A stretch of DNA of 64,000 nucleotides from Pelotomaculum sp. PtaU1.Bin035 (GTDB lineage Bacteria; Bacillota; Desulfotomaculia; Desulfotomaculales; Pelotomaculaceae). This document shows positions 1 through 64,000 of this stretch, in pieces. The stretch's first letter is position 1. The number at the start of each line of letters is the position of its first letter. The notes under the pieces are model-generated. The model saw only the letters and a list, made by a program, of their open reading frames with translations, did no database searches and had not been told where the DNA came from. The stretch is from NCBI GenBank assembly GCA_002067965.1, contig MVRN01000123.1, forward strand, positions 1 to 64,000. The letters are read 5' to 3'. The position numbers and the translations under genes were made by a program.

Positions 1-132
1 GGCATGATGCCTCACCCGGAGCGGTACGTGGAAAAAACCCAACACCCGAACTGGCGCAGGATGCCGGAAAACACCATACCGCATGGTTTGGCCATATTTA
101 ACAACGCTGTGGATTACGCGCGGCGGATGTAA
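1..132 (+). CDS. purQ: Phosphoribosylformylglycinamidine synthase subunit PurQ, C-terminal end (partial)
   Basis: The window opens inside an open frame whose first residues are GMMPHPER, the block around the catalytic His and Glu of class I glutamine amidotransferases. It ends 43 codons later, at TAA, with a GLAIFNNAVDYARRM tail. The MMPHPE block plus a short 'GLAIF.NAV' tail is typical of PurQ-type amidotransferases of purine synthesis, which pass ammonia to PurL. Only the C-terminus is visible, so another stand-alone class I amidotransferase is possible. A hairpin with a T-run follows directly, so this is the last gene of its operon. Confidence 0.6.
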   Translation, partial: GMMPHPERYVEKTQHPNWRRMPENTIPHGLAIFNNAVDYARRM

Positions 133-140
133 AAGAAGAA

Positions 141-178
141 ACCCGGCACGGCATAACGCGCCGGGTATTTTTTCTTAT
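141..178 (+). terminator. Rho-independent terminator after purQ
   Basis: ACCCGGC at 141-147 pairs with GCCGGGT at 160-166, followed by TATTTTTTCTT. It lies 8 bases after the purQ-like stop codon. Confidence 0.8.
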
Positions 179-220
179 TACCCACGGCCCGGCGGAAGAA
201 TTATGTGCTTGGGCACAGCC

Positions 221-1582
221 TTACCGCCTGTCAATCGGGATATATTCACGCCGTTTCGAAACGCTTTTGTACGCCGGCCTGATGATTTTTCCGGAATTAA
301 CGATCTCTTCAATACGGTGCGCGCTCCAGCCTGCTATTCTGGAAATTGCAAATATTGGAGTGAACAATTCAATCGGAATGTCCAGCATTCTGTAAACAAA
401 ACCCGAATAAAAATCAACATTTGCACTTACACCTTTGTACATTTTACGGTTTCTTTCAATTACTTCAGGAGCCAGCTTCTCAACCTTTAAATAGAGATTA
501 TATTCGTCCTCCAAACCTTTCTCCTTTGCAAGCCGGGCAACATGTTCCTTGAAAATAACAGTCCTCGGGTCAGATATTGAATAAACAGCATGGCCCATGC
601 CATAGATCAGACCCGCGCAATCAAAGGCTTCCTTATTAACCAACTTAACAAGATAGCCTTCAATTTCCTCATCATCGTTCAAATCCTTTATGTTTTGCCT
701 CATATCTTCAAACATCTTACAAACCTTAATGTTAGCGCCTCCATGCCTGGGCCCCTTAAGCGATCCTAACGCCGCGGCAATTGCGGAATATGTGTCTGAC
801 CCGGTTGATGTCACAACATGGGTTACAAATGATGAATTGTTACCCCCACCATGCTCGGCATGAATCACAAGCGCAAGATCGAGCAGCATTGCCTCGAGTT
901 TTGTAAATTTGCTGTCCGGCCTAAGCATGTGCAGGATATTTTCCGCAGCGCTAAAATCCGGCATCGGGCCATGAAGATACAAGCTATTGTTTCCGTGGTA
1001 ATGAGTGAAAGCCTGATAGCCATAAACCGCAAGCAACGGGAAACAGGCAATCAGCCTGATACATTGTTTTAATACATTGTTTACCGAAGTATCATCGGCA
1101 TTATCATCAAAACTATATAGCGCCAGCACGCTCCTTGCCAAAGCGTTCATCACATCCCTGCTCGGCGCTTTCAAAATCAAGGAACGGGCAAAATCATCGG
1201 GCAGATTTCGATATTCCGAAAGCAGCTTTTCAAAACCCGTTAGTGTCTCCCTATCAGGAAGCTCTCCAAAAAGCAACAGATAACACGTTTCTTCAAAGCC
1301 ATAGCGGCCATCGCTGAGAAAACCTTCTACGATATCGCTTATATCAATGCCCCTGTACATTAATCTGCCTGGAACAGGAATAGTCTCATTTTCGTCAATA
1401 ATATAGGCATGCACTTCACCGATCTCCGTCAGGCCGACAAGCACACCCTTACCGTCTTGATCACGGAGTCCGCGTTTAACGTTGTATTTACTGAATAATC
1501 CGGGGTTAATCAAGTTGTTCTTCTCAGCTATTTCACTTAATTGACTAAGAAATTTCCCATTAAACTCTTCCGGGTCTTTCAT
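221..1582 (-). CDS. gltA: Citrate synthase
   Basis: Condenses acetyl-CoA and oxaloacetate to citrate in the cytoplasm. About 453 residues, longer than the usual 370-430 because of an N-terminal extension. The three catalytic residues are visible: His in HAEHGGG, His in GMGHAVY and Asp in NVDFYSG. The reading frame opens TTG-ATG-TTA-ATG. A GAGGAG site sits 9 bases before the second ATG, which is therefore chosen (start at 1582). The gene is convergent with the purQ end and stands alone. The family also contains 2-methylcitrate synthases, and specificity cannot be read from sequence alone. Confidence 0.93.
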   Translation of the reverse strand: MKDPEEFNGKFLSQLSEIAEKNNLINPGLFSKYNVKRGLRDQDGKGVLVGLTEIGEVHAYIIDENETIPVPGRLMYRGIDISDIVEGFLSDGRYGFEETCYLLLFGELPDRETLTGFEKLLSEYRNLPDDFARSLILKAPSRDVMNALARSVLALYSFDDNADDTSVNNVLKQCIRLIACFPLLAVYGYQAFTHYHGNNSLYLHGPMPDFSAAENILHMLRPDSKFTKLEAMLLDLALVIHAEHGGGNNSSFVTHVVTSTGSDTYSAIAAALGSLKGPRHGGANIKVCKMFEDMRQNIKDLNDDEEIEGYLVKLVNKEAFDCAGLIYGMGHAVYSISDPRTVIFKEHVARLAKEKGLEDEYNLYLKVEKLAPEVIERNRKMYKGVSANVDFYSGFVYRMLDIPIELFTPIFAISRIAGWSAHRIEEIVNSGKIIRPAYKSVSKRREYIPIDRR

Positions 1583-1829
1583 TAACATCAACTCCTCATC
1601 CGAAATATTAAGCAGCCGGACTATTACATTCAGGCGACCAGTTAATTCATTCTTAAATCTTGATATAATTGATTATACATAATTGTGAAATGAACCACAA
1701 TGTTATTGATAATATAATACATAATACTTTCCGGCGAATGGATTTCATTTTTTATTGACAAACAGCATATTTCAGCCGGTCAAAAGGGAAAATAGAAAAT
1801 GACAAAAATAAAATGGAGGAAAATGCTCC

Positions 1830-2495
1830 TTGAACAAATTCCGTTTGTTGAATATAGCAGTTTTCCTGGCTGTTTTTTTCGCAGGAGCGGGCATAAAGGC
1901 AACTTTGGCGGCAACCCCGGCACCGGAAAAAATCAGCATAATTATTGATATGGACAGGCTAACCCTGACCATTTTCAACGGCGGAGAGCCTTTTCGCCAG
2001 TTTCCGGTAGCTATGGGAAAATATGAATCACCAACCCCGGTCGGCAACTGGAAAATCGCCTCTCAGGATACAAACCCGCCTGATGTCATGGGTACGCGTT
2101 GGCTGGGGCTCAATATACCTTACGGACAATACGGCATCCACGGCACCAACGCACCCCACAGTATCGGCAGCTTTGCCAGCCACGGCTGTATCAGGATGCA
2201 TAATGCTCACGTTGAGGAGATTTTCCCCATGGTCACGCAGGGGACACCGGTGACCATTATCGGGACACCTTTCGGCGCGCCCGGTACTCCCCCTGCCGTC
2301 TTGAAATATGGAGATAGGGGGCCAGACGTTTTAGAAGTGCAGCGATCCCTGAAGAGGCTTGGCTATCTCAAATGGACGCCTGATGGGTTCTGGGGACAGG
2401 GTACTGAAAAAGCGGTTAAAAAATTCCGGGAAGATAACGGGCTTGCAGGGCAAAACATTGTGGACGGCAAAGTTTATACACTGCTCGGATTTTAG
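1830..2495 (+). CDS. L,D-transpeptidase (YkuD) with C-terminal peptidoglycan-binding domain
   Basis: A secreted cell-wall cross-linking enzyme. The TTG start at 1830 is set by GGAGG ten bases upstream. Residues 1-28 form a signal peptide ending in an Ala-rich segment. The YkuD domain follows (about 35-145), with the catalytic block HGTNAPHSIG..ASHGCIRM that holds the active His and Cys. Residues 158-221 form a PG_binding_1 repeat (GDRGPDVLEVQRSLKRLGY). These enzymes make 3-3 cross-links or attach proteins to peptidoglycan; in spore formers they also act in spore-coat or cortex maturation. The gene is monocistronic. Confidence 0.9.
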   Translation: MNKFRLLNIAVFLAVFFAGAGIKATLAATPAPEKISIIIDMDRLTLTIFNGGEPFRQFPVAMGKYESPTPVGNWKIASQDTNPPDVMGTRWLGLNIPYGQYGIHGTNAPHSIGSFASHGCIRMHNAHVEEIFPMVTQGTPVTIIGTPFGAPGTPPAVLKYGDRGPDVLEVQRSLKRLGYLKWTPDGFWGQGTEKAVKKFREDNGLAGQNIVDGKVYTLLGF

Positions 2496-2530
2496 CGCCC
2501 CGGACGGCCTTATCAAAGATGCTATTCAGG

Positions 2531-3379
2531 TCATTCACAAGCTTCACCCCAAACGCGCAACTTGACTCTTTCATCAATCAGCCCGCTCTTGTAAGCATAG
2601 TCATAAAAAGTAAGCAGCGCCTTCCTGTATTCTCCGGTAAATTCATGGCATATCGTGTTAAAAAAATCCTTAATCACAGGCAATGGCAGGCCGGTTCGCT
2701 GCCGGGCCTTGGCTACCATGGCGGGAACCTGGCCGCACCCGATTTCCTTGGCTTTCAACAGGGTGTCGCTAAGAATATCGACCTTTTCCACGTTGGCGTT
2801 GGCGTAAGCTTTGCGCACGACCCATACCGCATAAACCATTTTAACCCCGGTAAACTGCTTCCATGCCTCGCCTAAGTCTGTCACATGGCAAGGCATGTTC
2901 CCTTCTTTTACAAACTGGTGGGCCTGCATGGCTTTGTCCCCGATTAAAAGCGCCCCGTCCGCCCTGTTCATCATGCTCTTGAGGTCGGCAACAGTAGTTT
3001 CGAATTCCACATCAACATGGTAATAGTGGTCAAAAAGCACTTTCAAGAGGGCGGCCCCGGTGGCGGAAGACCCGGTCAGGCACACTTTTTTCCCCTCCAG
3101 TTCAGTAACCGGCACCTTGCTGAAAAGCAGGATGCTTTCCGCCCGGCCGTCGGCGCTGATGGAAAGTCCGGGCAGGATGATGCACTTATCCACATTCCTG
3201 GCGTACTCAATTGAAGACAGAGGCGTGGCATCCAAATGACCGCTCAAAAAAAGGTGGTTCAAGTTGGCGGGCCGCCCCTTTATTAATTCAGCTTCCAGTG
3301 GTAGAAGCCCCTCTTCCAGGGCATGGTAAACGGGGAGGCAATTAATATAATCAACCTGCCCGAGGCGTATTCCGGACAC
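2531..3379 (-). CDS. mqnA: Chorismate dehydratase MqnA (futalosine menaquinone pathway)
   Basis: Dehydrates chorismate to 3-[(1-carboxyvinyl)oxy]benzoate, the first step of the futalosine route to menaquinone. 282 residues of the periplasmic-binding-like MqnA/MqnD fold. The N-terminus RLGQVDYINCLPVYHAL, the ATPLSSIEYA block and the GLSISADGRAESILLFS stretch are typical of MqnA. The gene converges with the L,D-transpeptidase and leaves only 35 bases between stop codons. No other mqn genes are in the window. It implies a quinone-using anaerobe. Confidence 0.9.
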   Translation of the reverse strand: MSGIRLGQVDYINCLPVYHALEEGLLPLEAELIKGRPANLNHLFLSGHLDATPLSSIEYARNVDKCIILPGLSISADGRAESILLFSKVPVTELEGKKVCLTGSSATGAALLKVLFDHYYHVDVEFETTVADLKSMMNRADGALLIGDKAMQAHQFVKEGNMPCHVTDLGEAWKQFTGVKMVYAVWVVRKAYANANVEKVDILSDTLLKAKEIGCGQVPAMVAKARQRTGLPLPVIKDFFNTICHEFTGEYRKALLTFYDYAYKSGLIDERVKLRVWGEACE

Positions 3380-4006
3380 TAGAAACCCTCCTCAACAACG
3401 TTATACAATGTATCACGCTCTACCGGCGCACGCCCCGCCGCTTTCATCATCTACACTATCTCAGCTTTTGACATAAACCGGCCGGTTGCCGCGTCTGCGT
3501 CATGGGCGGTTTTTTAAGTTATCCAGCATCAGCCTGGCCACAGCCAGGGCTTTTAAAATCACCGAAGCCATCGGAGCCGGAAAGCGCCAGCGGCTCCAAG
3601 CCGGTATTTTTAATAATCATATAATAATCCAGTTTTAAATCCGGGTTCAGCCAGCCGGCAATATGGATTTCATAAATCCTTTCCCGCAAACTGTATTATG
3701 ATTTATATGCCGGTTTACGGTGAAATAGGCCTTAACTCCGTTTCTCCTCTGCCGGACCAAATCGGCCTGTTCACCGCCAAGAAAAAGCTCCATCCCGGAA
3801 TATCCCGCCGAAAGGCAAAGCGAAAACGGTATGCTCAGATTGGCGTCCGCAAGTTTTTTAACTTTTCACTCAATTGCATTTGCGCCCCGGCTAAACAAAT
3901 ATTATCCCAAAGCGAATCATCCCGGTGATGCCCGCTTCATGCAAAATGGAATGGGATTAATGGTATATATTCGGTGTAACCTCACGATTTCCTTCCTAAA
4001 AATCAA
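3380..4006. other. Long intergenic stretch with a possible decayed small ORF
   Basis: No convincing gene is seen in these roughly 600 bases. On the minus strand, 3519-3689 is an open frame of 56 codons from a TTG, reading IYEIHIAGWLNPDLKLDYY and continuing SGSDGFGDF. The composition looks protein-like, but there is no ribosome binding site and no family is recognised. It may be the remnant of a lost gene. Confidence 0.3.
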
Positions 4007-4038
4007 CAGGCCCTGCAATATTCTTATTGCAAGGCCTG
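3993..4038 (-). terminator. Terminator downstream of speD
   Basis: CAGGCC at 4007-4012 pairs with GGCCTG at 4033-4038. A further inner pairing of TGCAATA with TATTGCA lies around a short loop. Read on the minus strand, the hairpin is followed by TTGATTTTTAGG. Confidence 0.7.
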
Positions 4039-4076
4039 CTAATTTTTACTTCTCTGGGTACTAATAAATATCCCTC

Positions 4077-4457
4077 CTATAGATTTACGGCTTCCTTCAG
4101 GTAATTTTCCGGAATGATACCCCGCTTCAGTTCCTTTGCTTTCATGTGTTTTGCACTAAAACGGTCGGTAAGGTAGTTGCACGCGTCCCAGGGATTTACT
4201 TTTTCACCGCAGGTGAATACGTCTACTGCCGCGTAACCCAGTTCCGGCCAGGTATGGATAGCCAGGTGCGATTCTGAAATAACCACCACACCGCTTACCC
4301 CTTGAGGACTGAATTTATGGAATACACATTCTCTTACTTCGGCGCCGGCTTCCAAAGCCGCGTTCACCAATATTTCTTCAACCTTGTCGATATCATTGAG
4401 AATGTTAAAATCGCATCCACAAATTTCAGCCAATACGTGGCGGCCCAATTGTTTCAT
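4077..4457 (-). CDS. speD: S-adenosylmethionine decarboxylase proenzyme SpeD
   Basis: Makes decarboxylated SAM, the aminopropyl donor for spermidine. 126 residues, the normal size for the short prokaryotic class. The proenzyme cleaves itself before the Ser in [12 protein letters not shown] to form the pyruvoyl cofactor. The HTWPE block and the FTCG cysteine are present. The start is placed at ATG 4457 after an AAAGGGGGC site. Monocistronic with its own terminator; no speE is nearby. Confidence 0.93.
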
Positions 4458-4901
4458 TTATCTGCCCCCTTTATAGACAATATTATTGGAATTAACACCC
4501 CTCCCTACTAAAATTTAAGGATTGGCTAATTCCAACCAAACTCAATTTTAGCATATTATCTTATCTTGTCAAACAAAATTTTGAGTTTAACAGCCATAAT
4601 TCCCTATAAGTGTCCACCATCAAATCATTAAGGCAATTACAGCCGATTTTAAGATAACATCTCCCGGGTTAAGGTCACTTATAATATACGGACCAAGCGG
4701 TAGAAAGGTGTCAAACGATCCGGCCCGCGTCCACTGTCCGCCCTTGCGTAACATCGTTGCCAATTGGCGGATATGACGTCCCGGCTTTATTGGCCTGAAG
4801 GTCCCCCCCTCCATTTATGGCACTTCTTTTATAACATATTTTTCGCGGGAGGAAGGCGGACAGGGGACGGTCCTTCTTCAGCCGTCCCCTTGTCCTGGCC
4901 A
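4458..4901. other. Intergenic region between speD and ferredoxin
   Basis: About 440 bases with no supported gene. It contains the divergent promoter region of speD (AT-rich, 4500-4570) and the ferredoxin terminator near its right end. Several short frames between 4620 and 4815 have no ribosome binding site or recognisable protein. Confidence 0.6.
4862..4890 (-). terminator. Hairpin downstream of the ferredoxin gene
   Basis: AGGGGACGG (4862-4870) pairs perfectly with CCGTCCCCT (4882-4890). It lies 11 bases beyond the ferredoxin stop codon. There is no clear T-run, so it may be only a 3'-end stabiliser. Confidence 0.5.
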
Positions 4902-5096
4902 TTAAATATCGGTGATTGCTTCGGTAGGACAGTTTTCCGCAGCTTCGTGCGCTTGTTCCTCCAAGTCGGCGGGTATATGATCAACTGCACTGCTGGCTTT
5001 ATTTTCCTCATTCCATTGAAAAACATCCGGACAGATATCTATACACGTCCCGCAACTGATACATAAATCCTGATCTACATCCACACGCAAACGCAA
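4902..5096 (-). CDS. Small [4Fe-4S] ferredoxin
   Basis: A 64-residue electron carrier. One cluster motif, CISCGTCIDIC, supplies three cysteines, and a distant CP (ENCPTEAI) supplies the fourth. This is the single-cluster ferredoxin type found in clostridia and sulfate reducers. It is preceded by an AT-rich promoter region shared with the divergent sensor-kinase gene. The redox partner cannot be inferred from the neighbours. Confidence 0.92.
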   Translation of the reverse strand: MRLRVDVDQDLCISCGTCIDICPDVFQWNEENKASSAVDHIPADLEEQAHEAAENCPTEAITDI

Positions 5097-5245
5097 ACAC
5101 CCCCTTTTATTTTAAAAACACTTATAGTTTGGCGCCGTATTCATAAATTATGTAAAAATATCATTTTTCATTATTTTTCATCAACTGGAAGGAAAACGGG
5201 AAGTGAAAAAGAACATTTATTAAAAAGGGCTCAGAGGTGATCCTG

Positions 5246-6385
5246 GTGTTTGACATAAACGCCCTTGACCGTATTATTAAAGAAACGATAGAAACCATCG
5301 AACAAAGTAAAATTCAGATTTACGACATAGCAGAGAATTCATCGCTGGAGATGAACAGGGTAAAGCAAGAGCTGGCAGAAGTTAAGAGTGAGGTAGCCGG
5401 CATAATTAAGCAGGTGGACCGGTTAACTGTTTCGGAAAAAAAGGCCCGGCTCAGGTTGATAGAAGTCAGTAAAGATTTTCATAGATACACCGAAAAAGAT
5501 ATTAAAGACGCCTATGATAATGCATATACCCTGCAGGTGGAATTAATTACACTGCAAGAAAGAGAAAAACTTTTACGGTACAGGAGAGACCACCTGGAAA
5601 CAAGCCTGCGCAGGCTCCAAGCTACCGTTCAACGAGCCGAAAAGCTAATCTCCCAGGTTGGCGTAGTCCTGAACTACTTAGCCGGGGGATTGCAGGACCT
5701 TAGCTCGAAAATCGACGAGTTTCACGAGGCTCAAAAGATGGCATTAAGCATCATTACAGCTCAAGAAGATGAGCGCAAGCGGGTAGCCCGGGAAATTCAC
5801 GACGGCCCGGCACAGTCCATGGCAAATATTGTGATGAGGGCGGATTATTGCCAGAAGTTGCTGGATTTGCATCCCGAAAAGGTGCGGGAAGAACTGGTCG
5901 CGTTGCAGGACCTGGTCCGGTTGAGTTTAACGGACATACGCAAGATCATTTTTGACCTGAGACCAATGGTGCTGGACGACCTCGGTCTGGCCCCCGCTGT
6001 AAAAAGGTATCTCACCGATTATAAAGACCAGTACGGCTTCCAGATTGAGTTCTTTTTCATCGGGCGGCAGCGGCGGCTGGATACTACAACCGAAGTTGCT
6101 ATTTTCAGAATCATCCAGGAGGCGGTTAATAATATCAAAAAGCACGCCAAGGCTAAAAACGCGGTAGTTAAAATGGAACTGCTCCCCCAAAAGATGACTG
6201 TATATATAAAAGACGACGGCATCGGATTTGACCTGGATAAAATCATGGCAGACAAGGCCCGCGACGGTTACGGCCTAATAGGGATACGTGAAAGAGTTCA
6301 GCTTCTAAAAGGAGAATTAAATGTTGTTACCGTTCCCGGCAGGGGCACATCAATATGTATTTCGGTTCCCGTAGAAAATTATTGA
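5246..6385 (+). CDS. DegS-like sensor histidine kinase
   Basis: Cytoplasmic two-component kinase. Residues 1-150 are a long coiled-coil DegS-type sensor region with no membrane segment. The HisKA_3 phosphoacceptor segment has the block ERKRVAREIHDGPAQ, with His as the phosphosite. A HATPase domain follows (EAVNNIKKHAKA N-box, DDGIGFD G1 box, GYGLIGIRERV). A near-perfect ribosome site (AGAGGTGATC) overlaps an earlier GTG, so the GTG at 5246 is taken as the start. The cognate regulator follows 32 bases later. Its place just ahead of the pilus cluster suggests, but does not prove, control of pili or surface behaviour. Confidence 0.9.
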   Translation: MFDINALDRIIKETIETIEQSKIQIYDIAENSSLEMNRVKQELAEVKSEVAGIIKQVDRLTVSEKKARLRLIEVSKDFHRYTEKDIKDAYDNAYTLQVELITLQEREKLLRYRRDHLETSLRRLQATVQRAEKLISQVGVVLNYLAGGLQDLSSKIDEFHEAQKMALSIITAQEDERKRVAREIHDGPAQSMANIVMRADYCQKLLDLHPEKVREELVALQDLVRLSLTDIRKIIFDLRPMVLDDLGLAPAVKRYLTDYKDQYGFQIEFFFIGRQRRLDTTTEVAIFRIIQEAVNNIKKHAKAKNAVVKMELLPQKMTVYIKDDGIGFDLDKIMADKARDGYGLIGIRERVQLLKGELNVVTVPGRGTSICISVPVENY

Positions 6386-6417
6386 CAAAAAGCACCGCAA
6401 ACGGAGGAAAACGGAAT

Positions 6418-7071
6418 TTGAAAAAAGTAAAGGTATTAATTGCGGATGACCATACGCTCATCCGTGAGGGACTCTATAAAATCTTATCCACGGAAGAAGC
6501 AATCGAGGTCGTGGGAGAAGCTGAAAACGGTCAACAGGCCGTCGAGCTGGCTTTTAAAATAAAGCCCGATATTATCCTCATGGATATCACTATGCCCGGG
6601 ACCAACGGGATCGAAGCCACCAGGATAATAAAAAACGAGTGCCCAGGAATTGGTATTATTGTGCTGACAATCCACGATCAGGAAGAATACCTTTTCGAAT
6701 TAATTAAGGCCGGCGCTTCAGGTTATGTCCTTAAAGACATCCGTTCAGATCTATTAATTCAAACCATCCTGGGAGTTGCCAGGGGCGAATCCTTTATGCC
6801 CCCTTCCATGACGACCAAAATATTCGCCGAGTTCAGTCGCCTGTCTTCCCGTTCCGCCCGGGAGACCCTTCCTCAAGGTCTGACCAGGCGTGAAATTGAT
6901 GTACTTCGCCTGGTGGCGCACGGGGAGAGCAACCGAACTATTGCCAATAAACTCTATATCAGTGAAAAAACAGTAAAGAACCACCTGACTAACATATTCC
7001 AAAAGCTTGGCGTAATCGACCGGACCCAGGCCGCCTTACTCGCCGTAAAAAATAAGATTGTGGATCTTTAA
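6418..7071 (+). CDS. NarL/FixJ-family response regulator (DegU-like)
   Basis: 217 residues. The N-terminal receiver domain has the phosphoacceptor Asp in KPDIILMDITMPG and a conserved Lys in GYVLKD. The C-terminal LuxR-type HTH has LTRREIDVLRLVA and SEKTVKNHLTNIFQKL. The start is the TTG at 6418, nine bases after GGAGG; longer upstream frames run through the kinase 3' end. It is the evident partner of the preceding DegS-like kinase and the nearest transcription factor to the Tad cluster. Confidence 0.92.
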   Translation: MKKVKVLIADDHTLIREGLYKILSTEEAIEVVGEAENGQQAVELAFKIKPDIILMDITMPGTNGIEATRIIKNECPGIGIIVLTIHDQEEYLFELIKAGASGYVLKDIRSDLLIQTILGVARGESFMPPSMTTKIFAEFSRLSSRSARETLPQGLTRREIDVLRLVAHGESNRTIANKLYISEKTVKNHLTNIFQKLGVIDRTQAALLAVKNKIVDL

Positions 7072-7520
7072 TGACGCCATTATCCATCCGGCTTTGTGAA
7101 TCATATCCACCCGTAAAACGGGTGATTTGCTCCGGCCCCACAAGGGCCGTTGCTGGTCATATCTTAAGACTTATTAAAAATTTCGCCAACCGCATAATTA
7201 TCACAAACCACCCCTAAAGGGGTTATTTTTTCTTGTTTTTCCAGCCAAATTGCCTATTGCCATATTTATACTTATTTTTGTGCTTACTTTAACCACTAAA
7301 GCGACTTATTACATATCCCTTTTTTGTTTTCACAATGTGCATGACAGATCCTGTCGATGGCGCCACTACTGTGACAGATAGTGGATTATAGGACAAGTCC
7401 CGGATATTACCCGGACTACTGTCGGTACATAAATTAAGACTGCTGAATCATGCCTCTCTTTGTAATGAGTGGTAGTATTACGGTAACACATAGCAGATTG
7501 AAAGGCGGCTGAAGTAAAAA
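7072..7520. other. Leader/intergenic region ahead of the Tad pilin genes, with several hairpins
   Basis: About 450 bases without a gene. Visible structure: CCCGT/ACGGG around AAA near 7111-7123, CGGCCC/GGGCCG around CACAA near 7133-7150, and CCACTA/TAGTGG near 7364-7384. A short CCCC-TAAA-GGGG hairpin followed by TTATTTTTTCTTG at 7211-7235 is probably the terminator of the two-component operon. The rest must hold the promoter and leader of the pilin genes. I do not recognise a known riboswitch class here. Confidence 0.5.
7208..7235 (+). terminator. Probable terminator of the sensor/regulator operon
   Basis: CCCC (7211-7214) and GGGG (7219-7222) form a short stem around TAAA, followed by a T-rich run. 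The stem is short, so confidence is moderate. Confidence 0.5.
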
Positions 7521-7691
7521 ATGCTAAATCTGGCAAAAAGGCTTTTTCAGGAAGAAGGCGGCCAGGGCATGGCAGAGTACGGGTTAATTTTGGCATTGGT
7601 GGCGCTGGGGCTGGTCCTGGCGCTGGGGTCAATGAGAGAAGGAATCTCAAATGCCTACCAGAGCACTGCAGACGGTTTAATTAGTCCTTAA
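7521..7691 (+). CDS. Flp/Fap-type major pilin (first copy)
   Basis: A 56-residue prepilin of the Tad (tight adherence) pilus. The leader MLNLAKRLFQEEGG is followed by QGMAEYGLILALV. Cleavage by the prepilin peptidase is expected after Gly14, leaving Glu at +5 and Tyr at +6 of the mature pilin, as in the Flp family. One hydrophobic helix follows. Ribosome site AAAGGCGG lies upstream. A second, related pilin gene follows after 51 bases, so the pair probably arose by duplication. Confidence 0.88.
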   Translation: MLNLAKRLFQEEGGQGMAEYGLILALVALGLVLALGSMREGISNAYQSTADGLISP

Positions 7692-7742
7692 GCAGTTTTG
7701 ACTTCAACAAAATAAAAAATAATAACAAAGAAAGGTGGACTC

Positions 7743-7919
7743 ATGATGCTGAATTTGGCAAAGCGGCTGTTGAGAGACGAATCTGGTCAGGGCATGGCGG
7801 AATACGGGTTAATCCTAGCCTTAGTGGCAGTAGCTCTTATCGGTGGCCTCACGGCATTAAAAAACGGACTTGCGGGCACATTTAGCACTGTTACGACTGC
7901 AGTCACCCCCGCCCCGTAA
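7743..7919 (+). CDS. Flp/Fap-type pilin (second copy)
   Basis: A 58-residue prepilin starting MMLNLAKRLLRDESG, followed by QGMAEYGLILALV as in the first copy, with the same processing site and Glu +5. The C-terminal part (LTALKNGLAGTFSTV) differs from copy one. AAAGGTGG precedes the start; ATG 7743 or 7746 could be used. The two pilins may form mixed fibres or be major and minor forms; the sequence does not decide. Confidence 0.88.
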   Translation: MMLNLAKRLLRDESGQGMAEYGLILALVAVALIGGLTALKNGLAGTFSTVTTAVTPAP

Positions 7920-8015
7920 CTTATTTAAAGATTTACACTAGATTTAAGCATCTCCCGACCCGGACCCTGCTCATAGTACCTTGAGTGGGGTCCGCCTTTA
8001 AAGAGGTTAACTTTT

Positions 8016-8519
8016 ATGTTTACAGACCTAATACTTCTAATTGTCACTGTTATTTGTATCTTAACCGATCTTGCCAACCGGAGAATTTATAACATAGTGC
8101 TGCTTCCGGCAGTGACCCTGGCCATTGGGTATCATCTATACGCCGGTGGCCTGCCTGAAGTTTTTTTCAGCCTGGAAGGTTTAATTCTTGGAATAGTATT
8201 ACTTCTCATCCCCTACTTGATGGGTGGTATCGGCGCCGGTGATGTAAAATTCCTGGCCACTATCGGGGTGTTGAAAGGTCCTTCCTTTATTTTTACCACC
8301 TTCCTGGCAGGGGCTATAGCAGGTGGAATCCTGGCAGTTTATTATCTTGTTAGAAACAAAAAACTACTTTTTACTTTAAAAAAACTTTTTTTCCCCTTCC
8401 TGCATGGATATGGACTTATTCAAAACTACTCAGCAGACTCAGAAGTTGAGCAAAGCAGCACGATCCCCTACGGCGCCGCCATTGCCATCGGCAGTGCTGT
8501 CGCATATTTTGTGAGGTGA
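8016..8519 (+). CDS. tadV: A24 prepilin peptidase (TadV/CpaA)
   Basis: Membrane aspartyl protease that removes the leader from Flp pilins and TadE-like pseudopilins. 167 residues with about five hydrophobic segments. The two active-site aspartates are in TDLANRRIYN near the N-terminus and in the GAGD of GGIGAGDVKFLA. It lacks the N-methylase domain of PilD, as usual for TadV/CpaA. It lies between the pilins and tadE. Confidence 0.9.
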   Translation: MFTDLILLIVTVICILTDLANRRIYNIVLLPAVTLAIGYHLYAGGLPEVFFSLEGLILGIVLLLIPYLMGGIGAGDVKFLATIGVLKGPSFIFTTFLAGAIAGGILAVYYLVRNKKLLFTLKKLFFPFLHGYGLIQNYSADSEVEQSSTIPYGAAIAIGSAVAYFVR

Positions 8520-8523
8520 TTTT

Positions 8524-8925
8524 ATGCGCCTTGTAGGCAAGTTAATAAAGGATAAGCGGGGACAGGCGCTGGTCGAACTGGCGCTGGCACTGCCGCTTTT
8601 GATCTTTATAATAATGGGAACGATGGAGTTCGGCAGGATATTCCACTCTTATTTATTGATAACGAATGCTTCCAGGGAAGGAGCGCGCGCAGGGATTATC
8701 AGCGAAACGGATCCCGAAATTAAAACAACAGTCAAGAATGTCGCGGCAACTTTAGGTTTAACGGACGCTCAAATTACTATTACACCCGATGAAAGCTTCA
8801 GGACAAGGGGTATTCCGTTAACAGTAAAAGTTGATTACACAGTCAGCTTAATAACTCCGGTACTGGATGCTATAGTGCCCGACCCCTTCCCACTGACTGC
8901 CTCAACCACAATGAGGGTGGAATAA
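8524..8925 (+). CDS. tadE: TadE-like pseudopilin
   Basis: 133 residues. The N-terminus DKRGQALVELALALPLL has a prepilin-peptidase site after Gly followed by Glu at +5, then one transmembrane helix and a MEFGRIF segment typical of TadE. It starts 4 bases after tadV. TadE proteins are minor pilins needed for pilus assembly. Confidence 0.9.
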   Translation: MRLVGKLIKDKRGQALVELALALPLLIFIIMGTMEFGRIFHSYLLITNASREGARAGIISETDPEIKTTVKNVAATLGLTDAQITITPDESFRTRGIPLTVKVDYTVSLITPVLDAIVPDPFPLTASTTMRVE

Positions 8926-8936
8926 CGGAGGTCAAA

Positions 8937-9896
8937 ATGAAAATTTTAATAAAAATTTGGCGGAATTTTGCCGGTGACCAGCGCGGTTTTGCTCTGGTCA
9001 TAATTACTGTCGGAATAGCGGCTTTGCTGGGTTTTACGGCACTGGTAACAGATATCGGAATGCTTGTCCTTAACAAGCAACAATTATTCAATGCCGTCGA
9101 CGCGGCTGCCCTGGCCGGGGCGCAGGAACTACCGTTAAACCCGGTTCTAGCAAAAAACACCGCGGAAAACTACGCTCTGGCGAATGGCTGCAGCATTGAC
9201 CAGCCAACAGTTTCAGACGATAATGGCCGTCAGGATTCAAAGATAACGGTCGCGGCGACAAAGCAGGTAAACTTTATTTTTGCCAGGGTACTTGGCATAA
9301 ACTCCGGAACTGTAAGCGCGCGGGCATCCGCCAGGGTGGCGGGTCTAAGTTCCTTCAAAGGCGCAGCGCCTTTGGCCGTGCCCAATCAGACTTTTGATTT
9401 CAACACCAGGTACATTCTGAAACAAGGATCCAACAGTCCCGCCCCCTCCCCCCTCGGTCCGGGCACATACGGCGCCCTTTCCCTGGGCGGAAGCGGCTCA
9501 AGCAATTACGAGGACAACCTAAAATACGGCTACGAGGGACAGCTTGTTGTTGGAGACGAGATCAGCACTGAAACAGGAAACATGTCAAATCCAACCAAAC
9601 GGGCCATAGACTACCGTATCGGACTATGCACACATTCTCCTGAATGCACCCCCTCCCATTTTGATCCGGGATGTCCCAGGATCCTTATTGTACCGGTTTA
9701 CGAACCTATTGTTATTGTCCAGGGACAGGTAAAAAAGATCAAGATAATCGGTTTCGCCGCTTTCCTGGTGGATAGAGTGACTGCACAAGGTAATGAAAAC
9801 TATATTGAAGGCTGTTTCATAAAGATGGCAGCTGAGGGAGAATCCGCGTCAAGCCAGGCGGACTATGGCCTGCAAGGTGTTAAATTAATTGAATAA
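8937..9896 (+). CDS. tadG: TadG-like pilus assembly protein
   Basis: 319 residues. The N-terminal type IV-like segment (DQRGFALVIITVGIAALLG) is followed by the TadG-typical DIGMLVLNKQQLFNAVDAAA block. The rest is an extracytoplasmic region with a Cys cluster (CTHSPEC, then DPGC) that may form disulfides. It lacks an obvious von Willebrand A domain, unlike long proteobacterial TadG. AACGGAGG precedes the start, 11 bases after tadE. Confidence 0.85.
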   Translation: MKILIKIWRNFAGDQRGFALVIITVGIAALLGFTALVTDIGMLVLNKQQLFNAVDAAALAGAQELPLNPVLAKNTAENYALANGCSIDQPTVSDDNGRQDSKITVAATKQVNFIFARVLGINSGTVSARASARVAGLSSFKGAAPLAVPNQTFDFNTRYILKQGSNSPAPSPLGPGTYGALSLGGSGSSNYEDNLKYGYEGQLVVGDEISTETGNMSNPTKRAIDYRIGLCTHSPECTPSHFDPGCPRILIVPVYEPIVIVQGQVKKIKIIGFAAFLVDRVTAQGNENYIEGCFIKMAAEGESASSQADYGLQGVKLIE

Positions 9897-9916
9897 CAGA
9901 TAAAGAGGTGGTCAAC

Positions 9917-10645
9917 ATGAAAAATAAGCTGATCTTGATCCTGGCCGTGATCGTTGGCCTGGTCGCAGCCGGTGGAATATATATGTTCTTGGTACAAATG
10001 GAAAAAACCTATCAAGTTAACGGCAATTTTGGTAAAGTCGCCGTAGCCCGCCAGCGGATCCCGGCAAAAACCCAGATAACTTCTCAGATGTTTGAGCTAA
10101 AGGATATGCCCGAGAAATATATCAATGAACGTGCGGCGGTAGATCCCAAGGAAGTCCAGGGCCAAATCGCCAAGTCGGATATTCTGCCAGGTGAGCAAGT
10201 TCTCCTGGACAAGCTCGCCAAAGACAAGGATGCTTCCGACAGCCTCTCTTTCCTGCTCCAGCCTGGCAAGCGGGCAGTAACAATAGCGGTTAATGAAATT
10301 TCCGGCATTGCCGGCCTGGTCAGGCCGGGTGACCGGGTGGACGTTATGGGTACTTTTGATTTACAAGGAGCAGTTGGCCAGGAAAAATCCAGTATGACAA
10401 GCTTGTTGATCCAGAACGCCTATGTCCTGTCCACAGACCAGTCAACCAACCCGGCTGCGGGAAACAGCCAGGACGGCAAAAAAGCTGCGCCAGCCCATGT
10501 CTTAACACTTTCGGTCACCCCCGAGCAGGCTCAGCCCCTGATTCTTTGTTCTGAAAAAGGGTCTATCCGTCTTCTTCTCCGCTCGGCAACCGATCAGGAA
10601 ATAATTGCCCTTCCGTCAATAAAAATGAACCAACTTGTCCGTTAA
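9917..10645 (+). CDS. cpaB: Flp pilus assembly protein CpaB/RcpC (SAF domain)
   Basis: 242 residues. One N-terminal membrane anchor (ILILAVIVGLVAAGGIYMF) is followed by a SAF domain (VAVARQRIPAKTQITSQMF) and the RcpC/CpaB region (GKRAVTIAVNEISGIAGLV and RPGDRVDVMGTFD). ATG 9917 is preferred over the in-frame GTG at 9908, which overlaps the AGAGGTGG ribosome site. CpaB is the periplasmic or cell-surface assembly component of Tad systems. Confidence 0.92.
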   Translation: MKNKLILILAVIVGLVAAGGIYMFLVQMEKTYQVNGNFGKVAVARQRIPAKTQITSQMFELKDMPEKYINERAAVDPKEVQGQIAKSDILPGEQVLLDKLAKDKDASDSLSFLLQPGKRAVTIAVNEISGIAGLVRPGDRVDVMGTFDLQGAVGQEKSSMTSLLIQNAYVLSTDQSTNPAAGNSQDGKKAAPAHVLTLSVTPEQAQPLILCSEKGSIRLLLRSATDQEIIALPSIKMNQLVR

Positions 10646-10660
10646 AAGGGGGTTATATTT

Positions 10661-11884
10661 TTGAGCGAAACCAGTGTGCTCGTTGTTGATGACATTGCCA
10701 ACACCCGTGAAGATATTAAACGCCTGCTATATTTTGAAGAAGACATCTCGGTTGTAGGAGAGGCGGGCAGCGGGGAAGAAGCCCTGCGGCTGGCTGAAAA
10801 CCTCCACCCGGACGTCGTCCTGATGGACATCAATATGCCCGGAATGGACGGAATCACGGCTTCCGAGGCAATTTCAACCAAAATGCCCGATACCGCTATC
10901 GTAATCGTTTCTATTCAGGGGGAGCCTGAGTACCTGAAAAAAGCCATGGCCGCGGGCGCCAGGGATTACCTTGTAAAACCTTTCAGCAGCAGCGACTTGG
11001 CCGAGACCATCCGCCGCGTCAGCAATTCATACAGGATACGGGCGGCCAGCGCCACTAAGCCGCCCGTTACCGAAATATCACAGGAACCGGACCGCCCGGC
11101 AAACAGGATAATAATGGTTTTCTCAAGTAAGGGGGGAGTCGGAAGGACTACCCTATCCTGCAACCTGGCCGTGTGCCTTGCCCAGGAAACCAGAAAAAAA
11201 GTCGCACTTGTGGACCTCAATTTACAGGGTGGCGATGTGGCGGTAATGCTTAACCTTTCTCCCAGGGGTACGATTGCCGAAATGGTGCAGGAGGAGGACC
11301 GGCTGGAATACTCCCTTGTTAATACCTACCTGGTCCCGCACATGTCAGGGCTGAAGATCCTCCCGGCCCCCTTGCGTCCTGAGCATGCGGAAACTGTCAC
11401 AGCAAGTCATGTGGAAGAAATACTCACCCTGTTAAAAAATAATTTTGACATTGTTATAGTTGATACTTCCCCGCTATTTAACGACCTGAACCTGTGCGTG
11501 CTAGAAATGGCTGACGATATTCTCTTGACTTTCACACGGGACCTTCCGGCCATCAAGCACGTTAAAACCGACCTGGAGGTCTTTGACACCCTGAGACTTT
11601 CTAAAAAGGTAAAGCTAGTCTTGAACCAGTCTACCCAGGACTACGGGGTCAAAATTTCAGATCTGGAAAAAAGCCTGAACACTACCCCCGCGGCAATCAT
11701 CCCCTATGATGAGAAAACAGTCTTGTCTTCCATAAATAAAGGACACCCGCTTGTACTGACTCATGCAAACAGCAGGATTGCTCAAATTATTAAAACTTTC
11801 GCCAAAGGATTTGAACCGCCGGTGACCGGCGACACTGCGGAAATCACACATAAGAAGTCGTTTATCAACAAGCTCTTCAGCTAG
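10661..11884 (+). CDS. cpaE: CpaE/TadZ-like protein: receiver domain fused to a ParA/MinD ATPase
   Basis: 407 residues, localisation factor of Tad pili. Residues 1-125 form a receiver domain that keeps the phospho-Asp (HPDVVLMDINMPG) and the conserved Lys (DYLVKPF). Residues about 145-390 form a MinD-like ATPase with the deviant Walker A FSSKGGVGRTT and the block IVIVDTSPLFNDLN. Many CpaE proteins have a degenerate receiver; here the acceptor site is intact, so phosphorylation by a kinase such as the upstream DegS-like protein is possible (inference). TTG start behind AAAGGGGG. Confidence 0.9.
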   Translation: MSETSVLVVDDIANTREDIKRLLYFEEDISVVGEAGSGEEALRLAENLHPDVVLMDINMPGMDGITASEAISTKMPDTAIVIVSIQGEPEYLKKAMAAGARDYLVKPFSSSDLAETIRRVSNSYRIRAASATKPPVTEISQEPDRPANRIIMVFSSKGGVGRTTLSCNLAVCLAQETRKKVALVDLNLQGGDVAVMLNLSPRGTIAEMVQEEDRLEYSLVNTYLVPHMSGLKILPAPLRPEHAETVTASHVEEILTLLKNNFDIVIVDTSPLFNDLNLCVLEMADDILLTFTRDLPAIKHVKTDLEVFDTLRLSKKVKLVLNQSTQDYGVKISDLEKSLNTTPAAIIPYDEKTVLSSINKGHPLVLTHANSRIAQIIKTFAKGFEPPVTGDTAEITHKKSFINKLFS

Positions 11885-11953
11885 TAACGGCAGGTTCCCG
11901 AAGAACCCTTTCCAACCGGGGGATTTACCGGAAAATACGGAGGTGAAGGTACA

Positions 11954-12400
11954 ATGTCACTGCTGGCCAGATTGGAAAAACAAAAAACATATCAAACGGA
12001 AAGAAATGAAAAACAGGAAAAAAACCTGGCCCCTGCAAAAAAAGATCCTTATGAGCAGCTAAAAATCACTATTCACAAAAAAATAATTGAAGAACTAAAA
12101 GATTTAGCCACAGATAATGATAATAGCCCGGAAGCGTTTTCCTCAAAAATTGAAGAAACAGTCCTGGGCATTTTAGAAAATGAGGGGGAACACATTCCCC
12201 GCCTGGACCGGATGCGTATCGCCAAGGAAATATGCGATGACGCCATCGCCTTCGGGCCGATTACCCCGCTGTTAAATGACCCGGAAATAACCGAGGTGAT
12301 GGTTAACGGCCCTGATAAGGTTTACGTTGAAAAAAAAGGGAAGATCGAGCTGACGGAGGTGTTTTTCCGCAATAACAGCCACATTATGCATGTATATTGA
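11954..12400 (+). CDS. cpaF: CpaF/TadA pilus ATPase, N-terminal fragment (frameshifted)
   Basis: This is the N-terminal third of the secretion ATPase that powers Flp pilus assembly (coiled region, then [22 protein letters not shown]). The frame breaks at [11 protein letters not shown]. The expected CpaF continuation (VIERIV, then [14 protein letters not shown]) resumes one base forward in the next frame, so one extra base around 12390-12399 explains the break. A ribosome site (ACGGAGGTGAAG) precedes the ATG. As read, the protein has lost its whole ATPase core. Confidence 0.85.
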
Positions 12401-13313
12401 AAGAATTGTAACCCCCCTGGGCAGGCGAATAGATGAAAGCATGCCGATGGTTGACGCCCGCCTGCCGGACGGCTCAAGAGTAAATGCCATTATTCCTCCT
12501 TTAGCATTGAACGGCCCCACTATCACCATCCGGAAATTTTTTAAAGATCCGCTTACTATTGACGACTTGGTCGGCTTCGGCACACTGACACCTCAGATTG
12601 CCAGTTTTCTGGAAGCCTGCGTCAGGGCAAGACTTAATATCGTTGTTTCCGGTGGAACAGGCAGTGGTAAAACCACCACACTCAATATTCTTTCATCATT
12701 TATTCCTGATAATGAGAGGATAATTACCATAGAGGACGCGGCGGAACTCCAGCTGAGGCAGGAACACCTGATCACCCTGGAAAGCCGCCCGCCCAATATT
12801 GAAGGAAAAGGCTCGATCACCATCCGGGATCTTGTGCGGAACGCTTTGCGGATGCGCCCGGACCGGATTGTGATAGGGGAAGTCCGCAGCGGCGAAGCGC
12901 TGGACATGCTGCAGGCAATGAACACCGGCCATGACGGCTCCCTCACTACAGGCCACGCCAATTCACCCCGGGATATGCTCTCCCGGCTGGAAACCATGGT
13001 ATTGATGGCCGGTATGGAACTGCCTGTTAAGGCTATCAGGGAACAGATCTCTTCCGCCATCGACTTGATTATCCACCAGAGCCGCTTGCGGGACGGCTCG
13101 CGAAAAATCACCCATATTACGGAAGTCCAGGGTATGGAAGGGGATATAATAGTCCTTCAAGATATTTACGTTTACAAACAGGAAGGCGCTAACTCCGAAG
13201 GCAATGTCAAGGGCAGATTTATTGCCACCGGGATAAGGCCCAAGTTCCTCGGGCAACTGGAGTCTTACGGAATAATCCTGCCATATGAGGCCTTCGACCC
13301 CTCTATACTGTAA
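12390..13313 (+). CDS. cpaF: CpaF/TadA pilus ATPase, catalytic fragment (frameshifted)
   Basis: Holds the complete ATPase core: Walker [16 protein letters not shown], the Asp-box/Glu region [12 protein letters not shown], the [17 protein letters not shown] Walker B region and the [13 protein letters not shown] His box. The ATG at 12390 has no ribosome site of its own and lies inside the upstream fragment, so independent translation is unlikely. Removing one base near 12395 restores a normal CpaF of about 455 residues. This is either a real pseudogene, which would disable the pilus, or a sequencing error. Confidence 0.88.
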
Positions 13314-13337
13314 TATCTTAACGGGAGGTATAATTGT

Positions 13338-14309
13338 TTGGACCTTTCTACAATAGCGTGCTTGACTTTCCTTACAGTTTTTCTGTCATTCCTTGGCGTT
13401 CAGCAGCTAAAAGCAGGCGCTCAGGAAATGGTTTCCATGCGCGTCAACCGGATCGCCGGTGACAGGATGCGGGGCGCACTGGCCGGTATTAAAAAGAAAA
13501 ACGATAATACAGGAACGGGCCGAAAGGTCCTTGAAATAACCGGCAAACTGTTTACCGCCCTGAAAGCAGCAGAAAAGGTGGACGCCCAACTTGCCAAGGC
13601 TGATATACCACTGAAGGGTGAGGAATTTTTGGGACTTATCATGATCCTGTCTCTGGGAGGCGGGCTGTTTATTGTCCTGCTTACCGGAAGCCCCGCGGCC
13701 GGACTCCTGGCTGCCGTTCTAGGTGCGTACCTGCCCCACTTTGGACTACGGATGGCAAAAGCAAAGAGGCTCAACAAATTTAACGGGCAGATCGGTGACG
13801 CCCTGGTCATTATGGCAAACTCCTTACGCTCGGGGTTCAGCTTTTTGCAAGCCATGGACATGGTACGCAAAGAAATACCCAATCCAATTGCCAAAGAATT
13901 CGGGGTGGCCCTTCAAGAAATGAACTGGGGAACGCCTACAGAAGAAGCCCTCTTAAACATGGCCTCGCGGGTAAATAGCGAAGATCTTGAACTGGTTGTA
14001 ACCGCCGTGCTGATCCAGCGGCAGGTCGGGGGCAACCTGGCGGAAGTGCTTGACAATATCGCCAACACAATCAGAGAAAGGGTCCGTATTAAAGGCGAAA
14101 TTAAAACTCTCACCGCCCAGGGCAGAATATCAGGTCTGATCATCGGCCTCCTCCCCGCCCTCTTAACAATTGTTATATACCTGTTAAATCCTGACTATAT
14201 CAAGCTGCTGTTCAGCAGCAAAGCCGGCCTGATGATGGTTAGTATCGCTGTTCTGTCTCAAATCCTGGGGCTGACCTTAATAAAGAAAATTGTTCAAATT
14301 CCGGTTTAG
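13338..14309 (+). CDS. tadB: Tad inner-membrane platform protein TadB
   Basis: 323 residues. T2SSF domain (about 160-290) with DALVIMANSLRSGFSFLQAM, typical of TadB. Hydrophobic segments near the N-terminus, around 100-130, and two at the C-terminus. TTG start after GGGAGG. With TadC it forms the membrane platform on which the CpaF ATPase acts. Confidence 0.9.
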   Translation: MDLSTIACLTFLTVFLSFLGVQQLKAGAQEMVSMRVNRIAGDRMRGALAGIKKKNDNTGTGRKVLEITGKLFTALKAAEKVDAQLAKADIPLKGEEFLGLIMILSLGGGLFIVLLTGSPAAGLLAAVLGAYLPHFGLRMAKAKRLNKFNGQIGDALVIMANSLRSGFSFLQAMDMVRKEIPNPIAKEFGVALQEMNWGTPTEEALLNMASRVNSEDLELVVTAVLIQRQVGGNLAEVLDNIANTIRERVRIKGEIKTLTAQGRISGLIIGLLPALLTIVIYLLNPDYIKLLFSSKAGLMMVSIAVLSQILGLTLIKKIVQIPV

Positions 14310-14320
14310 GAGGGTTGCAT

Positions 14321-15238
14321 TTGTTTGGATTTATTAGCGCTGTTGTTTTTATCGAATTCATTCTATTAACACTGGTCATTCATAACTTTATTTCTAAAGA
14401 GCGCCGGGAGGTGGAAAAAAGGGTCACCGAGGTAGTGGGCAAGCGCGCCGCCTCAGTCCGGGAGCAGGAGTTAAAAGCTCCGTTATACAGGAGGGCAATC
14501 AAACCGCTGTTGATAAAAATGTCCACTCTAATGGTTAAAATGCTGCCCGCGGAAAAAGAAGCAGAACTTGGTCAAAAAATTGCCCGGGCAGGTATTAATG
14601 AAAAGATCGCTCCGAAGGAACTTCTTGTTATTAAGTACCTGGCGGCTGCCGGGACTGCCGCCCTCTTGTGGACAATCAGTGAAATTATGAGCGGAAATCC
14701 TATCCAGGCCGTTTTAATGGGATGCGCCGGCCTTGGATTGGGGTGGCTTTCACCGGATTTCTACGTGAACAGGAAGGGGCTGTCGCGCAAACAAGAAGTT
14801 GAAAAAAACCTCCCTGACGTCCTTGACCTGCTCACAGTAAGTGTGGAAGCAGGCCTTGGTTTCGACGGAGCACTGATGAAGGTGGTGGAAAAAACCAAGG
14901 GTATACTCTACGAGGAATTTACCATGATGCTTCAGGAAATAAAGATGGGCCGGCCCAGGACTGAAGCGCTGCGGGATTTATCCAAGCGCACGGATGTAGA
15001 CGACCTATCCACTTTTACCGGATCGGTCATTTTGGCCGATCAGTTGGGAATCAGCGTAGGCAACATATTACGCCTGCAATCCGAGCAAATACGCCTGAAA
15101 CGTCGACAGCGGGCTGAAGAAATGGCCATGAAAGCTCCGGTAAAAATGCTGATTCCAATGGTATTGTTTATCTTCCCGGCAATATTCGTGGTTCTGCTGG
15201 GACCGGCAGCCATTCAAATCAGCAAAGCCTTCAGATGA
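14321..15238 (+). CDS. tadC: Tad inner-membrane platform protein TadC
   Basis: About 305 residues. T2SSF domain with NLPDVLDLLTVSVEAGLGFD and the GRPRTEALRDLSKRT segment typical of TadC, plus two C-terminal membrane helices. The TTG at 14321 is chosen because AGGAGGG ends 7 bases earlier; the TTG at 14315 abuts that site. It begins 11 bases after tadB and is probably translated from the same mRNA. Confidence 0.9.
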   Translation: MFGFISAVVFIEFILLTLVIHNFISKERREVEKRVTEVVGKRAASVREQELKAPLYRRAIKPLLIKMSTLMVKMLPAEKEAELGQKIARAGINEKIAPKELLVIKYLAAAGTAALLWTISEIMSGNPIQAVLMGCAGLGLGWLSPDFYVNRKGLSRKQEVEKNLPDVLDLLTVSVEAGLGFDGALMKVVEKTKGILYEEFTMMLQEIKMGRPRTEALRDLSKRTDVDDLSTFTGSVILADQLGISVGNILRLQSEQIRLKRRQRAEEMAMKAPVKMLIPMVLFIFPAIFVVLLGPAAIQISKAFR

Positions 15239-15273
15239 ATATATATTAATCCAATTTATACCGAGGTGGAACA

Positions 15274-15633
15274 ATGCTACTTGTTAATTTAACCAATGAA
15301 ACTATCCTGGCCGATCATATTGAGGTGGCAAGCAGCTTTAACAAGCGCTTGAAGGGATTAATCGGCAGGTCCTCCTTGAATCACGGAGAAGCTCTAATTC
15401 TCTTGCCATGCAATTCAATTCATACGTTTTTCATGAATTTTCCTATCGATATCCTTTTTATTGATAAAGAAATGGTTGTCCTTCAAGCTATCAAAAACAT
15501 AAGGCCATTCCGGTTCAGTCCCGTAATTCACCGCTCTCACATGGTAATAGAACTTCCGGCCGGGCGCCTTGCCGCTACCGGCGCCGGGGTAGGACACCAC
15601 CTGCAATTCATTTTCAAGGAGGCAGCATCATGA
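15274..15633 (+). CDS. DUF192 family protein
   Basis: 119 residues. The DUF192 hallmarks are visible: FNKRLKGLIGR, then CNSIHTFFMNFPIDILFID near the middle and ELPAGRLAATGAGVGHHL near the end. Function unknown; members are often secreted, but no signal peptide is seen here. Many Tad clusters in Gram-positive bacteria carry a DUF192 gene. It overlaps the start of the next gene (ATGA). Confidence 0.85.
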   Translation: MLLVNLTNETILADHIEVASSFNKRLKGLIGRSSLNHGEALILLPCNSIHTFFMNFPIDILFIDKEMVVLQAIKNIRPFRFSPVIHRSHMVIELPAGRLAATGAGVGHHLQFIFKEAAS

Positions 15634-17303
15634 AATTCAAAAGAATATTTGAAATAAACAGGTTAAGGATTTCAGTCGCAACTAAAATAGCTATAGCCTT
15701 GAGCCTGTTGATCTCGTTTTTAATGGCGGCAATAGGAACTTCAGTCTTTTTACGTGACCAGGCTATTTTCAAAAGACAGCTTGAGGAAAAAGGCTGGAAT
15801 ATCGTCCACACGGCCCTCCAGTTTTCAGGCAATTATATGCAGGCAGGCAACACGGAGTTACTGAATAACCTTGTTAAAACAGTCGGCACTTTCCAGGATA
15901 TAAGCTATGTAATGGTTCTTGACGCCGGGGGAAAAGTTTTGGCCCACACCGACGACAAACAAACCGGCAGTAAAATGAACGATGAAGTGACCAGAAACGC
16001 CTTGGCCTTAAAGGCCAATGTAATGAAAATCTGTAACGATGAGCAAGGGAAACCGGCTGTTATGGATTTCTACGCCCCCATCAATACAGCGGGCGCCACC
16101 ACGGGGTACCTACGCCTGGGTGTCGACCTCACCGGACTGAATAAACATGCGCGTGAGACGGTTATCAATATTATCCTGATCTGCTTGGCAGCGATCATGG
16201 CCGGTATTTTTCTGGCAGCGCTTATAAGCAAACGAATTCTGAAGAAACCGTTGCGGGCTCTTACCGCCGCCACTGAAAAATTGGCAACCGGAGACTTTTC
16301 TTATAAGGTCCCGGTCTATATGAAGGATGAACTTGGAGATCTGGCTTCCGCCTTTAATACCATGAGTGTACACCTGTCAAACTTGATCCAGTCCGTAAAG
16401 TCCAGCGCCGTGGATATCAACAAATCCGCCGAGCAAATTCTAGGGAGGCTTCAGACATCGGACCGCACCAACAACAGATTGTCTCAAACATTTAATTTAT
16501 TGAAACAGAGTACCGAAGAGCAGGTATCTATTCTGAAGCAGTCCATTTCCCTATCCGGGCAGCTTTCCGACCAGTCCAAACAAGCTATGGACAGCATCCT
16601 CCAAATCCTTAACGAGGTTAACAAAACCTTCCGGATGGGAGAAAACGGAGTATCCGCCATTGCCAAAATTGCCGCAAATATCAAAGAATCCGGCCAGTCC
16701 CTTGAAAATACGAATAACTCACTCAAACAACTGGAAAACAAAGGCCGGCAATTCGGCAAAAACATAGACTATTTTTCAAATCTGCTTAAAAAGAACACTG
16801 CCTGTACCGTACAGGTAGCCCTACAGGCCGCGCGTTCCGGCAATGAAGAACTAACCCGCGCCGCAGAGGAACTGCACAATATTTCTGAAGACTCTTCCAG
16901 GCGGATAAAACAAATGTCCCAGGAACTTGAGGACGTCCAAAACACCTGGAAGGAAGCGGAAACTGCACTGGGCGGAAATATGAAAAGATTGACGGATGGA
17001 CAGGAAGCCGTCAGAGAAGCCGGGGAATCGCTTGAAAAAGTCCTTCAATCTCTTTTGCAGAGCAAAGGTATTATTGAAGAGATCGCTTCCGCCGCCCACC
17101 GGCAGTCTGCCAATATAGAAGACATCAGGCAAGGCCAGAGTGGCATTATAGACGCGCTTCTCAAGTCGATTAATAAAAGTTCAGGCGCAGGCAACGACAC
17201 CAAACTTCAAATGGAAAGCCTGCATGATATAAATTCCCTGGCCAAGAAGCTAATGCGCATGGTGGACCGGCTTAACGTGCTTTCACTACAGTTTAAAGTT
17301 TAA
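15630..17303 (+). CDS. Chemoreceptor-like membrane protein with a degenerate signalling tip
   Basis: 557 residues. TM helix about 20-42, an extracytoplasmic sensor (about 45-175, single-Cache-like), a second TM about 178-200, a HAMP domain (PLRALTAATEKLATGDF, then DELGDLASAFNTM) and a long coiled coil. The methyl-accepting tip normally reads LNAAIEAARAGE-GRGF; here the same place reads TVQVALQAARSGNEEL and the GRGF segment is missing. It may still bind receptor arrays poorly or work as a stand-alone scaffold. Last gene of the Tad cluster; a link between surface sensing and pili is an inference. Confidence 0.85.
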   Translation: MKFKRIFEINRLRISVATKIAIALSLLISFLMAAIGTSVFLRDQAIFKRQLEEKGWNIVHTALQFSGNYMQAGNTELLNNLVKTVGTFQDISYVMVLDAGGKVLAHTDDKQTGSKMNDEVTRNALALKANVMKICNDEQGKPAVMDFYAPINTAGATTGYLRLGVDLTGLNKHARETVINIILICLAAIMAGIFLAALISKRILKKPLRALTAATEKLATGDFSYKVPVYMKDELGDLASAFNTMSVHLSNLIQSVKSSAVDINKSAEQILGRLQTSDRTNNRLSQTFNLLKQSTEEQVSILKQSISLSGQLSDQSKQAMDSILQILNEVNKTFRMGENGVSAIAKIAANIKESGQSLENTNNSLKQLENKGRQFGKNIDYFSNLLKKNTACTVQVALQAARSGNEELTRAAEELHNISEDSSRRIKQMSQELEDVQNTWKEAETALGGNMKRLTDGQEAVREAGESLEKVLQSLLQSKGIIEEIASAAHRQSANIEDIRQGQSGIIDALLKSINKSSGAGNDTKLQMESLHDINSLAKKLMRMVDRLNVLSLQFKV

Positions 17304-17323
17304 TCAACGGGCCAAATGAAATT

Positions 17324-17355
17324 ATTAAGGCTTGCCTTCAGGAGCAAGCCTTAAT
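17324..17355 (+). terminator. Hairpin closing the Tad cluster
   Basis: ATTAAGGCTTGC pairs with GCAAGCCTTAAT around a CTTCAGGA loop, a 12-bp stem. There is no strong T-run; the flanks are AT-rich on both sides, so it could act in either direction. Confidence 0.6.
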
Positions 17356-17482
17356 ATCGTCTATTGCCACATATAATCTCACCGTATTTTTAAAACACCA
17401 AAAATTTAGTGGCACAAAAAAATTAACAGAATATATTATTAGCGTTGGAGGACTAAGGCTTCTACCGGGAGGATGATTAATT

Positions 17483-18454
17483 ATGACGATGCTTGCGGAC
17501 GCAGTCTTCGAGGGAGGCGGCATTAAAGCGTTAGGTATACTTGGCGCCCTGTCGGAAGCAGAACGAAGGGGTTATACCTGGGTTAACGTAGCCGGCACTT
17601 CAGCCGGCGCAATCATCGCATCGTTAGTAGCGGCGGGCTATTCCTCCACCGACATAAGAGTCCTTATCAACGATCTTAATTTTAATATGTTAAAGGATAA
17701 AGACTGGTTGAACCGGATTCCCTATATCGGCCCGGCGCTGAGCTTGTGGTTTGAAAACGGGCTGTATGAAGGTAATTACCTTGAAAATTGGATCCGGAAA
17801 AAGCTGGCTGCCAAAGGAATTAATAAATTCAAAGATCTTGTTTTAAAGGAGTATGAAAATGATCCTAAATACCGTTACAAACTGGTAGTAATAGCCACCG
17901 ATGTGTCCAGACGCAAGCTTTTGAAGCTGCCATACGATATTAAGGATTACAATATCAACCCTGACGATCTTGAAGTATGTAAAGCGGTAAGGATGAGTTC
18001 CACCCTGCCTTTTTTTTATGAACCGTACAAAGTATCGTATATCGACTCCCAAAAACAGCAAAAAAACAGTTATATAATTGACGGAGGTGTCCTAAGCAAC
18101 TTCCCGGTATGGATTTTTGACAGTGAAGAGGTCCCTCCCTGGCCTACCTTTGGCTTTAAAATCGTAGAGTCCGAAGAATCCTCGACTATGCGGCTTAATA
18201 ATCCATTCGCTCTCTTTAAAGCGATAGTATCGACAATGCTGGAAGCCCACGATAAAATTCACGAACTGGACAAAAAAAGCAACCTCCGGACAATATCCAT
18301 TCCGTCTCTCGGTATAAAAACCATTGATTTTGAAATGAGCAAAAAACTCAAGGACAATTTGTATCAATCCGGAGTACAGGCCGCCGTCAATTTCTTTGAA
18401 GGGTGGGATTTTGAAACCTTTAAAATGCTTTGTTCCACAAAAGACTCTAAATGA
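17483..18454 (+). CDS. Patatin-like phospholipase
   Basis: 323-residue acyl hydrolase with the complete catalytic set: oxyanion loop FEGGGIKALG, nucleophile elbow GTSAG (Ser about 42) and the catalytic Asp in IIDGGVLSN. No signal peptide, so probably cytoplasmic or membrane-peripheral. Ribosome site GGGAGGATG lies upstream. It converges with yjbQ, leaving 6 bases between stops. Lipid substrate unknown. Confidence 0.9.
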   Translation: MTMLADAVFEGGGIKALGILGALSEAERRGYTWVNVAGTSAGAIIASLVAAGYSSTDIRVLINDLNFNMLKDKDWLNRIPYIGPALSLWFENGLYEGNYLENWIRKKLAAKGINKFKDLVLKEYENDPKYRYKLVVIATDVSRRKLLKLPYDIKDYNINPDDLEVCKAVRMSSTLPFFYEPYKVSYIDSQKQQKNSYIIDGGVLSNFPVWIFDSEEVPPWPTFGFKIVESEESSTMRLNNPFALFKAIVSTMLEAHDKIHELDKKSNLRTISIPSLGIKTIDFEMSKKLKDNLYQSGVQAAVNFFEGWDFETFKMLCSTKDSK

Positions 18455-18460
18455 TCTGCT

Positions 18461-18874
18461 TCAACCCCGCTCTTCGACGACCTTTACAAGCACATTCCGG
18501 CGCCTTGGTCCATCGAACTCGCAAAAATAAATACTCTGCCAGGTACCTAAAAGAAGCCTCCCTCCACTTACGAATACTGATAGAGAAACGCCTAATAGAG
18601 AAGACTTGATATGCGCCGCCGAGTTGCCCTCACTATGCCTGTAACCATCGTTATAAGGGACCATTTTATTTAATTCCATTAGAATGTCGGCCACAACCGA
18701 GGGATCGGCATTTTCATTTATAGTAAGGCCCGCTGTGGTATGAGGCACATAGAGGCGACAGGCGCCTTCCTTAACCCCGCTTTCTTTTACAATACGCTCC
18801 ACTTCTCCATCAATATTTATGAACTGTGTCCTTTCCTTCGTGTGAACTGCTAACTCGTGAATAATAATACCCAT
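18461..18874 (-). CDS. YjbQ family (UPF0047) protein
   Basis: 137 residues of the YjbQ fold. Conserved metal/substrate blocks are visible: LYVPHTTAGLTINENADP, a second His in GYRHSEGNSAAHI, and LLGTWQSIYFCEFDGPR. Members have weak thiamine-phosphate synthase activity, but the in vivo role is uncertain. Likely co-oriented with the upstream rex gene (gap of 89 bases). Confidence 0.9.
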   Translation of the reverse strand: MGIIIHELAVHTKERTQFINIDGEVERIVKESGVKEGACRLYVPHTTAGLTINENADPSVVADILMELNKMVPYNDGYRHSEGNSAAHIKSSLLGVSLSVFVSGGRLLLGTWQSIYFCEFDGPRRRNVLVKVVEERG

Positions 18875-18963
18875 TTTCAGCCCTCCAGATTATTATTCAT
18901 TTATAAAGAAGCCACTAATTTTTTATTCATTAAACGCGGGCGGCTTGGAAGGGCATATGAGCG

Positions 18964-19596
18964 CTACAAATCCTTTTTGCCAAGGTTGAAAGTAAGGATC
19001 TCAAGCTTAACGGACATGTCGACGTTTCGTATTTCTATACTTTCCGGAACATTTATCGCCACCGGCGCATAGTTTAAAATAGCCTGCAAACCGTTTTTTA
19101 CCATTAGGCCGGCTACTTCTTGCGCTGCGTCGGATGGCACGGCTATGATCCCAATTTTAACATTATGCCTGGCAATGACCTCCCGCATATTTTCCAGAGG
19201 ATAAACCTCAAGGTCAAGAATTTTTTTACCTATCTTGTTTATATCATTATCGAAAACTCCGACTACAGAGAAACCGCGTTCATTAAAACCTTTATAATTG
19301 CATAGGGCAAAACCCAGGTTCCCGGCGCCTACCAGCACAAGCGGCCACGACTCATCAATGCCAAGGATTTTTAAAGTATAACGCATCAGGTCTTTCACAT
19401 TGTAACCGACTCCGCGAGTTCCAAATTCACCGAAATAAGCGAGATCCTTCCTAACCTGAGCCGGGCCGGCTCCCACCCCTTTGGCTATTTCACCTGAAGA
19501 TACGGTTACTATGCCCCTTCGATCCAGTTGCTCCAGAAACCTGGAATATACAGACAACCTTGTTATCGTAGCCTCCGGAACCTTTAAAGTTTTCAC
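18964..19596 (-). CDS. rex: Redox-sensing transcriptional repressor Rex
   Basis: 210 residues. N-terminal winged helix ([19 protein letters not shown] and [20 protein letters not shown]) and a C-terminal Rossmann domain with the NADH-binding [11 protein letters not shown]. Rex releases DNA when NADH/NAD+ rises and controls fermentation and respiratory genes in Gram-positives. ATG 19596 follows a GGGGAGGCGAG site. The AT-rich region upstream (19600-19780) may hold its promoter; I did not see an unmistakable Rex operator. Confidence 0.95.
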
Positions 19597-19793
19597 TTAA
19601 ACTCGCCTCCCCCTGCCCAACAACTTACATACAAAAATATCTATATACTATTAATTATTTAATTAATTATTAACAAGGTAGTTATTTAATTCACAATTAC
19701 TATTATTTTTTATATCACTTAATCCTCAATCTGTCAAACAACTTGTACCCGCAATGAAAATATCCTTAACTATGCGAGTGTGTGTTTAGATAG

Positions 19794-19815
19794 TAAAAAC
19801 AGGCCATACGGCCTG
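19794..19815 (-). terminator. Terminator downstream of fmdB
   Basis: CAGGCC (19800-19805) pairs with GGCCTG (19810-19815) around ATAC. On the minus strand it is followed by TTTTTACT. Confidence 0.7.
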
Positions 19816-19869
19816 GATGTTGCATTAGTTCAAGGTTGTCACAACGTTTCCCAAAACAGCTTGATGTCT

Positions 19870-20115
19870 TCAGGCTCCCTGCCCGCAGCAAGAACCGGGA
19901 GTGCATCCGGTTTCCCCCGGATCGCCGCTGCAACACTTACCTATGTCGTCGTTAGCCGGCTTTCCCACAGAACTGGGCAAGAACGGGGCCGAGATCAGCT
20001 TTTTTAAGTCGTAACTGCCACAGTCTGGACACGCAGCCTCTTTATTCTGTCCGGCCAGTTGGATCACCTCAAAGATCTTCTCGCATTCACCGCACTTGTA
20101 CTCAAATATCGGCAT
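19870..20115 (-). CDS. FmdB-family zinc-ribbon protein
   Basis: 81 residues starting MPIFEYKCGECEKIFE. The FmdB zinc ribbon has two CxxC pairs (CGEC and CPDC). The tail is rich in Cys (GKCC, then GCTPGSCCGQ) and may bind another metal. The true start at 20115 has AGAGGTGG upstream. Family role unknown; often called a regulatory protein without proof. Confidence 0.9.
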   Translation of the reverse strand: MPIFEYKCGECEKIFEVIQLAGQNKEAACPDCGSYDLKKLISAPFLPSSVGKPANDDIGKCCSGDPGETGCTPGSCCGQGA

Positions 20116-20225
20116 ATTAACCACCTCTCTGATAGTTTTTCTGTAAATCCAGTAAGTTTTTCGACACTGCCCGGAAAAATCCTGCTTATTTAAAGACAGA
20201 TGTATAAGAAGCGGATTCTCCCGCA

Positions 20226-20495
20226 CTAAAGCGGTATTCTTTTCAGTTCAAAAATTACCGGCCGTTCCGGATCAGGACAGGCCCAGGTAGATACATCGCT
20301 ATTTGATGCCCAGGGAAATTGGCCGCCGTAGAGCATCGCTGCTACGGCAGAACGTAATGAATCATACGCGAACTGGCACAATCCAGCCGGGGCGCACTCC
20401 GCAAACTCAAAACTGTCGCCTACCTTATGGCCATACGAACATATTCCCTCACCCCGAATTTCAATTATTGTCGCGATCACCTTATACTTGTACAC
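20226..20495 (-). CDS. TIGR04076 family protein
   Basis: 89 residues: an N-terminal strand (KYKVIATIIEIRG), a GHKVGDSFEF segment and a CPDPERPVIFELKRI C-terminus with conserved cysteines. This matches the small TIGR04076 family of anaerobes, whose function is unknown. GGGGGGG precedes the ATG. It is separated from fmdB by 110 bases and could share its transcript. Confidence 0.8.
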   Translation of the reverse strand: MYKYKVIATIIEIRGEGICSYGHKVGDSFEFAECAPAGLCQFAYDSLRSAVAAMLYGGQFPWASNSDVSTWACPDPERPVIFELKRIPL

Positions 20496-20549
20496 AAAAG
20501 CCCCCCCCTAAATTATAGGTATTTTATTCATTGCGCCAAACCTACTGCA

Positions 20550-21572
20550 TTATTTGCCTCCTTCGGAATTTACCTTTAATAAATTTTCGGAAACAGATAT
20601 TAACTTCCGAAGTTCTTCATCTAAAGAGTCGATATTCAAAGCCTTTTCGAAACATATTTTTGCTTCAAAAAAATTACCTAATTCCAAATGCGAGTTCCCC
20701 ATCATTTTATAATATATTGGTTTGGCTTCGTATTTTGCCGCTGTGGAAAAGCATTCTATCGCATCTTCATATAGACTGAGTTTGTAATACGCAAGGCCTT
20801 TCCAGTATAAGGTATGTTCTTTTTTTGATGTCTGGTCTAACAGGAAAATCGCCTTTTTATACTTTCCTAAGCGGTAATTGACAATACCTAAATAAAGGTT
20901 AGCCAGTTCCGCATTTCCACCCAAATTCTGGTATTGTATAAGATTGTTTCTTGCTTCATCCAAACAACCGGATTTAAGATAACATAAAGCAAGGTCCAGA
21001 TAAACCTGCGTTTCATCAGGATAAACAGAAATATAGCTTTTAAAGCAAGAAATCGCATCGTCCAATTCACCCAAATTATATAAAGACTTGCCAACCCAAT
21101 AGCATGCCCTAAAAGTTTCCTCGCTGTTTGTGGCTTTAGATAAAATTTCCCGGAATACTCTTAAGGCATCGTTATATTGATTCAATATAAAATAAATCTT
21201 TCCGATGTAATATAAATTTTGGTTATTTACTGGTGAAACAAGAAAGTTACTTAATGCCTCATTGTAACAACCTAAAGAAAAAAGGCATTTGCCCTTCAAC
21301 GGCGCTATATCGGCTTGCGGGAAAACGGGCGAAGCTTTTTCTATAACAGTTAAACACTCATTATAACTTGCTTCTTTCTCATAGAGTTTTGCAAGTTTCA
21401 GGTAAATCGCCCCGGCTTCTTCCTTCCTGCCGAGATCTTCCTGGATAGCCGCAAACCTGATCAACGCATTGATATTTTCAGGCTCCTTCATTAGGATTAA
21501 TTTTAATATTTTCTCCGCCTCAAATAATTCTCCGCTGTAATATAACCTGATCGCGTCTCTCATTTCAGTCAA
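20550..21572 (-). CDS. Tetratricopeptide-repeat protein
   Basis: About 340 residues made of roughly nine TPR-like helical pairs (for example LYYIGKIYFILNQYNDALRV, then ACYWVGKSLYNLGELDDAIS). No signal peptide or catalytic domain. The start is placed at TTG 21572, eight bases after GGAGGTGG; the longer frame lacks such a site. TPR proteins are protein-protein scaffolds; the partner is unknown. Confidence 0.85.
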   Translation of the reverse strand: MTEMRDAIRLYYSGELFEAEKILKLILMKEPENINALIRFAAIQEDLGRKEEAGAIYLKLAKLYEKEASYNECLTVIEKASPVFPQADIAPLKGKCLFSLGCYNEALSNFLVSPVNNQNLYYIGKIYFILNQYNDALRVFREILSKATNSEETFRACYWVGKSLYNLGELDDAISCFKSYISVYPDETQVYLDLALCYLKSGCLDEARNNLIQYQNLGGNAELANLYLGIVNYRLGKYKKAIFLLDQTSKKEHTLYWKGLAYYKLSLYEDAIECFSTAAKYEAKPIYYKMMGNSHLELGNFFEAKICFEKALNIDSLDEELRKLISVSENLLKVNSEGGK

Positions 21573-21753
21573 TGAAAGGCCACCTCCTGCCGGCCCCAAC
21601 AAGCATCCCTCAAAAATCAAGGTTTTCAAGGTCAGAAATTGATCCGGATTAAGTATTTCAAAAGAAACTGACTAACCTTACTCCTGATCCACATATTTCA
21701 CATTATGTAATACAGTGAAGAAGCCATCCAGGCTTCTTCACTAACTTATTATT

Positions 21754-22386
21754 TCACATTTTTATGGAATCCGCCAGAGGAATAACCCTATTAATACTTT
21801 TACTCCTGCCAAAACATGTCCCCCCCAACCGCAACGGTTCTGCAACCAGGGTTTGGTATATTTCAAACCATGAATACCGGCGGTATATAAGATCTGGTAA
21901 ATTACCCCGGTTGTAAGGAGCGTCCATCAGGATGACAGGTATTCCCGCAGTGATTATTTCAAGACCGACCTCCAGTGTATCCTCCACCATCACGTCCAAC
22001 CCATTTCTCATACAAGCTTCCTTTTTATTATAGCTGCCCAGGAGTAAAAGCTTGTCATAGGGTACGCCGTACCGTTGCAGCCAACCTTGTGTTTCCTCCT
22101 TGTATGCTTCTTTCCTGGCTGTTACAATAAATATTTTATGATATTTTTTGATCATGCTCAAGTAATATACAGCGCCTTTTACAGGACAGGGCCCGGACAT
22201 TAAAAAACGGCCTCTTTGCTCCAGGAATGCCATTAACTCACTTGGCGTAATTTCAAAAGTGTTTATCAGGTCAAAAAGGTGGACTTCTTCGACCTGCTTG
22301 TTTCTTTTAAAATAACGGTTCAGCTCATGGACCCACAAGGGAAGGCTATCCGCCAGCACCCCGTCTATATCGACTCCGACTCTCAT
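21754..22386 (-). CDS. HAD-family 5'(3')-deoxyribonucleotidase-like hydrolase
   Basis: 211 residues. HAD motif I is VGVDIDGVLADS (nucleophile and acid/base Asp), motif II is IFIVTAR, and a late MVEDTLEVG gives the acidic metal site. This arrangement fits the NT5C/YqfW group that dephosphorylates pyrimidine deoxynucleotides, but the substrate is not fixed by sequence. Start at MRVGVDIDG (22386), with a purine-rich GGGCGGGGG site upstream. Confidence 0.8.
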   Translation of the reverse strand: MRVGVDIDGVLADSLPLWVHELNRYFKRNKQVEEVHLFDLINTFEITPSELMAFLEQRGRFLMSGPCPVKGAVYYLSMIKKYHKIFIVTARKEAYKEETQGWLQRYGVPYDKLLLLGSYNKKEACMRNGLDVMVEDTLEVGLEIITAGIPVILMDAPYNRGNLPDLIYRRYSWFEIYQTLVAEPLRLGGTCFGRSKSINRVIPLADSIKM

Positions 22387-22589
22387 AAAAAACCCCCGCC
22401 CACATAAGATATTCCCCAATGTTTATTCATTAACTAATCTTCTGAAACTTTTTTGATGGTGGGATCAGTATATGTTATATCACCGCAGATTGTCAATCAT
22501 GTCGCAGCTTCATTCAGCCATGAAGCCCGGCTTGGTTATCCGGTTCCATTAATATGGTTGGCAATACCGGCGGATAAGACGCATAAGTT

Positions 22590-22616
22590 TAAAGGACCCG
22601 GTAAATCCGGGCCCTT
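22590..22616 (-). terminator. Hairpin downstream of the SleB-like gene
   Basis: GGACCCGG (22594-22601) pairs with CCGGGCCC (22607-22614) with one mismatch. On the minus strand it is followed by TTTAAACTT. Confidence 0.5.
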
Positions 22617-22672
22617 GCTTGTGTCTTTGCAGCCTGTTCCGGCAAGCGGCTGATTGGTTAATGTATTATAAC

Positions 22673-23488
22673 TTAATAAGTGAAGACAACATTACCGATA
22701 ATTGTGCTCAAAGGCCTGGACCATAGCCATTCATTTTTCACCCGACTTGCAAAGAAATAAAGCGCGCCGTTGGTCGGATCCATTCCGTTCAGCGCGTCTT
22801 TAGCCGCCTGAATGGACTGGGGGCTGGCAGGCTTGTTAATCCAGCCGTTCATAACCGGTTCAAACTGGTAGGTGCCGTTATCATACTGATTGACAACACC
22901 CGGTATTGATTTTGGAAATCCGGCGCTATAAACCCGGTTCAACACCACGGCGCCAACAGCTACTTTCCCCTCGTAAGGTTCACCGTCCGCCTCAGCGGTG
23001 ATTAAACGGGCTAATAGATCGACATCCGCTAAAGAAGGCCTTTGAAAGCTGCCGCCCCTGCTTATTTGGGGCACGGGCTGCCGCACTGCGGCTCCTCCCG
23101 GGATGGTCAGGACCATGCCCTGGTAGATGACGGTGTCACTCAGCCCATTCGCCCGCATGATTTCCTGGTAGCTCACACCGAACCTCCGGCCAATTTGATA
23201 AAGACAGTCTCCAGCCCGGACGGTATAAGAAGCGCCTCCGCCGTTGAAGTCGTTTTCCGGAACGTAAAGCTGCTGGCCCGGGTAAATCAGAGAATTCTGA
23301 ATTTCATTAGCCTCCATCAGGGAATTTAGGGGAACACCATAATTGATGCTGATGGTGTAAAGGCTCTCTCCCGGTATCACGGTATGGGTAGCCGCATAAG
23401 CGCCGGCAGGGGCTATAAACCCCCCCAATGAAACCAGAAAGCTCACAAGGATACGGAAAGCCAAAGACAAAATATAATCCCTCCTCAT
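22673..23488 (-). CDS. SleB-type cell-wall hydrolase with two LysM domains
   Basis: 271 residues. A signal peptide (about 1-33, ending AYA) is followed by two LysM repeats (HTVIPGESLYTISINYGVP and YTVRAGDCLYQIGRRFGVS). The C-terminal hydrolase_2/SleB domain has the catalytic Glu in LLARLITAEADGEPYEGK and the GAVVLNRV block. SleB proteins are lytic transglycosylases that break spore cortex during germination; LysM-bearing versions are common in Peptococcaceae. Points to a spore former. Confidence 0.92.
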   Translation of the reverse strand: MRRDYILSLAFRILVSFLVSLGGFIAPAGAYAATHTVIPGESLYTISINYGVPLNSLMEANEIQNSLIYPGQQLYVPENDFNGGGASYTVRAGDCLYQIGRRFGVSYQEIMRANGLSDTVIYQGMVLTIPGGAAVRQPVPQISRGGSFQRPSLADVDLLARLITAEADGEPYEGKVAVGAVVLNRVYSAGFPKSIPGVVNQYDNGTYQFEPVMNGWINKPASPQSIQAAKDALNGMDPTNGALYFFASRVKNEWLWSRPLSTIIGNVVFTY

Positions 23489-23800
23489 GCCTCCGGGGTT
23501 AGCTGAAGGGTTCGGGTAGAGGGCACCCTACCATCCGGCCGTGAGTCGTTGGTCATTGGCCGTTGAAAAAATCCAACTGCATTAAGTCTTCAAAGAAACA
23601 GTTATGAAAATTTCATACATGGACTGTAAAACCAGCCCAACGGCCGCTACTGACGAACAACGTCGCGGTTACTCTGGATTCACCCCAAAAAACCTTGTCC
23701 CCCGTACCCAGGCAAGCCTACCTGGGATTCGGCGATTTTTTACAATTATATCAGTCCTTAGTAAGTTTGACCATATCACAAATATTGACAATCCAAGCCC
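23489..23800. other. Intergenic region between sleB-like gene and DUF2512 gene
   Basis: About 310 bases with no supported gene. CCCAGG and CCTGGG pair around CAAGCCTA near 23707-23727, with TTTTTT just after on the plus strand. It may terminate transcription near the DUF2512 3' end. A short plus-strand frame at 23604-23843 has no family signal. Confidence 0.5.
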
Positions 23801-24175
23801 TCAAGGTTTTATTTTTCCCTTGAAGATCAACCTGGCCAAATAACGATTATGGTAGTACCACTCGCCTAATCCAATTAATAGCGCTACAAGGACCAGTCCC
23901 AGAATTGGGACGCTGATACTTTCCATTACCCAAACTATCTCCCAGGCAACCGCTATCGTGATAACACCGTCGGCTGCCACCGCCACCCGGTTGCCATATA
24001 ACGGCAATATGATTAAATCAGCCACAAGATAAGCAGCCAGAGTTACGACTAACGCGGCAATCACCGCCGTAAAAGTCATTACATTGCCTACCGGCGGCAA
24101 TATTATTCCTAATACCGTAACAACCAGAAGAAATTTTGTGATGATTGCGTTAAAGTGTTTATTCTTAAACATCAC
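23801..24175 (-). CDS. DUF2512 (YndM-like) membrane protein
   Basis: 124 residues, almost wholly hydrophobic, with four predicted membrane helices: around 10-30, 35-55, 65-85 and 90-110. The pattern (KFLLVVTVLGIILP, AYLVADLIILPLYGN, ADGVITIAVAWEIV) fits DUF2512, found in spore-forming Firmicutes. Function unknown. Confidence 0.85.
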   Translation of the reverse strand: MMFKNKHFNAIITKFLLVVTVLGIILPPVGNVMTFTAVIAALVVTLAAYLVADLIILPLYGNRVAVAADGVITIAVAWEIVWVMESISVPILGLVLVALLIGLGEWYYHNRYLARLIFKGKIKP

Positions 24176-24212
24176 GTATACCTCCGGAACCTGTTATATG
24201 GATATTCAAAAA

Positions 24213-24233
24213 AATAACCCCGCCGGGGTTATT
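24213..24233. terminator. Bidirectional-looking hairpin beside the zinc-ribbon gene
   Basis: AATAACCCC (24213-24221) pairs with GGGGTTATT (24225-24233) around a 3-base loop. A-rich and T-rich flanks fit termination of the minus-strand zinc-ribbon gene. Confidence 0.7.
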
Positions 24234-24622
24234 TATTCAGTTTGGCCATCCTGCGCCATTTTAGCGCCACAGTTAAAACAATATTTCGCGTCAAAAGGCA
24301 GTTCAGTCAGGCATTTTGAACATACCGGCGGTTTAGGGAGGAGTTTGGCTATCTGCTCTTCAAACCCGGTGATATCGTCCTCCAATGCCCTTGTGCTTTT
24401 GAGCAGGCGCTCCACCTCCGCCTCAAGACCTTTCTCACCCTTATATTGCATATAAACCAGGTTGCCCAGGGCAGAAATGTTATTCTCCATTTCTTTTTCC
24501 AATTTGTTTATTTCATACTTCAGCTTGGCCGCTCCCATAAAGTCGCTGGATTTTTTACCAATACTCTTAGCTCCTTCACCAATCGTCCTGGCGCTTTCAG
24601 TAACCTTTTTAAAAATTTCCAC
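24233..24622 (-). CDS. Coiled-coil protein with C-terminal zinc ribbon
   Basis: 129 residues. The central region (about 30-95) is a charged coiled coil. The C-terminus carries a zinc ribbon of two CxxC pairs (CSKC and CFNCG). No enzyme domain is seen. Similar small 'zinc-ribbon domain' proteins are common in clostridia; their role is unknown. The start has GGGAGGCGCC upstream. Confidence 0.75.
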   Translation of the reverse strand: MEIFKKVTESARTIGEGAKSIGKKSSDFMGAAKLKYEINKLEKEMENNISALGNLVYMQYKGEKGLEAEVERLLKSTRALEDDITGFEEQIAKLLPKPPVCSKCLTELPFDAKYCFNCGAKMAQDGQTE

Positions 24623-24719
24623 ATTGGCGCCTCCCTTATTATTGTAAGATCATTTTATAATTCTAGACAAAATATATACTTCCTTTTTAGCCAGCCAGGA
24701 AATTATTTTCCCTTATCCA

Positions 24720-25145
24720 TCACCCCCGGTAATTATCAAGTTCACGGTTAACAGCCGCGTCAGCCAGTTTGTTTTCCTCCCTGGGCACATGTTTAAGTGA
24801 TATCTTTAGATTTGGGTTATCCGCAAGATTCCTCCATACCCGGTCGGCTATTACTTTTAAAGTAGGTTCTTTGATTTTATAATTACGGTTAAACTGGCGT
24901 ACTACCAATTCACTGTCGGCCCGGACCTCGGCCTCCAAACTCCCGTACCGGCGAGCCAAGTGGACAAGTGCCGCAACCGCTCCTTCCAGGGCACTCCACT
25001 CCGCATAGTTATTGGTTTGCCCGGATCCGAGGAATTTACTTTTAGTAACAAGCACCCGGCTTTCCTCATCGGTTATAACCATGGCCGCAGCCGCGTTCCC
25101 TGGGTTGCCGCGGCTGCCACCATCAATGTTTACAAATAATTTCAT
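24720..25145 (-). CDS. Ribonuclease HI-like protein
   Basis: 141 residues. The RNase H active-site carboxylates are visible: Asp in FVNIDGGSRGNPG, Glu in NNYAEWSALEGAV, Asp in VRADSELVVRQF and a late Asp in PREENKLADAAVN. It would cleave RNA in RNA-DNA hybrids. This short type (RnhA-like, without the basic protrusion) is common in Gram-positives. ATG 25145 is taken rather than the ATG three codons upstream; neither has a strong ribosome site. Confidence 0.88.
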   Translation of the reverse strand: MKLFVNIDGGSRGNPGNAAAAMVITDEESRVLVTKSKFLGSGQTNNYAEWSALEGAVAALVHLARRYGSLEAEVRADSELVVRQFNRNYKIKEPTLKVIADRVWRNLADNPNLKISLKHVPREENKLADAAVNRELDNYRG

Positions 25146-25317
25146 AAAGCACACACACCTTTTCCGCCGTTAGTTACGGGTTTTTACCAACTAGAACTTT
25201 TTGACTTTCACAGAAGGATGATACCATAAGCTTATAGATGAGGCAAGTTAACTCATATTACCAGCGGGACACATTCCTGCCAATTTGGTTTTTGTGTTAT
25301 TCCTTACAAGGATTAGG

Positions 25318-25346
25318 TTGACTTTCATCATCGGCTCCGCTAAAAT
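25318..25346 (+). promoter_or_regulatory. Promoter of the disrupted tRNA-Thr gene
   Basis: TTGACT (25318-25323) and TAAAAT (25341-25346) are 17 bases apart. The tRNA 5' half starts 48 bases after the -10 box. It would now read into the integrated element. Confidence 0.6.
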
Positions 25347-25393
25347 GATAAATGCACCCGCTCAAAACAAAAACAATTGACTGGCGACAACAA

Positions 25394-25437
25394 GCTGATG
25401 TGGCTCAGGGGTAGAGCAGCGCACTCGTAATGCGCAG
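25394..25437 (+). pseudogene. tRNA-Thr(CGT), 5' half, cut by the integrated element
   Basis: Acceptor arm GCTGATG, D-arm GCTC...GAGC and the full anticodon arm GCGCA-CTCGTAA-TGCGC (anticodon CGT) are present, then the sequence leaves the tRNA after AG in the variable loop. The matching 3' half is at 48840-48871. Joining them gives a normal cloverleaf with one acceptor mismatch (C2 opposite A71), perhaps decay after the break. Confidence 0.9.
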
Positions 25438-25463
25438 CCCTGTAGTTGTTGATAAGGTAGGAT
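25438..25463 (+). other. Left end of the integrated element (attL arm)
   Basis: After the tRNA 5' half come 7 bases (CCCTGTA) and then the 19-mer GTTGTTGATAAGGTAGGAT. Its reverse complement recurs at the right end (48817-48835) with 16 of 19 matches. Two inverted half-sites flanking a short crossover region are what the attP of a large serine recombinase looks like. Confidence 0.75.
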
Positions 25464-25523
25464 AAAAACTAAAACAGTTTGATTATACAAAATCGAGGGC
25501 GGAAGTCCTGCCCTCACATATAT

Positions 25524-25600
25524 GCTGGAGTAGCTCAGTCGGTAGAGCAGCTGATTCGTAATCAGCAGGTTCGTGGGTTCAAATCCCATCTCCAGCTCCA
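25524..25600 (+). tRNA. tRNA-Thr (anticodon CGT), intact, carried by the element
   Basis: A complete 77-base tRNA with encoded CCA. The acceptor stem GCTGGAG/CTCCAGC is perfect, the D-arm is GCTC...GAGC, and the anticodon arm GCTGA-TTCGTAA-TCAGC gives CGT. The T-arm is GTGGG-TTCAAAT-CCCAT. It lies 86 bases inside the element's left end and reads the same anticodon as the host tRNA that the insertion split. It therefore probably replaces the lost tRNA function. Confidence 0.95.
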
Positions 25601-25602
25601 TT

Positions 25603-25651
25603 GCATAAACCGTGTAGTTTCAATGGCTACACGGTTTATGCTGCCTTTTTT
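25603..25651 (+). terminator. Strong terminator after the element-borne tRNA
   Basis: GCATAAACCGTGTAG (25603-25617) pairs perfectly over 15 bp with CTACACGGTTTATGC (25627-25641), then TGCCTTTTTT. Confidence 0.9.
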
Positions 25652-25677
25652 GTATCCATTTATTTGGTAAGATTATG

Positions 25678-25706
25678 TTGTATTGTTCGCTTGAGAGATG
25701 TATAAT
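25678..25706 (+). promoter_or_regulatory. Promoter of the BREX operon
   Basis: TTGTAT (25678-25683), 17-base spacer, TATAAT (25701-25706). It lies 32 bases ahead of the first small HTH gene. Confidence 0.65.
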
Positions 25707-25738
25707 ATTCCTACATGCTTTGACAGGAGTTTTATGCC

Positions 25739-25918
25739 ATGGATTATGTTACCCCGAAGGACAAAGCAAAAGAATGGGGTCTCACACAACGCAGGGTCGA
25801 AGTGCTCTGTGATAAAGGCCGTATCCCCGGAGCCTATCGTCTCGGTCGTGTTTGGGCTATTCCGAAGGATGTGGAAAAACCGATAGATGGAAGAACGAAG
25901 GCGGCAAAGGAGAAATAA
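25739..25918 (+). CDS. Small helix-turn-helix DNA-binding protein
   Basis: 59 residues: MDYVTPKDKAKEWGLTQRRV, then EVLCDKGRIPGAYRLGRVWAI and a basic tail. This is the MerR/excisionase-like winged HTH pattern in which a helix pair (TPKDKAKEWGLTQRRV) is followed by GRIPGAYRLGRVWAIP. AGGAG lies nine bases before the ATG. As first gene of the operon, just inside the element, it could be an excisionase or the regulator of the defence genes; the sequence does not decide. Confidence 0.8.
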   Translation: MDYVTPKDKAKEWGLTQRRVEVLCDKGRIPGAYRLGRVWAIPKDVEKPIDGRTKAAKEK

Positions 25919-26072
25919 ATTGGGGGCTTCATTATTAATGTTTCTATAACTGAGTAAAAGCGTTTTGAAAAAAGCGACCACCCCAATCATCCTCTGCTCC
26001 TTTCTGAACAGGGTGGTTCCGCTGATAAGAGAGAATCAGATATTGCAGAGTAGAGAGAAGGAAGAGGTAGGC

Positions 26073-27635
26073 ATGGCTCAACAATCAAATATAGCCAAGG
26101 GAGAAATGAATACCAACATAAGTATCTCTCCTGAACCAGCCGTGGTTAAGGAGGTTTTTTCCGCATGGCTATCCGACGGAAACGCCAAGAAATATGCCCC
26201 TGCGGTCTACTTAGCTTGCATTGACAAGGTCTCTGCTTATCTCATCCGTAGAAAGATATATACAGATAACTTATGGCAGTTAACGAACTATGATCTATTT
26301 AAGTTCGTTTATGATAAGGCGGTCAATGATAAGCTGTTTAGGGCGATGGATAAAAAAACATATGCAACATTTGTTCAAGTGGGACAGGCTTTTTTGAAGT
26401 TCTTAAAAAGTAAGCCTTCATTCATAAATACTACCAGTCAGCATTTAGTCAATCCTCAAATGAATGAGCAAGTAACTATAAAAGAAACAATTATTAACAT
26501 ATTGCAGTCGTCAAAACACGGATTGACTGTTAAAGAGATATATGACCAGATTGTAGAGAAAAATCTCTACTCTTTTGGCGCACAAAATCCTCTAAATGTT
26601 ATTCGGGTAGAGATTGAGCGCGCATGTGAAGGTTCCAATTATACCATTCGTGCTTCGAAGAATAGTTTCAGATATACAAAAAATAAGGAGGATGAAAAAG
26701 TCTATTTTTTGCTGACGGAGACTCCGGTCGATGATACTTCAAAATATTCTATTTCGGTGTGTACTGATGAGTCTAACGCTCCGGATTCAATCATAAAGGT
26801 TTTGGCCGAAGACTATTCAAGCGGTTTTATATTTAACGCAACCGCTGTTCGGCTGCTTTCGGACAAAACGGGCGTGGAAATTGACGCAAATATGCAAGCC
26901 ACGCTAAAACAAGCGATGTTCCGGCGCAGTGATGACCTGTATTTTTTGCCTGATGTAGTTGCCGATGTCGAAACGCAGGAAAGAATAATCGACTTTGCGG
27001 ACAGACTGCTGGATGAATATGGCTGTTTTGAGGTATCCGAACTATATGCGTTTTTTATTGACAACTTGAACGAGAAATGCATTGATGATTTAGAAAATTT
27101 CGAAGCCTTTTATGAATTTATTAACAAGCGTGGTGTTCGCTGTGTTGGCTCTAACGGCACAAGAATTGCTCGCGTACAAAGTAAAAGCATACGCGAATTG
27201 TTTTTGGATATTGCGAGTAAAGTTATTGAAATTGCCAATGATGAATATAGCGGCGTGGTCAGTGAGGATGATTTGAGAAACCGCTTCCCGGCGTTTTCTG
27301 CTGAGTTACTTGCAAGCATTATAAAGGAATATGCCGAAGAACTCGTCAAGACGGAGATTAACGGCATTACCTGTTATCAGACCCTTGATGCGCTCGGCTT
27401 ACCGGACGAGTTTTCGGATACACTTGTCGAAGTGCTGGCGCAACTTGATGACCTTGGATTAACGCCATCGGAGGAAGTTCTGCACACAGCATTAAGTTTG
27501 AGATTGGGTGTAAATTTCAAAGCCGAATACAACATTCCCGACGATAGGACTTATCGGCGTTTAATTGCCACTTATTATAAAGACGCACCTAAACGCGAAT
27601 GGAAGTACGGTAAATTTGCGGAGGTGCTTGATTGA
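26073..27635 (+). CDS. HARE-HTH domain protein at the head of the BREX genes
   Basis: 520 residues. The N-terminal part (about 15-105) is helical and looks like a SAM-type core-binding fold (PAVYLACIDKVSAYLIRRK). Residues about 130-200 resemble a HARE-HTH domain (IKETIINILQSSKHGLTVKE, then IYDQIVEKNLYSFGAQNPLN), a winged helix linked to chromatin and restriction systems. The rest is uncharacterised and acidic. Start ATG 26073 after GAAGAGGTAG. It ends one base before brxP starts, so it is part of the same operon. Role unknown: perhaps target recognition or recruitment of the modification complex. Confidence 0.7.
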   Translation: MAQQSNIAKGEMNTNISISPEPAVVKEVFSAWLSDGNAKKYAPAVYLACIDKVSAYLIRRKIYTDNLWQLTNYDLFKFVYDKAVNDKLFRAMDKKTYATFVQVGQAFLKFLKSKPSFINTTSQHLVNPQMNEQVTIKETIINILQSSKHGLTVKEIYDQIVEKNLYSFGAQNPLNVIRVEIERACEGSNYTIRASKNSFRYTKNKEDEKVYFLLTETPVDDTSKYSISVCTDESNAPDSIIKVLAEDYSSGFIFNATAVRLLSDKTGVEIDANMQATLKQAMFRRSDDLYFLPDVVADVETQERIIDFADRLLDEYGCFEVSELYAFFIDNLNEKCIDDLENFEAFYEFINKRGVRCVGSNGTRIARVQSKSIRELFLDIASKVIEIANDEYSGVVSEDDLRNRFPAFSAELLASIIKEYAEELVKTEINGITCYQTLDALGLPDEFSDTLVEVLAQLDDLGLTPSEEVLHTALSLRLGVNFKAEYNIPDDRTYRRLIATYYKDAPKREWKYGKFAEVLD

Positions 27636-27636
27636 T

Positions 27637-30000
27637 ATGTACTACTATGAATGGGATAATATAACACGCGGATATAAATTGACCACGCAAACAGGGCGGT
27701 TTGTCGCCAATGAAATCAGACCCGTATTCGCTCCTGAGTTGTCATTGACGGGCTTGGGGAAGCGGTTTGAGTATAACTGCAATGAAACGCGACCGCTCCT
27801 TTGGGCGCAGAAAAACGTGTATCTGCTGAATGGCGAAAAGGTCGCGCAGCTAAATAACACGCAATACGGCAAGCCGCTGTCACCCGAATTCTTCTTTGAG
27901 GGCAAGTTGAAACTTGAACCTGTGGACATAGCGGCAATGGTAGCGAAAAACGCATTGATTATGGACATAGTTGTTGCAGACGCGAAACGCCGCACGAAGG
28001 AGCTATACGACGCAGACATTGGACGTTGTGACATAGCTTATATTGCGTTCTCGGGTGGTAAGGACTCTGTAGCCTTGCTCGACATATGTCACCGCGTCTT
28101 GCCGCTATCCGTACCAGTCATATTTAGCGACACGGATATGGAGTTGCCTGATACCTACAAGGTTTGGGAGGAGATTAAGAGCCGTTATCCAGAGCGAGAG
28201 TTTATTGCGGCCAAAGCAGAGAGTTCCGCACTTGAGAACTGGCGTCGTTTTGCTCCCCCCTCGCGAACGATTCGGTGGTGCTGTTCCGTCCACAAGAGTA
28301 CGCCTGCGCTTATGCTCCTCAAAGACAAACTACATAAGCCAGCAATTAAAGCAATGGCGTTTGTTGGCGTAAGAGGCGATGAAAGTTACAGCCGTTCGTT
28401 TTATGAGGACGCCACGGACGGAGCGAAAAACGCCTCGCAGTTGAACCGTATGCCGATTCTGGATTGGGGAGCTCACGAGTTATGGTTGTATATCTTTGCT
28501 AATAATTTATTGATAAACTGCGCTTATAAGAAAGGATTGACACGCGTTGGCTGTATGATGTGTCCTGAATCGTCCGAGAAATATGCATGGTTTGTGGACA
28601 AGGCTTACCCGCGCGGCTTGAAGCCATACAATGACATTATTATTGAAACGAGCAATAAGAATTTCAAAACCGCACAGGACAAAATCGAGTTTATCGGTAG
28701 CCTGAGTTGGCAAGCGCGGAAAAGCGGCGTGGTCTTAAGAGAAACAATGTCGAACCCTCTCGAAGAAAATAACGATTTAACTGTTGCGTTCCAAAGCCCT
28801 CATTTTACAAAGGAATTGTTTTATGAGTGGATAAAAACGATCGGAACAGTTGTCAAAGATAAAGCAATAGATAGTGAACGGTTGAAATTGCCTAATTCGC
28901 TTGATCACGGGATACCGTTCACATACAATTCACCATATACAGGTGGTGGCACAGTAAAATTCGAGTTCCGCAATGATGCCGAAAAAACAACAATGCTTCC
29001 ACTAATGAGAGCATTTCTACGAAAAGTATCAGCTTGTATAGTTTGCCGTAGTTGCGAAGCCGAATGTAGCTTAGGGGCAATAAGTGTCAAAAACGGTAAG
29101 CTAAAAATTAACGGCGACAAGTGCGTAAAATGCCGTAAATGTTATGACATTGAAAAAGATTGTTGGAGGTTTAAGTCAATGTACAAATCAGAAAACGACA
29201 ACAATAAAATGAGTGGAATAAACCGTTACAATAACTTCGGTTTGCGGGGGAATTGGCTTGCTCATCTCATTGATATGGGCGAGAAGTTCTTCCCGTGGAC
29301 GAATGACCACCCGTTGGGGAGAAAAATGGTTGAATCGGCGAGCGCATGGTTTCAGCAAGCGGGATTAATAAAAGAAAAAACACGTAAGCAGACTGCACTT
29401 GTTGAGTTGTTCAAAAAATATGGCGATGAATCTCCAGTTGGTTGGGAATTTATCTGGCTTATGCTCGCAAACAATGCTGTATTGGTAAAATGGTTTGTTA
29501 TGGCGAATGACATCGACAAAACTTATACTATAGAACAACTGTCTGAAATGCTCGGCAGTAACAATCCGAACCTCGGAAAATCTACTATTGAAGGTGGACT
29601 TGCCGCTTTGAAAGATATGCTCACCAAATCACCGCTTGGCGGAGAAAACACGGTGACGCTACCCGAAATGAAAGGCAAAACCGTCAAGAGCATCACTCGC
29701 AAAGCAAAAGACGTGAACCCACTGACGATTTTATATGGTTTGTACCTCATCGCCGATAAAGCCCAGCGCGGCACTTTTACCGTCCGAGAGTTGCTGACAG
29801 CGGACGAGGAATCCACGTTCGTGTCACCGATTGTAGCGTTCGGCATAACGGCGGATACGTTTAAAAAACAATGTGAGGGTCTTAAAAGCAAATACCCTGA
29901 TTATATAGAAACAACGTTCACTTTTGGATTGGACGAATTAACTGTGTTTCCGAAAAAACACACAACCGAGGATATTATTTGCTTAGCGTTGGGGGAATGA
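27637..30000 (+). CDS. brxP: BrxP-like protein: PAPS-reductase/PP-loop, ferredoxin and DUF4007-like domains
   Basis: 787 residues. The PP-loop ATPase/PAPS-reductase domain (about 120-390) has SGGKDSVALLDICHRV at about 139, a WCCSVHKSTPA cysteine block, VGVRGDES and CAYKKGLTRVGCMMCPESS. Then comes a two-cluster ferredoxin-like segment (about 466-510, CIVCRSCEAEC and CVKCRKCYDIEKDC). The C-terminal region (about 524-787) resembles DUF4007 (NNFGLRGNWLAHLIDMG). This PP-loop/Fe-S layout is shared with DndC of DNA phosphorothioation and marks type-4 BREX, which has BrxP in place of the PglX methylase. A sulfur-based DNA mark is therefore plausible (inference). Start ATG 27637 is ten bases after GGAGGTG. 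Confidence 0.85.
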   Translation: MYYYEWDNITRGYKLTTQTGRFVANEIRPVFAPELSLTGLGKRFEYNCNETRPLLWAQKNVYLLNGEKVAQLNNTQYGKPLSPEFFFEGKLKLEPVDIAAMVAKNALIMDIVVADAKRRTKELYDADIGRCDIAYIAFSGGKDSVALLDICHRVLPLSVPVIFSDTDMELPDTYKVWEEIKSRYPEREFIAAKAESSALENWRRFAPPSRTIRWCCSVHKSTPALMLLKDKLHKPAIKAMAFVGVRGDESYSRSFYEDATDGAKNASQLNRMPILDWGAHELWLYIFANNLLINCAYKKGLTRVGCMMCPESSEKYAWFVDKAYPRGLKPYNDIIIETSNKNFKTAQDKIEFIGSLSWQARKSGVVLRETMSNPLEENNDLTVAFQSPHFTKELFYEWIKTIGTVVKDKAIDSERLKLPNSLDHGIPFTYNSPYTGGGTVKFEFRNDAEKTTMLPLMRAFLRKVSACIVCRSCEAECSLGAISVKNGKLKINGDKCVKCRKCYDIEKDCWRFKSMYKSENDNNKMSGINRYNNFGLRGNWLAHLIDMGEKFFPWTNDHPLGRKMVESASAWFQQAGLIKEKTRKQTALVELFKKYGDESPVGWEFIWLMLANNAVLVKWFVMANDIDKTYTIEQLSEMLGSNNPNLGKSTIEGGLAALKDMLTKSPLGGENTVTLPEMKGKTVKSITRKAKDVNPLTILYGLYLIADKAQRGTFTVRELLTADEESTFVSPIVAFGITADTFKKQCEGLKSKYPDYIETTFTFGLDELTVFPKKHTTEDIICLALGE

Positions 30001-30002
30001 AA

Positions 30003-33000
30003 ATGGAGAAACGTCATTACGCGGATTTTTTCACCGTACCGCATGATTACAAAGCGAATATGACCCGCGAGGCGATTAACGAAACGCCGGAGACGTGGCT
30101 TGACTTCTATCCACATAAAAAGTATGTTGAATTTCTTAGCACACTTTTGCAGGTAGTAAATGGTGACTCAAAGTCCATATGGCTTACGGGTAACTACGGC
30201 ACGGGCAAGAGCAACGCCGCACTTGTTACTCAAAAACTGTTTATGGATGATGAGGTGCGTGTTAAGAGATGGTTTGGGCTATGCAAAAACGCACTCTCGG
30301 ACGGTTCGGCTCTCTTGAACGATCTACTTGCCCGCCGCAACGATGGGACGCTTGTAGTGTATGATTATAATGCATCTGGGCTTGGCCCGAATGAGGATTT
30401 TCTCGTGCGTTTGGAGCGCGGGATTGTCGCCGCGCTGAACGACAGCAATATGACCGTACCCGCCAAGGCTAACCTTGACGAGATAATTCAACGGCTGCGC
30501 CGCGAAGACAAGCATTTTTTTGCCACGCGGGATTTAATTCAAGGAGAACTCGCCTACTTAAACTCAGGCATAAAGACAGTTGACCAGCTTGTCGAAGAGT
30601 TGCAAAAGGCGCATCAGCATACAGACGCGCCAACCGATTTGATTGGCGACGTCCAAAGGGTTCTCCACAGGGATAACATTTACTTGGACATCAGCGTTCC
30701 CACGTTTAGAAAATGGATTCTCGAAATCCTATCCGCCAACAACCTTAAAAACATAGTCTACATATTTGACGAGTTTTCCGAGTTTATCGATTCAAATAAG
30801 GAACACTTGAAAACCTTTGAGGATGTTACGGAAAATCCCGGTATCAACAAGTTTTATCTTGTCCCCGTCACACATTTAAGCATAAAAGCATATTGGGCTG
30901 AGGGTTCAGATAATGCCCAAAAAGCTAATACACGTTTCTATTTCCGCAACCTGCAAATGCCCAATGATACAGCGTTCAAACTTGCCGCTCACGCAATGAA
31001 ACCGAATCCCGACCCGGCAATAGCCAAAGAGTGGAAAGAGGAGAAAAATTTGTTGTGGGAAGCGGTACGCGGCATAGCTGAGGTGCATTTCAAACCCGAA
31101 GATGTGAGCAAGCAGTCGTTTTATGATATTCTGCCGATTCACCCGATGGCAGCGTTTCTGCTGAAATTCCTGTCGGAATCGGCTCGCTCGAATCAGAGGA
31201 GTATTTTTGAATACCTCAAAGGCAGCGCGGATGGTCATGAGTTCCAAGATTTTATTCGCGTTGGCGGACCTGGCATTGCCAGCAAGCAGTTTTTAACAGT
31301 TGACTACCTTTGGAAATACTTCATCGAGCGTGATGATTTGGGGCTTAACAAAGAAATAATCGCTATCCGTTCCGAATTTGAGCGCATTAAGATCCGGGAG
31401 TTCCAAAACAAAGACGATGATGACGAAGATATCCGCGTTTTGAAAGCGGTATTGTTGTTCTGCCTACTTGCCCGCCTCAATCCCGATGGTCACGAGCGGT
31501 TGAAACCGACAGTGACAAACATTGAGTTGGCGTTCCAAGGAGACGGGGTAATTGTCGGCGTAGGCGGCATTATAAAGAGTTTAGCGGATAAACATTGTTT
31601 CAGCGTAGTCAACGGCAACATTGAACTTTTCGCCACCTCTGTCGGCGGTGCGGAATTGCAGACGAAAATCGCTGAACTCGAGAACAAATTCCACGATTTG
31701 CTGTCGGATAAGACGGAAGAAATGCTGAAAGCACATATCAAAAGCACTATTTCCTCATTCTCGGTTGGACGATTTGACGTGCGCGTATCGGATGTCGGAC
31801 ATACAACACTGACAAACATTACGGCAACAACTCGCGACAAATACAGCAGCGGTCAAAACAAGGATACCGGCGCGGTATGCCTTTGGTTCGTTGTTGCTAA
31901 AAATAAGGACGAGCAACTGCAAATACCTGATAAAATCAAAGGGATACTTACACAACTGCGCGGCCACCGTATTATGATGTTCGCCTTCCCATACCTTACG
32001 TTTTGCGACACCAATCAAAGCCTTTGGAGCGATTACATTTCACAATACGCGCAATATCTGCTCGAAAACGATTCAACCGCAAAGGGCCAACGTAAAAAGG
32101 CGTATGAGCGATTGGAGCGCGAATGGTTCGACAAAATCAAGAAACAAGAAACGCAAATAAAAGCTTATACGGTAGTAAACGGACAGATCGTTGCCAACGA
32201 TACGTCTTGGAGCAATTACAAAAAACTCGTCGAAGATTTCGTTCGTAGGACGCTGCCTTGTTGTGTGGATTATTTGACTTCGCAAATAACCGCTTTCCAA
32301 ACAAACGCCCTTAAGGCATGGGCGACAGCAGGCATTCAGTTTGAAGCCGCGTCCGGTCAATACAAACAGCTTGTGAACAACTTCAAGGGACAGGGCATTT
32401 CTGCGGACGATAGTTGGTTCGCGCAAAATTCCACGCACCCCCTTGCGCAAATCCGCGAGTTGTTCGACAAGAAAATTGCAAACACGATTGGCAAAGGTAC
32501 AAATCTGTCTATCCGCAAAGTGTACATTGAACTTCAACGTGCTCCTTACGGGATGAAGTATAATGTTCTCAGCGCGTTTTCGCTCGGCTTCGCATTGCGG
32601 CACATACTTGATAAGGGCTACCAATGGGATAATCTGCAAAAGACAGGCGCGCTGGATAGCGATACCCTTGCCGAAATTATCGAATCTGTTGTCAAAGATG
32701 ATGGACAAGACAAAATCAAGGGCGAAAAACTGATCTGCCGCCTTTCGCCGCAAGAAAAAGCATTTGTTGAGAAAGCACCGCAGATGTTTGGAATAACAAA
32801 TACCATAGCGGACGGGCGTGTTGAAGACGTTCTTTTGCAGATACAAAACCATATCGAAAAGATGTCGGGACGTGTTCCCCTGTGGGCGTTGCCGGAATAT
32901 ATTTACTCCGTTGGCGAGCCGAACGCAGATGTCATTGTCGATGCGCTGAATAATGTCTGCTTGGCCGGAAGCACAAGTTCCAAAAGCAATAAGACAGAAG

Positions 33001-34193
33001 AACGCACGAACGCGGTTAAGGATGTGGGACGATTTGTCATTGATAATGACGGTCTCATAAATACAGTGGCGGGTTATATCAAACCCGAGAATTTTGTGAT
33101 GGCGTTCCAGATATATGTCGATAAGACCGCTCCCGAGCTTATCTCACTTGCTCAGAGCATAGGTGATATCTCGCATGGTTATTGTCAAGCGATTTTAGGC
33201 AAAGTGGCGGAAACAGCCGGTTGGCTTTGGAATCAAGCGGACATTAGCAATGCAATTGACGAAACAATACAGGAATATGAAGTCATTAAACTTTTGAAAC
33301 CCATAGCAGGATTTACGAGCTTTATGCCGTATGAAAACGCTATTGATACCTTGAGGTACGCAGTTACCGTTGCCAACAAACTCCCGAGAACGCTTATCGT
33401 GTCCGCCTTACCGTCATTGTCCATTTTTCTGTCGAGTATCGCTAAAGGCGGAGTGGCAAGCGATATTAGAGAAGCGTTGGAACTGAACGCAGACACTTTG
33501 GGAGCGCTATTTTTTGACATATCAAAAGCAAAGTCAGTTGAGTTGCTGAAACAGCGTTTGAACGGGGTAACAATCTCGGATGCTGATTTATTGAGTATTT
33601 ATAACAGTTTACCGAGCGGATTTTCGCACGATGAATCCGTGTTTCTGAACGATGTTCACGCAAGAATTGAGAATTTCGTGAAGGAGTCCGTTGCCCAGAA
33701 CATAAAGTCCGAATGGAAACGCCTAACAGAGACAGATACGCCGTCTGTTTGGGCCGACAGCAACGGTATACCCGCACGGTTCGCTCTAAATAATGTTGCC
33801 GAGGCAAGCGATATTATCGCGGCTGTCCAAACACCGAAGATATTCTCCTCGGAGAAACTCGGCGAACTGCTGAATGTGCTAAGCGGACTAGCACCTCTTA
33901 CAATCGGAGAGTGCCAAAAACAGTTTATCGCGGAAACCGTGCCGCGCAGGTTTGCAAAGTTTAATATAAACCTATCGTCTTTGCTCGAATTTTTAAGGAG
34001 CAAGTACGGGAATCAGCCGAACAATTGGCAGATTAGACCCGACATCAGCGAGTTTATCCGCAGTCAGTATAAGGGGACGTTTGCGCCGCAGGTAGCCGAG
34101 AAAATCAAGAAAACCTCGGCAGAAGACCTCAAAAATAAGCTGTTGCAATTGGCACAGGACAATCCCGATTTGGGATTGCTGTTTTGGGAGTGA
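30003..34193 (+). CDS. brxC: BrxC/PglY-like large P-loop ATPase of the BREX system
   Basis: 1396 residues. Walker A is GNYGTGKSN at about 63 and Walker B is IVYIFDEFSEFID at about 250. The long helical remainder has no other recognised domain. BrxC/PglY is a core component in every BREX type. The ATG at 30003 is seven bases after GGGGG; an ATG at 29997 overlaps the brxP stop. brxP, brxC, pglZ and brxL are packed with gaps of under 15 bases. Confidence 0.88.
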   Translation: MEKRHYADFFTVPHDYKANMTREAINETPETWLDFYPHKKYVEFLSTLLQVVNGDSKSIWLTGNYGTGKSNAALVTQKLFMDDEVRVKRWFGLCKNALSDGSALLNDLLARRNDGTLVVYDYNASGLGPNEDFLVRLERGIVAALNDSNMTVPAKANLDEIIQRLRREDKHFFATRDLIQGELAYLNSGIKTVDQLVEELQKAHQHTDAPTDLIGDVQRVLHRDNIYLDISVPTFRKWILEILSANNLKNIVYIFDEFSEFIDSNKEHLKTFEDVTENPGINKFYLVPVTHLSIKAYWAEGSDNAQKANTRFYFRNLQMPNDTAFKLAAHAMKPNPDPAIAKEWKEEKNLLWEAVRGIAEVHFKPEDVSKQSFYDILPIHPMAAFLLKFLSESARSNQRSIFEYLKGSADGHEFQDFIRVGGPGIASKQFLTVDYLWKYFIERDDLGLNKEIIAIRSEFERIKIREFQNKDDDDEDIRVLKAVLLFCLLARLNPDGHERLKPTVTNIELAFQGDGVIVGVGGIIKSLADKHCFSVVNGNIELFATSVGGAELQTKIAELENKFHDLLSDKTEEMLKAHIKSTISSFSVGRFDVRVSDVGHTTLTNITATTRDKYSSGQNKDTGAVCLWFVVAKNKDEQLQIPDKIKGILTQLRGHRIMMFAFPYLTFCDTNQSLWSDYISQYAQYLLENDSTAKGQRKKAYERLEREWFDKIKKQETQIKAYTVVNGQIVANDTSWSNYKKLVEDFVRRTLPCCVDYLTSQITAFQTNALKAWATAGIQFEAASGQYKQLVNNFKGQGISADDSWFAQNSTHPLAQIRELFDKKIANTIGKGTNLSIRKVYIELQRAPYGMKYNVLSAFSLGFALRHILDKGYQWDNLQKTGALDSDTLAEIIESVVKDDGQDKIKGEKLICRLSPQEKAFVEKAPQMFGITNTIADGRVEDVLLQIQNHIEKMSGRVPLWALPEYIYSVGEPNADVIVDALNNVCLAGSTSSKSNKTEERTNAVKDVGRFVIDNDGLINTVAGYIKPENFVMAFQIYVDKTAPELISLAQSIGDISHGYCQAILGKVAETAGWLWNQADISNAIDETIQEYEVIKLLKPIAGFTSFMPYENAIDTLRYAVTVANKLPRTLIVSALPSLSIFLSSIAKGGVASDIREALELNADTLGALFFDISKAKSVELLKQRLNGVTISDADLLSIYNSLPSGFSHDESVFLNDVHARIENFVKESVAQNIKSEWKRLTETDTPSVWADSNGIPARFALNNVAEASDIIAAVQTPKIFSSEKLGELLNVLSGLAPLTIGECQKQFIAETVPRRFAKFNINLSSLLEFLRSKYGNQPNNWQIRPDISEFIRSQYKGTFAPQVAEKIKKTSAEDLKNKLLQLAQDNPDLGLLFWE

Positions 34194-34198
34194 TGACG

Positions 34199-36268
34199 AT
34201 GACGTACACGCTTAACGAGTATTATCGGTATGCGAGCAGTACGGCTACCCGAGCGGAAGTATATTCCGACAACAACACGGCGGCAAATTTGCTCGCATAC
34301 CATAAGCAAAATGGGGCGGTTGAGCTTGCCTTGAGCGAATGCATCGGTACTGACTTGCCCAACTTGCCTATGCCCGATGCACTTATACAAGAGTTGGACA
34401 TGAAAATAACCTCAAATTCAAAGCGCGTAGTCGTTACTGGCATCGACGCTTATTTATCTTTGCTCAGTAAGCAGAACGTCAAAGCCTTTATGGTAGCTTT
34501 GCACGGACGGATTGAGGCGCAAAAACTAAACGCCGTTTATTTGATTAGCGGTAATCGTTTTGACGGCACTAATTTTACCAACCCCAAATATGAGAACTCG
34601 TTGCAAGTCGTCCGTATAGGTGATAGCGGGCAATACCTCACGCAAGTAATGGTATCTGTCGTTTCTCAAAAATGGGTACATCGAGGCAGCCACCCAACCA
34701 ATTGGAATGCTCTCTTGAAAACGCTTGGACAGTTTGAACCAACAGGCAATTACATACTTGTATTAGATAATTATGATATTAAGCAGGCAGGGCTTTCGGA
34801 TAGCGTTATGCAGTTGCTTGACATATTCAAAATCGCAGAGTGTTTTTACGGCATAACCGCTAATATACCGAAAAAAGTGCTTGAAACGCTTGTGTCAAAA
34901 TGCAAAGATATGAACATTTCCCCGCTTGATTTCTTAAAATCGCAGTTCGGACAGGATAACGCAAATATAAGGCTTGCCGTAAAACGTCTTCTTGAATTGA
35001 GAGACGATGAGTTATGGCTGGCTTATGTTTGGTTTCTCAAAAAAACAATTGATGGCAGTTCCTATTTTGTAAGGGTTCTGTCTGAAAACTTATCCCATGA
35101 TAACCTATTGCGGAAGTATGTATGTGATATAGCAATAACTGTACTTACAGATGCAAACGCTACGAAGTTCGCGAACGAACGCTCCTCAGCCATAATAGAA
35201 CTCGGCAATACTGCGGATTCGTTAATAATTGAGTTTATTTCAAAGATAAAAAATTATTCTAACGAGACTGTGGCTTGTTGGCTTAACAGTGGTACAGAAG
35301 CGGAGCGTATAGAAATCGTCCGCCGTGTTTCGGAGAGCGATTTGACCGTTGGATTCCCTCAGATGTGGCGCAACCTTTATCCGTTGTTTGCCGATTACTT
35401 ATCTGATGAATATAATTATGGAAACGACGACTTAACCGCTTATTTTCGTGATTACCGCAGGATGAAAATCAGCAACACAGTTACAGCCGATTTTGTTAAA
35501 AAAGCATTTGATTTTGTGCTACCGACCACGTTCGTTTTGCGCGATGCGGTATTACAAGAATTGTCTGTTGATAACGATACGGCTTTACTTGTGGTAGATG
35601 GTATGGGCGCGGAATATTTCCCGCTTATCCTCGCAATGGCGAAACGCATGGCAATGAATATCGAATCCGCTACTATTGCTGCTGTAAAACTACCTACATC
35701 AACTGAGTTTAACGCCATTACTTGGGAAAAAAGCAGGTGGCTTGAACCATCCGTACACGAGGTTGATAATATTGCACATTATGGAGCAGCGAAACACGAA
35801 AACTGCCCGCCGCCACGCAACATTGTGGCTACGCTTGCCGTGTTCGAAGAAGTTATTAATCGTATCTCAAATGGTTTTACAAGCTACGAACGCATTGTTG
35901 TTACTGCTGACCACGGTACGTCACGGCTTGCCGTTCTTGCTCACGAGAACAATATGAATACAACTTTATCGTGGAATGGTGAGCCGGAAGATTGGCGATA
36001 TGCCATTGCGCCGCCAAATACACAACGTCCTCCGGAATTTGAGCCTTATTACGATGCCGAAAAGAACATAACATATTGGGTTGTGCGCGGGTATAATCGT
36101 TTGCCGAAAAAAGGGCCAAAGCTCTATGAACTACATGGTGGAGCTTCGCTCGAAGAGCGGTTAGTACCGATTGTTGTTTTCTCAAGGGATAAATCTGATA
36201 ATATTCCGAAACAGCTCGGCAAGAAAGCGGTTGAACAGCTTGTTGAGAAAATGGATTTTGATATTTAA
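34199..36268 (+). CDS. pglZ: PglZ-domain protein of the BREX system
   Basis: About 689 residues. The C-terminal alkaline-phosphatase-superfamily PglZ domain (about 455-640) shows the metal ligands in LLVVDGMGAEYFP (about 465) and IVVTADHGTSRLAVLAHE (about 569). The N-terminal half is helical. PglZ is the signature protein of BREX. GGGAG lies eight bases before ATG 34199; ATG 34193 overlaps the brxC stop (TGATG), so coupled translation is likely. Confidence 0.92.
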   Translation: MTYTLNEYYRYASSTATRAEVYSDNNTAANLLAYHKQNGAVELALSECIGTDLPNLPMPDALIQELDMKITSNSKRVVVTGIDAYLSLLSKQNVKAFMVALHGRIEAQKLNAVYLISGNRFDGTNFTNPKYENSLQVVRIGDSGQYLTQVMVSVVSQKWVHRGSHPTNWNALLKTLGQFEPTGNYILVLDNYDIKQAGLSDSVMQLLDIFKIAECFYGITANIPKKVLETLVSKCKDMNISPLDFLKSQFGQDNANIRLAVKRLLELRDDELWLAYVWFLKKTIDGSSYFVRVLSENLSHDNLLRKYVCDIAITVLTDANATKFANERSSAIIELGNTADSLIIEFISKIKNYSNETVACWLNSGTEAERIEIVRRVSESDLTVGFPQMWRNLYPLFADYLSDEYNYGNDDLTAYFRDYRRMKISNTVTADFVKKAFDFVLPTTFVLRDAVLQELSVDNDTALLVVDGMGAEYFPLILAMAKRMAMNIESATIAAVKLPTSTEFNAITWEKSRWLEPSVHEVDNIAHYGAAKHENCPPPRNIVATLAVFEEVINRISNGFTSYERIVVTADHGTSRLAVLAHENNMNTTLSWNGEPEDWRYAIAPPNTQRPPEFEPYYDAEKNITYWVVRGYNRLPKKGPKLYELHGGASLEERLVPIVVFSRDKSDNIPKQLGKKAVEQLVEKMDFDI

Positions 36269-36282
36269 GGACGGTGACCGAA

Positions 36283-37782
36283 ATGTACGATATTACCAAA
36301 CTGCGTCAACATTTCCCGACGACCACGGTCTACAAAGACCCGTCTGTAATGGCAATGTTTCTGAACGCCAAGATTCCGGCATTTTTGCGTGATTGGATAC
36401 TAAAACGCAAAGCGGGAAGCGACGGGCGTATCGGCGACATTGATTCGCTCAGCACTTATATCGGAACTATTATTCCACGCCGAGAGGAAAAAGGCCGGCT
36501 TGAAGACGAGGCTCGTTCCAACGGCGAGACACGCCAATTCCTCGCGAGAATAGATGTAAGTTTTAACTCCAAGGCGAACTATTACACTTTTGAGATACCC
36601 ACACTCGGTTTTGCCCATAATCAGACTATTGTCGAGGATTATGTATGGGATAGAGTCAAAGGTGAACTCATCGGCGGAGCGGGCGGTTGGGGCTTAATTA
36701 AACTTGGCTATATGCCGCCGGAGGGTAACAAGAATAACGGAAAATTCACGCTCCTTGATTATAAAAACTTTTGCCCTTATGAGGTGAGCGTTGACGCATT
36801 CCGCGAGGCTAGAAAACATTTCAGCACCGAAGAATGGATGAACATTATTCTCGGCGCGATTGACTACAACCCCGATGGCTACGCCAAGGCTAAAATCAAC
36901 GGTCACGACCTGTTAGTAGATGAAATATGGGAAGCGAAACACGCTATGCTGACGCGTTTGTTGCCATTCATTGAACCGCGCGTTAATTTAGTAGAACTTG
37001 CCCCGCAACAAACAGGCAAGTCGTATATTTTCGGTAAAGTTGGCAAATATGGATGGCTTGCGGGTGGCGGTAGCTTAAGTCGCGCAAAGCTGTTCTATGA
37101 TATTGCCTCAAAACGATTCGGAATAGTCACATCAAATGACTTTGTAGCCGTTGACGAGATTAAATCCATACACTTTAACGACCCCGCCGAAATGCAAGGT
37201 ATACTTAAAGGTTATATGGAAGACGGCTTTGTTAATGTTGCCGGCGTTAAGGTTGAAGGAGACGCAGGCATCATTCTGCTTGGCAACATTGATATAAATG
37301 ATATGGACGCCTCTAAGGATATGTTCCGTGAATTGCCGGATGTCTTTCGTGATGCCGCACTTATTGAGCGCGTCCATGGATTTATTCTTGGGCGTAAGAT
37401 TCCGCCTCTCACAGACGCTATGATTATCAATGATTGGGCGTTGAACACCGAGTATTTCACCGAAATTATGCACTTAATGCGCACCCCTGCTGAAACGCTT
37501 CGTTATCGCGGACTTGTTGAACAATTGGTTCAGACCAAGCGAGGTGTTGACAAGCGCGAAAAAGAAGCTGTGTTGCGTCTTTGCACGGCGTATATGAAAC
37601 TATTTTTGCCTCACGCCGATGGCGAATTGATCAAGGACATTGGTTTTCAAAGGGATTTCAAGTTGTACTGTTTACAACCAGCAGTAAGGATGAGGGACAC
37701 AGTTTTACAGCAAATGAAGATAATCGACCCCGCACAATTCGGGAAGCGGAGTATGTCATCATATACATTAAGGGAAGAATAA
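36283..37782 (+). CDS. brxL: BrxL Lon-like protease/ATPase of the BREX system
   Basis: 499 residues. AAA+ core with Walker A in LAPQQTGKSYIFGKV (about 241-248) and Walker B in FVAVDEIKSI (about 290), then GIILLGNID and an Arg-rich sensor region (DVFRDAALIERVHGFILGRK). It ends before a long Lon protease domain, so it is shorter than type-1 BrxL. Start ATG 36283 after AAGGACGG. The fourth core gene of the operon. The brxP-brxC-pglZ-brxL order matches type-4 BREX. Confidence 0.9.
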   Translation: MYDITKLRQHFPTTTVYKDPSVMAMFLNAKIPAFLRDWILKRKAGSDGRIGDIDSLSTYIGTIIPRREEKGRLEDEARSNGETRQFLARIDVSFNSKANYYTFEIPTLGFAHNQTIVEDYVWDRVKGELIGGAGGWGLIKLGYMPPEGNKNNGKFTLLDYKNFCPYEVSVDAFREARKHFSTEEWMNIILGAIDYNPDGYAKAKINGHDLLVDEIWEAKHAMLTRLLPFIEPRVNLVELAPQQTGKSYIFGKVGKYGWLAGGGSLSRAKLFYDIASKRFGIVTSNDFVAVDEIKSIHFNDPAEMQGILKGYMEDGFVNVAGVKVEGDAGIILLGNIDINDMDASKDMFRELPDVFRDAALIERVHGFILGRKIPPLTDAMIINDWALNTEYFTEIMHLMRTPAETLRYRGLVEQLVQTKRGVDKREKEAVLRLCTAYMKLFLPHADGELIKDIGFQRDFKLYCLQPAVRMRDTVLQQMKIIDPAQFGKRSMSSYTLREE

Positions 37783-37785
37783 TCA

Positions 37786-37986
37786 ATGACGAAAAAAGCG
37801 AAATGTTACCTTTGTGATAAAGAACTCGAGAAAAACGAAGTTGGTTTAAGTAAGAAATTGCTTGGACGAAATATCACACGTTATTATTGCATTTCATGCC
37901 TTGCAGATTACTTAGACATATCGGTTGATGATTTACTCTCCAAGATTGAAGAATTCAAAGAACAAGGTTGTAGATTATTCTCATAG
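37786..37986 (+). CDS. Small zinc-finger protein at the end of the BREX operon
   Basis: 66 residues. Two Cys pairs (CYLCDKEL at the N-terminus, YYCISCLADYL in the middle) form a likely treble-clef or zinc-ribbon finger, followed by a helix (VDDLLSKIEEFKEQGCRLF). It starts three bases after brxL and so is probably co-transcribed. I recognise no family. It could be an accessory of the BREX complex or a small regulator. Confidence 0.75.
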   Translation: MTKKAKCYLCDKELEKNEVGLSKKLLGRNITRYYCISCLADYLDISVDDLLSKIEEFKEQGCRLFS

Positions 37987-38075
37987 GTGGTAAAGGATTA
38001 AATGGACTGCCAAGCCAACAGGGAATATCTTAAAATTAACCAATGTTGTAGTCAACAACCTGAAGTTCTTACATA

Positions 38076-38111
38076 AAGAAGCTCTGTTTACACAAGAAGC
38101 TCTGTTTACAA
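38076..38111. repeat. 18-bp tandem duplication
   Basis: AAGAAGCTCTGTTTACAC at 38076-38093 is followed at once by AAGAAGCTCTGTTTACAA at 38094-38111, with 17 of 18 bases the same. Confidence 0.9.
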
Positions 38112-38165
38112 TAGACTTCCGGCAAAAATTGTGGTATGGTGTGTCGTTGAATGGAGGCGACACAT

Positions 38166-38267
38166 ATGCCAAATATACAAAATACGCCGTGTGAAGGTCT
38201 CTATACGTTGTCATGGCACAGTATGAACAAATTAATTCACAAGAACGGGCATTTGGTTGCCGACTGA
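38166..38267 (+). CDS. Possible 33-residue peptide
   Basis: ATG 38166 follows GGAGGCGACACAT, a good ribosome site. The frame reads MPNIQNTPCEGLYTLSWHSM and ends at TGA after 33 codons. No family is recognised. It could be a real small protein upstream of the secreted DUF6550-like gene, or a leader peptide. Confidence 0.4.
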   Translation: MPNIQNTPCEGLYTLSWHSMNKLIHKNGHLVAD

Positions 38268-38314
38268 AAGGTCGAAACAAATGCCCGTTATGCATTTTGA
38301 AGGGAGAAACTGAA

Positions 38315-39046
38315 ATGAAAAGGCTATTTATCGCCAGTATCGTTGTTATCGCCTGTGTCGCGTTGTGTGCCGCTGTGTGGCCTCGGAACGCCGAGGTCGG
38401 GGATTTACCCGCCGAGTCGGCAGAAACAGCCGTAAACGACGAAATTGAGGCTCGGTCGGAGGAAATACCGCAAATTTTTATCCCTGTCGATGCGTTTAAT
38501 CCTGAACTGGAGGCTACCGCTGAAAGTGAGTCGCCGAAAACTGATATAACGGCAGATGAAAAAACAGAAACAGTGCCACCGGCAACTCCCAAACTGCTAA
38601 AAACACAAGCTCAGCCTTCGTCCAATCCCAAATCAGGCGGCAGAGCCATCATCGACGGCAGGCCTCATATTTGGATTCCAGGCTTCGGTTGGATTGTAGA
38701 TGAAGGCGGCGGTAGCAACGGGATACTTGTCGACGGCGAAGGCGATATCAATAAGCAGGTCGGCGTCATGGGCGGCGGTAAGACGGTCGGAAATCCCGGC
38801 GACGAACTCACCGGAAATAAGGTGGGCATTATGGGCGGCGGCACAGTCGCCGCCGATATGTATGAGAACGGACATAAAATCGGGATTATGGGCGGCAGCG
38901 AACCTCAATCAAGAGAAGCGATCACTCAGCCATCCGAGCAGGCGGAACTAACAGGAAAAGTCATATACATCGAACTGGTCGAAACGCCGACGAAGAACAG
39001 CACCCCGCCGCCGTACAAACCCAGCGAAGCTCTGCCGAATCCATAA
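38315..39046 (+). CDS. Membrane-anchored protein with VGIMGGG repeats (DUF6550-like)
   Basis: 243 residues. The N-terminal anchor MKRLFIASIVVIACVALCAA is followed by an acidic, Pro/Thr-rich linker and a compact region. Three copies of a (K)xVGIMGGG-type motif lie at about 155-205 (QVGVMGGGKTVGNPGDELTG, then KVGIMGGGTVAAD and KIGIMGGSE). Similar proteins annotated DUF6550 are found on clostridial integrative elements; I assign that name from memory only. ATG 38315 has GAAGGGAG upstream. Role unknown, likely cell-surface. Confidence 0.6.
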   Translation: MKRLFIASIVVIACVALCAAVWPRNAEVGDLPAESAETAVNDEIEARSEEIPQIFIPVDAFNPELEATAESESPKTDITADEKTETVPPATPKLLKTQAQPSSNPKSGGRAIIDGRPHIWIPGFGWIVDEGGGSNGILVDGEGDINKQVGVMGGGKTVGNPGDELTGNKVGIMGGGTVAADMYENGHKIGIMGGSEPQSREAITQPSEQAELTGKVIYIELVETPTKNSTPPPYKPSEALPNP

Positions 39047-39139
39047 CAAATACTAAAGGGGTGCCTAAAGCCTATTTGGCCGAATGCGCTCCTTTTCTAT
39101 GTTCGTCTTCGATAGATTTAGTACGCTGTCAGCGAACTA

Positions 39140-40243
39140 TCACATTTTTTCATAAATCTCTTTGAGCTCGAAGTCGGATATCTTTCCGGCTTCGGCTTTA
39201 TCTTTATACTCCAGAGCCAGCGCAACGGCGGCGTTCCATTCGTCTGCTGAGAGCTTACCCCTCGCCCGGCGGGTCTTTAACCGGTTGTAGACTTTATCAT
39301 ACTCAAGGCGCGCAGGTGTTTTTCCTTCCTTGCGCGCTTCCTTTTTATGTGCGCCGACATCGCGGCAGGTGCGCTTTGTTTCGCCCGGTGCGGTGTTCAG
39401 GCAATAGCAGATGTTGTACCCGCTGAGCAGGAGAAAGAACTTTCCGCAGTTATGGCAGCGCCTTGGCGTGTTTCCGTTCATCAGCCCTCTGAAAAAGTCC
39501 GTATGCAAAAAAGAAGCGATGGAGTCAAAAACCATTCTCTCCGCAATGATATATTTCTTCTCATCATCAGGATTCGGCATGGTGGTGTACTCGATCATTG
39601 CGTGGCGGCTTTGCTGGAACAGGTATACTGGCGACGGAGGAAGCGACGCGGAAATATCTCTCTGTATTTCTCTGTTTGAAAAGAAATCATATACGCCAAC
39701 AGCATAATACTCCTCATTGCGTTTTTTCAATCTTTCAAAAAAGAAGTCCAGCATCGTGGTGATATATACGCGGAAAGTGATGAGCTCGTCAGGAATGGTA
39801 GAAAGCTTTCTGAGGAAACCGTAAAACGTCTCAAACTCCAGCGTCCCCGGCTGCATAATCCGAAGAAAATTATCAGGCGCCGCTTCAAATATCTCGGTGA
39901 GTATGTTACGGGTGAGTTTTATGTCCACATCCAAATATCTAAACAGCGGTAAGGCCAACACCAAATTAAGATACTCGTTCAGTCTGTCCTGTATAACAGT
40001 GACAAGAGCGAGGTCTTTTTTTATCTCCGGATTATATAACTGCGTGTGAAATACCTTGAGCGTTTCATTTGCTTTATGCCGCAGTGAGAGAAGCTGTTCG
40101 TCGGAAAGATTTAAGACGTCGGTTGATACCTGACCGACAGGCAGACTCGTTCCGTCGATGATGACTCTGTCGTTCCAGAAATGGACGGTAAATTCCTGTA
40201 TGCTGTTTTCTTTCTCGCTGGTAGGTTTCATCTCAATCGTCAT
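39140..40243 (-). CDS. DUF6076-like protein with a Cys-rich zinc finger
   Basis: 367 residues, the only element gene on the minus strand. The helical N-terminal domain is followed (about 262-310) by a zinc finger: RRCHNCGKFFLLLSGYNICY, then C-x-15-C and an RDVGAHKK basic tail. This CGNR-like finger next to a helical domain is seen in DUF6076 proteins of clostridial mobile elements; family assignment is from memory. A DNA-binding role is likely. It is convergent with the DUF6550-like gene and divergent from the ATPase gene. Confidence 0.6.
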   Translation of the reverse strand: MTIEMKPTSEKENSIQEFTVHFWNDRVIIDGTSLPVGQVSTDVLNLSDEQLLSLRHKANETLKVFHTQLYNPEIKKDLALVTVIQDRLNEYLNLVLALPLFRYLDVDIKLTRNILTEIFEAAPDNFLRIMQPGTLEFETFYGFLRKLSTIPDELITFRVYITTMLDFFFERLKKRNEEYYAVGVYDFFSNREIQRDISASLPPSPVYLFQQSRHAMIEYTTMPNPDDEKKYIIAERMVFDSIASFLHTDFFRGLMNGNTPRRCHNCGKFFLLLSGYNICYCLNTAPGETKRTCRDVGAHKKEARKEGKTPARLEYDKVYNRLKTRRARGKLSADEWNAAVALALEYKDKAEAGKISDFELKEIYEKM

Positions 40244-40389
40244 GTTCTTCTCACCACTTGTATCCGATGGGTTTTCTCAATGTACCTGACATCGCTCCAA
40301 CCTATTGTGCATAAAAATCTTTTCTGCTATTTTGATTGTATCCGATAGTAAAATACCAGTCAATCGGAAACAAAAGAAAGGAGGCCATT

Positions 40390-41466
40390 ATGTCACGTAA
40401 CAAACTTATCACAATGGATGCAGGAACGCTGCTCACCACTCCGCTTCCGCCGATAAGGTTCATCGCAAGCGAGCTTATACCCCAAGGACTGCACATTCTC
40501 GCCGGAGCACCGAAGATCGGGAAGTCATGGCTGGCGCTACAAATATGCCTGCGAGTAGCGTCGGGTGAGTCCCTGTGGAGATTTCCTGTCACAAGCGGAA
40601 GTGTGCTTTATCTTTGTCTGGAGGACAGTTTTACGCGGATACAAACCCGGCTGTTCGACATCACGGATGAAGCGCCGGATAATCTTCACTTCGCTACCAT
40701 GTCGGAAGTCATCGGCGAAGGCTTGGAAAATCAGATTGAGGATTTTCTGAGATCACATCTTGACACGGTATTAATCGTCATCGATACGCTCCAACGGATA
40801 CGAAAGGTCAGCACTGACGCCAATCCATACGCCAGCGATTACCGCGACATCGGCATTCTTAAACAGCTGGCGGACAAGCACCGGATTGCTATTCTGCTCA
40901 TCCATCACCTGCGAAAGATGAACGACGACGATCCGATGAACATGATTTCCGGCACAACCGGAATAAGCGGGGCAACTGACTCCAATTTCGTTCTGAAAAA
41001 GAACAAGCGCAGCGGCAACTCTGCCACGCTCTACTGTGTGGGTCGGGATATCGAATACCGTGAGCTGCAATTGGAGTTCGATAAGGCAACGCATATTTGG
41101 AGTTTGCTTTCAGACAGCATCAGCGATGAGCCTCAGGCGAGCGACGAGATCATTATTTATCTTTCTGCCGTTATGGAGTCCCTTCTTTCTTTTTCGGGAA
41201 CGGCCACGGAACTGGCGAGTGAGATTAAGAAAGCGTGTGGCATGGTCATTCGTCCAAACATCCTTATCAAAAAGATAATACGCAACCAGGCGGAGCTTGC
41301 CGAGCGCGGTATTACGTTTGAGATGAAGCGCACTCATGACAGAAAAGAAATCAGTCTCTGCTATGAGCGCGTCGATTGCGTCGGCAATGACGGCAAAACA
41401 GATAAAGTGTCAGTGTCAAATTTATCGACGCAACCGTCGCATCCGACGCAGGAGGTCGAAAAGTAA
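40390..41466 (+). CDS. RepA-like AAA ATPase of the element
   Basis: 358 residues. RecA/RepA-type ATPase with Walker A AGAPKIGKSWLAL at about residue 40 and Walker B VLIVIDTLQRI at about 125, followed by ILLIHHLRK and GATDSNFVL. Such AAA_25 proteins act in initiation of replication or maintenance of plasmids and integrative elements. GGAGGCC precedes ATG 40390. Two direct repeats start at its 3' end (41461) and could be replication-related sites. Confidence 0.8.
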   Translation: MSRNKLITMDAGTLLTTPLPPIRFIASELIPQGLHILAGAPKIGKSWLALQICLRVASGESLWRFPVTSGSVLYLCLEDSFTRIQTRLFDITDEAPDNLHFATMSEVIGEGLENQIEDFLRSHLDTVLIVIDTLQRIRKVSTDANPYASDYRDIGILKQLADKHRIAILLIHHLRKMNDDDPMNMISGTTGISGATDSNFVLKKNKRSGNSATLYCVGRDIEYRELQLEFDKATHIWSLLSDSISDEPQASDEIIIYLSAVMESLLSFSGTATELASEIKKACGMVIRPNILIKKIIRNQAELAERGITFEMKRTHDRKEISLCYERVDCVGNDGKTDKVSVSNLSTQPSHPTQEVEK

Positions 41467-41538
41467 CCATGTTGGCTCACTTTATGTGCTGTCTGCATGA
41501 TATCAGAGAAAAAAGTAACCATCATGGCTCACTTTCTC
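41461..41538. repeat. Two 26-bp direct repeats next to the ATPase gene
   Basis: AAGTAACCATGTTGGCTCAC (41461) and AAGTAACCATCATGGCTCAC (41513) start two 26-bp copies 52 bases apart, each followed by TTT, differing at only a few positions. Iteron-like; the spacing is about five helical turns. Confidence 0.8.
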
Positions 41539-41880
41539 TCGCGGAGATAGTGTCGGCGAAAATACAACCAAGGGTAGGAACGATAAACGGGCAAAGGCAT
41601 GAAAAACGCCGATTTTGGGGGTGAACCATGGGGTCGAAAACCATGCAGGTTAAAGGCGCGTGGTCGTTGGAGGTTCCTCGCGCCAGACACATCGCCCCGC
41701 AATGCGGGTCGAGGATGGTACCTTCTAGGTGGTCGTAAATCGCCTTAAGGTACCGCTGAGGGTGTCTGTAAGGGAAAATCAACCGTAAAAAACCGCCGTT
41801 TGCTGACATCCGGATCGGAGTCGAAGCAGAACGTAAGCCGGTACCATACTAAAAACCAACCAGAAAGGAGAAAAACAAAC
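41539..41880 (+). ncRNA. Candidate structured RNA region between the ATPase and the recombinase cassette
   Basis: About 340 bases with no convincing gene. Three hairpins in series are visible: GGCGCG/CGCGCC (41655-41660 and 41679-41684), CCCGC/GCGGG (41696-41700 and 41704-41708) and GGTACCTT/AAGGTACC (41717-41724 and 41747-41754) with further pairing of AGGTGG with CGCCTT inside. The stacked, GC-rich stems in an otherwise AT-richer element suggest a structured transcript. No known RNA family is recognised. A minus-strand open frame here is probably a by-product. Confidence 0.35.
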
Positions 41881-42291
41881 ATGAACCAAAGAGTTAAATC
41901 CGGACTTGCTGTCACGCAAAAACATCTTTCTCTCTGCGATAATAATCTCCGAAAGGCGGAGGCGGATTCCCGCAACGCTTTCGTAGAAAAGGCCATTGAA
42001 TTTTACGCAGGATACTTAAATGCCAGGGAAAATCCCAATTTTATTGACGAAATATTCGCCTTGAAAGTACAGCAAAAGGTAGAGCAAATCGGCAAATCTC
42101 TCGGCACAGGACAGTATAAAATTGCCGTGGAGCTGGCGGTGCTGAGTCATATTGCAGCCTCGCAGGTTCGGATGACGGAATCGGAATTGCGGCGGCTGCG
42201 CGAAAACTGTGCGGATGAAGTAAAGCGATTGGGCAGCGTCCCGACCTTTGAGCAGGCATACAGATTTCAGCACAGCAACGAGCGATATTAA
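41881..42291 (+). CDS. Hypothetical protein of the recombinase cassette
   Basis: 136 residues, helical and charged (SLCDNNLRKAEADSRNAFVE near the start, VGQ-type basic patches later). No domain is recognised. AAAGGAG precedes ATG 41881. It sits upstream of the serine recombinase, where such elements often carry an unnamed helical protein, so a role as accessory factor of recombination is possible (inference). Confidence 0.6.
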   Translation: MNQRVKSGLAVTQKHLSLCDNNLRKAEADSRNAFVEKAIEFYAGYLNARENPNFIDEIFALKVQQKVEQIGKSLGTGQYKIAVELAVLSHIAASQVRMTESELRRLRENCADEVKRLGSVPTFEQAYRFQHSNERY

Positions 42292-42309
42292 GAGCAAAGG
42301 AGAAAGATT

Positions 42310-42516
42310 ATGCCGTTTCTATTCAAAGGAGATTTTAGGGTTAACAGCACAATTATCAATGGCGTGCAGTATGTAACCTTCAGCTTTTTCGACGGAGATA
42401 AACTGATATTCGATAAGGTTGGAGACCTTATCGAGCAGTCCTTTAGGGCAACTCAGGCTGACAAAGTTCCGAATGAAAATATATCGGAAAATAGTATAGC
42501 TATTGAACACGATTGA
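42310..42516 (+). CDS. Hypothetical 68-residue protein
   Basis: Starts MPFLFKGDFRVNSTIINGVQ; ends with an acidic tail (NENISENSIAIEHD). No motif or family recognised. AAAGGAGAAAG precedes ATG 42310. It lies 18 bases after the previous gene and 34 before the recombinase, so probably the same operon. Confidence 0.5.
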   Translation: MPFLFKGDFRVNSTIINGVQYVTFSFFDGDKLIFDKVGDLIEQSFRATQADKVPNENISENSIAIEHD

Positions 42517-42550
42517 TGTTATTGTGTGTTGCTGAAAGAGAGGTGTAGAT

Positions 42551-44257
42551 ATGGCAACAGAAATAGCGGCAATTTACTGCAGGCTAAGCCAGGACGACGG
42601 GCAGACCGGCGAGAGTGGCAGCATCCAGACACAGAAAACACTGCTCACTCAATATTGCACCGACCATCATATCGCCATCGGTGGATATTACTGCGATGAC
42701 GGATGGTCTGGAACCAACTTTGACCGTCCGGATTTCCGCCGTATGCTTGGCGATATTGAAGCCGGGAAAATCAATACAGTTATTGTAAAAGACCTGTCCC
42801 GATTTGGCAGAGAGTATGCCCAGATGGGACTCTATATCGAGCACTACTTCGAGGAAAAAGGCATCCGATTTATCTCTGTAACAGAGAATGTGGATACAAA
42901 AAGCGGCGTTGATAACCTTATGCTGCCGTTCACAAATGTTATCAATTCCTATTATGCGAGGCAGGCGTCCACCAAGACCAAGGCGGCGCACAGGGCAAGA
43001 GCAAAGGCGGGAATGTACCTCGGTAGTCACGCTCCCTTCGGGTATGTAAAAGACCCAAACGACAGACATCACCTGATTATTGACCCTCCGGCAGCTGACA
43101 TAGTGAGGCAGATCTTCCAGATGTTTGCGGACGGCATTGGCTATGTGCGCATGACAAAAATCCTGCGGGAGCGTAAAATCCTCAACCCAATAGCCTACTT
43201 CAACCAGAACAATCCCGATTATTATAAAAGAGACTACTGGCGTAAACCCTTTGACTGGCACGCCACGTCCATACGGGCGATTCTGTTAAATGAGGCATAC
43301 ATAGGGCAGGTAGTGTTCGGCAAGACGAAAACGAAAGGCTTCTTTGATAAGACCCGCATTAATGCTCCGGAAGAGGAATGGATCATAGTGGACAACGCTC
43401 ATGAGCCGATTGTATCCCGAGAGCTTTGGGATACGGTGCATCAACTGATGAAAGGACGCAGGCGCGAAAACAGCAACGGGGAAATTCAGAAGTTCGCAGG
43501 AATGGTCAAGTGTTCGACATGCGGCTCATCCCTTAACGTCAGCTTTGATAAGAAGAAGGGCAAATATACCGGCTTCTCCTGCTGGGTATATAAGAACTAC
43601 GGCAAGGATCGATGCACATCTCACGCCATCGGCTGGAAAACCATGAACCAGCTTGTGCTGGAGGACATCCGCCGTAACGCGAAAGCGGCGAAGCTGGCGA
43701 CGCCGAAATACAAGGAAATACTCATCGCTGCCAAGACCGAAAAGAAAAAGCAGGAAACCGAAAAATGCAAGCGTGAGCTCAAGAGTGTGGAGAAAAGAAT
43801 AGCCGAGTTGGACAAGATTTTGAACAAGCTCTATGAGGACTTGGCGCTTGAAAAGGTTACCGAGGAACGCTATCAGGTCATGTCCAAAGGCTATGAGGCG
43901 GAGCAATCTGGGCTGAAAGAACGGAGAAAACAACTCACCGAACTGATTACCAGGGCAGAGTCGGCATACGAAAACATTGAGAAATTCATCCCGCTTATTC
44001 AGAAGTACACCGACATAACCGAGTTGAATACGCACATCCTGAACGAGCTGATACAGAGGATTGTGGTTTATGAAAAGACGGATAATCCTGACGGCAGCAA
44101 GAGCCAGCGGGTGGATATTCATTATAAATTCATCGGTTATGTGGGGATGAAAGAAATGTTTGGACTGCCGATGGTCATGGCAATGGCGAAGGATGTTGAG
44201 ATTGATGATGCGCTGATAGCCGAAGCAAAGGAACTGGCGAAAGAGCTTGCCGGATAA
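42551..44257 (+). CDS. Large serine recombinase (TnpX/TndX-like)
   Basis: 568 residues. Resolvase domain with catalytic Ser at about residue 13 (YCRLSQDDGQTGESGSIQTQ) and the VKDLSRFGREYAQ block; recombinase domain with MTKILRERKI; zinc ribbon (CSTCGSSL at about 320, then a second Cys pair); a long coiled coil (about 385-480), and a DUF4368-like tail. Such enzymes integrate and excise elements by cutting within a 2-base core between inverted half-sites. This is the probable integrase of the 23-kb element. ATG 42551 after GAGAGGTG. Confidence 0.92.
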   Translation: MATEIAAIYCRLSQDDGQTGESGSIQTQKTLLTQYCTDHHIAIGGYYCDDGWSGTNFDRPDFRRMLGDIEAGKINTVIVKDLSRFGREYAQMGLYIEHYFEEKGIRFISVTENVDTKSGVDNLMLPFTNVINSYYARQASTKTKAAHRARAKAGMYLGSHAPFGYVKDPNDRHHLIIDPPAADIVRQIFQMFADGIGYVRMTKILRERKILNPIAYFNQNNPDYYKRDYWRKPFDWHATSIRAILLNEAYIGQVVFGKTKTKGFFDKTRINAPEEEWIIVDNAHEPIVSRELWDTVHQLMKGRRRENSNGEIQKFAGMVKCSTCGSSLNVSFDKKKGKYTGFSCWVYKNYGKDRCTSHAIGWKTMNQLVLEDIRRNAKAAKLATPKYKEILIAAKTEKKKQETEKCKRELKSVEKRIAELDKILNKLYEDLALEKVTEERYQVMSKGYEAEQSGLKERRKQLTELITRAESAYENIEKFIPLIQKYTDITELNTHILNELIQRIVVYEKTDNPDGSKSQRVDIHYKFIGYVGMKEMFGLPMVMAMAKDVEIDDALIAEAKELAKELAG

Positions 44258-44265
44258 TATACAGA

Positions 44266-44294
44266 TTGCGAATAGAGGGATATTTTGGTATAAT
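44266..44294 (+). promoter_or_regulatory. Promoter of the GHKL-ATPase gene (copy one of a shared promoter)
   Basis: TTGCGA (44266-44271), 17-base spacer, TATAAT (44289-44294). The surrounding sequence is closely similar to that at 47851-47887 upstream of the PemK-like gene. Confidence 0.75.
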
Positions 44295-44312
44295 AAGTCT
44301 AAATTAAATGGA

Positions 44313-44333
44313 CTGTACGGAAAGTTCGTACAG
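44313..44333. promoter_or_regulatory. 21-bp palindrome, site 1
   Basis: Arms CTGTACG and CGTACAG with a GAAAGTT centre. Located about 20 bases after the -10 box and about 40 before the GHKL-ATPase start. One of three related palindromes of the same length (44313, 45273, 45928). Confidence 0.75.
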
Positions 44334-44370
44334 TTCATCTTATTGCTTTCATCTTAAGAAGGAAAATTTG

Positions 44371-45237
44371 ATGACATTAATTGTACCGAAGTTCTTTTGT
44401 ATAAATGACAAGATTGATGGATTCCTTACTCAAGTAGAAAAGGTGCCTACCGATGAGCAAGTATCTCTTGATTTGGGTAAAATAGAATTCATTAACCCCA
44501 GTAATTTGATAATGTTAATAACGACAAGCAGGGCTATATTTGAGCGGACAGGCAAGAAGGTTAGATGGATTAATGTATCGAGTGTTGTAAGTGCGTACCT
44601 TGAAAGGATAAATATCAGTAATGTTTCCTTTATTGACTTTAAACTTCCACCAGTCTGGGAAAGATTATATAGAGGTACTCGCAAATCAAACACGTTGATT
44701 GAGCTTCAAACTATAGATGACTGGAAAGGTTGTGGGGATGCAGTAAAGCGCACGAAAGAAATTTTACTTCAATGGTTCCCAAATCAATTAGGAAGGCCAA
44801 CAAACGATATTTGCTCCCTGCTATCGGAAACTGCAGAAAATAGTATTGACCATAGTAGCGAATCACCGGGACAGGGATATTGTTTTTATGTCCTCCAAAA
44901 ATACCACATAGATGGCAAAGATCAGATTCAAATTGCGGTAGGTGACATTGGTATTGGAATACGTAATAGTTTAAAAAGGGTAGCGCCTGACTTTGTTAAC
45001 AATGATGTGCTGGCGATCAAAAGAGCGTTATTTCAAGGCATGAGCGGACGTACTGATAAAAGTGGCGGTCTCGGATATATAAGGGTTAGGGAGATCCTAA
45101 AGCAGCGGGGCGGTACAATACAGATTCGTTCTGGTTACGGGTCAATTACATATTCGGCTCATCCGGAACAACAGCAAACTACTGCGCATCGATGCAGCTT
45201 TCCAGGCACCCAAACAATTTTTACGATTTCCTCTTGA
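44371..45237 (+). CDS. GHKL-family ATPase with N-terminal STAS-like region
   Basis: 288 residues. The first ~95 residues resemble a STAS-type fold (VSLDLGKIEFINPSNLIMLI). The C-terminal half is a histidine-kinase-like ATPase: N-box LLSETAENSIDHSSE, G1 box VAVGDIGIGIRNS and G2 GLGYIRVREILKQRGG. It has no phosphoacceptor His domain, so it resembles anti-sigma-factor kinases (SpoIIAB/RsbW type) more than a sensor kinase. ATG 44371 follows AAGAAGGA. Probably works with the STAS/winged-helix protein encoded next. Confidence 0.7.
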   Translation: MTLIVPKFFCINDKIDGFLTQVEKVPTDEQVSLDLGKIEFINPSNLIMLITTSRAIFERTGKKVRWINVSSVVSAYLERINISNVSFIDFKLPPVWERLYRGTRKSNTLIELQTIDDWKGCGDAVKRTKEILLQWFPNQLGRPTNDICSLLSETAENSIDHSSESPGQGYCFYVLQKYHIDGKDQIQIAVGDIGIGIRNSLKRVAPDFVNNDVLAIKRALFQGMSGRTDKSGGLGYIRVREILKQRGGTIQIRSGYGSITYSAHPEQQQTTAHRCSFPGTQTIFTISS

Positions 45238-45263
45238 CAATCATTGGACAGGCTGTATATAAT
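45234..45263 (+). promoter_or_regulatory. Promoter of the STAS/winged-helix gene
   Basis: TTGACA (45234-45239), 18-base spacer, TATAAT (45258-45263). The -35 box overlaps the stop codon of the preceding gene. Confidence 0.8.
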
Positions 45264-45272
45264 TAAATTGAA

Positions 45273-45293
45273 CTTCACCAAAGTTTCGTGAAG
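45273..45293. promoter_or_regulatory. 21-bp palindrome, site 2
   Basis: Arms CTTCAC and GTGAAG around CAAAGTTTC. It lies about 10 bases after the -10 box, so it spans the transcription start. It shares CTTCACCAAAG with site 3 and the AAAG centre with all three. Confidence 0.8.
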
Positions 45294-45313
45294 TACCTGA
45301 AAGGATGTTAAAA

Positions 45314-45883
45314 GTGAATAAGATACTTGAGGTATTAAAAATATCAAAACAGGTTGGCTTGGAGGATGTATTGGTTTCTCGCCCGAAGGCGCGGGAGATG
45401 TACGAAATTGCATTGTCACAAATCGGACACCTTAGTTCAGATGATGTGGTTTACTGTGATTTTTTAGGTATTACAGCTTGCAGTAGTTCGTTTGCCGATG
45501 AATTTGTTTTGAACATCCAAAAACAAATTCTACTTACAGAAAACACATTGCTGATTATAAAAAATGTTGTTCCTGATGTTTTGTATGATATCAATGCAGC
45601 ATTAAGGCTTAGAAATGAAAAAGATTCATTGAAGCTGTTACTCTTAAGCTATAACAATAAAGAATACGCTGTTGAAGGAGACAAATTAGAACCAAATCTT
45701 AAAGAAGTATTTTTGATGTTAAAGTCTTCTGAGCAGATAACAGCACGGGATATTGCCCAGCGGTTTGATGTTGAAATCAATAATGCGAGCAATCGGCTGA
45801 AGAAACTACATGTTTCACACTTGGCACTAAAGCGAGAGGTAAATACTGAAACTGGTTTGCGCCACGCATATTACTTACCATAA
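45314..45883 (+). CDS. STAS-like (DUF4325-type) protein with C-terminal winged helix
   Basis: About 189 residues. The N-terminal ~100 residues resemble the DUF4325 STAS-like fold (DVVYCDFLGITACSSSFADE is the pivotal strand-helix). The C-terminal ~60 residues are a winged-helix DNA-binding domain (ITARDIAQRFDVEINNASNR, then a basic wing). GTG 45314 is chosen because GAAAGG abuts ATG 45305. The combination of STAS and winged helix beside a GHKL ATPase suggests a phospho-switched transcription factor that binds the nearby palindromes (inference). Confidence 0.7.
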   Translation: MNKILEVLKISKQVGLEDVLVSRPKAREMYEIALSQIGHLSSDDVVYCDFLGITACSSSFADEFVLNIQKQILLTENTLLIIKNVVPDVLYDINAALRLRNEKDSLKLLLLSYNNKEYAVEGDKLEPNLKEVFLMLKSSEQITARDIAQRFDVEINNASNRLKKLHVSHLALKREVNTETGLRHAYYLP

Positions 45884-45891
45884 GCACTTAT

Positions 45892-45917
45892 AAATTCCCT
45901 CGATGAGGGAATTTATT
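45892..45917 (+). terminator. Terminator after the STAS/winged-helix gene
   Basis: AAATTCCCTC (45892-45901) pairs with GAGGGAATTT (45905-45914) over a GAT loop, followed by ATT. Ends the regulator transcript 9 bases after its stop. Confidence 0.8.
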
Positions 45918-45927
45918 CGGCGAATAA

Positions 45928-45948
45928 CTTCACCAAAGATTGGTGAAG
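45928..45948. promoter_or_regulatory. 21-bp palindrome, site 3, ahead of the ubiquitin-like operon
   Basis: Arms CTTCACC and GGTGAAG around AAAGATT; the symmetry extends one more base on each side (8-bp arms). It lies 79 bases before the Ubl gene. The best-conserved member of the set. Confidence 0.85.
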
Positions 45949-46026
45949 TACGGAATGAAGATACGAGCAGTCATAAGACTTGCCTTTATATAAATAAAAA
46001 TTTCACTTTTTTTGGAGGAAACAAAA

Positions 46027-46278
46027 ATGGATGAAAAAAAGAAATTAGTCACTATCTACGTGGAAAGCACACCTCATGAATGGCCGAAAGGGGAAATTAC
46101 ATACGCCGAAGTAGTTACCCTTGAAGTGCCCGATTATCCGCAACATCCCGAAATCACTTATTCAGTTACGTATTCAAGAGGTCATGGCAACAAACCGGAA
46201 GGAACACTTTCGCCCGGCGGAACTGTAAAAGTTAAAGAAGGAATGAGATTCAATGTTTCAGAAACTGGCCAGTCATAA
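46027..46278 (+). CDS. Bacterial ubiquitin-like protein (multiubiquitin-type domain)
   Basis: 83 residues, a beta-grasp ubiquitin-like domain: LVTIYVESTPHEWPKGEITY, then VTLEVPDYPQHPEITYSVTY and GGTVKVKEGMRFNVSETGQS. The KEGMRFNV..T..S ending is typical of the multiubiquitin domain family. It ends with QS instead of GG, as do many members of this group. GGAGG is eight bases before ATG 46027. It overlaps the E1 gene by 26 bases, so the two are translationally coupled. Expected role: the tag joined to target proteins by the E1/E2 fusion that follows. Confidence 0.75.
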   Translation: MDEKKKLVTIYVESTPHEWPKGEITYAEVVTLEVPDYPQHPEITYSVTYSRGHGNKPEGTLSPGGTVKVKEGMRFNVSETGQS

Positions 46279-47467
46279 TGACGATATTAAACGTTTAGTG
46301 GATAAGGGATATGCTGTTGGCTTCGATAGCGGCTATCTCGTTATACGGGACATCCCTTACTTGGATCAAGAACTAAAATTGCGGATAGGTGCATTTGTAT
46401 CCAAGCTTGTGTTTGTTGATCAAAATAAGGTTACACAAGATGATCACCAAATCTTTTTTGCGGGATCTATTCCATATAATCTTGATGGCAAGCCTATCCC
46501 CAATCTTGGAGGCGGCACTACGCATCTTACTTTAAGCGACAACAGCAAGGATGTAATTGTGGAGCGCTCGTTCTCAAATAAGCCGCGTGTTAATGGCGTA
46601 TTAACAGGATTCAAGGATTTCTTTGAAAAGATTGAAAGCTATGTTACTGTTATTTCTGGACCGGCTATGGAGAAATATGATATTACTCCATATACATACA
46701 GAACCGTTGAACAAGCACACGAAGATTCAGTATTCAAATTCCAGGACACTCTTACGTCCAGAGCTGAGATAGCTGACTTAGCTGTAAATTTTAAGGATGA
46801 TGTTATTGCGGTGATAGGCCTTGGGGGCTCTGGTGCTTATGTTCTTGATTTTATTGTAAAGACGCCAGTCAAAGAAATACGCGCCTTTGATTTGGATCCA
46901 TATTATGTTCATAATGCGTTCCGTTCTCCAGGGAGACTCCAGGAGGATGAACTCGGTAAACTTAAAGTTGAGGTTTTCGGTTCGAGATATGAAAATTTTC
47001 GTTATGGGCTAAAGACTGAGCCTAAATTCATCGACGCAACTTGTCAGGATGAATTGAATGGTGTGACCTTTGCATTTGTATGCGTTGATAAGGGAACCTC
47101 ACGTGCTGGTATTATTGATCTTTTAGCATCAATGAAAATACCATTTATTGATGTAGGAATGGGGCTAAGGCGAAAAGATGGGAAGCTAAAAGGAATGATT
47201 CGCACTTCTTATTTTTCTACTGATGAAGATCAGATTAAGGAAGGAAAGAGCCGAATCCCGTTGACCGACAATCCTGACAATGTGTATAAGACCAACATTC
47301 AGATTGGAGAGCTTAATGCACTTAATGCTTGTTTGGCAGTTATAAGATATAAACAGTTACGTGGATTCTACATGGAATCCATGGATAGTTATGAACTATT
47401 ATTTAATATTTCTGATATGACCATGGCGGGGAGTGATTCAACTGACAACCAGAATGATGAAGATTAA
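46253..47467 (+). CDS. E1-like ThiF adenylyltransferase with N-terminal E2-like (DUF6791-type) domain
   Basis: 404 residues. N-terminal ~170 residues: an E2-like/DUF6791-type region (HQIFFAGSIPYNLDGKPIPN) with no Cys at all. Residues about 180-390 form a ThiF/UBA Rossmann domain: VIAVIGLGGSGAYVLDFIV at about 185, an acidic RAFDLDPYYVHNAFRSPG block for ATP, and FVCVDKGTSR. Its only Cys residues are in DATCQDE, FVCVDK and NACLAV, so thioester transfer, if it happens, must use one of these. It would adenylate the Ubl C-terminus. The next gene overlaps its end. Confidence 0.75.
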   Translation: MFQKLASHNDDIKRLVDKGYAVGFDSGYLVIRDIPYLDQELKLRIGAFVSKLVFVDQNKVTQDDHQIFFAGSIPYNLDGKPIPNLGGGTTHLTLSDNSKDVIVERSFSNKPRVNGVLTGFKDFFEKIESYVTVISGPAMEKYDITPYTYRTVEQAHEDSVFKFQDTLTSRAEIADLAVNFKDDVIAVIGLGGSGAYVLDFIVKTPVKEIRAFDLDPYYVHNAFRSPGRLQEDELGKLKVEVFGSRYENFRYGLKTEPKFIDATCQDELNGVTFAFVCVDKGTSRAGIIDLLASMKIPFIDVGMGLRRKDGKLKGMIRTSYFSTDEDQIKEGKSRIPLTDNPDNVYKTNIQIGELNALNACLAVIRYKQLRGFYMESMDSYELLFNISDMTMAGSDSTDNQNDED

Positions 47468-47852
47468 GCTACAGCGAGTAACCCATATACCAAAAGAACT
47501 GGAGCCTGGAGTGCTTTATGTATCCGAGGAATTTGGTACTGCCGCTCATCTTTGTGCATGTGGGTGTGGTGCTAAAATTCGCACTCCATTAGGCCCTACA
47601 GGATGGACTTTTTATGACACCCCCGCTGGGCTAACCCTGCGCCCTTCTGTGGGTAACTGGCAGCAACCTTGTAAATCGCACTATATTATAAACAAAGGTC
47701 AAATCATATGGGCTGCTAAATGGTCAGATGACCAAATTGTGGCAGGACGTGCTGCCGAAGAATTGCGTCGGAAAGTCTATTACGATAATCTGTATAAGAA
47801 TAGAGGTATTTTGAGAAGAGTCTGGAACTGGATCAAGAAATTGTTCAGTTAA
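47454..47852 (+). CDS. DUF6527 family protein of the ubiquitin-like operon
   Basis: About 132 residues. A zinc-binding centre is visible: HLCACGCGAKI, then PSVGNWQQPCKSHYIINKGQ. This Cys-rich centre and the WxFY / PSxG / CkSHyfI pattern match DUF6527, which neighbours multiubiquitin and ThiF genes in bacteria. Its role is unknown (a peptidase-like or recognition role has been proposed for such partners). A basic C-terminal helix (RRVWNWIKKLF) may touch membrane or nucleic acid. It overlaps the E1 gene by 14 bases; ATG 47454 or 47457 may be the start. Confidence 0.75.
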   Translation: MMKIKLQRVTHIPKELEPGVLYVSEEFGTAAHLCACGCGAKIRTPLGPTGWTFYDTPAGLTLRPSVGNWQQPCKSHYIINKGQIIWAAKWSDDQIVAGRAAEELRRKVYYDNLYKNRGILRRVWNWIKKLFS

Positions 47853-47858
47853 TATAGA

Positions 47859-47887
47859 TTGCAAATAAAGGTAAATTTTGTTATGAT
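47859..47887 (+). promoter_or_regulatory. Promoter of the PemK-like gene (copy two of a shared promoter)
   Basis: TTGCAA (47859-47864), 17-base spacer, TATGAT (47882-47887). The whole block resembles that at 44266-44294, and the downstream sequence TCAAATA...TTTTTGA is a weak version of the 21-bp palindromes. Confidence 0.75.
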
Positions 47888-47918
47888 ATGTTCAAATAGG
47901 GGAACTTTTTGATAATGC

Positions 47919-47946
47919 TTAAACCCCTCGAATTCGAGGGGTTTAA
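47919..47946. promoter_or_regulatory. Perfect 28-bp palindrome in the leader of the PemK-like gene
   Basis: TTAAACCCCTCGAA and its exact reverse complement meet at 47932/47933. It lies after the promoter and 42 bases before the start codon, so as RNA it forms a 12-14-bp hairpin, followed by CTTTTGAG. It could be an operator, an attenuator or a stabilising structure. Confidence 0.7.
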
Positions 47947-47987
47947 CTTTTGAGAATCTATAATCTTCTCATAGTAGGAGCGCATTG

Positions 47988-48605
47988 ATGAATACTGAAT
48001 TGGCGAGTGCTGAAAAATTTATTGAATGGCTTAAAACAAAATCACATCTAAATTCCATTTCTTCACGTGCTGGCGGAAGATTCGTTAAGCGGGGTCAGGT
48101 TTACTGGTGCCATTTTGGTATTAACATCGGAAGTGAAATGAGCAAGACTTCTCCACGACCGGCAATTATAGTGCAGAACTACATTGGCAATTCGAAATCA
48201 CCCAATACAATCGTTGTCCCGGTTACCCACGACAGCGGGACTCTTCCCTGTTTAGTTCCATTGACGCCGATAGTTGACAATTCAACCGGAAAGGTCATTT
48301 TAGATGGCCAAGCAAACACAGCAAATATTGTATGTGTCAGTAAAGCGCGTTTGGGCGATCTGATTGCCACACTTTCAAATGCTGATATGAAAAAGGTCGA
48401 CGAAAGCATGGCACAAACATTGGATTTAATGCGTTATTATAAAGAGTTAAAAGATAAGTATGACAAACTGGTTGAATACAATAAAAAAATCAAAAGTGAA
48501 CGTAACGCAGCACAGGATAAAATCAAAGAGATAAAGGAATTTATTAATAAAGATGGTTTTACTGAGCAGTCCCAAAAAACTTTATTAGAGCTACTTGACA
48601 AATGA
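47988..48605 (+). CDS. PemK/MazF-like protein with C-terminal coiled coil
   Basis: 205 residues. PemK/MazF fold (about 30-145): VKRGQVYWCHFGINIGSEMS, then PRPAIIVQNYIGNS, NTIVVPVTHDS and a late QTLDLM-type helix. The RPAIIV and PVT blocks are typical of MazF endoribonucleases. The last ~60 residues form a charged coiled coil not found in ordinary MazF. No antitoxin gene is visible on either side; upstream is DUF6527, downstream is the element end. It may be an orphan toxin, or a phage-defence effector. ATG 47988 after TAGGAGC. Confidence 0.8.
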   Translation: MNTELASAEKFIEWLKTKSHLNSISSRAGGRFVKRGQVYWCHFGINIGSEMSKTSPRPAIIVQNYIGNSKSPNTIVVPVTHDSGTLPCLVPLTPIVDNSTGKVILDGQANTANIVCVSKARLGDLIATLSNADMKKVDESMAQTLDLMRYYKELKDKYDKLVEYNKKIKSERNAAQDKIKEIKEFINKDGFTEQSQKTLLELLDK

Positions 48606-48679
48606 CAGAACAGAAGCTAAAATTAAATTACAAAAATTTATCTGTCGAATACAGATAAGTATACGGTTATCTTAAAGGC

Positions 48680-48704
48680 AAGGAGACTTCGAATAAGTCT
48701 CCTT
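48680..48704 (+). terminator. Terminator of the PemK-like gene
   Basis: AAGGAGACTT pairs with AAGTCTCCTT (10 bp) around CGAAT, followed by TATACTTTG. First of three hairpins in a row. Confidence 0.75.
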
Positions 48705-48755
48705 TATACTTTGTATTCAAATGATCTAATTTGCATATACTGATAACACAAAGGC

Positions 48756-48778
48756 AGACCTGATAGAAAATCAGGTCT
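48756..48778. terminator. Second hairpin at the element's right end
   Basis: AGACCTGAT (48756-48764) pairs with ATCAGGTCT (48770-48778) around AGAAA. Confidence 0.6.
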
Positions 48779-48784
48779 TATATG

Positions 48785-48816
48785 GTTTAAACCCGTCGCT
48801 TTCGACGGGTTTAAAC
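48785..48816. terminator. Third hairpin at the element's right end
   Basis: GTTTAAACCCGTCG pairs over 14 bp with CGACGGGTTTAAAC around CTTT. It directly abuts the right attachment half-site. Confidence 0.65.
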
Positions 48817-48839
48817 ATACTACCTTACGAACAACCACC
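48817..48839 (-). other. Right end of the integrated element (attR arm)
   Basis: ATACTACCTTACGAACAAC (48817-48835) is the inverted partner of 25445-25463, with 16 of 19 matches. Four bases (CACC) then separate it from the tRNA 3' half. Confidence 0.75.
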
Positions 48840-48871
48840 GGTCGTGGGTTCAAATCCCACCATCAACTCCA
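48840..48871 (+). pseudogene. tRNA-Thr(CGT), 3' half, cut by the integrated element
   Basis: Continues the tRNA in the variable loop: GGTC, T-arm GTGGG-TTCAAAT-CCCAC, acceptor CATCAAC and TCCA. Pairs with the acceptor of the 5' half at 25394-25437. No promoter or 5' half remains here, so it is not a functional gene. Confidence 0.92.
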
Positions 48872-48879
48872 GATATATC

Positions 48880-48924
48880 AAGGCCTCCGGGGATCGCTCC
48901 GGAGGCCTTCGGGCTCTTTTTAGT
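48880..48924 (+). terminator. Terminator of the original tRNA-Thr gene
   Basis: AAGGCCTCCGG pairs with CCGGAGGCCTT (11 bp), followed by CGGGCTCTTTTTAG. A second copy of the same hairpin lies at 50106-50135. Confidence 0.85.
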
Positions 48925-48971
48925 TTGCAATGCAAACCGCCCGCTTTAAATATTGCAGAAAAAGCAGCCGG

Positions 48972-49367
48972 TTAGGGCTGCTTTTCGATTCCGAGGCGGG
49001 TTTTTAATCCTTCTTGGAGGACCTGAGAGAAATTTACTCCCGCTTCATCGCCAAGGACTTTAAGATATTTAGGAATTGATACGTTGATTCTCATGGTGGT
49101 TAAATCGTTTGCTTTGCGGTATTTCACAAAGTCGATGTCCACCCATGAAACAAGCTCATTAGCTTCATGCTGAGGTTCAGTGGTGGATGGTTCAGGGATA
49201 ATACGTCCGTCGTCTTGCTCGCATATCCCCCAAAGCCCAATAGCGTCACGGGCCATATAAATAGCTTCTGCAATGTCTTTACCTTGTGTATTAATGTCTA
49301 GGTCAGGAACAGTTACGACGTACCCTTGCTCGGTTGGGGTAAGGACGATAGGATACACCTTTGTCAT
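48972..49367 (-). CDS. hicB: HicB-family antitoxin
   Basis: 131 residues. The N-terminal HicB domain (YPIVLTPTEQGYVVTVPDLD) is a partial RNase H-like fold that binds and inhibits HicA. The C-terminal ~45 residues are a ribbon-helix-helix DNA-binding domain (TTMRINVSIPKYLKVLGDEA). It lies downstream of hicA in the same minus-strand operon, the usual order, and probably represses it at the palindrome at 49595-49627. Confidence 0.9.
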   Translation of the reverse strand: MTKVYPIVLTPTEQGYVVTVPDLDINTQGKDIAEAIYMARDAIGLWGICEQDDGRIIPEPSTTEPQHEANELVSWVDIDFVKYRKANDLTTMRINVSIPKYLKVLGDEAGVNFSQVLQEGLKTRLGIEKQP

Positions 49368-49404
49368 TTAATAACACTCTCCTTTATGGCGGCAGACTAG
49401 AAGG

Positions 49405-49578
49405 CTATTTCAGCCCTCGCCGCTTAATGATTTTCTTTGCTAATATGTCATCTATTTCAGTTTGTCGTGAGATTGGTTCGTTTGCTGTTCCGTTAGTATA
49501 AATGGTGTGGTCATGACCTTCTCGTTTCATCAACCATCCGTTTTTTTCTAGGAGTTTTATTAAGTCTTTTCGTTTCAC
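49405..49578 (-). CDS. hicA: HicA-family mRNA interferase toxin
   Basis: 57 residues: KRKDLIKLLEKNGWLMKREG, then HDHTIYTNG. HicA is a double-stranded RNA-binding-domain RNase that uses the His in the GHDH motif. GTG 49578 follows GAGGTG at six bases. hicA-hicB is transcribed from the palindrome-covered promoter just upstream. Confidence 0.9.
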   Translation of the reverse strand: MKRKDLIKLLEKNGWLMKREGHDHTIYTNGTANEPISRQTEIDDILAKKIIKRRGLK

Positions 49579-49594
49579 GTCCAACACCTCTCGA

Positions 49595-49627
49595 TGACAC
49601 TATACACAATGAATGTGTATAGTGTCA
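49595..49627. promoter_or_regulatory. Perfect 14-bp inverted repeat: hicAB operator and promoter
   Basis: TGACACTATACACA (49595-49608) and TGTGTATAGTGTCA (49614-49627) form an exact inverted repeat with a 5-base spacer. On the minus strand it contains TTGACA and TATAGT 18 bases apart, so the operator and the hicAB promoter coincide. Confidence 0.85.
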
Positions 49628-49659
49628 AGGGGACTTGCGGAAAATATTGCTAGATAATA

Positions 49660-49688
49660 TTGGCTTTACTTAATTTACGTACTATAAT
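49660..49688 (+). promoter_or_regulatory. Promoter of the second hicB-like gene
   Basis: TTGGCT (49660-49665), 17-base spacer, TATAAT (49683-49688). About 25 bases before the start region. Confidence 0.55.
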
Positions 49689-49713
49689 ATAAATATAGAA
49701 AGGAGATGACACC

Positions 49714-50088
49714 GTAGAATATATTTATCCAGCCATCTTTGACCAAAACAGCGACGGCAGCTATACAATCACCTATCCCGATTTACCAGGCTGCATTAGT
49801 GAAGGTAAATCTTTAAGCAACGCTATGGACATGGCTCAAAGCGCCCTCACGCAATGGATTGAATATTTGCTGGAGGAAAAAGAAAATATTCCGAATCCCA
49901 GCGATATAAAAACTATTAAACCCTCACCAAATCAATTTGCGAATCTTGTCCGAGCTGAAATACGCGACAACCGCGCAGTACGCCGTACGGTTAGTATACC
50001 TGGGTGGTTAGACGTAAAAGCTGCAAATGCCGGCATTAGTTTGTCCAAAGTTCTCCAGGATGCGTTAAAAGAAAAACTGAATGTATAA
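49714..50088 (+). CDS. Orphan HicB-like antitoxin with an abnormal start codon
   Basis: 124-residue frame: HicB domain (EYIYPAIFDQNSDGSYTITY, then PDLPGCISEGKS) and a C-terminal ribbon-helix-helix (VRRTVSIPGWLDVKAANAGI). AAGGAG lies eight bases before GTA (49714), where a GTG or ATG would be expected; a TAG is in frame just upstream. The first in-frame ATG is at 49825, after the conserved N-terminus. The gene therefore appears to have lost its start codon. No hicA lies next to it on this strand. Confidence 0.7.
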   Translation, partial: VEYIYPAIFDQNSDGSYTITYPDLPGCISEGKSLSNAMDMAQSALTQWIEYLLEEKENIPNPSDIKTIKPSPNQFANLVRAEIRDNRAVRRTVSIPGWLDVKAANAGISLSKVLQDALKEKLNV

Positions 50089-50105
50089 GATTATTAAGAA
50101 ATATC

Positions 50106-50135
50106 AAGGCCTCCGGGGATCAGACCGGAGGCCTT
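50106..50135 (+). terminator. Second copy of the AAGGCCTCCGG hairpin
   Basis: AAGGCCTCCGG (50106-50116) pairs with CCGGAGGCCTT (50125-50135). The flanks ATATCAAGGCCTCCGGGGAT are shared with the copy at 48880. No strong T-run follows here. Confidence 0.7.
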
Positions 50136-50311
50136 GTATAATCGCTCTGGATACCCGGTTGACCGGCATCCAGCCAACTGGAGAAGCTAACCCGTTGGCT
50201 TCGGTAAACCTAAGACGGAAATGTTACCCTCGTTTGCCCTGCCTCGATATTACCTGTTCATGGGGGCTTCAGTCATGATTAAGTAGTTATTAATTTAATC
50301 TTTAAATTTTT
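50136..50311. other. Hairpin-rich intergenic segment after the duplicated terminator
   Basis: About 175 bases with several short GC stems (CCGG-TTGA-CCGG near 50151-50162, GAAGC/GGCTTC near 50183-50206). No gene and no recognised riboswitch on either strand. Confidence 0.4.
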
Positions 50312-51019
50312 TTAAGCCGGAAGGGCGATACTCAGGCCATCCTCTTCCATGGCATTATATAGCAGGTTGGCCACCTTGGGAGTCAAATCTTGTTCTAATT
50401 TGCTACACAGGCAGTCTATCACTCTATTTAAGCGCTTTTTCACAGCCAGGACATATTCATGAAAATCCGCGTTGGCGCTTAAGTAGATATTTTTTATATT
50501 TAATACATTAATAACCCAGTTAATTAAATTGTAACCAGGAATAATTGATACACCTACAGATGACCAGAAGTCACAGCATAGATCTGTCACCAAATTTGTC
50601 GCGACAGACATGCAAATAGTCGTTTTACAATAACCGGCGTAATTGATCAGATTATGGTCATCCGTAAATTTTATAGACTGTGGACTGATTTCTGCCGGCA
50701 TATCTTCATATGAAATATATAAGCCCAATTCCTCACAGGCTCTATTGACAATCAGCTTTATTTCATCATGCAACCGGCAAACATCTGCATAATTAAAGAT
50801 AGCCTTCAATACTTCTTCAGAATTGTAACCTTTAAGCAGTACATCCCGCGCCAACTCAGGCAATAACCTTTTTTGATTTTCAAAGAAATTTGCCAGTGCG
50901 CCTTTTATATCAGTAATACATTGATCAACAATACAGATTGATTTAGCTTCCAGCATATCAAAATTATCCCAGCAATCCTGTATATTTACCATTTCTTCTA
51001 AAAAAGTTGCCTGACTCAT
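50312..51019 (-). CDS. Hypothetical helical protein
   Basis: 235 residues, mainly helical, with scattered cysteines (SICIVDQCITDIKGALANFF; DLCCDFW) and one moderately hydrophobic stretch (VGVSIIPGYNLINWVINVL). I do not recognise a family. The start at 51019 follows AGGGGAG. It is divergent from the P-type ATPase gene. Function unknown. Confidence 0.65.
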   Translation of the reverse strand: MSQATFLEEMVNIQDCWDNFDMLEAKSICIVDQCITDIKGALANFFENQKRLLPELARDVLLKGYNSEEVLKAIFNYADVCRLHDEIKLIVNRACEELGLYISYEDMPAEISPQSIKFTDDHNLINYAGYCKTTICMSVATNLVTDLCCDFWSSVGVSIIPGYNLINWVINVLNIKNIYLSANADFHEYVLAVKKRLNRVIDCLCSKLEQDLTPKVANLLYNAMEEDGLSIALPA

Positions 51020-51293
51020 GCTAACACTCCCCTTTTGCCTCATTATGAATACTTGCATTATATGCATATTATAAAGGAGGAATTTTAACTACATATTTAA
51101 GACAGGTTAACTTATTGTTAATTACATGCTTATTTTCTTCTCGACTCACCGCTTCCCGGCAGATAAGCCCGGACAAAAATACCAGAGAAAATTGAATACC
51201 ATAAAAAAGCAGAGTGATAGCGGCTCTTAGTAAAATGGTCAGACATAAAAACGCATAAAAAGGAGAAAATATCGATTAATATCCAATGAGGGG

Positions 51294-53486
51294 GTGAATA
51301 ATGAACATTTGAGCAATTATAGTTGTGGTCCGGCTGCTGGAGCCAAAATAGTGCGCCATCTGCCCGGCCGGGTAAGGATGCTTGTACCGGGTCTAAAAGG
51401 CAATTGGTCAATGGCTTCGGATATTAACCGGAAAATGGCCGAAATGGCAGGTGTCTTCCGGGCGCAGGCAAACCCGCTGACAGGCCGGGTATTAGTAGTT
51501 TTTAATGAAACTCAGGTAAAACTGAACAACCTTTTTAAAGTCATCAATGACTCTCATAACGGGCCAGAGCTTAAGTTTCAGGCACCTCCAAAGAATAACC
51601 GGGCATCCTCTTCAGCTTTGATGAAAGATCAGGAGCCGGAGGATTTACCTATCAGCAAACAACTGATAAATGTCGCCCTGGGAGGTGCAATACTGGCCTA
51701 TTTTGGACTAAAACACGTCCTGGCCGGCCGCACCCCCCTGGCCAAGAACCCCGGTATTTTCAACCTGGCGGCTGTTACCGCTATTGCTTTTGGGTATCCG
51801 GTTTTACGCAGCGGTTTTCAAAGCCTGGCCAAAGGCAGGGTCAACCACGATCTGGTAATGAGCGTTATGGCCTTGAGCACCGTGCTTATACGGGAAAGTA
51901 TTCCCGGGTTGCTGGCAATCTGGCTGACCAACCTCACCACCCTGGGAGAGTCTCTGGTCCTCAAGGGCTACCGCAATAAGCTGCCGGCGCTGCCGGAAAT
52001 AACAGGCGGGCCTGTGCAAAGGCCGGAGGAATCTACGATACCCGGCTGGAACGAAGCCGGACAAGAGTATGGACGTAAGGCAGTCCTGCCGGCACTCGGG
52101 ATGGCTTCATTATTTCGATTAGCCGGAAAGAGCGGCGGGTTTCAAAAGGAGCTGGCCATACTGTTGGCAGCCAACCCGTCTCCCGCCGGTCTGGCCGCCC
52201 CTACCGCCGCAACCGCGGCCATGACCAGGGCAGGCAAAAAAGGAATCCTCTACCGGGATCAGCATACACTTGAGGTCCTTTCAGCCGTGGACACAGTTAT
52301 CTTCAACGGCATTGAGGCGCTGCCTGAGGCATCATATCAGGTAGCAGACATACTGCCGGCGCCCGGGGTTACCAAGAAAAGATTGCTTGATTTGGCAGCC
52401 AGGGCTTCCGGCCATATGGACAACTATTACGGGCCGGCTTTAAGGAAAGCGCTCGCAGACCGGGCACACTGTTTAACATCCATAAGTCACGGCTCAGAAA
52501 AAACAGATCCGGTATTGGCCGGTGACAAACAACTCCTAACTGCAGCCGGCATCGATACCAGATGGGGAGTTTTCAAAGCCCGGCGTCTGCAGCATCTCGG
52601 TCAAACTCCGGTATTTGTCGCCCGCCAAGGCCGGTTAGCCGGGCTCATCGGGATCAGACAGCATCATGCGGCGGGCCTTCGTGAACTTGTCAATGGTTTG
52701 TACGCTCAGGGGATCAGCCAAATTGGTTTGATTGTAGAACATGACAGCAATGTGCTGCGGCAGTCCGCCCATGAACTGGGAATACGCCATATCTGGCCGG
52801 GATTGACAAATCAGGGCAAAGTAGAGCTAATTAGCGACTTAAAGCGCCAGGAAAAAAAGATTGCCGTAATAATGGGAGACAGCAGCGAATCTTTACTACT
52901 ACAAGAAGCTGATATAAGTATTTGCTTGGCTGCTAATCTGAAAGGCAATCCGGTTGATGTGGTTATTTCAAGATCCGCCTTATTACCGGAAGTATTCCAT
53001 ACGGCAATGATAGCTGAACAGCGGGCCAAACAGAATTTAGCTTTTGTACGGGCGGCCAACGCTGTGGGTTTGGCTTTGGGAGCGACAGGCCGGCTGCCGC
53101 CGATGGCTGCCGTTGTTTATAATAATTTAATTTCTGTGGCCGTAGGAGCAAATTCTTTCCGGCTATTGTCAGGCAAACCCCGCCACTCAAGAGCCCACCG
53201 CCATTTGCCGCAGACAGCCCGGCAGGAAATAGCCGCGGCATTAGCTCTTGCTAATGACCGTCTTGAAGTCTTCCAGCAGGAGCAAGGGCAACAAGCAAAT
53301 AACAGCAGCTGGCACAACCTGCCGGTAGCAGAGGCTGTACGCAAACTGAGGACAAACCTGGAAAGCGGCTTGGATAAGCCTCAGGTGCTGCAGAGAATGA
53401 ACTTGTTGGTCCCAACAAAATGGCCGAGCCAAAGCCGCAAAGCTTTTTCTCCAGGATACGGGAACAACTTAAGGACTTTCTGGTGA
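51294..53486 (+). CDS. CtpI/CtpH-like tandem P-type ATPase, N-terminal part (frameshifted)
   Basis: 730 residues. An HMA-like start (VRHLPGRVRMLVPGLKGNWS) is followed by membrane segments and a degenerate P1B-type ATPase. Where an active pump has DKTGT, this one reads VDTVIFNGIEALPEA, and the late hinge reads VIMGDSSESLLLQEADISIC, so this half is catalytically dead. The end (SSWHNLPVAEAVRKLRTNLE) is a cation-ATPase N-domain that should run on into the next frame. One missing G near 53412 breaks it. Dead P1B-like half plus live P2 half is the layout of mycobacterial CtpI/CtpH. GTG 51294 overlaps a GAGGGGG site. Confidence 0.8.
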   Translation: MNNEHLSNYSCGPAAGAKIVRHLPGRVRMLVPGLKGNWSMASDINRKMAEMAGVFRAQANPLTGRVLVVFNETQVKLNNLFKVINDSHNGPELKFQAPPKNNRASSSALMKDQEPEDLPISKQLINVALGGAILAYFGLKHVLAGRTPLAKNPGIFNLAAVTAIAFGYPVLRSGFQSLAKGRVNHDLVMSVMALSTVLIRESIPGLLAIWLTNLTTLGESLVLKGYRNKLPALPEITGGPVQRPEESTIPGWNEAGQEYGRKAVLPALGMASLFRLAGKSGGFQKELAILLAANPSPAGLAAPTAATAAMTRAGKKGILYRDQHTLEVLSAVDTVIFNGIEALPEASYQVADILPAPGVTKKRLLDLAARASGHMDNYYGPALRKALADRAHCLTSISHGSEKTDPVLAGDKQLLTAAGIDTRWGVFKARRLQHLGQTPVFVARQGRLAGLIGIRQHHAAGLRELVNGLYAQGISQIGLIVEHDSNVLRQSAHELGIRHIWPGLTNQGKVELISDLKRQEKKIAVIMGDSSESLLLQEADISICLAANLKGNPVDVVISRSALLPEVFHTAMIAEQRAKQNLAFVRAANAVGLALGATGRLPPMAAVVYNNLISVAVGANSFRLLSGKPRHSRAHRHLPQTARQEIAAALALANDRLEVFQQEQGQQANNSSWHNLPVAEAVRKLRTNLESGLDKPQVLQRMNLLVPTKWPSQSRKAFSPGYGNNLRTFW

Positions 53487-56008
53487 AAGCTTTAATGGCC
53501 TCGTCTGTGGTCTGTGTTGCATTGGGGGAATTGGGCGATGCGCTGGCAATAGTGACCATCCTGACCTTGAATGCAATCCTGGGCGCCTTGCAGGAACAAA
53601 AAGCCGAGGGCGCTTTACAAGCACTTGATAAAATGACAGCCCCAACGGCTAGAGTTAGAAGGTATGGGAAAGTGCAGCGTATACCGGCGGCTGAATTGGT
53701 GCCGGGTGATATTGTGCTGCTGGAGCAGGGGGACGGAGTGCCTGCGGATTTACGCCTTATTGAAGCCCACGGGCTGGAAATCGAAGAATCCGCCCTGACC
53801 GGCGAGCCATATCCAGTGCCTAAAAAAGCCGGCCTGATTACAGATTGTGTACCCTTATTAGATTGTGACAACCTGGCTTTCATGGGTACGAATGTCACTC
53901 GGGGGCGAGCGGCGGGGCTGGTGACAGCAACCGGCATGTCTACTGAAATAGGCAAGATCGCCGGCATGCTCAACGAACATAAGCGGGAGCCGACACCGCT
54001 GCAAAACCGTATGGCTGCGGTAGGCGGCGCAATATTAAAGTACTCCCTGGCAGCTAGTGGAGTGGTAGTGCTGGCCGGTGTGCTGAGAGGCGGTTCTTTG
54101 TTTCAGATGTTCTTAACCGGGGTTTGCCTGGCAGTCGCGGCCATACCGGAAGGTCTACCGGCTGTGGTTACCATTGCCATGGCTTCCGGAGTCAGGCGGA
54201 TGGCTAAAGAAAACGCTGTTGTCAGACATCTGCCGGCTGTGGAGACACTGGGCAGCGCCGCTTTAATCTGTACCGATAAAACAGGCACACTGACCCAAAA
54301 CCGTCAACAGGTACAGTCAGTTTACACCAGTAGCGGCTGGTGGCAGGCCCAACCGGGTGATCAGCAGCTTAAGCCGGTCCAAGCGGGGAACAACGACCCG
54401 CAAGATCTGGTGACTATGTTGACCGCCGGGGTCCTGTGCAACGACGCCGGCCTGCATTGGTCACAAAACAAGCCGTCCACGGGGACCAAGCCACAGTGGC
54501 GGGTTGAAGGCGACCCTACCGAAGGCGCCCTGTTGCTGGCCACTTCACAAAATGGCCTGAATTACAAGGAGATTCAGGGAAAGTGGCGGCGAGTCCGGGA
54601 ACTTCCCTTTGACGCCGGGCGATTAAGGATGACGGTGATCTGCCGGGAGAAAAGTCTGGGGCACGCGGTATTTATGAAAGGCGCGCCGGAAATTGTCTTT
54701 GGCCTTTGTTCACAAATACAGCATCGGGGCAAAATTATTCCACTGGACGATATTTCACGCCAGGCGGCGCTGGAAGCTAGTGAGCGGATGGCCGGAGACG
54801 CCATGCGGGTGTTGGCAATCGCCTACCGCCCGCTGGACGATCCTGGTCTGTCCGACCCGGAACAATCTCTTATACTATTGGGTCTGGCAGGTATGGCGGA
54901 CCCGCCGCGCCCGGAAGCTGCCAATGCCATTGCCACCTGTCACCGCGCCGGTATCAAGGTCGTAATGATTACCGGGGATCACCCCTATACTGCCTTGACC
55001 ATAGCCAACAAGCTGGGCATCACTAAAAGCCGCAAGGTGCTCACCGGACGTGATATGGAAAGGCTAAATGACTTTGAGCTGGCGGCGGTAGTACGGGAGG
55101 TTAATGTGTTTGCCAGGGTATTGCCCGCGCATAAACTGCGCCTGGTCAAGGCTTTCCGCCAACAGGGCGAAATCTTGGCCATGGTCGGGGACGGGATCAA
55201 CGACGCTCCCGCTGTGAAAGAGGGAGACATCGGGGTGGCCATGGGCCGGACCGGGACCGATGTAACCATACAAGCCGCCGATATTGTGCTGATTGATGAC
55301 GACTTTGCCACGCTGGTTTCCGCTGTAGAGCAGGGTAGAGGAATATACAGCAATATCAGGCGGTCAGTACGCTACTTATTGTCTACCAATGCCGGTGAAG
55401 TACTTTTGATGTTCCTGTCAGTTCTTTTTGGCCTGCCGATGCCTTTACTACCCATCCAGTTGCTTTTCCTGAATTTACTGGGAGACGGCCTGCCGGCTTT
55501 GGCCCTCGGGGTTGAACCGCTGGCTGAAGATTTGATGGACCAAGCGCCCAGGCCGGCCAATCAAAGTTTCTTTGATGGAGGTTTAAACACCCAAATAGTA
55601 AGCCGGGGTGTATCCCTTGGCCTGGCGGGTCTTGGAACCTACCACTGGGCTTTAAGACATGGCGACCTGAACCGGGCCAGGACAGTGGCCCTGGCGACTA
55701 TTACATCAGGCCAACTGTTGGCGGCCATGGACTGCGGTGAACGAAAAGGAAGCAAATCAAACCATTTTCTGGCCGGCTCGGTAGCTATATCGGCGGCTTT
55801 GCTGGCCGGAGCAATCTACCTGCCATTCGGCAGGAGGGTCTTCAAAACAAGTCCGCTGGGCCTGATGGATGCGGCCGTTGTATTAGGCACAGCCGGTCTG
55901 ACTTCAATTATGGACAAGGCCATTGCAGATTTTTGGCATGGCAATAAATCGGGCAAGAAGCCAAAAATGCCTTCAAATAAAGAAAAAAATGGAGAGCTGC
56001 CGGATTAA
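53420..56008 (+). CDS. CtpI/CtpH-like P-type cation ATPase, catalytic part (frameshifted)
   Basis: 862 residues with a full P2A-type pump: actuator ESALTGEP, phosphorylation site CTDKTGTLTQNR, nucleotide-binding MKGAPEIVF, hinge MVGDGINDAPAVKEGDIGVA and about ten membrane helices, including VAAIPEGLPAVV (ion site). It would move Ca2+ or another divalent cation. The ATG at 53420 has no ribosome site and lies inside the upstream frame. Adding one G near 53412 joins both parts as one protein of about 1,590 residues. A hairpin follows the stop. Confidence 0.88.
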   Translation: MAEPKPQSFFSRIREQLKDFLVKALMASSVVCVALGELGDALAIVTILTLNAILGALQEQKAEGALQALDKMTAPTARVRRYGKVQRIPAAELVPGDIVLLEQGDGVPADLRLIEAHGLEIEESALTGEPYPVPKKAGLITDCVPLLDCDNLAFMGTNVTRGRAAGLVTATGMSTEIGKIAGMLNEHKREPTPLQNRMAAVGGAILKYSLAASGVVVLAGVLRGGSLFQMFLTGVCLAVAAIPEGLPAVVTIAMASGVRRMAKENAVVRHLPAVETLGSAALICTDKTGTLTQNRQQVQSVYTSSGWWQAQPGDQQLKPVQAGNNDPQDLVTMLTAGVLCNDAGLHWSQNKPSTGTKPQWRVEGDPTEGALLLATSQNGLNYKEIQGKWRRVRELPFDAGRLRMTVICREKSLGHAVFMKGAPEIVFGLCSQIQHRGKIIPLDDISRQAALEASERMAGDAMRVLAIAYRPLDDPGLSDPEQSLILLGLAGMADPPRPEAANAIATCHRAGIKVVMITGDHPYTALTIANKLGITKSRKVLTGRDMERLNDFELAAVVREVNVFARVLPAHKLRLVKAFRQQGEILAMVGDGINDAPAVKEGDIGVAMGRTGTDVTIQAADIVLIDDDFATLVSAVEQGRGIYSNIRRSVRYLLSTNAGEVLLMFLSVLFGLPMPLLPIQLLFLNLLGDGLPALALGVEPLAEDLMDQAPRPANQSFFDGGLNTQIVSRGVSLGLAGLGTYHWALRHGDLNRARTVALATITSGQLLAAMDCGERKGSKSNHFLAGSVAISAALLAGAIYLPFGRRVFKTSPLGLMDAAVVLGTAGLTSIMDKAIADFWHGNKSGKKPKMPSNKEKNGELPD

Positions 56009-56020
56009 CGGCAGCTCTCT
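55991..56020 (+). terminator. Terminator of the P-type ATPase gene
   Basis: AGAGCTGCCG pairs with CGGCAGCTCT (10 bp) around GATTAA, followed by CTCAATTAT. Overlaps the stop codon region. Confidence 0.75.
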
Positions 56021-56106
56021 CAATTATATATCTAAATTATTTCTGTTTCTTCCTGATGGTTGTCCTTATGAATTATCCGCACGCCTGAAAACCATAATAT
56101 CTGCTG

Positions 56107-56412
56107 TCAGATATCATTGGTTGCCTCTACCGGCGGCCCTGCCGCGGTACCGCGGCCTTCCACATCCGCGGCTCGCCCCGCTGCCTGCGGGTGTAGTTCA
56201 CCAGATGACTTTTGATCCATTTCTGCCTGCATGGTCCTGACACTTTCCACCATTTTTTCCCATCCACTTTTTAAAGATTCGCCGGCATCCTTAACCACAT
56301 CACTGACAGTGAACGCACTTTTTACCGTTAATACAGCCAAACTCCGGGCTGTCTTTTTAATTACCGGAAAACCAGCTACACCCACCACCGCTCCAGTCAC
56401 TAATAAGCCCAA
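56107..56412 (-). CDS. Hypothetical small membrane-associated protein (DUF5132-like)
   Basis: 101 residues. A hydrophobic Gly/Ala/Val N-terminal stretch (LVTGAVVGVAGFPVIKKTAR) is followed by an amphipathic helix and a hydrophilic tail. It resembles the small DUF5132-like proteins found next to heavy-metal P-type ATPases; that link is tentative. The start (TTG 56412) has no good ribosome site and may lie a few codons later. Minus strand, convergent with the pump. Confidence 0.5.
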   Translation of the reverse strand: MGLLVTGAVVGVAGFPVIKKTARSLAVLTVKSAFTVSDVVKDAGESLKSGWEKMVESVRTMQAEMDQKSSGELHPQAAGRAADVEGRGTAAGPPVEATNDI

Positions 56413-56547
56413 AGGTGATATTCAATCTAATATTATACATTCAATGGAAGCAGTTAAAAATTCATCTAACAACTAAAAATATTGGAATAACTGGTTTCTA
56501 CTTGAGCAAAATAATGTAAACATATACATCTTGGGAGGAAGATAAAA

Positions 56548-57330
56548 TTGCACAAAGAGCAAGATGAAAAAATGCTTAGTCAATATGACCCTGAGGTAAT
56601 CAGGCAGCTAAAAAAGGAAATTGTCGAGGATTTAGAAGACCGCCGGGAATGGCAGGAGAAATATCACCGTGGCGGCTATGGCCGGAGCGCCTGCCCGCCG
56701 ATGTACAGCAATCGAAAACGCCGGAATAATGAAAATGACTGGTGGACCGACAGAGAAGCATATGACCACCAACGCAATATGTCACTGGCGAGAAACCAGT
56801 TGCGGGATGAATTAAGAGCGCTGGATAAAATAAACCAGCGGCTTGGACAAGTCAGGGATCCTCAAATTCGCCAGACACTTTATGACTTGCTGTATGAAGC
56901 CCGTGAACAGGGCATGGGGATCCAGGAGTTGCTGCAAAGCTTAAATATGAATGATGGCGATCCCGGCTACATAAGGCCCTTGTGGAATCGGGTTACCAGT
57001 CCATTTAGAGGCATTAACCGCCGCAGTTTTGGCTGGGGGCTCAGCGCCGCATTAGTAGGATTGCTTTTATTGCCTTCAATATCAAAATCTGTGCGGCCAT
57101 TGATCCGTAGAACTATGGAAGAAGCAATGGATATAAACGAGCGGGTCCAGAGTGTTTTCGCCCAGGCGAAAGAGGAACTCGAAGATATTGTTGCCGAGGC
57201 AAGCTTTAGTAAATTAACAGCTTCGCTAAAAGAAGATCCGGCAGCCAATGGCGGCATGGCGGAGAAAGATGTACCGCCTCAAGATAACGGACCGTTTCAA
57301 AACAGCGAACCACCCTTGAATGATAAATAA
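56548..57330 (+). CDS. Hypothetical protein with one membrane segment
   Basis: 260 residues. Highly charged helical N-terminus (EVIRQLKKEIVEDLEDRREW), a basic region, one transmembrane helix (WGLSAALVGLLLLPSI at about 168-185), then an acidic tail. No family recognised. TTG 56548 after GGGAGGAAG. The gene order P-type ATPase, this gene and the next small gene may be a conserved cassette. Confidence 0.6.
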   Translation: MHKEQDEKMLSQYDPEVIRQLKKEIVEDLEDRREWQEKYHRGGYGRSACPPMYSNRKRRNNENDWWTDREAYDHQRNMSLARNQLRDELRALDKINQRLGQVRDPQIRQTLYDLLYEAREQGMGIQELLQSLNMNDGDPGYIRPLWNRVTSPFRGINRRSFGWGLSAALVGLLLLPSISKSVRPLIRRTMEEAMDINERVQSVFAQAKEELEDIVAEASFSKLTASLKEDPAANGGMAEKDVPPQDNGPFQNSEPPLNDK

Positions 57331-57354
57331 CAGGTCTCAAAAGGAGGCGGCAGG

Positions 57355-57588
57355 TTGGCAGGCACAGATGAATTAACCACACATCTTTCCGGAGTGCTGG
57401 CGGATTTGCGCAAGGCCATTGATACTAGTGTGGCTATCCGGAGCCGCAGCAAGGCTGACGCCAAATCTGTGGCTCAGATCTGGGAGAGTTTTCTGAGTGA
57501 GTTTATTGGATACATTATGAAGAAAAAGCGTGAAACAGGCCATAATTTACTGGAAGGCATCTCCTTCCATAACATTTGGCGCAGATAG
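57355..57588 (+). CDS. Hypothetical 77-residue protein
   Basis: A helical, charged protein (LADLRKAIDTSVAIRSRSKA). No family recognised. TTG 57355 after AAGGAGGCGGC. It follows the previous gene by 24 bases, so the two are probably one operon. Confidence 0.6.
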   Translation: MAGTDELTTHLSGVLADLRKAIDTSVAIRSRSKADAKSVAQIWESFLSEFIGYIMKKKRETGHNLLEGISFHNIWRR

Positions 57589-57647
57589 TTTTTGTCTTAT
57601 GTTGCGGCAGTGGATATCACCGCCCGCTCACCGCAACTTTCCGGCCG

Positions 57648-58421
57648 TTAGCCAAAATTCCCTTCCAGATAATCGCCGGTCACTTTTTCTCTCGGGTTAT
57701 TGATGAGTTCTGATGCTAAACCGTATTCAACCAGCCTGCCGTCAAGAAAAAAACCTATATAATCGGAAATCCGCCTGGCCTGCCCCAAATTGTGGGTGAC
57801 CACCACCACACTGTAAGAGTTTTTAAGCTCCATTATAAGTTCTTCAATCCTTGCGGTTGAAGCCGGATCAAGGCTGGAGCAGGGCTCATCAAGGAGAATT
57901 ACTTCAGGCATCACCGCCAGCACCCTGGCGATGCAAAGGCGCTGCTGCTGCCCGCCGGAGAGGTTCAAAGCGGAGTCGTTTAATTTATGCTTTACTTCGT
58001 CCCATAGATTTACCTTTTTAAAACTCTCTTCCACTATCTCCGACAGCTCTGTTTTTTTAATCTGCCGGTTATGCTCCCGGGCGCCAAAAGCAACATTATC
58101 AAATATAGACATGGGGAAAGGGTTGGGCTGTTGAAATACCATGCCTACCTTGCGGCGCATCAGCACGACGTCGGTGTCGGGGCTGTAAATATCATCGCCG
58201 TCCAGGGATATTTCCCCCTGGATGCGGAAATTGGCTACAAGGTCATTGAGCCTGTTCAGGCAGCGCAGAAATGTGCTCTTGCCGCATCCTGAAGGGCCGA
58301 TTAAACCCGTAATGGCCCTTCTGCGTATTTTCATATTGATATCTTTCAGGACATCGTGCACCCCATACCATGTCGATACATTGCTCGATGTTATTTTGAA
58401 GTGATTTTCTGTTTCTTGCAT
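57648..58421 (-). CDS. pstB: Phosphate ABC transporter ATP-binding protein PstB
   Basis: 257 residues. ABC ATPase with Walker A GPSGCGKST, signature LSGGQQQRLCIAR, Walker B VILLDEPCSSLDP and H-loop VVVVTHNLGQARRI. The PstB-specific region YGVHDVLKDINMKIRRR and FLRCLNRLNDL supports the phosphate family. Start ATG 58421 after GGGGAGAG; TTG 58427 is less likely. PstA is 5 kb away on the same strand, with three surface-protein genes between. Confidence 0.92.
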   Translation of the reverse strand: MQETENHFKITSSNVSTWYGVHDVLKDINMKIRRRAITGLIGPSGCGKSTFLRCLNRLNDLVANFRIQGEISLDGDDIYSPDTDVVLMRRKVGMVFQQPNPFPMSIFDNVAFGAREHNRQIKKTELSEIVEESFKKVNLWDEVKHKLNDSALNLSGGQQQRLCIARVLAVMPEVILLDEPCSSLDPASTARIEELIMELKNSYSVVVVTHNLGQARRISDYIGFFLDGRLVEYGLASELINNPREKVTGDYLEGNFG

Positions 58422-58449
58422 CCTCAATCTCTCCCCTGAAATAAAGTTT

Positions 58450-60303
58450 TCACTCTGAAACCTGGGTGTACTTGGTTGTAAAAGTTATGATATAATCCTC
58501 CGCCATGCCCGAACCCGCCGTATCCAGGACAGCCAAAGCGGGGACCAGCAACATGTATGTTTTTGCTGCTTTTAACAAGCCCGCGGGCCTTATGTTGACA
58601 GTCTGTCCGGTCATGGCGGCATTCACCTTGACCGTGTTGCCGTCCTCATCCGAGAGGACGATGGAGTTGTAGTCCGGTCCCTTAACGATTGTAGTATTGA
58701 AGATTAGACTTATGTTGGGGAAGCGGTTGACGTATTCCGCCCCGTCGTAAGGTGTAACGCTGCTGATTTCCAGTTGGCCCGGTAACGCATGATCTACGTT
58801 GTCAACGTAGAAATCTCCCCAGGCCTCCGGCTCGCCCCAGTCCGGTACGGCGGCGTAAATTCCGTAGGCTCCGGGCGATACGTCGGGTACCGTCAATACG
58901 GTCCTGAAGGCTCCGTATTCATTACTTTCCATTGTTATGGACGGTTCATTGAGGTCTTTCTCGCCGTTTCTTTCAATGTCAAACCATATGCTCCCGGCGG
59001 TATCGGCCGCAAAATCCCTGCCGTTGACGACTACAAAGGTGCCGGCCGGCCCGCTGTTCAGGTTGAGGCTCAAGCTGGGAGCGGGCATTACGGAAACCGC
59101 GGCGGCGGGTTTAAACGCCGCGCCCCCGGGTATTTCGGCCATGATGGCATATGCTCCGGGCGTGACGCTGGGTATGTAAATGTTTGTTGTGAAATCGCCT
59201 GAATTGGTGGTAGTGACGTCCTCGTATATTTCACTGGGGTCCTTAATGGAATTTCCGTCACTGTCGAACCATATCCTGCCTGTAGTATTCTGTGGAAAGA
59301 GCGTGCCCGTGACGACAATATTGTCTCCCGGCCGGCCTTTCCTTGCAGATAAGCTTAACGACTGGCCTTTAACCGTAAAATTGACCGTGCACTGTACATT
59401 ATTATTTATGCTTAATTTTACCGGGTACGTTCCCTGGGACACGTTGGGCACAGCCAGGGAGGCTGTTATTCTGCCATATGCCTCATTGGCCGTTGTGCTG
59501 GGTTCATCCGCTTCAACTATACCGTCATTGTCGGTATCAAACCAGACAATGCCCTCGCCAAGCCCCTTGCCGGTCACGGCTATCACCGCGCCGGGCGGAC
59601 CGCTGTTCTGGCTGAGGATGAATTGCGAAACAACCGAAAAACTGGTCCAGCCGTCATTATTGCCGTCATTCGGGATATCGGCCAGGATTGGGTATGAGCC
59701 CGGCTCAACGTTGGGGATAATTAACGCCCCTCGAAAATCACCGTTGCTGCCGGTTGTCGCCCACATGGCAGGCTCGCCGGCGTCCCTGCCATAGTCCTTG
59801 TTTTTATCAAACCATATCCAGCCGGACGCGTTAGCCGCAAAGTCAGTGCCGCTGATAATTACCGGGGTCCCCGGCGGGCCGCTGCCTAGGCCTATGGTAA
59901 TATTCGGCTGCCTTACTTTAAACAGGCTGTAAGTCACATAGTAGCTACCGTCCACAGACAGCCTGACCCTTACGGGATAATACCCCGGTAACGTGCCCGG
60001 CACATTCAGGGCTCCCGCGGCAGATAATCTGCCGCTGCCGTCGCTGCTTACGGACACGCTTGGCTCACCGGCTTCCTGGCCGTCCATGTCGGTGTCGAAC
60101 CAGGCTGTCCCGGTTCTATTAGCGGGAAAACCTGTTCCGGTTAAAACAACCGGGGTGCCGGGAGGTCCAATAACCGGGCTGAGGGAAAGCGACGGATCAC
60201 CTGCCGAAGCCGCTCCCGTTTTCAATAATAAAAGCAGCAACAGCGATGAAACAGCAATAGTGTTGAGGACACACTTATAAATACTATCAGAAAGCACGTT
60301 CAA
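58450..60303 (-). CDS. Secreted repeat protein with five IPT-like repeats and a Big_5-like domain
   Basis: 617 residues. Signal peptide (LNTIAVSSLLLLLLLKTGAA). Five repeats of about 90-95 residues each begin near LSPVIGPPGTPVVLTGTGFP and contain a WFDTDMDGQ/WFDKNKDYG-type segment with Asp residues that may bind calcium. The C-terminal domain (LEISSVTPYDGAEYVNRFPN) is an Ig-like Big_5 fold. Probably an adhesin or surface scaffold. TTG 60303 after AAGGAAGTG. Lies just upstream of pstB on the same strand. Confidence 0.75.
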   Translation of the reverse strand: MNVLSDSIYKCVLNTIAVSSLLLLLLLKTGAASAGDPSLSLSPVIGPPGTPVVLTGTGFPANRTGTAWFDTDMDGQEAGEPSVSVSSDGSGRLSAAGALNVPGTLPGYYPVRVRLSVDGSYYVTYSLFKVRQPNITIGLGSGPPGTPVIISGTDFAANASGWIWFDKNKDYGRDAGEPAMWATTGSNGDFRGALIIPNVEPGSYPILADIPNDGNNDGWTSFSVVSQFILSQNSGPPGAVIAVTGKGLGEGIVWFDTDNDGIVEADEPSTTANEAYGRITASLAVPNVSQGTYPVKLSINNNVQCTVNFTVKGQSLSLSARKGRPGDNIVVTGTLFPQNTTGRIWFDSDGNSIKDPSEIYEDVTTTNSGDFTTNIYIPSVTPGAYAIMAEIPGGAAFKPAAAVSVMPAPSLSLNLNSGPAGTFVVVNGRDFAADTAGSIWFDIERNGEKDLNEPSITMESNEYGAFRTVLTVPDVSPGAYGIYAAVPDWGEPEAWGDFYVDNVDHALPGQLEISSVTPYDGAEYVNRFPNISLIFNTTIVKGPDYNSIVLSDEDGNTVKVNAAMTGQTVNIRPAGLLKAAKTYMLLVPALAVLDTAGSGMAEDYIITFTTKYTQVSE

Positions 60304-60375
60304 TGATTCACTTCCTTAAAATCAGGTTAGCGGACACCCTTTGATATGCGGCAAGCAAGTATTCATACATGAAAA

Positions 60376-60412
60376 CGGGAGGCAAAGCTGTTATGGCTTT
60401 GACCTCCCGCTG
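60376..60412 (-). terminator. Terminator of the SLH protein gene
   Basis: GGGAGG and CCTCCC form the outer stem and AAGC/GCTT the inner stem. On the minus strand it is followed by GTTTTCATG. Confidence 0.75.
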
Positions 60413-60507
60413 TCGGGTTTACCGGTCTGATTGACATTTGCTTGATAATATTATAATTGACCAGTGTTAAACATGTCTTAATTCTGTGTTAAAAATTGGA
60501 GTTTGCT

Positions 60508-62706
60508 TTAATTGCGCGGAGCCGCGCTCACTTCATTCGAATTCGCGCTGTTTCCAGCATTGTTAGCGGCCCTAACCACAAAGTAATACTTTGTCCCGTT
60601 GGTTAGTCCGGCCGCCGTGTACGATAAAGTCGTCCCTCCGGCCACTACCCCTATCTGCGTGTATAGCCCGCTGGACGACTTTTTATATACCTTGTAGCCT
60701 GTCGCCCCGGCCACGGCGTCCCAGTCCAACGTTACACAACCATTTCCGGCCGACGCGGTCAGCCCTGTGGGACTGGGGTTATCAGTCGCGGCCGCGCTCA
60801 CTGTGTTTGAACTATTGCTGTCGCCGCTGATATTAACGGCCCTCACATAAAAGTAGTACGTTTTCCCGTTGGTCAGCCCGTCCGACCTGCAGCTCGTTTC
60901 TTTCCCTCCCCATACCTGGGCATACGGCCCGCCGGACGAATCCGCGCGGTATACTTTATAGCCGATGGCACCGGCCACGGCGTTCCAGCTCAGGTTGATT
61001 TGACCGTTGCCGGCCGACGCCGTCAGCCCTGCGGGAGCGTTCGGCAGGGCAACCGGAACCGCCGCGATTTGGCTTGAATCCGCGCTTTCTCCACCGTCAT
61101 TGTAGGCTTGCACCACAAAATAGTAAGTCACTCCGTTCAACAGTCCCGACGCGGTATATTTTGCACTGCTCCTTTTTGAAGATACCTGCGTGTACGGCCC
61201 GCCGGAATTAACCGACTGGTATACGATGTAACCTTCCGCTCCGGCCACTTCGTCCCATTCCAGAGTCACCTCGCCGTTTCCGGGCGAAGCCGTCAGTCCC
61301 GAAGGCGCGTTCGGCGGCTTAACTACGAAATTCGTTACTGTCTTAGCCTCAAAAGTCAACAACTCGCCGCCGTCATAAGCCACAACGGATCCTTCGGTAT
61401 ACGCCACAGTCACATTTTGGCCGTAGAGCACCTCATCTTCCAACTCCAGCACGATTACCCTGCGGTCGCTGCCGTCAAGATCCGTGTCCGTCACAGGGTC
61501 GCTCACGCCGTCTACCAGGACTTTAAACTGTTTTTTATACTTGGAGCTAGTGTAATCCATCCTTTTATCGAAGGCAACCCGCACCTCGGACCCGTCGGCG
61601 CTTGTCTCGGCGCTTACAAAGACCGGCGCATCTCTGGTCAACTTAACCACCGCCGGGCTGGGCTGCAGGTTGGGTATGGCGTCTTCCGCCACTACATATA
61701 TGTCATAGTCCTTCGATGCCTCAAGCCCGCTAATTGTTATCGTTTCTTCACAACCCCCGCGCAGAGCGATACTCCCCCAGCAGTACGACGGCACCGCGCG
61801 GCCCGCGGAATCCTGCCCGGCTCTTACCTGGTAAGCCGTGGGAGCCGCGGAGCCGCAGTCCAGCACAACAAAATAGGCGATCCCATTTTCATTGATCCGC
61901 ACCAGCAAATCGGCGGTGGTGGAAGTGAATTCGGAGATCTCGGGATAGGTGGAAAATGACGGCGGGCTGGTATCCGCGCTCCATGACGTCGCCGCCGCGC
62001 TTAACGCAGGGCTGATGCCAGCGGGTTGCCCTGTGGTCCCGCTTGAAGCATTAGCCGCCCCGGCTTTGGCGCGATCCAGCGTGCAAATGGCTTCGGCGCG
62101 GGTGATAGGCTTCAGCGGCTGGAAAGTATCATCGGGGTAACCGGTCATATATCCCATTGCCACTACGGACGCAACCGCGGCTTTACTCCACTGGATCCTG
62201 CCGGCATCAATGAAACCGGCGAGCTTTTCGTCAACATTATCAGGAGTTTTCAACTTGCAGATCCTGCCGAGCATGGCCGCGGCCTCTTCCCTGGTTATGT
62301 TGTCGTTGGGGCGGACGGCGCCGGCGCCATCACCGGATACATAACCGGCAGCCTTGGCCTTGGCCACTTCTTTTGCGAACCAGTCAGTTGATTTCACATC
62401 TTTAAAATCAACCGGCGCTTCACTGGTAAAGCCGAAAGCTTTATTGGCCAACGCCATGAATTCCGCCCTGGTGATCATATCATCGGGATGAAAAGTGCCG
62501 TCCGGGTAGCCACTGGCCAGTTTCTGGCTTAACCAGTCCTCAATCTGCTTCTTGGCCCAGTGGCCGCTGATGTCGGAGGGCCGGGCCGCCTCGCCAACGG
62601 TATTGGGCAGCGCAATGGCGGAGGGCTGGGCCTCGGCGGTGATGCCGGAAAACGCCAGGAGCACGCATAAAGACAGAAAAACCGCGGCATTTATTTTTTT
62701 AATCAT
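60508..62706 (-). CDS. S-layer-homology and fibronectin type III surface protein
   Basis: 732 residues. Signal peptide (INAAVFLSLCVLLAFSG), three SLH domains (about 45-215; ISGHWAKKQIEDWLSQKLAS, FKDVKSTDWFAKEVAKAKAA and the third ending PITRAEAICTLDRA), then three or more Fn3 repeats with the motif APSGLTASPGNGEVTLEWD. The SLH part anchors the protein to cell-wall polysaccharide; the Fn3 part reaches outward. ATG 62706 follows TAGGAGGAAAG. Lies between pstA and pstB. Confidence 0.88.
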   Translation of the reverse strand: MIKKINAAVFLSLCVLLAFSGITAEAQPSAIALPNTVGEAARPSDISGHWAKKQIEDWLSQKLASGYPDGTFHPDDMITRAEFMALANKAFGFTSEAPVDFKDVKSTDWFAKEVAKAKAAGYVSGDGAGAVRPNDNITREEAAAMLGRICKLKTPDNVDEKLAGFIDAGRIQWSKAAVASVVAMGYMTGYPDDTFQPLKPITRAEAICTLDRAKAGAANASSGTTGQPAGISPALSAAATSWSADTSPPSFSTYPEISEFTSTTADLLVRINENGIAYFVVLDCGSAAPTAYQVRAGQDSAGRAVPSYCWGSIALRGGCEETITISGLEASKDYDIYVVAEDAIPNLQPSPAVVKLTRDAPVFVSAETSADGSEVRVAFDKRMDYTSSKYKKQFKVLVDGVSDPVTDTDLDGSDRRVIVLELEDEVLYGQNVTVAYTEGSVVAYDGGELLTFEAKTVTNFVVKPPNAPSGLTASPGNGEVTLEWDEVAGAEGYIVYQSVNSGGPYTQVSSKRSSAKYTASGLLNGVTYYFVVQAYNDGGESADSSQIAAVPVALPNAPAGLTASAGNGQINLSWNAVAGAIGYKVYRADSSGGPYAQVWGGKETSCRSDGLTNGKTYYFYVRAVNISGDSNSSNTVSAAATDNPSPTGLTASAGNGCVTLDWDAVAGATGYKVYKKSSSGLYTQIGVVAGGTTLSYTAAGLTNGTKYYFVVRAANNAGNSANSNEVSAAPRN

Positions 62707-62754
62707 TATCTTTCCTCCTAATACAACGGAAGAGAGTAGCTGTCCGTGAAACAA

Positions 62755-62776
62755 AAACCCCACTTCGGCGGGGTTT
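62755..62776 (-). terminator. Terminator of the copper-amine-oxidase-like gene
   Basis: AAACCCC pairs with GGGGTTT around ACTTCGGC, 20 bases past the stop codon, with a TTTTTG run on the minus strand. Confidence 0.75.
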
Positions 62777-62795
62777 AATCCAATTCCCATGCGTT

Positions 62796-63512
62796 CTATT
62801 GAGCTATGGGAGATATCAGCGCGCAGCCTTTCCCGCTGACGCAACTCACCTTAAGCTCTGCGACTCCGCTGACATTGTAGCTGAAATCCTTTAGACCGTC
62901 GTCCTTTGACAATATTTCCGCGGCGATAGTATCATCGTCGGCTGTTATTTCAAATTCAGCCGTGTCTTCACTGCTGTTGTCAGGAACACCCATATTAATG
63001 ACGACCGTATGGTAACGCCCGTCCAGTTTCCACCTGACATCGGTATAAGGTAACGGTTCTAAATAATAACCCTTTGGATAGCCGATCGCGCCTATTTTTA
63101 CCGGCTGTTCAATTCTACCGCCGGTAAGGGGAACTAATTCTTCCACCAAGTCGGTGCCAAGGGGACGCATCCCTATATATACCGTACTATGCGCGCCGTC
63201 CCATTCAACGGGATAGTTCAAGGACTGGGCCAAAAACCTTACCGGAACATAGATCTGGCTGCCCATTTGGAGCACCGGCACATCGCTGCTGGTTGCCGCG
63301 CCGTTCATTATTACCGTAAGAGGCTTGCTTGCCGGCGCCGTTGGCGCCGTTGTCGTTGTTGTCGGCGTCAGTGTTTTAGCAACCCCGGCCGGATCGCCCT
63401 CGTCGGAAATGGCCGCCGCCGGCGCCCCGGTCAACAAGGGAAATACCACCGCCAACAGCACCAGAATAAACAAACCGAGTATTGTATTCCTGCTCTTCAC
63501 CATTTGCGCCAT
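62796..63512 (-). CDS. Secreted protein with copper-amine-oxidase-like stalk domain
   Basis: 238 residues. Signal peptide or anchor (ILGLFILVLLAVVFPLLTG), a Thr/Pro-rich linker, then the Cu_amine_oxidN1 (stalk) domain at about 75-120 (VLQMGSQIYVPVRFLAQSLN, YPVEWDGAHSTVYIG). The second half resembles an NPCBM-like beta domain (VVINMGVPDNSSEDTAEFEI). It has no amine oxidase active site; the stalk domain in Firmicutes is a surface module. GGGTGGG precedes the start. Confidence 0.78.
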   Translation of the reverse strand: MAQMVKSRNTILGLFILVLLAVVFPLLTGAPAAAISDEGDPAGVAKTLTPTTTTTAPTAPASKPLTVIMNGAATSSDVPVLQMGSQIYVPVRFLAQSLNYPVEWDGAHSTVYIGMRPLGTDLVEELVPLTGGRIEQPVKIGAIGYPKGYYLEPLPYTDVRWKLDGRYHTVVINMGVPDNSSEDTAEFEITADDDTIAAEILSKDDGLKDFSYNVSGVAELKVSCVSGKGCALISPIAQ

Positions 63513-63575
63513 TATCCCACCCTTCTAAAATATGATAATTTGCCGGGCCATACCTTCCGGTGTCGGCCCACCACC

Positions 63576-64000
63576 TCATTTCTTAATATTTTGGGGGATG
63601 CTCGATAAAAACGCAGCCGCTGCCGCAACCTTCCGGCGCGGGAAAGAAACCTTCGGCCTAAACGCGGCCAGGCCGTTGATGTAATAAACAGCCGCATTAA
63701 ACAGCAGAATAATAACAATCAACACCAGGGCGGCGCCGTAGGCCTTCTCGGCGTTATGCCCGTTTCCCACCGGTGAGGCGTAATATATGTAGGAAGACAA
63801 AGTGCTGCCGGCGCTGCGCAGCGTGTCCAGCCAGTTTTGGGGCTGCCACCATTTTTCCGGACCACTGTAAGTCAAAGTGGCACCCAGGCAGAACCAGACG
63901 ATGGCGACGTCCGAGGCCACGCGGCCCACTCCCAGGACGGCCCCCGACGCTATTCCCCGGCAGGCGGCCGGCAGCACAACCTTTCTAATGGTGCGCCACT
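63576..64000 (-). CDS. pstA: Phosphate ABC transporter permease PstA, C-terminal part (partial)
   Basis: The gene runs off the right edge. The visible 141 codons include WRTIRKVVLPAACRGIASGA, the conserved loop and glycine-rich segment of PstA, and the last membrane helices (YGAALVLIVIILLFNAAVYY). A normal PstA is about 280 residues, so about half is seen. The expected partner PstB is 5 kb downstream, with three secreted-protein genes between, so this is an unusual pst operon. Confidence 0.82.
   Translation of the reverse strand, partial: WRTIRKVVLPAACRGIASGAVLGVGRVASDVAIVWFCLGATLTYSGPEKWWQPQNWLDTLRSAGSTLSSYIYYASPVGNGHNAEKAYGAALVLIVIILLFNAAVYYINGLAAFRPKVSFPRRKVAAAAAFLSSIPQNIKK

Follow-up and report, generated by a model that had tools for sequence, protein, structure and literature searches.

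Among the described bacterial systems, the closest to the locus analysed here are the class 6e polyUbl operons and the Bub operons. For class 6e, both JAB and domain-X versions were described by Iyer, Burroughs and Aravind 2006 (PMC1779556). Operons of the domain-X subset encode a ubiquitin-like protein (Ubl) with one to three Multi_ubiq-type domains, an E1 with an uncharacterised, non-JAB N-terminal domain, and a small metal-binding-type protein, and their distribution is sporadic and mobile. The Bub operons (BubA, BubB, BubCD, DUF6527) of Citrobacter and Enterobacter encode a Multi_ubiq-Prok-E2_E fusion, a Prok-JAB-ThiF fusion and a DUF6527 protein. Oxygen-ester intermediates and a Ser-His protease have reportedly been found for Bub by Ye et al. 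in 2026. A ThiF-type E1 that activates a Ubl or a target is common to Bil and Type II CBASS as well. These two systems, as generally understood, rely on cysteine enzymes and JAB proteases. For the Bub operons, protection against phages has not been shown (PMC13373217).

Herein, we describe a three-gene operon in the window, that is, the whole stretch of 64,000 nucleotides that was analysed. The operon is a member of the kind already described in 2006 (PMC1779556). As in the domain-X subset of class 6e, there is a Multi_ubiq Ubl, an E1 in which a non-JAB domain (here DUF6791) precedes ThiF, and a small protein of the metal-binding type, and the distribution is likewise sporadic and mobile. The C-x3-C motif and the later Cys/His pair of class 6e, which the paper writes as H-x2-C, have their counterparts in C34, C38, C73 and H76 of DUF6527. 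We infer that DUF6791 is the “domain X” of that paper. In contrast to the reference class, the window operon encodes a Ubl with a single domain, and the relative closest to it comes from a Bacillota metagenome-assembled genome (MAG), a lineage absent from the 2006 list. With the Bub operons, the locus shares a Multi_ubiq Ubl, DUF6527 as the third gene, a CapK/CapS-like pair upstream, and a related ThiF E1: the top fold matches of the AlphaFold2 model of the window E1 (mean pLDDT 88) were Citrobacter BubCD structures. Plasmids carrying the operon that the CapK/CapS paper deals with (CapS WP_001567865.1; PMC13373217) were found by way of a BubCD fragment from the PDB. Unlike the Bub operons, the window operon has neither JAB (BubC) nor Prok-E2_E (BubB), DUF6791 is fused to its E1, and its Ubl carries a T-x-x-S tail, whereas the Bub tail ends in Gly. 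The E1-E2 models of PADLOC match the window weakly (best 0.0024).

Gene content, conservation and distribution of the operon

A preliminary description of this DNA presented the locus as a compact operon of Ubl, E1 and DUF6527 genes that overlap by 26 and 14 nt, respectively, and the coordinates of the open reading frames are exactly so (Table 1). The Pfam scores of Multi_ubiq, DUF6791, ThiF and DUF6527 all exceed the curated cut-offs, and NCBIfam places the E1 in PRK06153. The 83-residue protein was correctly taken for a beta-grasp protein: in addition to its Pfam match, its family profile matches a solved structure, PDB 9cd2 (1.5e-48). Each of the three families has one copy in the 2.54 Mb genome.

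Table 1. Features of the window operon and of the region upstream of it, in order of position.
Feature	Position	Strand	Remarks
CapK-like kinase, STAS-like region and GHKL ATPase	44308..45237	+	start uncertain (ATG 44308 or 44371); HATPase_c 1.8e-6
sigma-70 promoter match of capS, 12/12 (TTGACA, 18 nt, TATAAT)	45234..45263	+	consensus match only
Candidate CapS operator 1, ACTTCACCAAAGTTTCGTGAAGT	45272..45294	.	23-bp palindrome, after the sigma-70 match and before capS
CapS-like repressor, STAS-like domain and wHTH	45305..45883	+	comparison with PMC13373217
Perfect 27-bp inverted repeat between capS and operator 2, with arms of 12 nt	45890..45916	.	
Candidate CapS operator 2, ACTTCACCAAAGATTGGTGAAGT	45927..45949	.	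23-bp palindrome upstream of the Ubl operon
Ubl: 83 aa, one Multi_ubiq beta-grasp domain, tail TGQS	46027..46278	+	PF14452 6.6e-18
Ubl tail/E1 start dual-coding overlap, 26 nt	46253..46278	+	same 26-nt overlap in 72/87 loci
DUF6791-ThiF (E1-like) protein, 404 aa	46253..47467	+	DUF6791 1.1e-42, ThiF 3.4e-7; adenylation residues conserved
DUF6791 domain	46253..46750	+	predicted alpha, four-strand meander, long helix; Ser108, Tyr130 conserved
Tyr345 codon	47285..47287	+	invariant; before C-terminal helix, as Tyr370 of BubCD
DUF6527 protein, 132 aa, ATG at 47454	47454..47852	+	Cys-rich core and predicted C-terminal helix; Pfam 3e-22
Ser65 codon (P-S-V/I-G)	47646..47648	+	Ser in 86/86 same-type, 7/7 JAB-type, 69/73 phage proteins
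His76 codon (S-H-Y)	47679..47681	+	His in 85/86 same-type, 7/7 JAB-type, 68/73 phage proteins

A genome scan for relatives of the E1 found 564, of which 80 were kept. The co-occurrence with ThiF and DUF6527 in other genomes, on which the reading as a Ubl operon had been made to depend, proved to be near universal: nearly all relatives have a Multi_ubiq gene upstream of the E1 gene and a DUF6527 gene downstream, and this order is repeated across many phyla, in loci whose choice by E1 similarity shows that the trio travels together but not how frequently DUF6527 or Ubl genes are solitary. The E1 of the nearest relative, the Bacillota MAG (L011), is 95% identical to that of the window. The stretch common to the two spans positions 46026-47860 only (93.8% identity), and the three genes therefore behave as a cassette. 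The dN/dS ratio against this relative is approximately 0.11 for each of the three genes, which indicates selection on all of them. Since the order recurs across many phyla and each gene has this low ratio, the three-gene arrangement is not due to chance.

Within the class of the source organism, DUF6791 was present in 3 out of 113 genomes. Using tblastn, the E1 had matches on 115 plasmids and none in phage records. One plasmid, A. johnsonii pXBB1-8 (NZ_CP010358.1), carries both operon types, the DUF6791 type at ~93 kb and the JAB type at ~65 kb. Near the Ubl operons of two rhizobial plasmids (L005 and L096), which differ in operon type, there are genes for an S8 family peptidase and an ATP-binding protein. 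The absence of a JAB-type peptidase, pointed out earlier for the window, extends to the relatives: neither a JAB nor a Prok-E2_E gene was found in the window operon or in 87 related loci, most of them with ~6 kb of flank.

The operon had also been placed next to a BREX system. BREX genes (BrxP, BrxC, PglZ and BrxL, 27565-37782) do lie 8 kb upstream of it, but its closest association is with the CapK/CapS-like pair directly upstream. We take this BREX system to be probably type 4. A HARE-HTH protein is encoded before the BREX genes (25965-27635). On the other side, just after the operon, there is a gene for a MazF/PemK-like protein of 206 aa with a long C-terminal extension (1.2e-18; 47985-48605), and HicB-like and HicA-like genes are found on the minus strand (48972-49587).

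The upstream CapK/CapS-like pair and its palindromes

The CapK-like protein matched Citrobacter CapK with a BLASTP value of 3e-6, and in the alignment it has no counterpart of the HTH with which E. roggenkampii CapK begins at its N-terminal end. The CapS-like protein is 24% identical to the studied CapS over the aligned part; its Ser62 aligns with Ser54, the phospho-acceptor, and it retains the Asn that contacts DNA. The 23-bp palindrome has two copies in the 2.54 Mb genome, one before capS and one before the operon, and occurs nowhere else. It differs in sequence from the TTAA sites of the published CapS, none of which was found in the window. In L014 and L055, two further loci of the DUF6791 type that encode a CapS homologue, the narrow and wide patterns of the published sites (TTAA-N-TTAA and TTAA-N10-TTAA) do occur, at the two corresponding positions ahead of capS and of the operon. 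The inverted repeat that immediately follows the window capS is possibly a terminator or a second regulatory site. Directly before capK lies a gene for a serine recombinase with DUF4368 (42551-44257), a possible agent of island mobility.

Induction of CapK/CapS by DNA damage was shown for E. roggenkampii (PMC13373217), and by analogy the pair is a candidate DNA-damage switch at the window locus. CapS would repress its own promoter and that of the operon via the two palindromes. DNA damage would set off CapK, whereupon CapS would be phosphorylated and both promoters released. Near the operon of the nearest relative, no CapK/CapS pair was found. Many other loci have ImmA/IrrE or WYL genes upstream instead, and these are similar to the CapH/CapP and CapW controllers (PMC13373217).

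Candidate chemistry of Ubl transfer and removal

As noted in the preliminary description, the translated Ubl ends in TGQS and not in GG. TGQS forms the final four residues in 60 out of 87 loci, and the more general T-x-x-S is conserved in 86 out of 87 (T in 87/87, S in 86/87). Dual coding with the start of the E1 gene was rejected as the cause of this conservation, because all 9 loci without a detected Ubl/E1 overlap also end in TGQS; these 9 were called by a script, and for three of the 9 the vicinity of the junction yielded no start codon. Gly is variable in the tail, as TDKS, TSES and TVQS variants exist. Thus, judging from the sequences, trimming of the tail to Gly is unlikely.

The earlier statements on cysteines in the E1 were accurate: residues 1-165, which comprise the N-terminal part, are free of Cys, and only three Cys (C264, C277 and C360) occur in the entire chain. 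In the E1 family, C264 and C360 are variable, while C277, at a predicted strand, is 92% conserved, with Ser or Ala in the remainder. The family alignment has no invariant Cys. Since C264 and C360 vary and C277 is replaceable by Ser or Ala, the family offers no conserved cysteine for a thioester. The doubt about a normal Cys thioester, which had been raised for the E2-like part, is thereby supported for the protein as a whole. The adenylation residues D213, D215, N221, R224, K238 and D279 are kept across the family. Tyr345 is present in 57 out of 57 family sequences and Tyr370 in 8 out of 8 BubCD relatives, each preceding the last long helix, and the title of one PDB entry lists the mutations D104A and Y370F. 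A joint alignment puts the two tyrosines 8 columns apart, so that their equivalence rests on their order along the chain.

The N-terminal domain of the E1 had been labelled E2-like, a label to which sequence comparison lends no support. A comparison of DUF6791 with Prok-E2_E by hhalign gave a probability of 1.6%, Pfam yielded no E2 match, and the DUF6791-E2 comparison score was at the level of shuffled sequences; E2 homology by sequence was thus not found by any of the three. The order of helix, four-strand meander and helix predicted in the whole-E1 AlphaFold2 model fits the E2/RWD order and is compatible with the label.

On balance, with confidence slightly above even, we read the window operon as a module for Ubl conjugation that belongs to the polyUbl/Bub group (class 6e, domain-X) and would be governed by the CapK/CapS-like switch outlined above. 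The ThiF domain would adenylate the Ubl tail, whose Ser end would require no trimming. Because the E1 has no conserved catalytic Cys, we propose that the Ubl would be passed on as an oxygen ester, with Tyr345 on the E1 as the best candidate. DUF6791 would stand in for an E2, by means of either Ser108 or Tyr130, and the Ubl would be taken off again by DUF6527, acting as a Ser-His hydrolase. The module may serve in defence.

Alternatively, the E1 might adenylate the Ubl tail and hand it directly to the target with no covalent enzyme intermediate, while DUF6791 would merely bind the Ubl or the target. MccB-type adenylating enzymes act on their own substrates in this manner, and MccB is among both the sequence and the fold matches of the E1; an E1 family with no conserved Cys, and a DUF6791 domain with no sequence link to E2, are also as direct transfer would have it. 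Tyr345, which is invariant and close to the predicted catalytic loop, and its parallel in BubCD, Tyr370, argue against it, and we regard direct transfer as rather unlikely. In yet another scenario no conjugation occurs at all: the Ubl would act non-covalently, e.g., in assembly or sensing, and the E1 would be its ATP-dependent partner. A tail other than GG agrees with this, as does, as far as its title goes, the work of Gong et al. 2025 on the Ubls of this group, “Structural diversity and oligomerization” (cited in PMC13373217). However, the conserved adenylation residues and the fixed T-x-x-S tail are hard to explain without tail chemistry, and the window Ubl has a single domain. We therefore deem a purely non-covalent Ubl improbable.

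The last step of the conjugation module that we favour depends on DUF6527, for which no solved fold was found in the PDB and whose AlphaFold2 model has a mean pLDDT of 92. The suggestion that DUF6527 takes the place of the missing JAB was rejected as stated, because the JAB-bearing Bub operons carry DUF6527 as well. Iyer et al. suggested that a Zn finger serves in target recognition (PMC1779556), and DUF6527 might be such a zinc-binding target adaptor and not a hydrolase, a possibility that deserves attention but falls well short of even. It would account for the CxCxC motif and later Cys that are conserved in DUF6527 of the DUF6791-type operons. Across groups, however, the Cys residues are less constant than Ser65 and His76: several Cys are gone from one homologue (L098) in which Ser and His remain, and C73 is missing in 31 out of 73 phage proteins. 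As Ser and His persist where Cys residues are lost, their conservation speaks for a Ser-His hydrolase more than for a pure zinc adaptor.

DUF6527 in phages

A structure search with the DUF6527 model led to matches to viral proteins. Three phage records have DUF6527 (Erwinia phage pEa_SNUABM_29, Burkholderia phage FLC9 and Dulem virus 40), two of them from jumbo phages, and 79 contigs of IMG/VR encode it (L112-L190). In 73 out of these 79 contigs, the models of E1, Ubl and BubCD had no match within at most ~5 kb on each side, and the gene neighbours vary. The phage proteins are short, ending ~11 residues after His76 compared with 57 in the window operon type, and most are without the C-terminal helix. 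His32 is common to the phage proteins (73/73) and the window operon type, while it is present in 0 out of 7 JAB-type proteins. When the labels same-type, JAB-type and phage are mapped onto a tree of the core, 5 changes are needed, versus ~59 with shuffled labels. Thus, phages hold DUF6527 lineages of their own.

The occurrence of DUF6527 in phages without Ubl or E1 is a new lead. The trimmed phage protein could be a counter-defence enzyme that strips Ubl from the conjugates of such operons, an idea that we put forward tentatively, as one that has a smaller chance of being right than wrong. The elucidation of the chemistry of cysteine-free Ubl conjugation is only beginning, and the window operon provides a compact case, apparently under selection, with Y345, S108, S65 and H76 as candidate residues. 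To this, it adds a candidate DNA-damage switch with defined candidate operators and a possible phage answer. If true, a phage deconjugase would be direct evidence that Ubl operons belong to the phage-host conflict.
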